Source: a bacterium (GTDB taxonomy: Bacteria; B130-G9). From it: a DNA stretch of 32,524 nt. Below the pieces are notes generated by a model. The model saw only the letters and a list, made by a program, of their open reading frames with translations. It was not told where the DNA came from and searched no databases. Numbering within the stretch: position 1 is the first letter of the stretch; every line of letters starts with the position of its first letter. Positions 1 through 32,524 of this stretch are shown here, piece by piece. The stretch is taken from assembly GCA_021160245.1 (NCBI GenBank), contig JAGHCW010000051.1:1-32524 (forward strand). Direction: 5' to 3'. The position numbers were made by a program, and so were the translations under genes.

Positions 1-125
1 CCTATCTCACTGCCTACTGGAGCGCTAAGCCGGAGCCGGGGAAATACAAGGCGAAGATCGTCCTCAACCCAGATGACGAGGCGATAACGGCGAGCGGCGA
101 GTTTGATTTCGCGGTCGCTAAGTAG
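1..125 (+). CDS. C-terminal end of an unidentified protein (5' truncated by window)
   Basis: An open frame enters the window (first full codon at base 3) and ends at a TAG at 123-125, giving the last 40 residues of a protein. The visible part contains EPGKYKAKIVLN followed by ASGEFDFAVAK. It reads like the last two beta strands of an immunoglobulin-like or other beta-sandwich domain, similar in style to the end of the exported protein at 27005-27979. Too little is present to name the family. The following secretin gene starts 88 bases downstream on the same strand, so the two could share a transcript, but this is not shown. Confidence 0.6.
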   Translation, partial: YLTAYWSAKPEPGKYKAKIVLNPDDEAITASGEFDFAVAK

Positions 126-213
126 TGCCCATCGCGAAGTCGCCTATTCCTATAACGACAATGAACACGAGAAGTCGTGAATTGACTTTGTGATAATTAA
201 CTGGGAGACAGTT

Positions 214-1968
214 ATGCTTCCTTTTGCCAATGCGGTTCGCGTTAAGCGTCGTTCTCAAGCAACTTGCCAAGCGGCTTTGCTGCTCCTTTTTGCCTCAATC
301 ATAATTCTGAGTTCTGTCTTGTCGTTCGGCGCGGAGGAGGCGACTCAAGATGAGAAGACGCAGAAGGAGCGCCTCGCGGAGTGCAAGGAGCTGTTTGCGG
401 GCGCCAACTACATCTTGTCGCTGGAATGCTGCTTTGAGGTAGTTGCGATGGCCACGGAGACGGACGAGGGGATCGAGGCGCTTTATGCGGCGGGGGTCTG
501 CTATTTTCGGCTCGGCAAGTATGAGAAGGCGTTGCCGATATTCGAGACGATTGTCGAGCAGTATCCGAGGTCGCCGAGCTTTGCGAACGCAACAAACATG
601 GCTGAGCAGACGCGCAAAAAGATGGATGAGTTGGGCATAAAGCCGAAGCCCAAGGAGGAGATGCCTCCGGAAGAGAAGGAGAAGCCAAAGGCAATCGGGG
701 CTATCCACGGCCCATCAGGCGCGGCGATCGAACTGCATGGCATAACAGTCAGCAATGTTTTCAGCAATACTCCCCTGGCCGAGGCGCTTGGCGAGATTCG
801 GCAGGAGACGGGGATTCGGTTCATAATCGACCCGTCGGTCGGCGGGGCGACGAGCCTCGAGTTTGAGGAGACGCCGCTTGACGAGGCGCTCGAGGCGATG
901 CTCTCACCTTATGGTTTTGTCTATAAGGCGGAGGAGAATCTGGTTGTTGTTGGGACGCCGAATCCGGAGAGCCCGCTGTTTCCACGGCTTGCGATGACGA
1001 AGATCTATCGTCCGAGGAACCTGGATGCGAGCGAGATACCGGCGCTGATGCCGAAGTTCTATGGGCAGTTCATTGCGACGAACAATGAGAAGAACATTCT
1101 CGTTGTTTCCGCCCCGAAGAGCGTTCTGGTGGATGCTTTGACCCGGATAAATGAATTGGACGTTCCGCAGAAGCAAGTGATGATCGAGCTGTTGGTAGTT
1201 GAGATCAAGATGGTCAAGGGAATGACGTTGGGCGTGGATTGGAGCATAAGCGGCGACAAGGAGTATCACGGTGAGGACACTGGGCAGGCGGCCACTTTGA
1301 GGTCGCTTGGTGTTGATTGGACGACCCTTCTTGGGAATATCGCTTATACGAGCAGCGCGGATGATATTAAGGCAATAGGAGCGAAGCTGGGCTACTTGAT
1401 GGAGAGAGGTAAAGCCACGGTTCGAGCCAATCCTCGGGTCACCGCGTTGGACAATTCGACGGCCGAGATATACATCGGGACAGAGGGATATTACCGGATT
1501 CTCACCGGCTCTGAGGTTTATCAGACTACTCGGCTCGAGGCGATCAAGAGCGGCGTAACGCTCCGGGTTCGCCCGAAGATTTCGGGTGTTGATATGATCA
1601 AGCTTGATGTGGCCCCGGAAGTTAGTGACGTAACTGGTAGAGGCACGGAGGATTTGCCCGAGATCGCCAAGCGTTCTGTTAGCACAACGCTGAAGGTTCG
1701 CGACGGGCAGACGATAGTCATGGGTGGCCTATATCAGAAACGCAAGTCCCGCAACATCACCAAGGTTCCCATTCTGGGGCACATTCCTTTGGTTGGGATG
1801 CTCTTTACGAAGAAGAGCACTGAGTTCGTTGAGACCGAGGTCGTCATATTCATAACGCCTCATATACTTCTGGACGATGCGGAGTTGACGTCTGCTGAGC
1901 AGGATAAGCTGGAAGAGAAGAAGGACAAGGTCGGCTCCAAGGTCTTTCGATTCCTGTTCAACGAATAA
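214..1968 (+). CDS. TPR-containing secretin (GspD/PilQ-like outer-membrane channel)
   Basis: Secretins form multimeric gated channels in the outer membrane for type II/III secretion, type IV pili or phage export. The protein (584 aa) has a basic N-terminus and a hydrophobic signal stretch (about residues 20-38). A TPR-like segment follows at about 50-135, then a Lys/Glu/Pro-rich linker. An STN/secretin N-terminal domain (about 180-245) and a NolW-like domain (about 255-325) come next, then the C-terminal secretin domain (about 390-570) with the family signature VPILGHIPLVGMLF near the end. I chose ATG 214 over the upstream in-frame GTG at 190 because GGGAG at 203-207 lies six bases before 214. 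No pilus or secretion ATPase, prepilin or inner-membrane partner gene is nearby, so the pathway it serves is unknown. Confidence 0.9.
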   Translation: MLPFANAVRVKRRSQATCQAALLLLFASIIILSSVLSFGAEEATQDEKTQKERLAECKELFAGANYILSLECCFEVVAMATETDEGIEALYAAGVCYFRLGKYEKALPIFETIVEQYPRSPSFANATNMAEQTRKKMDELGIKPKPKEEMPPEEKEKPKAIGAIHGPSGAAIELHGITVSNVFSNTPLAEALGEIRQETGIRFIIDPSVGGATSLEFEETPLDEALEAMLSPYGFVYKAEENLVVVGTPNPESPLFPRLAMTKIYRPRNLDASEIPALMPKFYGQFIATNNEKNILVVSAPKSVLVDALTRINELDVPQKQVMIELLVVEIKMVKGMTLGVDWSISGDKEYHGEDTGQAATLRSLGVDWTTLLGNIAYTSSADDIKAIGAKLGYLMERGKATVRANPRVTALDNSTAEIYIGTEGYYRILTGSEVYQTTRLEAIKSGVTLRVRPKISGVDMIKLDVAPEVSDVTGRGTEDLPEIAKRSVSTTLKVRDGQTIVMGGLYQKRKSRNITKVPILGHIPLVGMLFTKKSTEFVETEVVIFITPHILLDDAELTSAEQDKLEEKKDKVGSKVFRFLFNE

Positions 1969-2128
1969 GTCGTCGGTGGACAGGTTAGACAGCCCGTTTT
2001 ACACTCGCCATCTGGGGACTGTAGTGGTGAGATGCCCCCATCTCGGCCTGCTAAGTTGCATCATCTGAGTCGATAGTTCATATTATTAGCATGAAGCTCG
2101 ATGCGTAACTTTCGGCAGGAGGATGGGA

Positions 2129-2530
2129 ATGAGGGCAAGAGGCGTGGTGTGTCGCGCGACCGTGCTGGTTTTCCTTGCGCTTTTCGTTACGAGCGGATGC
2201 TGCTGTAACAGGTGGGGCAAATCTGATAAGGACCAGATTGGCTATGCCTCGTGGTATGGCGGCAAGTTCCACGGGCGCAAGACTGCCAATGGCGAGACGT
2301 ACAACATGTATGCGTTGACTGCTGCGCATCGGACGTTACCGTTTGGCACGCGAGTCAAGGTGACGAATCTGTCAAACGGAAAGAGCGTTATCGTTCGCAT
2401 CACCGACAGGGGGCCTTTCGTAGATAAACACAAGCGGGTAATCGACCTGTCTTACGCGGCGGCCAAGAAGATCGACATGATCGGTCAAGGTGTGGCCAAA
2501 GTGAGACTGGAGATACTCGATTCGAAGTGA
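2129..2530 (+). CDS. RlpA-like lipoprotein with double-psi beta-barrel domain
   Basis: RlpA-family proteins are outer-membrane or septal lipoproteins. Some are lytic transglycosylases acting on peptidoglycan lacking stem peptides. The 133-residue product has a signal sequence ending in TSGC (Cys24), a near-canonical lipobox with Thr rather than Leu/Val/Ile at -3. A single double-psi beta-barrel domain with the family hallmarks follows: [45 protein letters not shown] and [10 protein letters not shown]. The Asp in TDRGPF corresponds to the conserved acidic residue. There is no C-terminal SPOR domain, so this is a minimal version. ATG 2129 is preferred over ATG 2123, because AGGAGG (2117-2122) directly abuts 2123 but sits six bases before 2129. 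It is probably transcribed alone. Confidence 0.88.
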
Positions 2531-2625
2531 AGGTCCGTAGCCTGATCGCTCGGCACGAAGCGCAGAAGTAAGTTGAGTCTTCGGAAGTCAATGAGCGAGA
2601 TGTTTAAGATAGCAATGGAGACACT

Positions 2626-2820
2626 ATGAGATACAAGGTGAATCTCAAGAAAACTGAAGAAGGTTGTGCGGTATCGGTCACTGGGCTGCCTGGTTGTTGG
2701 TCACAAGGCAAGACGCAAGACGAGGCTCTTGAGAACATAAAGGATGCTATAGAGGCTTGCTTGGCGACTGTCGAGGAACTGAGCGAGGGCAAGGAGTCTC
2801 TCCACGTTGAGGTGGGGTAG
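2626..2820 (+). CDS. hicB: HicB-family antitoxin
   Basis: This small protein (64 aa) matches HicB-like antitoxins. These bind and block the HicA mRNA interferase and often repress their own operon. It has the partial RNase H-like fold pattern: MRYKVNLKKTEEGCAVSVTG, then LPGCWSQGKTQDEALENIKDAI. This is the usual motif of the family, glycine-rich turn followed by a helix with DEAL/DEAxxN. No C-terminal ribbon-helix-helix or HTH domain is present, so DNA binding is uncertain. GGAG at 2617-2620 lies five bases before the ATG. The hicA-like gene begins two bases after its stop, as expected for a co-translated toxin-antitoxin pair in antitoxin-first order. Confidence 0.8.
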   Translation: MRYKVNLKKTEEGCAVSVTGLPGCWSQGKTQDEALENIKDAIEACLATVEELSEGKESLHVEVG

Positions 2821-2822
2821 TT

Positions 2823-3035
2823 GTGGGGAGGTTGCCGGACGCCAGCCATCTGCAAGCCGTAAGAGCCCTTAAGAAGGCTGGCTTCTTAATAGCGAGGCAA
2901 GGCAAGCGCGTCACAATGACCATTGGAGAGCGCATCGTCACGATTCCCAGAGCAAATCCGATTAACTCCTTCACAATGGCAGGCATTGTGAAGGATGCGG
3001 GGCTCACTATCGAAGAATTTAGGAAGCACTCGTGA
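2823..3035 (+). CDS. hicA: HicA-family toxin, catalytic histidine apparently replaced
   Basis: HicA proteins are small double-stranded-RNA-binding-fold mRNA interferases that stop translation, neutralised by HicB. This 70-residue protein has the family start (GRLPDASHLQAV), then ALKKAGF, a RQGKRVTM stretch, a TIPRANPIN strand-turn and the C-terminal helix KDAGLTIEEF. In the family the RQ motif is normally followed by a Gly-x-His whose histidine is catalytic. Here that position reads GKR, and the downstream PRH found in many members is PRA. The toxin may therefore be inactive or use another residue. It starts at GTG 2823 behind a purine-rich GAGGTGGGG (2809-2817) inside the end of hicB. Family membership rests on pattern recognition. 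Confidence 0.72.
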   Translation: MGRLPDASHLQAVRALKKAGFLIARQGKRVTMTIGERIVTIPRANPINSFTMAGIVKDAGLTIEEFRKHS

Positions 3036-3209
3036 AGGAGCGATCACACCTTCTGCGGTGCGCATCTGACGGCAACGTGCTTGACAAGCCGTAAGTAAGC
3101 TAACAAGCTCTGCCGAATCGGATCAAAGTACTGGTCTGACGAGGCGTATGTAGTATATTGCCGCTATTCGCGCAAACAGTAACCTGGTCTGCAATTTGAG
3201 GGATATGAG

Positions 3210-6200
3210 ATGAAGAATCATAATTGGCCGGCCTTGCGTCGGTTACTCATCGCGTTTTTTGCCACGCTTGCCTTGTGCTTGTTTAGTCTCGCTTCCGACG
3301 CTTTGGCCGGCAGCATTGAGATAGCAATTACGAACGATCTGGGGGCTGTGTCCGCGGGCGCGGCGGAGGGCGCCATTTATATTGAGGCGAGCAATGAGTA
3401 TCTGGTTGGGAAGGAGGCTACGTCTGATGTTGACGGCAAGCTTGTCTTCTCTGGGCTTACTGCCAACACCTATTCCGTCAGGATAAAGTATGTGCGGACC
3501 CAGCCGGTTGTAACGAAGTTTTTGCACCACCTCGTTGTTGGCTCCGGAGTTCTCAAGGAGAGTGTGAGCTTCCGCTCTGGGGGCCGTCTCAAGGTGCGAG
3601 TCAGGTCATTGTCAGGCGCGGTACCGGATGCTGGCATGACCGTTTATTTGACGAATCAGCTGACCGGGATGCCCGTCTCGAGTATGAACTGCGACGCTCT
3701 GGGCGAGGCGGATTTTGGGGAAATTGCGCCCGGCATCTATTCCGCGAGGGTGAAGCACTGGTCGATGGAGCAGGATGGCGCCTATCACTCGTTTGACATC
3801 GTTGTTCAGCCGGGGGACGCCCAGACGAGGCTGATAGAGATTCCGCTCTGCTCTCGGCTGAGATTCGAAATCTCCGATTCATTTGGGAATGCGCCTCTTA
3901 GTTCCGTAGCGGTCCGGTTGTCGCGGAATTCGGCGCATTCTGGAGAGAACCTCAAGACGAATTATTGTGATTCGCTTGGCGAGGTCGATTTTGGTGAGGT
4001 CATTGCCGGCAGATACAGGGCCAGGATTACGTATAGCCGAGGCGCGGTTCAGTTGGAGAGATTCTATTTCGATATTGACGCGGCCTCGGGGGAGAGTGTC
4101 GATGTTCCGATTCTATTGGACAATGTCGCCCGCATTCGCTGCGATGTTCGAGATATGGGTGGGGCACGGGTCACAAGCGACTCGGTGCGGCTCTCTTTGA
4201 TAGACGATTCTAACTTTAGCGTTGTGGCCGAGAACTTGGCGCCGAATGACTCGGGAATTGTCGATTTTGGCTATGTTCCGGCGGGAACTGTGACGGTAAA
4301 GATTGAGAACTCCCTATTACAGACGCCTCGTGTGCGATTCCTCATCGGCCAGTCTGCCCCAGCGGGTGAGATTTCGACTGTTCCTGTATCGATTTACCGG
4401 GGTTGCGATCTATCGCTTTCCATTCGCCATGATGGGCAGGCGGTCCCCGCTGGTTTGGCCACGACATACCTCTTCGACCAGACAACGGGAGAGGCGTCGG
4501 CCAACGTCTTGACGGATGATGCGGGCGTTTGCTCGATTTCGGGCATAATGCCGGGCGTCTATTTCGCTCAGGTCTATTACGCGCCCGCGGTCGGAGATCC
4601 GGTTGAGCGTTTCTTCTTCGATATCGACGTCGGCGACTCAGGCGAGAACGCAGAGACGTTGAGCCTCGCAGATTACGAGCGTGGGGCGGATGACTGCACG
4701 TTTACTGCGAGCTTGACCGACGTGACTGGGACCTGCAACGGTTTTGTTGGGCTTTATGATCAGGCAACCGGCGCGCCTGTTGCGGAGACAAGCCGCTATG
4801 GTCTTGGCGAGGACGGATATGAGCAGTGGGATGTCCCGCAGGGGACTTACATAGTCAAGTATATATACGAGGAATCGAGCCCACACTGGTCCTCAATCTT
4901 GCGCGACATCGATATATCACCCGGGAATCCGGGGCAGACTGACCTAGCGGTTGGCAATGGTACCGTCTGGTTCGATATTCGGGACCTCGGTGGCTCGTGT
5001 GAGGGGTGGCTATGGCTTTATGATGAGGACGGTCTGCTGCTCACGGACGAGGGGGGCTATGCCCTGGTGGCCGAGGCAGACCACACGTTCAACCTTCTGC
5101 CGGGGACGTATTCCGCTAGGTATCAATATGTAGATCCGAATGGGATACCGTCGCACCCTATAGACAACAGCATCCAGCTGGCGTCCGGCCAAAGGAAGAC
5201 GCAGAATCGGCCAATTCAGCAAGGCTCGTTCAATATCACGACGGAGGATTGCTCCGGCCCCGTATCACCCAATCTGACTCTCTACGTTCTCGATCCGGAC
5301 TCGGGCGGGTATGTGAGTTTTAACAGTCTGCAAATGAAGGGCGTGGGCGGGGATGACGAGGCACTTTTGGGCGCACAATCGATGGCCGTCGGCGAGCGCT
5401 CATATACTGTCTATGCCGGTCAATATCAGGCGCAGCTGCTATATCAGGGCTTTGACGGGCCAAGATATGTGCAAATGCTCAACGCGAGCGCCTCGATAGG
5501 CGATTATCAGACAGTTTCGCGGACCATATTCGTGGAGAAGTCGTTTATTTCCGTGAGTATCTCCGATAGCTACGGTTCATGCGATGGCCGCGTCACGGTC
5601 TTTGACGAGTCCTCAGGCGCCTCAGTTGGCGAGACGCCGGCGACTGGCATTGGTGCCGATGGAGACTACACGTTGCGCGTGCCTCCGGGGGACTTTCGGT
5701 TGGAGTTCTCGGCTGGGACTGACGCAAGGTGGTCAATGACCGAGCACTCGGTGGTTCTTGCGTCCGGAGAGATGCGGAATGTTGAGAAGCGATTCACAAA
5801 GAACGAGATTGAGATAACCGTTCGCAAGAATGGCGTTCCACTCTCGGAAGCTCGGGCGTATCTCTATGCCAGCGACGGGCTTTACTTTGGCAGTAGGCCC
5901 GACTTCGGGCTCGGCGCGTCCGGCGTGGTTAGTTTCTTTGCGGCGCCGGGTTCCTACAAGCTGATGATCGAGGACTACGAGGGTGGCGATTCGCAGACGT
6001 TCTTCTCACCGAATCAAGGCGAGGGAAGTTTCGCTATATCGACTGGCGAATTCGTCCAGGTGACTCAGGATACCGGGACTGGTCAGAGCTCGGTGCGAGA
6101 GAGCGGTGGTAGCGCAATGGTCGAGATTCCGTGGGCAGTCTGCTACCCGAGCCTCATTGACTCGGGACAAGGCGGAGCGAAGGACGGGGATCAGGATCTT

Positions 6201-8546
6201 TTATTCTGCGTCTGCGCGGTTCATCGGGACGGGTTAGATAGCATCAGTTCTGTCGTAGCAAATCTCTCCCCGCTTGGCGGCGCCGAGTCGGTGGCGCTCT
6301 ATGATGACGGCACGCACGGCGACATTCGGGCCGGCGACTTCATCTTCTCGCTTCAGACGCCAATATCGTCCGATAGTCAAGGCGTTGTTGAGATCAGCGT
6401 CCAAGCGCGGGACAGCGATGGCAATCTTGCCGATTCGTCGATTTCGCTACTCGTCCGGGGAATAGGCGATGATGTGCAGGCTCCGGGCAAGGTTAAGGAC
6501 CTCTTTGCCCAAAGGAATGACGATGACCCCACAGCCTGTGACATCAGTTTCACCGCGCCGGGCGACGATGCGTTTGCCGGTCAGGCGGAGCGATATGAAC
6601 TCAGATACGGCGTCGAGCCTTTTTACGCCTCGTCTTTTGAGGATGCAACGCTCTATTCGCAATCTGTCACTTGGACGCCCGGGCAGGCTGGAACGAAGGA
6701 GCAGAAGACGGTAACGGGTCTTGATGCTGAGACGACCTATTACTTTGCGTTGAAGGCCTTTGACGAGGCGGATAACGCGTCGGCCATGTCGAATTTGGCG
6801 TCCACGGCTGCTCAGCCCGACGAGATACCGCCATCGAACATCGCAGACCTTGTTGCTCAGGAGGGCCCACTTGAGGGCCAGATAACGCTGCTCTTTACGG
6901 CGCCGGGGGACGACGGTACGGTAGGAACCGTTGTGGGCTACGAGCTCAGATATTCCGAGTCCTATATCAACGAGACCAACTGGGATGCTCTTGATGTATA
7001 TCAGCCATCCCTTCAATGGCAGCCCAGGACCTCCGGGGACCCCGAATCGAAGGTCATTACAGGCTTCGACGCGGGGACCACATACTACTTCGCGATCAAG
7101 TCTGTTGATGATGTTGGCAACTGGTCCGGGGTCTCAAATAACGCCGCGGCCGGTGGGGGCGTCGATAAGGTCCCCCCGAAGGCGATAGACGATCTGGTCG
7201 CCTTAGAGAGCGAGGTGGAGGGCAGAGTGATGCTGTCTTTCACCGCGACGGGCGATGACGGCGATGCGGGCACGGCCACTCGCTATCTGCTCAAGTTCTA
7301 CGACTCTGAAATCTCTGTTGTTAATTGGACGTTAGCCTCAACGTATCAACCGTCCCTGTCCTGGAGCCCGAGAGAGTCCGGCCAGATGGAGATGAAGACC
7401 GTTGAGGGGCTCGTGGCGGGACGGACATATTATTTTGCGCTCAAGGCTTTTGACGACAGCCAGAACGAGTCGGGCATATCCAACAGCCCATCCGCGACTG
7501 CGGGTCAAGACCTGGTTGCGCCATCGTCGGTTACGAATCTCTCCGCGAGCCCCGGCGACGGCCTTGTAACGCTCAGATTCACCGCAACCGGCGACAATGG
7601 CATCGTGGGGCAGGCTACGTCTTATGAGCTTCGTCATTCGCTTTCGGAGATAAGCGCCGCCAACTGGTCGGACGCCACAGTCTATGAGCCCTCTCGTTAC
7701 TATTCTCCTCAGCCAGCAGGCTCCCAAGAGACCTTCCAGGTTAAGGGGCTCACAGTTAACGTGCTGCATTATTTTGCGATCAAGGTCTTTGACGAGGCGC
7801 AGAACGCATCTGGCGTCTCCAATTGCGCGTCTGCGATGCCAACGGGGGAGACGACGCCTCCTTCGCCCGTGCTAGACCTAGCTGCCCGGAGTTGGCTTGA
7901 CGCCGGCGAGATACGCATCAGCTTTACTGCCTCGGGCGATAATGGGCGATTCGGCACAGCCAATGGATATGAGCTACGGCTCTTCACGGAGCCTATCGGC
8001 GATGAAAACTGGGCGGCCGGGACGATTTACACGCCATCGCTTGTCTGGGCGCCTCAGAAGAGCGGCTCGCCCGAGGAATTCGTGCTGGAGAATCTCGCCA
8101 CGGGCTTTGATTACTACATCGCGCTAAAAGTATTTGACGATTGCGGCAACTATTCTGACGTCTCCAACTGCGTGCTCTCGCGGCCGTGCGACGGTTCACC
8201 GACCGCGGCGATCATGGTCAATGCGGACGAGTTTCAGGTGGGCGATAACCTGCGGGCGGATTTTCTATGCTACAACGCGGGCGAGGCGGTTGATCTGGAC
8301 CTCTATGCTGTGATCGTAATGCCCGATGGGACGATGCTCAACCTGCCGGATTTGGGTCCGGTCATGATTCCCTTTGAGTGGCGACCGCTTCCGGGGTACT
8401 ACTGCCCAGAGCCGTTCAACGTTCTCGACGTCGAGCTCGTGGCGCCTACCGCACCGGGTCAGTACACAATTTACACCGCATTCTGCTTGCCATTCACGCT
8501 CTCACCGGTAACGGACATCTGGGTAACGAATTTTACTGTTAAATGA
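3210..8546 (+). CDS. Giant exported protein: ten ~92-aa beta repeats plus five FnIII-like repeats
   Basis: The 1778-residue protein has a clear signal peptide (hydrophobic 12-28, probable cleavage after ALA33). Residues about 36-957 form ten tandem beta-sandwich-like repeats of about 92 residues with a recurring pattern: V.DxxG, then GxxDFGxxxxGxYxAR. They resemble carboxypeptidase-regulatory or CNA-B-type surface domains. Residues about 975-1085 form a distinct domain with ALYDDGTHGDIRAGDFIFS. Residues about 1091-1659 hold five fibronectin type III-like repeats sharing FTAxGDDG, NW, TYYFALKxFD and SN motifs. A final domain of about 115 residues ends in a beta strand. No catalytic motif, LPXTG signal or obvious type IX sorting domain was recognised. 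It is probably a surface, adhesive or secreted structural protein. ATG 3210 follows GAGGGATAT. Confidence 0.85.
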   Translation: MKNHNWPALRRLLIAFFATLALCLFSLASDALAGSIEIAITNDLGAVSAGAAEGAIYIEASNEYLVGKEATSDVDGKLVFSGLTANTYSVRIKYVRTQPVVTKFLHHLVVGSGVLKESVSFRSGGRLKVRVRSLSGAVPDAGMTVYLTNQLTGMPVSSMNCDALGEADFGEIAPGIYSARVKHWSMEQDGAYHSFDIVVQPGDAQTRLIEIPLCSRLRFEISDSFGNAPLSSVAVRLSRNSAHSGENLKTNYCDSLGEVDFGEVIAGRYRARITYSRGAVQLERFYFDIDAASGESVDVPILLDNVARIRCDVRDMGGARVTSDSVRLSLIDDSNFSVVAENLAPNDSGIVDFGYVPAGTVTVKIENSLLQTPRVRFLIGQSAPAGEISTVPVSIYRGCDLSLSIRHDGQAVPAGLATTYLFDQTTGEASANVLTDDAGVCSISGIMPGVYFAQVYYAPAVGDPVERFFFDIDVGDSGENAETLSLADYERGADDCTFTASLTDVTGTCNGFVGLYDQATGAPVAETSRYGLGEDGYEQWDVPQGTYIVKYIYEESSPHWSSILRDIDISPGNPGQTDLAVGNGTVWFDIRDLGGSCEGWLWLYDEDGLLLTDEGGYALVAEADHTFNLLPGTYSARYQYVDPNGIPSHPIDNSIQLASGQRKTQNRPIQQGSFNITTEDCSGPVSPNLTLYVLDPDSGGYVSFNSLQMKGVGGDDEALLGAQSMAVGERSYTVYAGQYQAQLLYQGFDGPRYVQMLNASASIGDYQTVSRTIFVEKSFISVSISDSYGSCDGRVTVFDESSGASVGETPATGIGADGDYTLRVPPGDFRLEFSAGTDARWSMTEHSVVLASGEMRNVEKRFTKNEIEITVRKNGVPLSEARAYLYASDGLYFGSRPDFGLGASGVVSFFAAPGSYKLMIEDYEGGDSQTFFSPNQGEGSFAISTGEFVQVTQDTGTGQSSVRESGGSAMVEIPWAVCYPSLIDSGQGGAKDGDQDLLFCVCAVHRDGLDSISSVVANLSPLGGAESVALYDDGTHGDIRAGDFIFSLQTPISSDSQGVVEISVQARDSDGNLADSSISLLVRGIGDDVQAPGKVKDLFAQRNDDDPTACDISFTAPGDDAFAGQAERYELRYGVEPFYASSFEDATLYSQSVTWTPGQAGTKEQKTVTGLDAETTYYFALKAFDEADNASAMSNLASTAAQPDEIPPSNIADLVAQEGPLEGQITLLFTAPGDDGTVGTVVGYELRYSESYINETNWDALDVYQPSLQWQPRTSGDPESKVITGFDAGTTYYFAIKSVDDVGNWSGVSNNAAAGGGVDKVPPKAIDDLVALESEVEGRVMLSFTATGDDGDAGTATRYLLKFYDSEISVVNWTLASTYQPSLSWSPRESGQMEMKTVEGLVAGRTYYFALKAFDDSQNESGISNSPSATAGQDLVAPSSVTNLSASPGDGLVTLRFTATGDNGIVGQATSYELRHSLSEISAANWSDATVYEPSRYYSPQPAGSQETFQVKGLTVNVLHYFAIKVFDEAQNASGVSNCASAMPTGETTPPSPVLDLAARSWLDAGEIRISFTASGDNGRFGTANGYELRLFTEPIGDENWAAGTIYTPSLVWAPQKSGSPEEFVLENLATGFDYYIALKVFDDCGNYSDVSNCVLSRPCDGSPTAAIMVNADEFQVGDNLRADFLCYNAGEAVDLDLYAVIVMPDGTMLNLPDLGPVMIPFEWRPLPGYYCPEPFNVLDVELVAPTAPGQYTIYTAFCLPFTLSPVTDIWVTNFTVK
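3315..6080 (+). repeat. Ten tandem intragenic repeats (~92 codons each)
   Basis: Within the giant exported protein, about 920 residues divide into ten successive units. Their starts are near residues 36, 127, 217, 309, 400, 495, 585, 673, 778 and 865. Each unit opens with a strand such as RLKVRVR, RLRFEIS, RIRCDVR or GTVWFDIR, has a mid-repeat glycine-rich turn, and closes with a GxYxARxxY-like strand. Sequence identity between units is modest, so this is an old, diverged array rather than a recent DNA-level expansion. Boundaries are estimates. Confidence 0.7.
6480..8188 (+). repeat. Five fibronectin type III-like intragenic repeats
   Basis: Five units of about 112 residues each carry the same landmarks. 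These are a V/I-x-D/N-L opening, FTAPGDDG or a close variant, YELRYS-like, an NW pair, a PSL.W.P..SG segment, then TTYYFALKAFDE and an SN near the end. Unit 1 starts near residue 1091 and unit 5 ends near 1659. Such repeats are common in secreted proteins of FCB-group and uncultured bacteria. Confidence 0.75.
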
Positions 8547-8623
8547 GCCGATCTGCGTGGGGCGGGCTTTCCAGCCTGTCTCATGATTGGTATTTGCTGT
8601 TTTGTAGGGGATTGTATCCGCCT

Positions 8624-8700
8624 ATCTATATTTGGGCAGACACAAGGCCTGCCCCTACACCATCTATATACTCGGGCAGATGCGCGGATTTGCCCCTGCA
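8624..8700. repeat. Two tandem ~38-bp units with internal hairpins
   Basis: Two imperfect copies start with ATCTATAT at 8624 and 8662. Each contains an inverted repeat around GGGCAGA...TGCCCCT: GGGCAG 8634-8639 pairs with CTGCCC 8649-8654, and GGGCA 8674-8678 with TGCCC 8691-8695. An outer pair, GTAGGGG 8604-8610 with CCCCTAC 8652-8658, could extend the first structure. The pattern resembles dispersed intergenic REP-like repeats of the GGGCAGGC...TGCCCCTAC kind. They lie between the giant gene and the frameshifted gene, where they may also act as a transcript end. Confidence 0.55.
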
Positions 8701-8712
8701 TAGGGATATGCC

Positions 8713-9544
8713 ATGAACTCGTCATTGGGCGAGCGCGCTTTCATCATTCTCTCCAGTTTTGACACGAGACTGAAGCTCATCTATTTCGTTGTTCTTGCCG
8801 CCTCGTTGTTCTGGACAGAGCAGCTTCTGCGACTGGGCGCCTTGACGTTGCTGTTTGTCTCTGCTGGTGGTTTGCCGGAAGAGAATAGCCATTCGGCCTC
8901 GCTCGGTCTTCCCAATTGGCCTGATCGCTCTCTCGGTCTTCCTGGTTCACGTTTTGCTGCCTACCGGCGGTCAGGATCAGCAGGGATTCGAGGGCCACAT
9001 ATCCCCGAGCGCAGGTGGTGCTTTGGAGATGGCGGGCGAGAGATGCGACACAGTGACAAGAAGCGGACTAGAGAAGGGAACTGCCCTCGCTTTGACGATT
9101 ATCCTGCTCTGGACGGCGTCCATGCTCCTCTTCCGGTCGGCAAGGCCAGGGGAGATCGTCGCGGGGCTTGCTAGCATCGTGCCCACATCCTATCGCAAGG
9201 GCTCGCCGGCCGCTTCTCTGATTGCCTTGATCGGGACGAGCCTCATCGTGTTTCCGCTCTGCCTCGAGACGCTATCCGCTGCTCGCGCGGCATCGAGGCG
9301 CCGGGGAGGGGCCTTGTCTCTGAGAAGGCCGGGGCCAAGTCTCAGAAACCTATCGACCTTTGCAGGATTTGCTCTTCGGAGGCTCTATCTGGGCTCGGAC
9401 GACATATTGGGTCGGTTATCAACTCGAGGCTATCCGGGACCTGATGGTTGGGCAAAGGCAAACAGGGCAAAGCCCTACAAGGCATCTCAGATATTCTTAT
9501 TCGCAATTGCCACTGCCGGAACTGCCGCTTTCTTGACGCTCTGA
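8713..9544 (+). pseudogene. Frameshifted CbiQ/EcfT-like transporter transmembrane protein
   Basis: EcfT/CbiQ proteins are the integral-membrane T components of energy-coupling factor vitamin or metal importers. The N-terminal part, read from ATG 8713, contains SFDTRLKLIYFVVLAASLFW, which matches the family opening. The reading then changes to another frame around 8872-8882. There RKRIAIRP, a hydrophobic LIALSVFLVHVLLP segment, LEKGTALALTIILL, SARPGEIVAGL and LETLSAARAASRRRG continue the family pattern up to a TGA at 9542-9544. One surplus base, or two missing bases, in the sequence explains the switch. It may be a real pseudogene or an assembly error. No ATPase or S component is adjacent. Its 3' end overlaps the convergent rarA gene by 48 bases. 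Confidence 0.6.
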
Positions 9545-10900
9545 CTGTTCAGCTTCTCGACGGGTCTCCTCCCTCTTTTCAAGCTTGTTACGCATATCCT
9601 CAAGCCATTTCCCAATCTTCGCCTCGTGACCCATCTCCGTAGGCTGATAGATACGCTCGCTTAAGAGATGTTCAGGCAAATAATCTTGCCTTACGATGTG
9701 GTCCTCAAAGCTGTGCGGATACTTATAGCCCACGCCATGACCGAACGCCTCGGCCGCCGCAAATGAGCTGCTGCGAAGATGAGGCGGGACCTGAAGTCGC
9801 TCGCCCTCATCCACAACCAGCTTCTCTGCCCGGCCAATTGCCAAACACGATGCGTTGCTCTTTTTGGCGCACGCCAAGTATGTCGTCATCTGCGACAGTA
9901 TGAGATTCGCCTCGGGCATTCCGACGATTTCTATGGCCTTTGCGCCGCTGGCGGCAACGAGAAGGCCCATTGGATCGGCGTTGCCAATGTCCTCCGAGGC
10001 GAGGATCAAGAGGCGTCTCGCGATGAAGATGGGCGATTCGCCGGATGTGAGCATTTTTGCCAGCCATATAAGGGCGGCGTCAGGATCGCTTCCTCGCACG
10101 CTTTTTATGAATGCCGATATGATGTCGTAGTGCCGGTCGCCGGCTTTGTCGTAGGAGCCTCCCCTGCTTTGAGCGGCGTTGCGAACGTCCTCGAGCGTTA
10201 CTGTTATGCCAGCGTTTTTGTTTTGGGGAGCCAGGGCGGCCGACATCTCAAGGATATTGAGCGCTCGTCTGGCGTCACCGCCCGCGAGATCGGCAATTAG
10301 AGAGCCGGCATCCTCGTCGAGCTCAACTTCCCTCCGCTTGAGCACCACATCGCGACTAAGCGCGCGGTCAATAACTTCAAGAACCTGCTCCTCTTCTAGC
10401 CCAAGCAGCCTCAACGTTCTCGTTCGGGAACGTAGCGGCGGGATCACCTCGTATGAGGGATTCTCCGTCGTGGCGCCTATGAGAATGACGAGACCTCTCT
10501 CGACCGCCGGCAATAGCACGTCCTGTTGGGCCTTGTTGAAGCGGTGTATCTCATCGATGAATAGAATCGTCCGCCTCCTGTAGAGATCACGTTCCCCTTT
10601 GGCGGCCTCTATGACCTTTCTCACGTCAGCGACGCCGGAGCCAACGGCGCTCAATCTTATGAACCGCGATTTAGTGTGCTTTGCCATGAGCATTGCGAGC
10701 GTTGTCTTTCCGCTTCCTGGGGGTCCCCAGAATATCGAAGAGAAGATTCGGTCTCTCTCGATCTGGACCCGGAGGACCTTTCCTGGGCCAATCAGGTGTT
10801 CCTGGCCGACGATGTCGTCCAAGCTCTTGGGACGCATTCTTGCCGCAAGCGGCGTCATCTCCTCATCGTCACCCGGGGGCGTCTGAAAAAGGTCAGTCAT
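9497..10900 (-). CDS. rarA: RarA/MgsA replication-associated recombination AAA+ ATPase
   Basis: RarA (MgsA, Mgs1/WRNIP1 family) is a clamp-loader-like AAA+ ATPase that acts at stalled replication forks and interacts with SSB. The 467-residue protein shows RPKSLDDIVGQEHLIGPG near the N-terminus, Walker A GPPGSGKTT (59-67), Walker B LFIDEIHRFNKAQQD (Asp116, Glu117), IGATTENPS as sensor 1, and GDARRALNILE as the sensor 2 region. The C-terminal tetramerisation region with ASEDIGNADP and MPEANLILSQ is intact. Its length is normal for the family. GAGGAG on the minus strand lies six bases before the start codon. It is the only gene in this orientation between its neighbours and is probably monocistronic. 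A 12-bp palindrome lies just upstream. Confidence 0.95.
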   Translation of the reverse strand: MTDLFQTPPGDDEEMTPLAARMRPKSLDDIVGQEHLIGPGKVLRVQIERDRIFSSIFWGPPGSGKTTLAMLMAKHTKSRFIRLSAVGSGVADVRKVIEAAKGERDLYRRRTILFIDEIHRFNKAQQDVLLPAVERGLVILIGATTENPSYEVIPPLRSRTRTLRLLGLEEEQVLEVIDRALSRDVVLKRREVELDEDAGSLIADLAGGDARRALNILEMSAALAPQNKNAGITVTLEDVRNAAQSRGGSYDKAGDRHYDIISAFIKSVRGSDPDAALIWLAKMLTSGESPIFIARRLLILASEDIGNADPMGLLVAASGAKAIEIVGMPEANLILSQMTTYLACAKKSNASCLAIGRAEKLVVDEGERLQVPPHLRSSSFAAAEAFGHGVGYKYPHSFEDHIVRQDYLPEHLLSERIYQPTEMGHEAKIGKWLEDMRNKLEKREETRREAEQSERQESGSSGSGNCE

Positions 10901-10912
10901 CCATTGCTCCTC

Positions 10913-10924
10913 GCTATCGATAGC
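10913..10924. promoter_or_regulatory. Perfect 12-bp palindrome upstream of rarA
   Basis: GCTATCGATAGC is a perfect palindrome ending 13 bases before the rarA start codon and touching its ribosome-binding site region. Its core TATCGATA recurs about 200 bases away, near 11121, in the same gap between rarA and the plus-strand small-protein/purA operon. It could be an operator, but no regulator is known and eight-base cores can recur by chance. Confidence 0.25.
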
Positions 10925-11196
10925 CAGTGAAAAGAGTTGACTTGACTCATCAAGTTGTTCTAGATTTAGCAGGTTTTGGGGGTTGGTCGCAACTATTAGT
11001 CGGCTGATCAGTTAATAAGTCTGGGCTATGTGCTTTGACATGGTGGTTTTCGGCGAAGATGGCACGGGATAGCGCAACGGGTCGGACCGCTTGGATGGGC
11101 GGGCCTTACGTCTGCCAGAATATATCGATAGGCGGAGACAAGCCCCATACAAACAAGACAGCAAATGCAATAGTAAGTCTATAAGAGGTGATTGAA

Positions 11197-12764
<1,568 letters not shown>

Positions 12765-12829
12765 GAGGTGTAGCGGCTATGTTTCTTGAGCGGATCCGGG
12801 CGAGCTAGTGAGGCGGTAGAATCCAGGTT

Positions 12830-14878
12830 CTATTTAGATGGTGCCTCATCGGAGGCCGGCTCATCCAAGACCTCTCTTAAGAGCTCGTGGAGACTCTCCA
12901 TCTTGTATGGTTTTTTTATGAACCCGGCAACGCCCTGCTGGGAGGCCTCGGCCACAGCTTTGTCACGTTCGTAGCCGCTGGTTAGAATGACCTTGACGGA
13001 GGGATTGATTTCCTTAAGCCGTCCGAATGTGTCGAGTCCGTTTAGGCCCGGCATGTGAAGGTCAAGAAGGACTAGATCGATCTCCTGCATCTTGCTCTTG
13101 TAAATCTGTATTGCGGAGTAGCCATCGGCCGCGACCGATATTTGATAGCCTATCAGCGTTAGCATCTGTGCGACCGAATCACGAACATTGTCCTTGTCAT
13201 CAACGACGAGGATGCTTTCTGAGCCGGAGCAGTTGCAGACGTCAGTATCGTCTTTCTTGATTTCCTCAGGATCATCGACGGCCCTTATATATATGTCGAA
13301 GCGCGTGCCCTTTCCGACCACGCTGTCAACTTCAATCGCCCCTTCATGCTTTTTGACTATGCCCTGGGCAACGGAGAGTCCGAGCCCGGTTCCCTTGTTG
13401 ACCTCCTTGGTCGTGAAGAATGGATCAAATATCCTTGTCAGCACTCGCTCTTCGATTCCCGTTCCCGTATCGCTGACTGAGAGTTGGACATATTTGCCTG
13501 GGGTGATTTTCTTCTCGATGGCTTTATCATGGTCGATCTCGACGTTGCTGGTGCGGAAGGTGAGTGTTCCGCCGTCGTCCGTGGCATCCATCGCGTTGAG
13601 TGAGATGTTGAGAAGAACCTGAGCAATCTGATTTCGATCAGCCAGAATGCACTTCACATCGGGGTCAAACTCAAATCTAAGCTCAATATCCTTACTGATG
13701 GACGGCTTCATTAGGCTCATCACATCCCTGATGAGGTTGTTTGGCTGAACTGATTTGGTGTCACAATGTCCTGATCTGGCAAAAGAGAGCAGCTGACTGG
13801 CCAATTCGCCTCCACTCTCGGCGCAGCTCTGAATGCTCTCGGCATGTTTTTGAAGGACTGCGTTCTTGGCCGTCTTCATCCGAATCATCTGGGCTGCTAA
13901 GAGAACAGTGGCGAGGATGTTGTTGAAATCATGCGCAACGCCGGCTGCGAGTGTCCCCACGCTTTCCATCTTTTGTGACTGAAAGAGCTGCGCTTCGAGT
14001 TGCTTCTTGTTCGTAACGTCTCTCGCAAAAACCCTTGCCTGCACAAAATCGCCCGAGGCGTTGCGGACCGCCGTTGCTGTGACCTCGACGTGAACTAGGT
14101 GACCGTCCTTAGCAACAAATGCCGTCTCAATCTCAGACGCGCCGGACTGCTTCATCTGCTCGAAATCATTGAGGACACGGTCGATTTCATCATCCGGAAT
14201 GATGTCCTCCAGCTGCATCTGAATCATCTCATGGAGCGAGTAGCCCAATTTCTGAAGCTCCGTGCGGTTGACATGCAGGAAGCGCCTATCCGAATCGATC
14301 TGATGAATCATCTCCGGCGAGCTCTCAATCAAGTCCCTGTACCTGGACTCCGATTCCAATAGTGCCTTTCTAAGAGCGGCTCGCTCCGCCTCAGCTCTCA
14401 TCATTTCCACGGATTTCTTTATGACGTTGGGCAGCAAATCCAAGTAACTGAGGTCAACACTCTTCGCTATGTAATCCGTGGCGCCGCACTTCATCGCCTC
14501 GACAGCGACGGCCTCGGAACCGCAGCTGGTAACCATCACTACAGGAAGATGTGGGTCTTTCTCTCGTATTCGGCAAAGCAGCGACACACCGTCCATATCG
14601 GGCAGGCCCTGGTCAAGAAGGATGCAGTCAAATGACTTCGTGGCGATAGCTGAGAAACAATCCGCTCCTGTTCTGGCGATTTGGACCGTGGCGCTTTCGA
14701 AGGTGTTCTGGACGGCATCTTTCAATAGGGCGGCGTGCCCCTCATCGTCCTCAACCATAAGCACAGAATGAACCGCCATAGTATCCACGTTGATATTCTC
14801 ATCGAGTTCCGGCCCGTCTGAATGAATGCGCGGAGTATTCTCGGAAAAAGGAACTGATATCGGGGTGCACTTGCTCAC
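12830..14878 (-). CDS. Hybrid histidine kinase, REC-PAS-HisKA-HATPase-REC, cytoplasmic
   Basis: The 682-residue protein has no membrane segment. Order: receiver domain with VEDDEG and phospho-acceptor Asp89 in ILLDQGLPD; PAS domain (about 175-290) starting ESRYRDLIESSPEMI; HisKA with His316 in AHDFNN; HATPase with the N box LLNISLNAMDA, DTGTGI and GTGLGLS; C-terminal receiver with Asp606 in VLLDLHMPG. No DNA-binding or enzymatic output domain is present, so the final partner lies elsewhere. GTG 14878 is chosen because it overlaps the stop of the upstream kinase in GTGA, with AAGAGGA eight bases before it. ATG 14779, directly before the first receiver domain, is the alternative. The overlap implies coupled expression with the membrane kinase. 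Confidence 0.88.
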   Translation of the reverse strand: MSKCTPISVPFSENTPRIHSDGPELDENINVDTMAVHSVLMVEDDEGHAALLKDAVQNTFESATVQIARTGADCFSAIATKSFDCILLDQGLPDMDGVSLLCRIREKDPHLPVVMVTSCGSEAVAVEAMKCGATDYIAKSVDLSYLDLLPNVIKKSVEMMRAEAERAALRKALLESESRYRDLIESSPEMIHQIDSDRRFLHVNRTELQKLGYSLHEMIQMQLEDIIPDDEIDRVLNDFEQMKQSGASEIETAFVAKDGHLVHVEVTATAVRNASGDFVQARVFARDVTNKKQLEAQLFQSQKMESVGTLAAGVAHDFNNILATVLLAAQMIRMKTAKNAVLQKHAESIQSCAESGGELASQLLSFARSGHCDTKSVQPNNLIRDVMSLMKPSISKDIELRFEFDPDVKCILADRNQIAQVLLNISLNAMDATDDGGTLTFRTSNVEIDHDKAIEKKITPGKYVQLSVSDTGTGIEERVLTRIFDPFFTTKEVNKGTGLGLSVAQGIVKKHEGAIEVDSVVGKGTRFDIYIRAVDDPEEIKKDDTDVCNCSGSESILVVDDKDNVRDSVAQMLTLIGYQISVAADGYSAIQIYKSKMQEIDLVLLDLHMPGLNGLDTFGRLKEINPSVKVILTSGYERDKAVAEASQQGVAGFIKKPYKMESLHELLREVLDEPASDEAPSK

Positions 14879-16920
14879 GCAGACTGTCCTCTTATCTCTC
14901 GAACCGAGTTCTTTGGGCTTGGGACAGTTTTGGGTATTGTGAAGAAAAAGCGAGTTCCCTCTCCACCCTCGGATTCCAGCCATATACGGCCATTCTCCCT
15001 GTCAATTATCTTTTTTGTAAGAGTGAGTCCCACTCCCTGTCCGGGGCATCTCTCCTTGGAGAGCCTCGCGAATACTCGAAAAACTTTCTGCTGGTCCTTC
15101 TTTGGGATGCCGATTCCCGTGTCGGATATGCGGAATAAGTGTTCGTGGGGGAGCTCTTCTGACGATATCTCAATTTGTCGCCTGCTCTCGTCACCAATGT
15201 AGTTGATCGCATTCGAAATCAGGTTGAAAAATACCTGACTTATTCGAGCAGGATCACATAAAACCGTCGGCATCGGTCCCACCTGAACTTCAATACGTTT
15301 TTGTGCAATCACGTATTCAAAACCAGCTATAACCTTGTCTATACAGCCTTTGAGGTCCGTGATCTCCCTGTGATTCCGGCTGGCATCAACCCGGAATATC
15401 CTAAGTAACGCATCGTTCATTGAGGCGATATTGTTTATACTCGCGGTGATAAAACCGACCGATTTTTCCGATTTCTCTCGAATTGCCCGAAAGTAGCCGT
15501 CAACGGTCTCGACTGAATGATCATCGTCTTTGGTCTTCTGAAGCAGCTTCTCTCCGAGCTGAACAGCCTCAATGGCGCTTTCGGCCAGTTGTTTGGAGAA
15601 TCCCCGAATATTGATGAGCGGCGCCCGTAGGTCATGTGAGACGATATGGATAAAGTCCTGCAGCTCCTCGTTTGCGCGATTCGCCTGCAGGTTGCGCCTT
15701 CTGAGCTGCGAGATCGCGCGTTGCAGGCGGTGAGCCATCTCATTGAATGTCGATGCTAGTCCTCCGATTTCATCGGATGTCCTGACCTCTGCTCTCCTCG
15801 ACAGCTCTCCGTCGGAGAAGCTCCGTATGTCGGCCAGAACGTTGGACAAAGGCCTCGTTATTCTGTCGGATATGTGAAATGAAATCAACGACGCGAGAGC
15901 GCACAGAGCTAGTAAGAGAACAAGAAGGAACAGCTGGAGGTCATCAAGAGGCCCCATCAGTATCGACCTATCCTCCTCAACAATAATGCTCCATCTGGCT
16001 GGCTGCCCAAGTCGTTTCCAGGCGCCGATAACTAGCTTGCCTTTATGATTTCTGTAGCCTTCAGTGTTGAATCCGGATTCGTAGTTCAAAGGGCCACTGA
16101 TACCGCCATCAAATGGAACAGTCTCCGGAGGCTTGTTCGCTCCGGAAAGAGCTGATTGTGCCTCAGGGAGCGAATATGTCCTATGTTTATCCTCAGGAGT
16201 TTCCATCCAGATGGAATCATGGGGCTCATTTGTTACGAGTATTCTCCCGCTCTTGTCGAGAAGGTATGCAGAGAGTCCTGGAGGGCAGTCCGATGGCAGA
16301 ACGCTTCTTGTGATGCTGCTCGTTGGTATCTCAAGCAAGAGAATGGCGGATATGGTCGAGCTGTTAATCCGATGAGCGAAGTAGATGACAGAATCCTCAT
16401 TCTGATTGTCTTCCAGCGCATCTCGCACTCTTGGGCGCATTGCCGCTGAGAAGCCGGGCTTACCCAATCTGGCTTCCTCAAAGACCAGTAGCCCTTCGAA
16501 GTTAATGTTCATAGATGATTCTTCGGACGACACAAAGGTAGTGCTATCATCCAGATCAGCGAGGCTGGCTGTCCTGATGGAGTCGTTTTGGTCGGCGAAT
16601 TTCTTCAGAATGAGCTCAAGTAGGGGCATATTTTGCGGTCCCGGCTGGCTCGTGCTCTCAGTATGGCCACTCGCCTCTTCCTGGGAACTCACAATCTCGC
16701 CGGCGACTGAGGAGACAGAGACCTCGAGCTCTGAGAGCCAAGAGCGAAGCCTCTCGGCAATGATCTCGGTCCGCCAACGAAGGTGATTCGATACGAGTAA
16801 CGAGATTGTGCTCTGCAGGATTTCATAGCCCACGAGACCCGCTATTGATGTGGGTAAGAGGGAACAAAGCAGCAGGACTATCAGCAGCTTCATTCTTATC
16901 GTCAAATGACGCTTGGCCAT
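14875..16920 (-). CDS. Membrane sensor histidine kinase (Cache-like sensor, HAMP, HisKA, HATPase)
   Basis: The 681-residue protein has a first transmembrane helix (about 10-33), a periplasmic region of about 290 residues and a second helix (about 327-350). The end of the periplasmic region (ARWSIIVEEDRSILMGPLDDL) looks like a double-Cache sensor domain. Then follow HAMP (ITRPLSNVLADIRSFSDGEL, about 352-405), HisKA with His429 in VSHDLRAPLIN, and HATPase with NLISNAINY, ISDTGIGI and GQGVGLTLTKK. ATG 16920 is preferred to the upstream in-frame TTG 16956. The signal it senses is unknown. The downstream hybrid kinase gene overlaps its stop by four bases, so the pair probably forms a phosphorelay or acts on a common pathway. 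Confidence 0.9.
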   Translation of the reverse strand: MAKRHLTIRMKLLIVLLLCSLLPTSIAGLVGYEILQSTISLLVSNHLRWRTEIIAERLRSWLSELEVSVSSVAGEIVSSQEEASGHTESTSQPGPQNMPLLELILKKFADQNDSIRTASLADLDDSTTFVSSEESSMNINFEGLLVFEEARLGKPGFSAAMRPRVRDALEDNQNEDSVIYFAHRINSSTISAILLLEIPTSSITRSVLPSDCPPGLSAYLLDKSGRILVTNEPHDSIWMETPEDKHRTYSLPEAQSALSGANKPPETVPFDGGISGPLNYESGFNTEGYRNHKGKLVIGAWKRLGQPARWSIIVEEDRSILMGPLDDLQLFLLVLLLALCALASLISFHISDRITRPLSNVLADIRSFSDGELSRRAEVRTSDEIGGLASTFNEMAHRLQRAISQLRRRNLQANRANEELQDFIHIVSHDLRAPLINIRGFSKQLAESAIEAVQLGEKLLQKTKDDDHSVETVDGYFRAIREKSEKSVGFITASINNIASMNDALLRIFRVDASRNHREITDLKGCIDKVIAGFEYVIAQKRIEVQVGPMPTVLCDPARISQVFFNLISNAINYIGDESRRQIEISSEELPHEHLFRISDTGIGIPKKDQQKVFRVFARLSKERCPGQGVGLTLTKKIIDRENGRIWLESEGGEGTRFFFTIPKTVPSPKNSVREIRGQSA

Positions 16921-17141
16921 GAACGTTATCCGCCTCGCTAAAAATCTAGCTATCAAGAAGCGACTTCTCAGGGATTCCGGTCACTTCATTCGCAGTTCAT
17001 AGCCCTTTTATCGGCACATTAGGGCAATAGGATTAGTCCGGTAATCATCCACCCAGTCACTTGGCAAGACCTGGCCTTGCTTCTTCAACTTTGCATTCTG
17101 CAGTTAGTAGTTTATCTTATGATTTGGGTCGAGGATAAATA

Positions 17142-20100
17142 GTGGATGAGATAGCTGAGCATTCTGCGACTCGGCTTTCTATGGGGAGAGTTTGCACTGT
17201 GAGGAATTGGGCGCTTGTTGTTTTCACAATACTCTTGCTGTTGCGATTTTGTGCAATTGCTGTGGAGCGAGATACCGGCATAGAGCTTCCCTCTCTGACG
17301 ATTACGGGGCAAGCCAGATATCTGATACTGCCACAGCGGCCACCCGTCGTTCGGGAGAATTTGGCCCTCATTCGCGATGGCAAAACGCTAACGCAGGATG
17401 TGAATAGACTTCGTGTATATCCACAGGCTGCGCTTGAGGCGTCCATTCATAAACCCCAATCTGGCGGCTGTCTCTATGGCGCCGGACTCTCAGCGGCGGT
17501 CTCAATGCTATTTTCACCGGAGGAATCTCTATTTCGATATTCTCTCGTCCTCTATAGAAAAGGGAATCTATCCGCGGCGGACGAGCGGCTCGCGCGTCTA
17601 TGCGCCAAATACCAGCGCTCGGAGCATGTTCCCGAGGCGATCTTCTGGCGTGGTCAGATCGCCCTGACGCAGCGTAAATACCGGCTTGCGTCCGGTTATT
17701 TCAAGCAGATTGCAGAGACTTTTCCATCGCACTCATTGAGGCACGACGCGCTCTGTAACCTCGCCTATGCTCTTCATCTGCAGGGCAAGACTGAGGAATG
17801 TAAAGAGACGCTGAGCACTATCTTGCGCGACTATCCCACCTCTTTGAAGGCCTCCGCCGCAACCCATGCGCGCGCCTCGCTTAGATTCATAGATGGCGAG
17901 TTTGATGCGGCAGGCGAGGATTTTATGATTCTGTCAAGGGCGACATCCGACAAGACTCTTCGAGATGAATATACATACTGGCTGATAGAATCGCTCTATA
18001 TGGCGGGGCATTACGAAGAGACGCAGAAGCTGTGCGCCTCGCATAGCGTTGATTTTGAATCGAGTAAATTAGCGGCTCGTTTTCTTTATATTTGGGGTTT
18101 TGCGCAGATGCGACTTGGGATGGATGATGATGCGGTGGATGTCTTCAAGCGGATTTCTGGTTCGTTTCCCGAGTCGCAAGTTGCCCCGGCTGCCATTCTA
18201 GCTCGCTCGACGATGTTGTTTCGGCAAGGTCGCATTGCGGAGGCAAGCGAGGGATTTGCGGACATTGTCAAACGGTATCGAACGTCTGCGGAGTATTGCG
18301 ATGCCATTGTCAGCCTTGTCTCCGCCCGATTCAAGGTCGGTGATTTAGATTCAGCCCGAGATTGGTCTTTACAGGCCGAACAGTCCTGTGAGGGGTCCGA
18401 TGACTTGTCATCGAGAATACACTATCATTTGGGGCTGATATTCGCCGCGCAAGGGCAAGTAGTGAAGGCGGGTAAACGGTTCGATAAAGCCGCGCAGCTG
18501 GCGAATGACGACGCCGTGAGGGCCGCCTCGCTCTTGGGAGGGGGATGGTGCAGCTTCTCGCAGGGGGAATACAAAAGGGCTGCATCGCTTTTTGAGAGTT
18601 CCGTGTCGCTTGCGCAGAGCGCGGACGTTCGGCTCGAGTCGCAATTCTGGGCGGGGCAAGCGTTCCTCAAGCTCGGAAGGCCGAAAGAGGCCGGGAAGTC
18701 CTTTCAGTCTGTCTTGAGCACGGAAGGGGCAGGTCCTGACATTTCGCTTGACGCTCATCTTGGACTTGGCTTCGCATTCTTTCTCAGGGAGAGATGGGAG
18801 GAGGCGCTCAAGCACTTCCGCGTGATCGCCGAGAGCAATCGAGAGAGTGATGATCGCGCGGTTTCATGGCTTCGGATGAGCCAAATCGCCTTTTATTCTG
18901 CCCGCTACGAGTCTGGCGTCGAGTACGCGAACAATGCTGTGAGCTTGACCGATGATGACGCCATCCGCTGTGGCGCGGCGCTTATCAAGGGAAAATGCCT
19001 CTCCCGGCTGGGTAAAAAGGACGAGGCGCTTTTGCTGCTGCGTTCTTTGCCGACGCAATTTCCCGATTGTGATCATCTGGATGACGCCATGTTCGCAATC
19101 GCCACGATTCGCTTTGAGAGCGACGAGTTCAAGGAGTCTGCGTCGGCATTCAAAAGTCTAGTGTCATCGTCTCCTGAGAGTCCGCTTAGATACAAGGGTC
19201 TGCTGGGCGTTGCGAATTCCTTTTACAACCTGGGCGATTATGCGTCTGCAGTCGATTATTATATGCGGGTCGTGAAATCTGACGCTTTTGATACGGACAA
19301 GAAATCCGCCTTCTATGGGTTGATACTCTGTAGCCAACGGGAGGGGAAGCTCGACGAGCTGAAGACGCGGGTGGAGAAGTTCATAAAGCAGTTCAGCGAT
19401 GCGAAAATGGCCGGCATGTTGCGGGCGCTGCTTGCGGAGGAGTTGGCCCAAAGAGAGCAGTTCTTTGCCGCAATCTCGCAGTATAATCAGGCCTTCTATA
19501 GCCTCAAGAAGCAGGGCGCAAATGAGACTGAGCTCGCCAAGGTGCTTTACCGGGTTGGGCAGATAATGGAACAGACAGGCGATCTCAAAGGCGCGATTAG
19601 TGAGTATGACCAGCTCATTCTTCGGCTCGATGAGAACAGATACTCGAGAATGGGCAAGCTTAGAAAGGCTCATCTTCACGCTCAATTAGGGGAGACCAAG
19701 ACAGCGATCGCTCTTTACTCCAAATTGGTCCAGGAATATCCCCGAGACGTAGAGACCGCTGGGGTCGCGTTGGTTAAGCAGGCTGAGCTCCTTTGGGCGA
19801 CTGCCAAGAAGGGAGCGATATCCCTCTGCAATAGGGCCGTGAAGTTATTCCCCAAGACCGCTGTATCGGCGAATGCTCATATACTCGCGGCTGAGATCAT
19901 GATCGAGAAAGAGCAGTACGCGGGCGCCAGAAAACGACTCCAAGAGGCCAAAGAAGCGGCCATCGACCAAGATAAAAAGGCCTATGCGGATTACCTGTAT
20001 GGCGAGACGTTTTTGCGTCAAGGCAATCTAAAGGAGGCCTCGGCCGCGCTTATGAGCGTCAGATATCTCTATCCCTCATCGCCGTATGCGGCAAAATCGC

Positions 20101-20249
20101 TCCTTCTTGCGGGGCAGAGCTTGCAGAAATTGGGGAAGAAGGACGAGGCGCGAAAAGTCTTTCGAGCCCTTATCAGAGATTATCCTGACGAGGCGAGAAT
20201 AAGAAGTCAGGCGGAAAAAGGCCTCAAATTGCTTTCTGCGGCCGAGTAA
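17142..20249 (+). CDS. Large TPR-repeat protein, exported or membrane-anchored
   Basis: The 1035-residue protein has an N-terminal hydrophobic segment (NWALVVFTILLLLRFCAIA, about 19-37) that is a signal peptide or anchor. Almost all the rest is tetratricopeptide-type helix pairs, for example AIFWRGQIALTQRKYRLASGY, SLLGGGWCSFSQGEYKRAASL and MLFRQGRIAEASEGF. TPR arrays of this size act as protein-binding scaffolds. In envelope systems they occur as periplasmic or outer-membrane partners of ExbB/TolQ-type motors. GTG 17142 has GAGG (17131-17134) seven bases upstream; ATG 17181 is a weaker alternative. The next gene begins three bases after the stop, indicating an operon with 20253 and perhaps the ExbB-like gene at 21296. 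Function unknown. Confidence 0.85.
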   Translation: MDEIAEHSATRLSMGRVCTVRNWALVVFTILLLLRFCAIAVERDTGIELPSLTITGQARYLILPQRPPVVRENLALIRDGKTLTQDVNRLRVYPQAALEASIHKPQSGGCLYGAGLSAAVSMLFSPEESLFRYSLVLYRKGNLSAADERLARLCAKYQRSEHVPEAIFWRGQIALTQRKYRLASGYFKQIAETFPSHSLRHDALCNLAYALHLQGKTEECKETLSTILRDYPTSLKASAATHARASLRFIDGEFDAAGEDFMILSRATSDKTLRDEYTYWLIESLYMAGHYEETQKLCASHSVDFESSKLAARFLYIWGFAQMRLGMDDDAVDVFKRISGSFPESQVAPAAILARSTMLFRQGRIAEASEGFADIVKRYRTSAEYCDAIVSLVSARFKVGDLDSARDWSLQAEQSCEGSDDLSSRIHYHLGLIFAAQGQVVKAGKRFDKAAQLANDDAVRAASLLGGGWCSFSQGEYKRAASLFESSVSLAQSADVRLESQFWAGQAFLKLGRPKEAGKSFQSVLSTEGAGPDISLDAHLGLGFAFFLRERWEEALKHFRVIAESNRESDDRAVSWLRMSQIAFYSARYESGVEYANNAVSLTDDDAIRCGAALIKGKCLSRLGKKDEALLLLRSLPTQFPDCDHLDDAMFAIATIRFESDEFKESASAFKSLVSSSPESPLRYKGLLGVANSFYNLGDYASAVDYYMRVVKSDAFDTDKKSAFYGLILCSQREGKLDELKTRVEKFIKQFSDAKMAGMLRALLAEELAQREQFFAAISQYNQAFYSLKKQGANETELAKVLYRVGQIMEQTGDLKGAISEYDQLILRLDENRYSRMGKLRKAHLHAQLGETKTAIALYSKLVQEYPRDVETAGVALVKQAELLWATAKKGAISLCNRAVKLFPKTAVSANAHILAAEIMIEKEQYAGARKRLQEAKEAAIDQDKKAYADYLYGETFLRQGNLKEASAALMSVRYLYPSSPYAAKSLLLAGQSLQKLGKKDEARKVFRALIRDYPDEARIRSQAEKGLKLLSAAE

Positions 20250-20252
20250 CGG

Positions 20253-21221
20253 ATGTCTGCGCTCTCTGCCGGACATCTCTGTCAATTCAGCGTCGTCTTA
20301 TTGCTTCTGCTCTGCAATGTCTCTCTCTGCCAATCTCAGACGCTGAGCTCGATCTCCCTGACCGGACATCCCGAAAAATATAATGCAAGAGTCTCGCCTG
20401 AGTCCCTTTATAGTTTGGCCGAGGGGCTTTTTGGGAGAGATGACTATGAGGCGGCGGCGGTTCAATATCGGCTATTGCTTGAGCTTTTTCCCGAGTTTCG
20501 GGAGATCAAGAGGTGCCGGATGAAGATTGCGCTCTGTCATTTGCTTTTAGGGGAGTATGAGAGGTCGATTTGGGAGCTTGATTGCATCTTGAGCGAGAAG
20601 ATGATGGAATCGTTTTGGGATGAATCAAGGCTTTGGCAGGGTCTTTGCCTATATCGGAATGGTAATATCGCCGGGGCGCGGGACGTGTGGGATTCCGTTT
20701 GGCGCGAGGCGGCCAAGTATGATCTGAGGGCGTATGCCAGCTATTTTTTGGCGTGGGATTACTATATTCTTGGGAAACCGAAGATTGCGGTTAGGTACCT
20801 CACGGCGCTTGCAGTTAAGCAGCCTCCACCCGGTCTTGCTGGCCTTGATTTTCAAGCATTGTCGGATGCGTTTAAGGACACCAGTGGGCGGGGGCATAAG
20901 TCACCGCTCGCTGCGGGGCTTTTGAGCGCTGTGCTACCTGGCACTGGCCATATTTACTGTGAGCGATATCAGGATGGCGTTGTGGCATTCGTCCTGAACG
21001 CGGCCTTTACCGTTGCCTCGGTGGAGTGTTTCCGCAAGAAAGTCTATTCAGCAGGCGGCGTCTCAACATCGGTTGAATTGATTTGGTATTCAGGCACTAT
21101 ATATGGGGCGGTCAACGCCGCGCATGGACATAACAGACTTGAGCGAGAGCGGCATTTGGATGGATTGAGAGAGATATTTGGGGACGAGCGCTCGCTGTTG
21201 CCCAAGACCTTATATAATTGA
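20253..21221 (+). CDS. Exported membrane protein with TPR-like N-terminus and PGTGHIY domain
   Basis: This 322-residue protein has a signal sequence (hydrophobic about 10-25). A helical TPR-like region follows at about 48-200 (LYSLAEGLFGRDDYEAAAVQYRLL-type pairs). The C-terminal domain starts SPLAAGLLSAVLPGTGHIYCERYQDG, followed by two or three hydrophobic segments and WYSGTIYGAVNAAHGHNR. That C-terminal pattern recurs in conserved uncharacterised membrane proteins of many Gram-negative bacteria, similar in style to DUF5683. It follows the large TPR gene by three bases, so the two are almost certainly co-transcribed and may act together. No enzymatic motif is visible. Confidence 0.75.
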   Translation: MSALSAGHLCQFSVVLLLLLCNVSLCQSQTLSSISLTGHPEKYNARVSPESLYSLAEGLFGRDDYEAAAVQYRLLLELFPEFREIKRCRMKIALCHLLLGEYERSIWELDCILSEKMMESFWDESRLWQGLCLYRNGNIAGARDVWDSVWREAAKYDLRAYASYFLAWDYYILGKPKIAVRYLTALAVKQPPPGLAGLDFQALSDAFKDTSGRGHKSPLAAGLLSAVLPGTGHIYCERYQDGVVAFVLNAAFTVASVECFRKKVYSAGGVSTSVELIWYSGTIYGAVNAAHGHNRLERERHLDGLREIFGDERSLLPKTLYN

Positions 21222-21295
21222 CTATATATATTGATGATTGATGTTGGATTGGGAATCGCTGTCGATGGAGATTTCGCGACTTTTGGAGTCAACCG

Positions 21296-21973
21296 ATGAT
21301 TGATTACTTGATAGCAGGCGGGCCTTTCATGGTCCCGATTGTTCTATGCTCGGTGCTTTCCCTGGCGGTGATTGTGGAGAGGAGTTTGGCTCTGAGAGGT
21401 TCTCGGGTCATGCCACTGACCTTCTTAGGAGAGACGAAGCGGCTTTTAGGATCGGGTTCTGACGAATCGCTCCTTGAGCTTAGCGCAAAATATCAGGCCC
21501 CAATCGCGAGAGTTGTGGAGGAGGCGGTTCGCTCCCGCGGTCTTTCTTCAGATATTCTGCGCGATGTGATCGAGACAGCCGGAAAGAGGCAGGCGGACGG
21601 GCTATCTCGATTTCTGACTGTCCTGGCCACGATCGCGAGCATTTCGCCCCTTTTAGGTTTGCTAGGAACGGTAGCAGGGATGATCAAAGTATTTGATATT
21701 ATCTCGATCAAGGGCGTTACGAATCCCTCCGATCTCGCCGGAGGGATAGCTGAGGCGCTGTTGACAACAGCAGCTGGACTGGTTGTCGCGATTCCGACGC
21801 TTGTTGCATACAACTACTTCCGCAAACGTGTGAACGGTTATGTCATGCGGATGGAGGAGGTTTGCCTCGGCATGTTCTCCAGACTGTCCGAGAGGCGATG
21901 CGACGGCGTCGCTCCGGAGTCTGCCGACGGATTGAAGGAGATAGACGAGTGGATAGAGATCAAGAGGGACTAG
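21296..21973 (+). CDS. MotA/TolQ/ExbB-family proton channel protein without adjacent ExbD
   Basis: ExbB/TolQ proteins form pentameric inner-membrane channels that, with ExbD/TolR, convert proton motive force into work on outer-membrane or periplasmic partners. The 225-residue protein has a first helix (GGPFMVPIVLCSVLSLAVIVERSLAL) and a cytoplasmic segment. The conserved second and third helices are LATIASISPLLGLLGTVAGMI and GGIAEALLTTAAGLVVAIPTL. The length is typical. GGAG at 21285-21288 lies seven bases before the ATG. It follows the PGTGHIY-domain gene by 74 bases. No ExbD/TolR homologue follows it; the next gene is the TonB receptor 475 bases away. It may share the ExbD pair at 26011-26877 or serve the TPR proteins. 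Confidence 0.88.
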   Translation: MIDYLIAGGPFMVPIVLCSVLSLAVIVERSLALRGSRVMPLTFLGETKRLLGSGSDESLLELSAKYQAPIARVVEEAVRSRGLSSDILRDVIETAGKRQADGLSRFLTVLATIASISPLLGLLGTVAGMIKVFDIISIKGVTNPSDLAGGIAEALLTTAAGLVVAIPTLVAYNYFRKRVNGYVMRMEEVCLGMFSRLSERRCDGVAPESADGLKEIDEWIEIKRD

Positions 21974-22073
21974 CGAGGAGTTTTCGTATTTTGGGTTTGT
22001 GATTGGTTGAGCTGCAGGCTTCGGGGCTTGGTTATGGTCAATAGAGAAGTGGAATTGAGGCCGGCATGACGCG

Positions 22074-22178
22074 ATGTCTTGGTTCCCTGAAAGTGACTAT
22101 GAAGGGATACAGAAAGAAACGCTTTCAACAGAGCAAGTCCGGGAACGAATACGAAAACTTCTCGGACTAGCGAGTTGA
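22074..22178 (+). CDS. Possible 34-residue peptide (low confidence)
   Basis: ATG 22074 opens a 34-codon frame ending in TGA 22176-22178. It encodes a strongly charged, helix-prone peptide with FPESDYEGIQKETLS and RERIRKLLGL. The composition is protein-like, but there is no good ribosome-binding site: GAGG lies about 13 bases upstream. It does not match any family I recognise. It could be a small protein, the remnant of a longer gene, or chance. Confidence 0.2.
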   Translation: MSWFPESDYEGIQKETLSTEQVRERIRKLLGLAS

Positions 22179-22252
22179 CTTATTTGTCCGAAAGTTGCTT
22201 AGTGTTCGAGCGAGAGTTTGGTGGTCGGTCAGGGCTGCTCCAAACAAAAGCA

Positions 22253-22281
22253 TTGACAGCTCTTTGTCTAGTTCTTACAAT
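22253..22281 (+). promoter_or_regulatory. Sigma70-type promoter of the TonB-receptor block
   Basis: TTGACA (22253-22258), a 17-base spacer and TACAAT (22276-22281) give a full -35 match, the optimal spacing and a 5/6 -10 match. A transcript would start near 22288, leaving a leader of about 160 bases before the GTG start at 22449. It is the best promoter seen in the window. Confidence 0.65.
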
Positions 22282-22297
22282 TCGGCGCTAGCCGAAT
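22280..22297. promoter_or_regulatory. Perfect inverted repeat over the predicted transcription start (possible operator)
   Basis: ATTCGGC (22280-22286), a GCTA centre and GCCGAAT (22291-22297) form a perfect 7-bp inverted repeat. It overlaps the last bases of the -10 box and covers the expected transcription start. In this position it could bind a repressor. It could instead form a hairpin at the very 5' end of the mRNA. There is no T tract, so it is not a terminator. Confidence 0.45.
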
Positions 22298-22448
22298 GCT
22301 AAACATTGGTAGTAAAGGCCTTTTTTCGTGGGGCCGTTATTCTGGTGTCTTCCAGTTTAGGCTAGTGATTTTAGTAGCTGTATGGGCGATGTTTGCCAAT
22401 ATGGCTTCAGAGGGTGAGCAATAACTCAACTCAACAGGAGATGTTTAG

Positions 22449-24956
22449 GTGAAATATCGGTCTGCTCTGCCAGTTATACCTTTGTTATTCGCGTTGCTTA
22501 TTTTCGCCATGCCGGCGCTAGGCGGCATAACCGGCACAATTAAGGGCGATGTCAAAGACTCATCGACCGGTGAGCCACTTCCCTTCGCTGACATATTGAT
22601 ATCGGGTCCGGCGCTTCTGAAGCCATATTCGTTTTCAGCTGACAAGGACGGCAAGTTCGTAATGGCAGGACTGCCTCCTGGAACCTATAACGTTGAAGTG
22701 GTTTATGTTGGCTACATAAAGAAGAAGACAACAGGCGTATCAGTTACGATGGATAGAACGTCAACTGTGAAGGTCACTCTGGAGCAGAAGATAGCGCTGG
22801 AAAAAGAGATTGAGGTAGTAGCTCAGAGTCCGTTAATTGAGAAAGAAGTCTCGGGGACATCGGACGTCATCGAGGGCGATTACATTGAGGACATGCCGAT
22901 TCAGGGCCGAGCGTATCAAAATGCGTTGAAGATACTCCCCGGTACTCTTGTGGACAGGGACCAGCAGATTCATATCAGAGGTGGTCGGACAGGTGAGGTA
23001 GGATTCAAGGTTGATGGCATGGACGCTCAGGACCCTGTTACAGGGGGCTATGGCACCAACATCAATATGAATGCTGTCGAGAAGATGGAGGTCATAACTG
23101 GAGGCTACGACGCCGAGTATGGCGGCAATATGTCTGGTATGGTCAATGTTGTTACAAAAAGCGGAACGGATAGTCTGCATGGTAGCGTTCTTTACAACTA
23201 CCAGAATGATAGGCTTGATGGTGTTCCTTACGATTGGCGAGCCTATAACCCGGGCTTCACGCTAAAGGGGCCCATCGTTCCAGAGAAACTGAACTTCTTT
23301 CTCTCGTTTGAGTTTGAGAACAACAAGCGGGCATTCCCGGCTGCCGAGTGGCCACAGGATGAGTATTCCGACGGCACCTGGACTGAGATGGGCGGCATGC
23401 TCAAGTTCACCTGGCTTATCACTGCTGATGACAAAGCCGTAATCCAGTATTTCCTCAATCACGTTGACACCAGGCCTGGGGCCGATTGGATTGATGGTGC
23501 GCGACTCTATACAATGGGCTTTGACTACAACTTCGCGATGATCAATCTTACCCATACTTTTACGCCCGAGTTGATATACGAGGGGTTATTGGGCTTTGGG
23601 CGTTTGTATCTCGAAGCTAAGGTTGATGGCAAGGACTGGTCCGAATACGAGCCGTTTGTTTATGTGGCCAACATGGACGAGTCGATCTATACGGCCGAGA
23701 AGCAATACGGCGGCAGGGGTGACTATCCATCTTGGTACTGGCGCGAAGTTTATAGAACCTACTTCCAGTCAACACTCACCTGGATTATGGATGATCATCG
23801 GTTGAGAGCCGGTGGTTATATCCAATACATAGATTACATGAGTGAGAGCGTGGATTTAGCAGCGTACTTCACCTCGTACAGGCAATACTGGGATCCGAAT
23901 CCCGAGAACATGACATACGTGATGAAGCGACAGTTTAATATGAACAAAATTGACGAGACGACCCATTACGGTGGCGTTTATGTTCAAGACAGGTGGAGTC
24001 TGGACGAGAACCATGACTTGCCTATATTCCTTAACTATGGAATAAGATTCGACTGGCAGGAGGCGAACAACGGCCACGAAGTATCGCCTCGGCTCGGGAT
24101 AACCTACACACCGGACGACCGGACGAAGCTCAGAGTGAATTACGGCTGGTTCTTCCAGATGATCCCACTTGGCGATGCATACGCCCAGGACCATCAGATT
24201 CTCTATGAGAGCACTTCGCGATCCACGCGTGGGGAGACGATTGAGTTCAATACCTATAGCGCGGCTGAGGACCTCCGTAACCCGATAAATAAGGCCTTCG
24301 AGATTGGCATAGAGCGTGAGATATTCGCCGAGATATCACTTGGCGTAACCTATTACGACAAGGACATGCAGGACCTTCTAGAGACGGTGGACATCAATCC
24401 GGACCCAGCGGTTGACGAGTGGCGGATCATGAATGTGGCCGGCGCTTGGGCTCGCGGCTTTGAGGTGAAGTTTAAGAAGGCTTTTTCTAAGGGCTTTGAA
24501 GGCCGTATTGCTTACACCTATCAGGAGGCGAAGTCGATAGGGATTGACAGGTACGGGAACATGACGGGCGATGAGACCTGGCTTGATTGGGACCTACGTC
24601 ACGCTCTTGCGGCTTCGTTCAATGCCGAGTTACCTTGGGACCTCAATCTCAATGGAATCTACACGTTTAGCACCGGCTACCCTTATACGCGGGAATACCT
24701 GGTTCGCGATGAGGAGACCGACGCGCTAGAGCGTGAGGAGGACAAGATAAATGAGGAGCGTGAACCCTATCGTAGCAGCTTCGATGTGACACTTTCGAAG
24801 GATATGAACGTCCGGGATTACAAGCTGACTGTGATGCTTCAATCCTATAATGTTTTTGACCACCGAAACGTCTCTCGGATGGACTCGCTTTCGGGCGAAC
24901 CACGTAGTTACGAGGCTGGACGCCGGTTGCTGTTCGGGCTTCAATTCGAGTTCTAG
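22449..24956 (+). CDS. TonB-dependent outer-membrane receptor with carboxypeptidase-regulatory domain
   Basis: TonB-dependent receptors import or export large ligands across the outer membrane using energy from ExbB/ExbD. The 835-residue protein has a signal peptide (hydrophobic about 7-24), then a CarboxypepD_reg-like domain (about 27-112, GDVKDSSTGEPLPFADILI and PPGTYNVEVVYVGY). The plug domain (about 125-235) contains IQGRAYQNALKILPG, IHIRGGRTGEVGFKVDGMD and GGYDAEYGGNMSGMVNVVT. A beta-barrel fills the remainder, ending in the aromatic LLFGLQFEF typical of Bam substrates. GTG 22449 is set by AGGAG at 22436-22440, eight bases upstream. The plug and barrel style resembles the Bacteroidetes/SusC-like or Oar-like receptors. 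The substrate is unknown. ExbB and two ExbD genes follow, but no TonB gene is visible. Confidence 0.9.
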   Translation: MKYRSALPVIPLLFALLIFAMPALGGITGTIKGDVKDSSTGEPLPFADILISGPALLKPYSFSADKDGKFVMAGLPPGTYNVEVVYVGYIKKKTTGVSVTMDRTSTVKVTLEQKIALEKEIEVVAQSPLIEKEVSGTSDVIEGDYIEDMPIQGRAYQNALKILPGTLVDRDQQIHIRGGRTGEVGFKVDGMDAQDPVTGGYGTNINMNAVEKMEVITGGYDAEYGGNMSGMVNVVTKSGTDSLHGSVLYNYQNDRLDGVPYDWRAYNPGFTLKGPIVPEKLNFFLSFEFENNKRAFPAAEWPQDEYSDGTWTEMGGMLKFTWLITADDKAVIQYFLNHVDTRPGADWIDGARLYTMGFDYNFAMINLTHTFTPELIYEGLLGFGRLYLEAKVDGKDWSEYEPFVYVANMDESIYTAEKQYGGRGDYPSWYWREVYRTYFQSTLTWIMDDHRLRAGGYIQYIDYMSESVDLAAYFTSYRQYWDPNPENMTYVMKRQFNMNKIDETTHYGGVYVQDRWSLDENHDLPIFLNYGIRFDWQEANNGHEVSPRLGITYTPDDRTKLRVNYGWFFQMIPLGDAYAQDHQILYESTSRSTRGETIEFNTYSAAEDLRNPINKAFEIGIEREIFAEISLGVTYYDKDMQDLLETVDINPDPAVDEWRIMNVAGAWARGFEVKFKKAFSKGFEGRIAYTYQEAKSIGIDRYGNMTGDETWLDWDLRHALAASFNAELPWDLNLNGIYTFSTGYPYTREYLVRDEETDALEREEDKINEEREPYRSSFDVTLSKDMNVRDYKLTVMLQSYNVFDHRNVSRMDSLSGEPRSYEAGRRLLFGLQFEF

Positions 24957-25111
24957 AGCATTTTATCGACGAATATAGAGAGATTAGAGGCAGCCTGTTC
25001 AGGTTCGGCTAGGGGTGGAACCAAGCTGTTCCGGAGCATAATGCGAAGGCCCTCAGCGCGTTCCATCTTTTGATCGCCGAAGAGATTGGGGGTAATTCAG
25101 GGAGAGCCTAT

Positions 25112-26014
25112 GTGAGAAGAGAATATGTTTCTTTGCTTTCGTTTAACGTAGTAGTATTTGGGATCGCCCTTGCTATAGCCTTCGCCGCGCCGCAAGGAGC
25201 TTTTGCGCAGGCCTCGTCCGGCAGCCTAATGCCTGGTGAGGCACCAACGACAGAGTCCACATCGGCGATAGGGGAATCCCCTGGTGGGGCCACCTTGTCC
25301 ACCGAATCTGTGCAGGACTTGCCAGCAGACGGAGCAGGCGGGACGGCGGATACTCCGCCAAAGGACGAGCCAAAGGCGCCGGAGTCAGGAGAAAAGAAAT
25401 CATCTGCTGGATTGGGGCTACTCTCGCTTTTCCAGAAAGGCGGACCTGTGATGTGGCCGCTCTTCGCAGCACTGCTTATTGCGTTTGCCTTCACAATCGA
25501 GCGTGGGATTGTCTTTGGAAAGGCTCGTATGAATGTTCGAGCTTTCATGCGCAAGATCGATGACTCCTTGGAGAAAGGCGATACGAAAGGCGCGATTGGC
25601 CTCTGTGAGCAGGCGCGAGGGCCTGTCGCCTCGGTAATCAAGGCTGGCCTTCTTAGATGGGACAAGGGCAAGAAGCAGGTTGAAAAAGCTATTGAGACCG
25701 CCGGAGCGGGCGCGATGTCCAAAATGGAGAGAGGGCTTCCGGTTTTGGCAAGTATCGCCAACATCGCTCCTCTTCTTGGGTTCCTTGGGACCGTAACCGG
25801 AATGATAAAGTCGTTTGGCGTTATCGCGAAAGCGGGACTTTCCAATCCGGGACTTGTGGCTCAGGGCATTTCGGAGGCTTTGATAACGACCGCGTCCGGG
25901 CTCATTATAGCCATTCCGGCGCTTGCGGCGTTCAACTTTTTTACAAGCATGATTGCCAAATCCGCTCTTGAGATGGATGAGAGCACCTCGCAGCTTCTAG
26001 ACCGCGCGAAATGA
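25112..26014 (+). CDS. exbB: ExbB/TolQ-family channel protein with signal peptide and exported N-terminal extension
   Basis: The 300-residue protein starts with a classic signal peptide (MRREYVSLLSF, hydrophobic core to about 27, probable cleavage at GAFAQA). A Ser/Gly/Pro/Thr-rich periplasmic linker runs to about residue 105. The ExbB core follows: GGPVMWPLFAALLIAFAFTIERG, then VLASIANIAPLLGFLGTVTGMI and GISEALITTASGLIIAIPAL. This long N-terminal type occurs in several Gram-negative ExbB proteins. GTG 25112 is chosen over TTG 25070 because GGAG at 25101-25104 lies seven bases before it and the signal peptide then starts cleanly. Its stop overlaps the first exbD start in ATGA (26011-26014), so the two are co-translated. 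Confidence 0.9.
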   Translation: MRREYVSLLSFNVVVFGIALAIAFAAPQGAFAQASSGSLMPGEAPTTESTSAIGESPGGATLSTESVQDLPADGAGGTADTPPKDEPKAPESGEKKSSAGLGLLSLFQKGGPVMWPLFAALLIAFAFTIERGIVFGKARMNVRAFMRKIDDSLEKGDTKGAIGLCEQARGPVASVIKAGLLRWDKGKKQVEKAIETAGAGAMSKMERGLPVLASIANIAPLLGFLGTVTGMIKSFGVIAKAGLSNPGLVAQGISEALITTASGLIIAIPALAAFNFFTSMIAKSALEMDESTSQLLDRAK

Positions 26015-26451
26015 GATTCAGACGCAAGTCGAATGTCCAGGCCGGTATCCCCTCTGCCTCGATGGGAGATATCGCGTTTCTTCTTATTGTCTTCTTTATG
26101 GTTACCACGACCTTCAGCGTTGACAAGTCGAAGGTGAATCTCCCAGAGAGCTTTGAGCGAGAGGCTACGGTCCCGGGCGCCGCGATAATCGTCATCAAAG
26201 AGAATGGGGAGCTATTGCTCTCCGAGGGGGACAAGAATCCCCAGCCGGCGGGACTGAATGACGTGTTGGTTTTTGCGCTGAACCTAGTTGCCATGCAGCC
26301 TCAGATGCAGTTTACGATTAAGGCCTCTCGAGACTCGGAGTACCGATACTTCGATCGCGTAATGGAGCAGCTTCGCGACGCGAACGCCAAGAACATATCG
26401 TTACTGAGCATGCAGAAAGTCGCTGGGCATAGTGGGCGGGGGGCTCGGTGA
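26011..26451 (+). CDS. exbD: ExbD/TolR-family protein 1
   Basis: ExbD proteins have one N-terminal transmembrane helix with a proton-carrying aspartate inside the ExbB pentamer, plus a periplasmic domain. This 146-residue protein shows SASMGDIAFLLIVFFMVTTTF, whose Asp (about residue 20) is the conserved one. The periplasmic part (about 40-130) follows, with VIVIKENGELLL-like strands, a helix around NDVLVFALNLVA and VMEQLRDANAKNISLLS. It overlaps exbB by four bases. The second exbD begins on the base after its stop. Confidence 0.9.
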   Translation: MRFRRKSNVQAGIPSASMGDIAFLLIVFFMVTTTFSVDKSKVNLPESFEREATVPGAAIIVIKENGELLLSEGDKNPQPAGLNDVLVFALNLVAMQPQMQFTIKASRDSEYRYFDRVMEQLRDANAKNISLLSMQKVAGHSGRGAR

Positions 26452-26877
26452 ATGAAGTTCGGAACTAGACTGAAGATTGAGGAAGATGTCTCCTCGTCGT
26501 CCACTGCGGATATCGCTTTTCTGCTGATCATCTTCTTCATGGTCACCACTGCCTTTGGGACGACTAGGGGGCTTGAAATGACCCTTCCAAAAAAACAGAA
26601 GGTCACCCAAGAAGTCTCGACCACCGAGGCAGTGCTAGTCGAGATTGATGACTATGGCAACATCTTCATTGACGGTGGCGGAGTTTTGTTGGAGCACATC
26701 GAACCTTACATTCGTCCGAAACTGGCACGTAATCCCAATAAATACGTTCTGATAAAGTCCAGCCTGGCGGCCAAGTATGAATACGCGGTGTCGGTTGTCG
26801 ATGAACTGCGGCTTTCGGGCGTGAAGAATATCTCGATCCCAACTCAAAAAGAGATAGCGAGCTGGGGTCAGTATTAG
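26452..26877 (+). CDS. exbD: ExbD/TolR-family protein 2
   Basis: This 141-residue ExbD paralogue has the helix SSTADIAFLLIIFFMVTTAFG with the conserved Asp. A periplasmic domain follows, with LVEIDDYGNIFIDG, VLIKSSLAAKYEYAVSVVDELR and LSGVKNISIPTQ. Its start directly follows the TGA of the first exbD with no gap. The two paralogues share the family pattern but differ through most of their periplasmic parts, so this is not a recent duplication. Because ExbD works as a dimer, the pair could form a heterodimer on one ExbB ring. That is inference. Confidence 0.9.
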   Translation: MKFGTRLKIEEDVSSSSTADIAFLLIIFFMVTTAFGTTRGLEMTLPKKQKVTQEVSTTEAVLVEIDDYGNIFIDGGGVLLEHIEPYIRPKLARNPNKYVLIKSSLAAKYEYAVSVVDELRLSGVKNISIPTQKEIASWGQY

Positions 26878-27004
26878 CGGCTGGGGCTGACGCAAGAGCT
26901 AAGGCCGACAAACGCTAAACTGTGTTACGAATTCTCGTTGAGGGTTGCCGGGTGTCCGTGAACCTCAACACGTATTATGTAGTTTTACTCTATGGAGGTA
27001 GATC

Positions 27005-27979
27005 ATGCTTACTACTCGCGTAAAGTGCGCCTCGTTTCTTCTCGCCATTCTCGTGATTCCTGTTTGGCTGAGTTATCCCATATTTGCAGATACCCAAACA
27101 CCGTCCGCCGCGCAGACGCCAGGCGATTCGGAGAATCCTTTTGTTCTGATCAAGAATTTCAAAGGCACGCCAATCGACTTCAATTTGGAGATATGCGCGT
27201 TCAAGCTATATGACGCTCCGGGCGCCGAGATAGATGTCTATTACGAGATACCTAATAAACAATTGGCTTTTAAGCCACTTGTCTCAGACGAGTTTGCCAC
27301 GTCACTGGTTGTTGCCGTCAGAATACTTGATAAGGACGGCAAGATTCTAAAGGAGACGGCCAGCAGAGGCTCAACAAGGGTCAAGACAGAGAAGGAGACG
27401 AAGGACCCAGCTCTTTCTGGCAATTTCATTAGCTCCTTCAATCTCGAGCCGGGCGATTATGTCTTCAAGGTCGGAGTTTGCGACAACGTCAGCGGCGCGG
27501 TTGGGGTGAAGGAGAGGAAGTTCTCGCTCAAATCGCTCCCCGAAGGCGAGCTCGGAATCAGCAGCGTGCTATTCTCCAGCGATGTCAGGAAGGCTGAGTC
27601 GGAAGATGATCCGGCTCTTGTGAAGGGTGACTGGGTGGTGACTTCCAATCCGACCCGGACATACCGCATTGGCGACACGCTCTCCGTATATTTCAATATC
27701 TATAATCTCAAGCTGGACAATGCTGGCAAGCCCAGGTTCAAGGTCTCCTACGTCTTCAAGCGAGAGGGCCAGAAAAAGATGTGGCGTGACGTTGTGAAGG
27801 GAGAACGCAAGAAGGGCGAGAACCAGGGCCACCTCTATTCCAACGACTTACTAGCGAAGTTCAAGGGCACGGATAAGGACAAGTTCAAGCCCGGCAAGTA
27901 CACGTTATTTATTAAGGTTACAGACGAACTAGGTAACAAGGCCGTGGAGGCGAAAGAAGCATTCACGATCTTGGAATAA
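27005..27979 (+). CDS. Exported beta-sandwich protein of unknown function
   Basis: The 324-residue product has a signal peptide (hydrophobic about 9-26, probable cleavage IFA28). The remainder looks like two or three all-beta domains: VDVYYEIPNKQLAF-like strands, SSFNLEPGDYVFKVGVCD near the middle, then TYRIGDTLSVYFNIYNL and KPGKYTLFIKVTDELGNKAVEA at the end. The last pattern is typical of immunoglobulin-like domains that accompany GWxTD-domain proteins, and a GWxTD gene lies two genes downstream. GGAGG (26994-26998) lies six bases before the ATG. It sits between exbD and the metallopeptidase and probably belongs to that operon. No catalytic residues were recognised. Confidence 0.75.
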   Translation: MLTTRVKCASFLLAILVIPVWLSYPIFADTQTPSAAQTPGDSENPFVLIKNFKGTPIDFNLEICAFKLYDAPGAEIDVYYEIPNKQLAFKPLVSDEFATSLVVAVRILDKDGKILKETASRGSTRVKTEKETKDPALSGNFISSFNLEPGDYVFKVGVCDNVSGAVGVKERKFSLKSLPEGELGISSVLFSSDVRKAESEDDPALVKGDWVVTSNPTRTYRIGDTLSVYFNIYNLKLDNAGKPRFKVSYVFKREGQKKMWRDVVKGERKKGENQGHLYSNDLLAKFKGTDKDKFKPGKYTLFIKVTDELGNKAVEAKEAFTILE

Positions 27980-28039
27980 TTTATTTTTGGTGATTCTCGT
28001 CTTGAGATGAGCACGACCATTGATTGGAGGAAAGAGGCA

Positions 28040-31000
28040 ATGCGTCACAATTTTGTGGAGAAAATGGCCCTCGTGCTGTTTGCCGTCGTCTTTGCGGCAA
28101 GCATTTTGTGCATGGGCTCTGAGGTGCAGGCAAGCGATGAGACCTACACCGGCATTTCGAAGGATAGGAGCTGCACTTGGTGGCTTCCCGAGAGCCAGGA
28201 AGTCTCAAAGGATGACAGGGACCAGATCGAGAAGCTCTTCAAGGCATTCGAGAAGAAGCTCGAAAAAGACGGCGTCAACTCTGTGACTTTGCCCTGGCAG
28301 GCCCCCGACGAGGCTGAAGAGCCTGAGGAGGAGGCGAAGAAAGAGAAGGAACTGACGGATGAGCAGAAGAAGTGGGAGGAGAATCAGGTTTACGAGGACC
28401 CAGACCGCTCTCCCAATGTCTTCTTCCTTTCCAAGGGTGACCTGAACATCGTCAAAATTGATGGCGTTCCGACCGGCACGCTCTTTGTGGTTCGTGGAAC
28501 CTTCGACAAGCCACGAATCGACGTTTGGAGGGTGAAGCTGGCCAAAGAGGATGATGAGTGGATCATGAAGAGCAAGGAGGTTGAATACAGTTTTGACCTG
28601 ATTCACTTCATGACCGTAAAGGACAAGTCGGCCTACAAGTTCAACGAAATCAAGATAGACCACGATTGTATGCACATCTCGATGAAGAAGGGCACGTTCT
28701 ATCCCCTTTACGCCGGTCACGATAAGATCATCGGCGGAACGATCTTCGGGAAGGGGACGATGAACTACTTCCCCCCAACCAAGCTCGCAAAGAATTGGGA
28801 GACGACGCAGGAGCCTGACCAGTTGCTCCGCCACACCAAGAACCTATTGGGCAAAAAGCGTGGCACAAAGGAATTGAAGAACGCCAAGATAACCAAGTTT
28901 ACCTTCTATTTCACGCCCACCAATTTCGACAGATATGTCAAGCTCGACGGGCTGGAGAAGATTGGGGTCTCCGATAAGAAAGAGCTCGAAGATGCCAAGG
29001 ACATGATCAACGGCGAGATCGATTGGTTAGCCAAGACGGATTGGGATGTGAAGCTTCCCTACAAGGGGCAGCCTGATGGTGAGAAGCACGTAGTGAAGCT
29101 CTATTATCTGCCGGATTATGACGAGCTTTGTGATCTCTATATGTATAGCCCCAAGTACTTCAACGTGGGCTATTACGACTATCCACCTGGCCCGGCTAAT
29201 CAGGAAGAGATTTCGCTCTATGCGAACAGAGACATCCTGCTGAAGTTCGGCGATGACAGGGCTGGCGGCGCCTGGGGCGGTTACAATCGCAAGGAGCAGC
29301 GCGAGAATCTGACTCGTCGCGAGGCGGAGTATGAGCCCGTTGACAAGATCAATATGTACAACCGCCGCGTCGATCTTGTGGTTACCGGCAAGGATGAGAG
29401 GCTCGAGTCGATGGTTGGCAAGTCGGGCATGGTAACCAAGTTCCGGGCGACGTGCGATTTTGAGACTCTAATGCAGAACACAAGGGTGGTAGCATTCTCA
29501 CTTTCCGGCGCGGGCGGCCAGCGCAGACGCGCAACTCCAATGAATGTCAAGAAAGTAGTTGATGAGAAGGGTCTTGACATCTTGCGCATGAGCTCAATGA
29601 CGTTGGTCTTTCCGCCGCTGAGGAAGGGCCAGATGAAGTCGTTCACTGCGGAATATAGCGGCTATCTCATGATTCGAATACGAACAGGTGATACGTTCAC
29701 ATCGGGCAACAGCACTTGGTATCCAAACTATGGCTATCTTTCCTGCGCGACGATGCAGGTTGTGTTGGGCGTCCCGAAGCGCTATAGAGGAATTACTGTA
29801 GGCGTGCGGAAGGGAGAGGAGTGGGAAGACGGGAAATATAGGTATTCGCATTGGGGCTCGGACAAATGTATCAAGCTCGCCGCAGTCCTCATGGGTGACT
29901 ATCAAATCCTGGAAAGAGATTTTGCAAGACCCGACGGTTCGACGTTTAAGTTCTACTTCTATTACACACCGAACATGACCTACTACAGCTCCGAGGGGGA
30001 TTATTATGGCTTCTCGGATCGCCACCGGGATACAGGCACGAGAAGTGAGAGCTGGCGATCGGCCGGGAAGTACCACCGGATCAACTTCGCCATCAAGGAC
30101 CCGGAGTCGGTAGTCACAGAGTTCGAGAGTATTATGGCTTGGCTTCAGGCCATTTATCACCGGTATCCCTACGACAAGATAGCGGCTGTTATGATGCCGA
30201 TTTACAGCTGGTATGGCCAGGGCTTTCCCACTATATTGACGTTGGATGGGACATCGTTCATGTCCGAGGGTGACAAGGCGAAATACGACGGGTTTTTCCG
30301 TGGTCTGGGCTCCGGCTGGGGCGCCCGGTTCTGGGACCATGAGGCCGGTCATCAGTATTGGGGACACGTTGTTGGCTGGTTCCAGCCAAGAGACCAGTGG
30401 ATATCCGAGGCATTTACCGAGCATCAGAGCGGCATGTATTACGAGGCGTCGAGAGACCCCAAGGAGTATAAGGCTTGCTTAGATGAATGGAAGTATACGG
30501 CGATTAAGTGGGACGACCAAGGGTCAATCTCATTGGGAGGCGGTAGGCTAGGAGATGCGTACATACCGATGATCTACAACAAGGGTCCCTGGATGGTTCA
30601 CATGATTCGAAAGGCGATTGGGGACAAGAATTTCCAGATTTTCTGCAAGAACCTCCTGAAGTCAATGGAGTGGAAGAACCCGACATCAAGCGATGTCCTC
30701 GACGTTCTTCAGGCCATGTTGGGCAAGGAGGGCACGCAGCAGCTCTTTGGGACCGACAACATGGACTGGTTCTTCGACCAGTGGCTCTACGGTACAGGCA
30801 TCCCCAGCTATGATTACGGATGGAAGTCGTTCAAGAAAGACGGCGAGTATTTCGCCAAGATCAGGATCAAGCACAAGGACGTTCAGTTCCGGGTGCGTAT
30901 CCCGATATTCGTTCACGGGAAGGACGGCAGCGTTTATGGCGTGCCTCTAATTTTGACGGGCGAGAAGCCGATCGAAGAATTCGAGATCAAGCTGCGTGGG

Positions 31001-31084
31001 CCGGCCAAGAAGCTCGTGCTCGATGAGTTTGAGGCGGTTCTTACAAAGAAGATCAAGAAAGTTAGTTACAGGAAACTGAAGTAG
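28040..31084 (+). CDS. Large exported M1-like (gluzincin) metallopeptidase
   Basis: The 1014-residue protein has a signal peptide cleaved near VQA31, a helical segment, and a Glu/Lys-rich linker (about 89-116). A long beta-rich N-terminal region follows. The catalytic domain has zinc ligands in HEAGH (His767, His771) with the third ligand Glu790 in WISEAFTE, exactly 18 residues later: the HEXXH-X18-E arrangement of family M1. The usual catalytic tyrosine appears as Tyr846 in IYNKGPWMVHM. The GXMEN aminopeptidase motif expected about 30-40 residues before HEXXH is not seen; that position reads YGQGFPTIL (about 725-733). It is therefore probably a periplasmic or surface peptidase with altered specificity. 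ATG 28040 is preferred over 28007 because GGAGG lies nine bases before it and it begins the signal peptide. Confidence 0.82.
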   Translation: MRHNFVEKMALVLFAVVFAASILCMGSEVQASDETYTGISKDRSCTWWLPESQEVSKDDRDQIEKLFKAFEKKLEKDGVNSVTLPWQAPDEAEEPEEEAKKEKELTDEQKKWEENQVYEDPDRSPNVFFLSKGDLNIVKIDGVPTGTLFVVRGTFDKPRIDVWRVKLAKEDDEWIMKSKEVEYSFDLIHFMTVKDKSAYKFNEIKIDHDCMHISMKKGTFYPLYAGHDKIIGGTIFGKGTMNYFPPTKLAKNWETTQEPDQLLRHTKNLLGKKRGTKELKNAKITKFTFYFTPTNFDRYVKLDGLEKIGVSDKKELEDAKDMINGEIDWLAKTDWDVKLPYKGQPDGEKHVVKLYYLPDYDELCDLYMYSPKYFNVGYYDYPPGPANQEEISLYANRDILLKFGDDRAGGAWGGYNRKEQRENLTRREAEYEPVDKINMYNRRVDLVVTGKDERLESMVGKSGMVTKFRATCDFETLMQNTRVVAFSLSGAGGQRRRATPMNVKKVVDEKGLDILRMSSMTLVFPPLRKGQMKSFTAEYSGYLMIRIRTGDTFTSGNSTWYPNYGYLSCATMQVVLGVPKRYRGITVGVRKGEEWEDGKYRYSHWGSDKCIKLAAVLMGDYQILERDFARPDGSTFKFYFYYTPNMTYYSSEGDYYGFSDRHRDTGTRSESWRSAGKYHRINFAIKDPESVVTEFESIMAWLQAIYHRYPYDKIAAVMMPIYSWYGQGFPTILTLDGTSFMSEGDKAKYDGFFRGLGSGWGARFWDHEAGHQYWGHVVGWFQPRDQWISEAFTEHQSGMYYEASRDPKEYKACLDEWKYTAIKWDDQGSISLGGGRLGDAYIPMIYNKGPWMVHMIRKAIGDKNFQIFCKNLLKSMEWKNPTSSDVLDVLQAMLGKEGTQQLFGTDNMDWFFDQWLYGTGIPSYDYGWKSFKKDGEYFAKIRIKHKDVQFRVRIPIFVHGKDGSVYGVPLILTGEKPIEEFEIKLRGPAKKLVLDEFEAVLTKKIKKVSYRKLK

Positions 31085-31141
31085 ATTGACGTTTTGAGTC
31101 CTCCTCTTTTTGGTGGCGGTCGGTTTCTATCGGTCGCCATC

Positions 31142-31170
31142 TCGACTCAAGGGGACCGGCTGCGTATAAT
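31142..31170 (+). promoter_or_regulatory. Possible sigma70 promoter of the GWxTD gene
   Basis: TCGACT (31142-31147, 4/6 match to -35), a 17-base spacer and a perfect TATAAT (31165-31170) lie in the 236-bp gap before the GWxTD gene. A transcript would start near 31177, about 145 bases before the ATG. It suggests that this gene can be expressed separately from the peptidase gene. Confidence 0.4.
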
Positions 31171-31320
31171 GAGAATGTTCTTTTCAATGGTGGTTCGAGG
31201 TGGCGGATCGAGGACCGAGGCGGCGCATTGCAGAGTGCCGCTAGCGAGATGGTCGGGGCTCTCTTTGGAGCACTTAGTTTTTCTTTTACCTGCCCAACCA
31301 AACACAAGGAGCGAAGGCGC

Positions 31321-32524
31321 ATGAGCAACGTGAATGCAAGGTTAAGACTACTTAGTCTTATCTCGCTTATCTGCGCTTCGATTTTGACTTCGAGCTGCAT
31401 AACCTACTGGGCGTATGACACGCTTGATGAGGACGGGAAGCGGATATTCGACGAGATTCGGTATGTCGCCACGTCGAATGAGCTCAACGCATTTTTAGAG
31501 ACTTCGCCGGATGCGCGAGATGAATTTCTCAAGGAGTTTTGGAAAAAACGTGATCCCACGCCTAATACGCCTGTCAATGAGTTCAAGATCGAACACTACA
31601 AGCGTCTTGCCTACGCTGAGAAGCACTTCCGCTGGGGCCGGAAACCTGGGTGGAAAACAGACCGCGGCAAGGTTTTCATCAAGTATGGCAAACCGACGCG
31701 AATAGATAGCAGGCCGATAGGTGACATCAATGCAGGTGGCGGCTGGGGCTCAAAGCCATACGACGAGTGGTGGTATGACTACATTCCATACGTTGGCACC
31801 GATGTAAATTTCCTCTTCGTCGATGTTTATATGACCGGCGAATATGTTTTGGCTGGCTCCATGGGCGAGACGAGTAACGATCCGATGAAGATCGTTGAGA
31901 GCTCCGGGTTCTCTGCTGGGCAGGTTGAAGGTACGGACACAGACATCGAATTGGCAGCGAGTTCCGCCGAGAAGAAGGCCACAGAAAGGGACTATGAACG
32001 ACAGAGGAGCACAAGGGTCGGCGGCGGAGTTTGGGAGACGAAGGCGGATGGGACGACAAAAGGCGACGAGACGATAATCGACATTGAGCAGGGCGTTCCC
32101 GATCCATTTAAGGCTGCCGTCCCCATAACGCTCGAAGAGTCGACGCTCGATCTGACTGTGGGCATACTCACATTTGGCTCGCAAAGCCGCACGAACATGG
32201 TGGAGTTCGACTTCGTCGTTCCGAATGCCGATCTTCAGTTTGAGCGGATTGATGACGCTTTCCAGGCCGAGATGATTATCTCCACGCGCCTCTATGATTC
32301 GGAAAGAACGTTGGTCGGCGGAACAGTGAGGCGCCGGTTTGCTACCGAGGAGCATGAGAAGGAGACAATAGCTGACGACAGGTTCTTCACATACATAGCC
32401 GGCGCCCTCTTAGGGACGGGTGTCTATGAGATTGAGGCCGTAGCGAAGGACACTCGTTCTGAGATGTATGGATACGTCAGGCAGATATTTGAGGTGAAGA
32501 TAATCGATCCCTATCATCTGAGTC
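31321..32524 (+). CDS. GWxTD-domain protein, probable lipoprotein (3' truncated by window)
   Basis: The frame opens at ATG 31321, preceded by AAGGAG (31306-31311) at nine bases, and stays open for 401 codons to the window end. The N-terminus has a hydrophobic stretch ending SILTSSC, a possible lipobox with Cys26. The GWxTD domain follows: FLKEFWKKRDPTPNTP at about 69-84, YAEKHFRW at 98-105, and the name motif GWKTDRGKVFIKYGKP at 110-125. The later part (about 255-401) is beta-rich with a GVYEIEAVAKD strand near the end. The family is widespread in Bacteroidetes and uncultured phyla; its function is unknown. Its place after the peptidase suggests a periplasmic or outer-membrane partner. Confidence 0.85.
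   Translation, partial: MSNVNARLRLLSLISLICASILTSSCITYWAYDTLDEDGKRIFDEIRYVATSNELNAFLETSPDARDEFLKEFWKKRDPTPNTPVNEFKIEHYKRLAYAEKHFRWGRKPGWKTDRGKVFIKYGKPTRIDSRPIGDINAGGGWGSKPYDEWWYDYIPYVGTDVNFLFVDVYMTGEYVLAGSMGETSNDPMKIVESSGFSAGQVEGTDTDIELAASSAEKKATERDYERQRSTRVGGGVWETKADGTTKGDETIIDIEQGVPDPFKAAVPITLEESTLDLTVGILTFGSQSRTNMVEFDFVVPNADLQFERIDDAFQAEMIISTRLYDSERTLVGGTVRRRFATEEHEKETIADDRFFTYIAGALLGTGVYEIEAVAKDTRSEMYGYVRQIFEVKIIDPYHLS

Follow-up and report, generated by a model that had tools for sequence, protein, structure and literature searches.

A conserved 13-gene locus of Ton motor, Oar-like receptor, peptidase and GWxTD genes is a candidate envelope transport machine in a little-known bacterial family

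The DNA analysed here (the window; 32,524 nucleotides) is a whole contig, C193, that ends inside a gene for a GWxTD protein. The original prediction, made from the letters of the window, described seven collinear plus-strand genes leading up to that end: a TonB receptor, ExbB, two ExbD, a beta-sandwich protein, an M1-like peptidase and a GWxTD protein. All seven are where it placed them. Six pass Pfam cut-offs (CarboxypepD_reg with Plug and barrel, MotA_ExbB, ExbD twice, Peptidase_M1 and GWxTD_dom), the beta protein giving only weak Ig-like matches, and both the ATGA overlap of exbB with exbD (gap -4) and the zero gap of the exbD pair are exact. A longer conserved block extends to both sides of these seven genes, and its upstream part adds two TPR genes and one exbB (17142-21973). 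The features of the block within the window are as follows.

17142..20249, + strand: large TPR protein (1035 aa) with a hydrophobic segment at its N-terminus, first gene of the conserved block (TPR models; G001 orthologue in the same place at 50% identity, genes further upstream differing)
20253..21221, + strand: TPR protein (322 aa), C-terminal region hydrophobic (TPR_2 match; G001 orthologue in the same place)
21296..21973, + strand: ExbB1, outside the block as first predicted, pore residues kept, IAEALLTTAAGL (MotA_ExbB 5e-35; alignment; same place in G001 and G003)
22449..24956, + strand: TonB-dependent outer-membrane receptor with Oar domain architecture (PF13620, PF07715, PF00593 and PF25183; identity 68-69% in G001 and G003)
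25112..26014, + strand: ExbB2 with an N-terminal extension, pore residues kept; ORF longest from 25070, with the GTG at 25112 as the likely start (MotA_ExbB 1e-31; alignment)
26011..26451, + strand: ExbD1 (ExbD 6e-16; ATGA overlap with exbB2)
26452..26877, + strand: ExbD2 (ExbD 6e-23; zero gap after exbD1)
27005..27979, + strand: exported beta protein without GWxTD domain (hhalign and BLASTP to the GWxTD protein; present in all four genomes)
28040..31084, + strand: exported M1-fold zinc peptidase; likely ATG start at 28040, after GGAGG, longest ORF from 28007 (Peptidase_M1; motif check; structure model)
31321..32524, + strand: GWxTD protein with lipoprotein-like N-terminus, likely ATG start at 31321, truncated near residue 401 of 550, where the contig ends (TIGR04514; halves split between contigs C193 and C114)

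A second contig of the same genome, C114 (L131), carries the last ~50 codons of the GWxTD gene, followed by genes for an ABC ATPase, ExbB3 and TonB. In all four genomes available for the window's family the GWxTD, ATPase, ExbB3 and TonB genes are directly consecutive. The absence of a TonB gene, as originally claimed, is therefore a contig-end artefact, and since tonB lies shortly beyond the break there is no need for the unusual coupling protein that had been proposed in its place. The complete block comprises 13 genes, whose order is kept in the four genomes: TPR, TPR, ExbB1, TonB-dependent receptor, ExbB2, ExbD1, ExbD2, beta protein, M1 peptidase, GWxTD, MacB/LolD-class ABC ATPase, ExbB3 and TonB. 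Thus the single collinear block was rightly recognised, although its limits had been drawn too narrowly at both ends. The promoter and terminator scans of the window came out near chance (15 sites against 12.4 expected, and 17 against 14.2, respectively) and so do not define transcripts. A promoter-like site with an 11/12 match lies at 22253-22281, ahead of the receptor gene.

The family is a deep-branching and little-known one. In an RpoB tree of limited sampling it sits on a long branch with Acidobacteriota nearest; the relatives searched included no other family of its phylum, and the family itself is represented by the four genomes. We consider it very unlikely that nothing but inheritance keeps the genes together, as if an ordinary Ton operon had simply stayed next to exported proteins unrelated to it in a small family. 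There are just four related genomes available, the link to the peptidase was seen only in them, and some gaps inside the block exceed 100 bp, among them those of 475, 155, 127 and 236 bp, all of which would fit such a history. However, the block has stayed collinear although protein identity is mostly 52-73% and the neighbours on either side are scrambled, which places its order beyond chance. Moreover, exbB3 and tonB lie beyond the peptidase and GWxTD genes, so that Ton genes enclose them.

ExbB and ExbD drive TonB receptors, and across contigs C193 and C114 the block encodes three PF01618, two PF02472 and one PF03544 protein, including a clear TonB C-terminal domain, together with a plugged receptor. 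The ExbB pore was checked at Thr148, Glu176 and Thr181 (E. coli numbering). All of these are kept in the alignment of ExbB1 and ExbB2. In ExbB3 the pore Glu is replaced by Gln and the second Thr by Ser, in 4/4 family genomes. The receptor has the Oar-type combination of PF13620/PF13715, plug and barrel, an architecture defined in earlier work and found in 28% of all TonB-dependent transporters (PMC6434023). Most receptors of this architecture are presumably importers. Nevertheless, the Ton-Oar system of Myxococcus xanthus, with one TonB, one ExbB and two ExbD, is required for secretion of the protease PopC (PMC6434023). The block resembles it in having a receptor with an N-terminal CarboxypepD_reg domain, plug and barrel, in encoding TonB, ExbB and two ExbD alongside, and in involving a protease. 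It differs in having three ExbB genes (one of them pore-changed), two TPR proteins, an ABC ATPase, a pair of GWxTD-type proteins, and an M1-fold peptidase that has a signal peptide and is encoded in the locus; for the block, secretion is a candidate role.

TtpC, of the Vibrio TonB2 system, is an ExbB-like protein. That system (TtpB2, TtpC2, ExbB2, ExbD2, TonB2 and TtpD2) likewise has a TPR protein and more than the three canonical components; all are essential, siderophore uptake depending on the TPR protein and the further components too (PMC6957404). Unlike the block it has one ExbD instead of two, and no peptidase, GWxTD protein or ABC ATPase; TtpB (DUF3450) found no match among the block proteins. 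The large TPR protein was also compared with PorW/SprE of type IX secretion, an identity that we reject because the score (125.9 bits, cut-off 250) reflects generic TPR similarity.

The peptidase carries the predicted HEXXH-X18-E zinc motif (HEAGH...E) and has the M1 fold. Its predicted structure (pTM 0.78) aligns with aminopeptidase N (2gtq) with a Z of 32.7 and an rmsd of 3.0 over 487 residues. Like aminopeptidase N, LTA4H and the D. radiodurans M1 enzyme it has the fold, over residues 385-1014, the zinc motif and a Tyr-x-Lys-Gly region; unlike these it has ~350 additional N-terminal residues and lacks GXMEN, the four orthologues having GQGFP (or GQGQA) and relatives GQAxP. This loss argues against a standard aminopeptidase, and the substrate trimming originally proposed is at most a candidate role. 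PopC is a protease of another kind. Among 80 loci of peptidase relatives in other phyla no GWxTD or TonB match was found nearby, and ExbB/ExbD were nearby in a single Chlorobi locus; similarly, no M1 gene near GWxTD was among the matches listed for 32 other genomes. The peptidase was therefore rejected as a marker for such systems in general, its link to GWxTD being seen only in the window's family. The expected co-occurrence of receptor, double ExbD, peptidase and GWxTD genes thus holds across the four family genomes and, for the peptidase, was seen only there.

The last gene of the window encodes a clear GWxTD protein (TIGR04514, 109.4 bits against a cut-off of 28; PF20094, 46.9 against 26.9). 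GWxTD is a widespread family for which no function, and indeed no mention, was found in the literature searched. Sequence comparison shows the beta protein to be paralogous to the GWxTD protein's C-terminal half (hhalign probability 99.4, E 1.3e-21; BLASTP 8e-21); a single-sequence structure prediction of the beta protein was too poor for use (pLDDT 44).

GWxTD genes recur beside exporters of the MacA-MacB-TolC type, a context that is invisible from the window alone. In 30/33 Zixibacteria loci they directly follow a TolC-MacA-MacB cassette, mostly as a tandem pair; four of these loci have ExbB-ExbD-ExbD-TonB upstream, and the same arrangement is found in G097, G103 and G081. Such neighbourhoods, in other phyla, point to GWxTD proteins as partners of MacB-type exporters. 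The Ton motor was rejected as a general GWxTD neighbour, as it was present in only 3/32 genomes outside the window's family; ExbD is an occasional neighbour overall and a recurrent one only in some Zixibacteria and relatives.

The ATPase of the block has MacB as its best NCBIfam match (260 bits, with 238 for the LolD model), staying below the cut-off of the full-length MacB model because the permease part is absent. It belongs to the MacB/LolD/FtsE class and not to an importer class, and in a small tree with few outgroups it groups with the ATPases of the Zixibacteria-type cassettes. Moreover, the only MacB-like permease in this genome without an adjacent ATPase, on contig C130, is the best match to the cassette permeases. 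As in MacAB-TolC exporters (type VII ABC transporters; PMC5985334) with Zixibacteria GWxTD pairs, a MacB-class ATPase adjoins GWxTD-type proteins, and several lineages have a Ton motor upstream. Unlike those, the block has a receptor and a peptidase and encodes no permease, MacA-like adaptor or TolC, which counts against a transporter of this kind. So do the GWxTD pairs without a cassette in G101, G102 and two Zixibacteria loci, the other neighbours of GWxTD in most other phyla, and the peptidase link, seen only in the window's family.

Two further readings have to be weighed here. There is an appreciable, though lesser, chance that the block is an uptake system. Peptides or fragments of proteins would then enter through the receptor on power from the Ton module, with the secreted peptidase cleaving protein either outside the cell or in the periplasm; ligand would be bound by the GWxTD-type proteins, and the ABC ATPase would serve a separate process. 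Import is the usual function of TonB-dependent receptors, the one here shares a block with motor and peptidase, and the Vibrio TPR and additional proteins serve uptake. Against this, no inner-membrane peptide importer was found in the block, the Zixibacteria GWxTD genes accompany exporter-type cassettes and the ATPase is not of an importer class. It is unlikely that the locus serves envelope maintenance or the sorting of lipoproteins or proteins, with a LolD-type ATPase, a Ton/Tol-like motor and TPR proteins moving or folding outer-membrane components and the peptidase acting in quality control. The nearly equal MacB and LolD scores are compatible with it, as are the ExbB/ExbD proteins, which score at least as well with TolQ/TolR models as with those for ExbB/ExbD, and the retention of the locus in all four genomes. 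However, the clear TonB domain and the plugged receptor speak against it, and the genome has housekeeping FtsX permeases with their own ATPases elsewhere.

With somewhat less than even confidence, we therefore read the block as one envelope-spanning, energy-driven transport machine of Oar/Ton-Oar layout for peptides or proteins, in which GWxTD proteins are periplasmic partners of a MacB-class transporter. This reading draws on the conserved order within scrambled flanks, with TonB and ExbB3 directly after GWxTD and ATPase in four genomes; on the Oar receptor architecture and the need for Ton-Oar in PopC secretion; and on the Zixibacteria cassette loci, the grouping of the ATPase, the lone permease match and the ExbB3 pore change. 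Export of peptides, proteins or lipopeptides is favoured over import as the putative direction. In such a machine the ExbB/ExbD complexes would drive TonB to open the receptor, whilst ExbB3 may be a structural or regulatory subunit and not a channel, and the TPR proteins may act as periplasmic scaffolds. The GWxTD-type pair would sit in the periplasm or at the outer membrane as partners of a MacB-class transporter made up of the ATPase of the block and, possibly, the lone permease on C130. The peptidase would have the transported peptide or protein as its substrate, either in the periplasm or outside the cell. Of the original functional proposal, the conserved association of Ton energy module, receptor, exported peptidase and GWxTD protein stands, and peptide or protein handling at the envelope remains a reasonable theme only.

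A broader and rather doubtful proposition is that GWxTD proteins form a class of periplasmic partners by which Ton-type proton motors are coupled to MacB-class ABC transporters. Inner-membrane ATP hydrolysis and proton-driven outer-membrane TonB action would then serve one cargo. In the window's family such a dual-energy exporter would have come together in one 13-gene locus, complete with an Oar-like exit gate and a processing peptidase of its own. We found no literature that links gene clusters for Ton with those for MacB. One cargo shared by a Ton motor and a MacB-class transporter would, if real, be a new way to power transport across two membranes. Moreover, that the TonB-adjacent ExbB has lost its pore glutamate bears on the role of additional ExbB copies. 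The near-fixed TolC-MacA-MacB neighbourhood in Zixibacteria, taken with a MacB-class ATPase and a Ton motor in another lineage, yields a hypothesis on the uncharacterised GWxTD family that is concrete and can be tested.

The seven plus-strand genes of the original prediction (TonB receptor, ExbB, two ExbD, beta-sandwich protein, M1-like peptidase and GWxTD protein) were all recovered by ORFs and domain searches. The ATGA overlap of exbB2 and exbD1 and the zero-gap exbD pair are both exact, and HEXXH-X18-E is present in the peptidase. In the receptor, CarboxypepD_reg, Plug and barrel domains are all present, and the GWxTD domain of the last window gene is far over the NCBIfam cut-off. The predicted absence of a TonB gene did not hold. 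The window spans the whole of contig C193, from a genome of 244 contigs and 3.43 Mb (G000), and stops within the GWxTD gene. TonB domains over the cut-off occur in G000 on contigs C217, C114 and C166. When translated, the end of C114 yields the last GWxTD codons, matching orthologue residues 499-547, and the C193 part corresponds to residues 18-414. Beyond the GWxTD end, C114 encodes an ATPase, an ExbB copy (ExbB3) and TonB, in identical order to G001, G002 and G003, the other genomes of the family. Because the GWxTD halves are complementary and the gene order matches that of three relatives, we infer that C193 and C114 adjoin, with ~250 bp missing.

The three further genomes were searched with window proteins, and their ORFs were read. 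The shared order is TPR1035, TPR322, ExbB1, receptor, ExbB2, ExbD1, ExbD2, beta protein, peptidase, GWxTD, ABC ATPase, ExbB3 and TonB. This block is wholly covered in G001 (contigs C157 and C72), and is visible from ExbB1 onward in G003 (C106 and C194) and from ExbB2 onward in G002 (C86 and C163), where contigs of both genomes are broken within the peptidase gene. Most block proteins share 52-73% identity between genomes. The flanks vary: the genes preceding the large TPR gene, visible in G001, and those following TonB are not the same between genomes, and therefore the block has real boundaries. Elsewhere in the window, a secretin with TPR and STN domains lies at the contig start (190-1968), and a protein of 1778 aa (3210-8546), which combines CarboxypepD_reg with fn3-like repeats, is probably large and surface-located. 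On the minus strand, two sensor kinase genes that overlap each other (12830-16956), one with Cache and HAMP and the other a hybrid with PAS and receiver domains, adjoin the block and are not conserved with it. In an RpoB tree of limited sampling, the family sits on a long branch that is closest to Acidobacteriota.

The exported beta protein aligns with the GWxTD protein over the C-terminal half of the latter (hhalign probability 99.4, E 1.3e-21; BLASTP 8e-21), and this likeness is seen in 4/4 family genomes; the two proteins are therefore a paralogous pair. The GWxTD domain itself is absent from the beta protein, and the peptidase gene separates the two genes. An AlphaFold2 model of the peptidase, built with 29 relatives (pTM 0.78), aligns over residues 411-1009 with aminopeptidase N (VIA-align; Z 32.7, rmsd 3.0, 487 residues), leaving ~350 N-terminal residues outside the matched M1 fold. 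Its zinc motif is unbroken, but where GXMEN would stand the four orthologues have GQGFP or a variant, and relatives have GQAxP. The protein should be a zinc peptidase, although probably not a standard aminopeptidase. A distant second paralogue of the same type in the family (L127:8352-10853, on contig C16 of G000; L121:10248-12836; L126) adjoins neither Ton nor GWxTD genes.

The proposed co-occurrence of receptor, two ExbD, peptidase and GWxTD holds within the family. Outside it, M1 is not found near GWxTD among the matches listed, and ExbD lies near GWxTD only in G097, G081 and G084 of a 45-genome set. Zixibacteria, Acidobacteria, Latescibacterota, KSB1, Calditrichota and others commonly carry GWxTD in that set. 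GWxTD is present in 58/60 Zixibacteria genomes, mostly as a tandem pair, and 30 of the 33 loci fetched place it directly after a cassette of TolC-like protein, MacA-like adaptor, MacB-class ATPase and MacB-like permeases. The order is YIP1-TolC-MacA-MacB ATPase-permease-permease, then GWxTD, usually with the YIP1-like gene first (L249-L265, L267-L281). The cassette is absent from two of the 33 loci and broken by a contig end in one; its ATPase was named by NCBIfam match and the other proteins by inspection. ExbB-ExbD-ExbD-TonB lies upstream of the cassette in 4/33 Zixibacteria loci, and also in G097, G103 and G081. At L259, also from Zixibacteria, the motor cluster upstream of the GWxTD cassette seems to contain three ExbD-like genes and two TonB-like ones. 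A MacA-like gene is near GWxTD in three Acidobacteria loci. Other GWxTD loci have PriA-like, RimO-like or TatC-like neighbours, with no one constant partner. The PriA-like gene (~820 aa, named by inspection) adjoins GWxTD in five loci of Latescibacterota and similar genomes (L172, L178, L179, L183, L186), and is another stable, though unrelated-looking, neighbour.

In a small tree, the block ATPase clusters with the ATPases of the Zixibacteria cassettes. By far the best G000 match to the cassette permeases is the sole MacB-like permease of that genome without an adjoining ATPase:

L211:5874-7103 (contig C130 of G000), lone MacB-like permease, with no adjoining gene for an ATPase, adaptor or exit duct

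The alignment of ExbB copies shows the pore sequence I(A/S)EAL(L/I)TTA kept in ExbB1 and ExbB2, and ISQALIMSAAGL in ExbB3 of 4/4 family genomes:

L131:10860-11741 (on C114), minus strand, ExbB3, Glu to Gln, adjoining TonB
L122:2214-3155, ExbB3, Glu to Gln, adjoining TonB
L124:650-1543, ExbB3, Glu to Gln, adjoining TonB
L292:1783-2682, ExbB3, Glu to Gln, adjoining TonB

The change, which we take to correspond to Glu176 to Gln and Thr181 to Ser in E. coli ExbB, is also visible in comparison with E. coli TolQ. We infer that ExbB3 does not serve as an ordinary subunit of a proton channel.

An ExbB-ExbD-ExbD/TonB motor, a MacB-class ATPase and a GWxTD-type pair are ingredients common to two lineages. 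We read the block as a putative Ton-energised transport machine. Import by the receptor is a serious rival to export. The nearest known layout to the block is Ton-Oar of M. xanthus, in which tonB, exbB, two exbD and a receptor of Oar architecture are required in protease secretion (PMC6434023); this likeness favours export. Vibrio TonB2, like the block, is a Ton gene set that includes a TPR protein and additional proteins, and these can be essential in a Ton operon (PMC6957404). In the putative machine, the GWxTD-type proteins would serve a MacB-class transporter, and the cassette gives a near-fixed neighbourhood in Zixibacteria to a family without known function.
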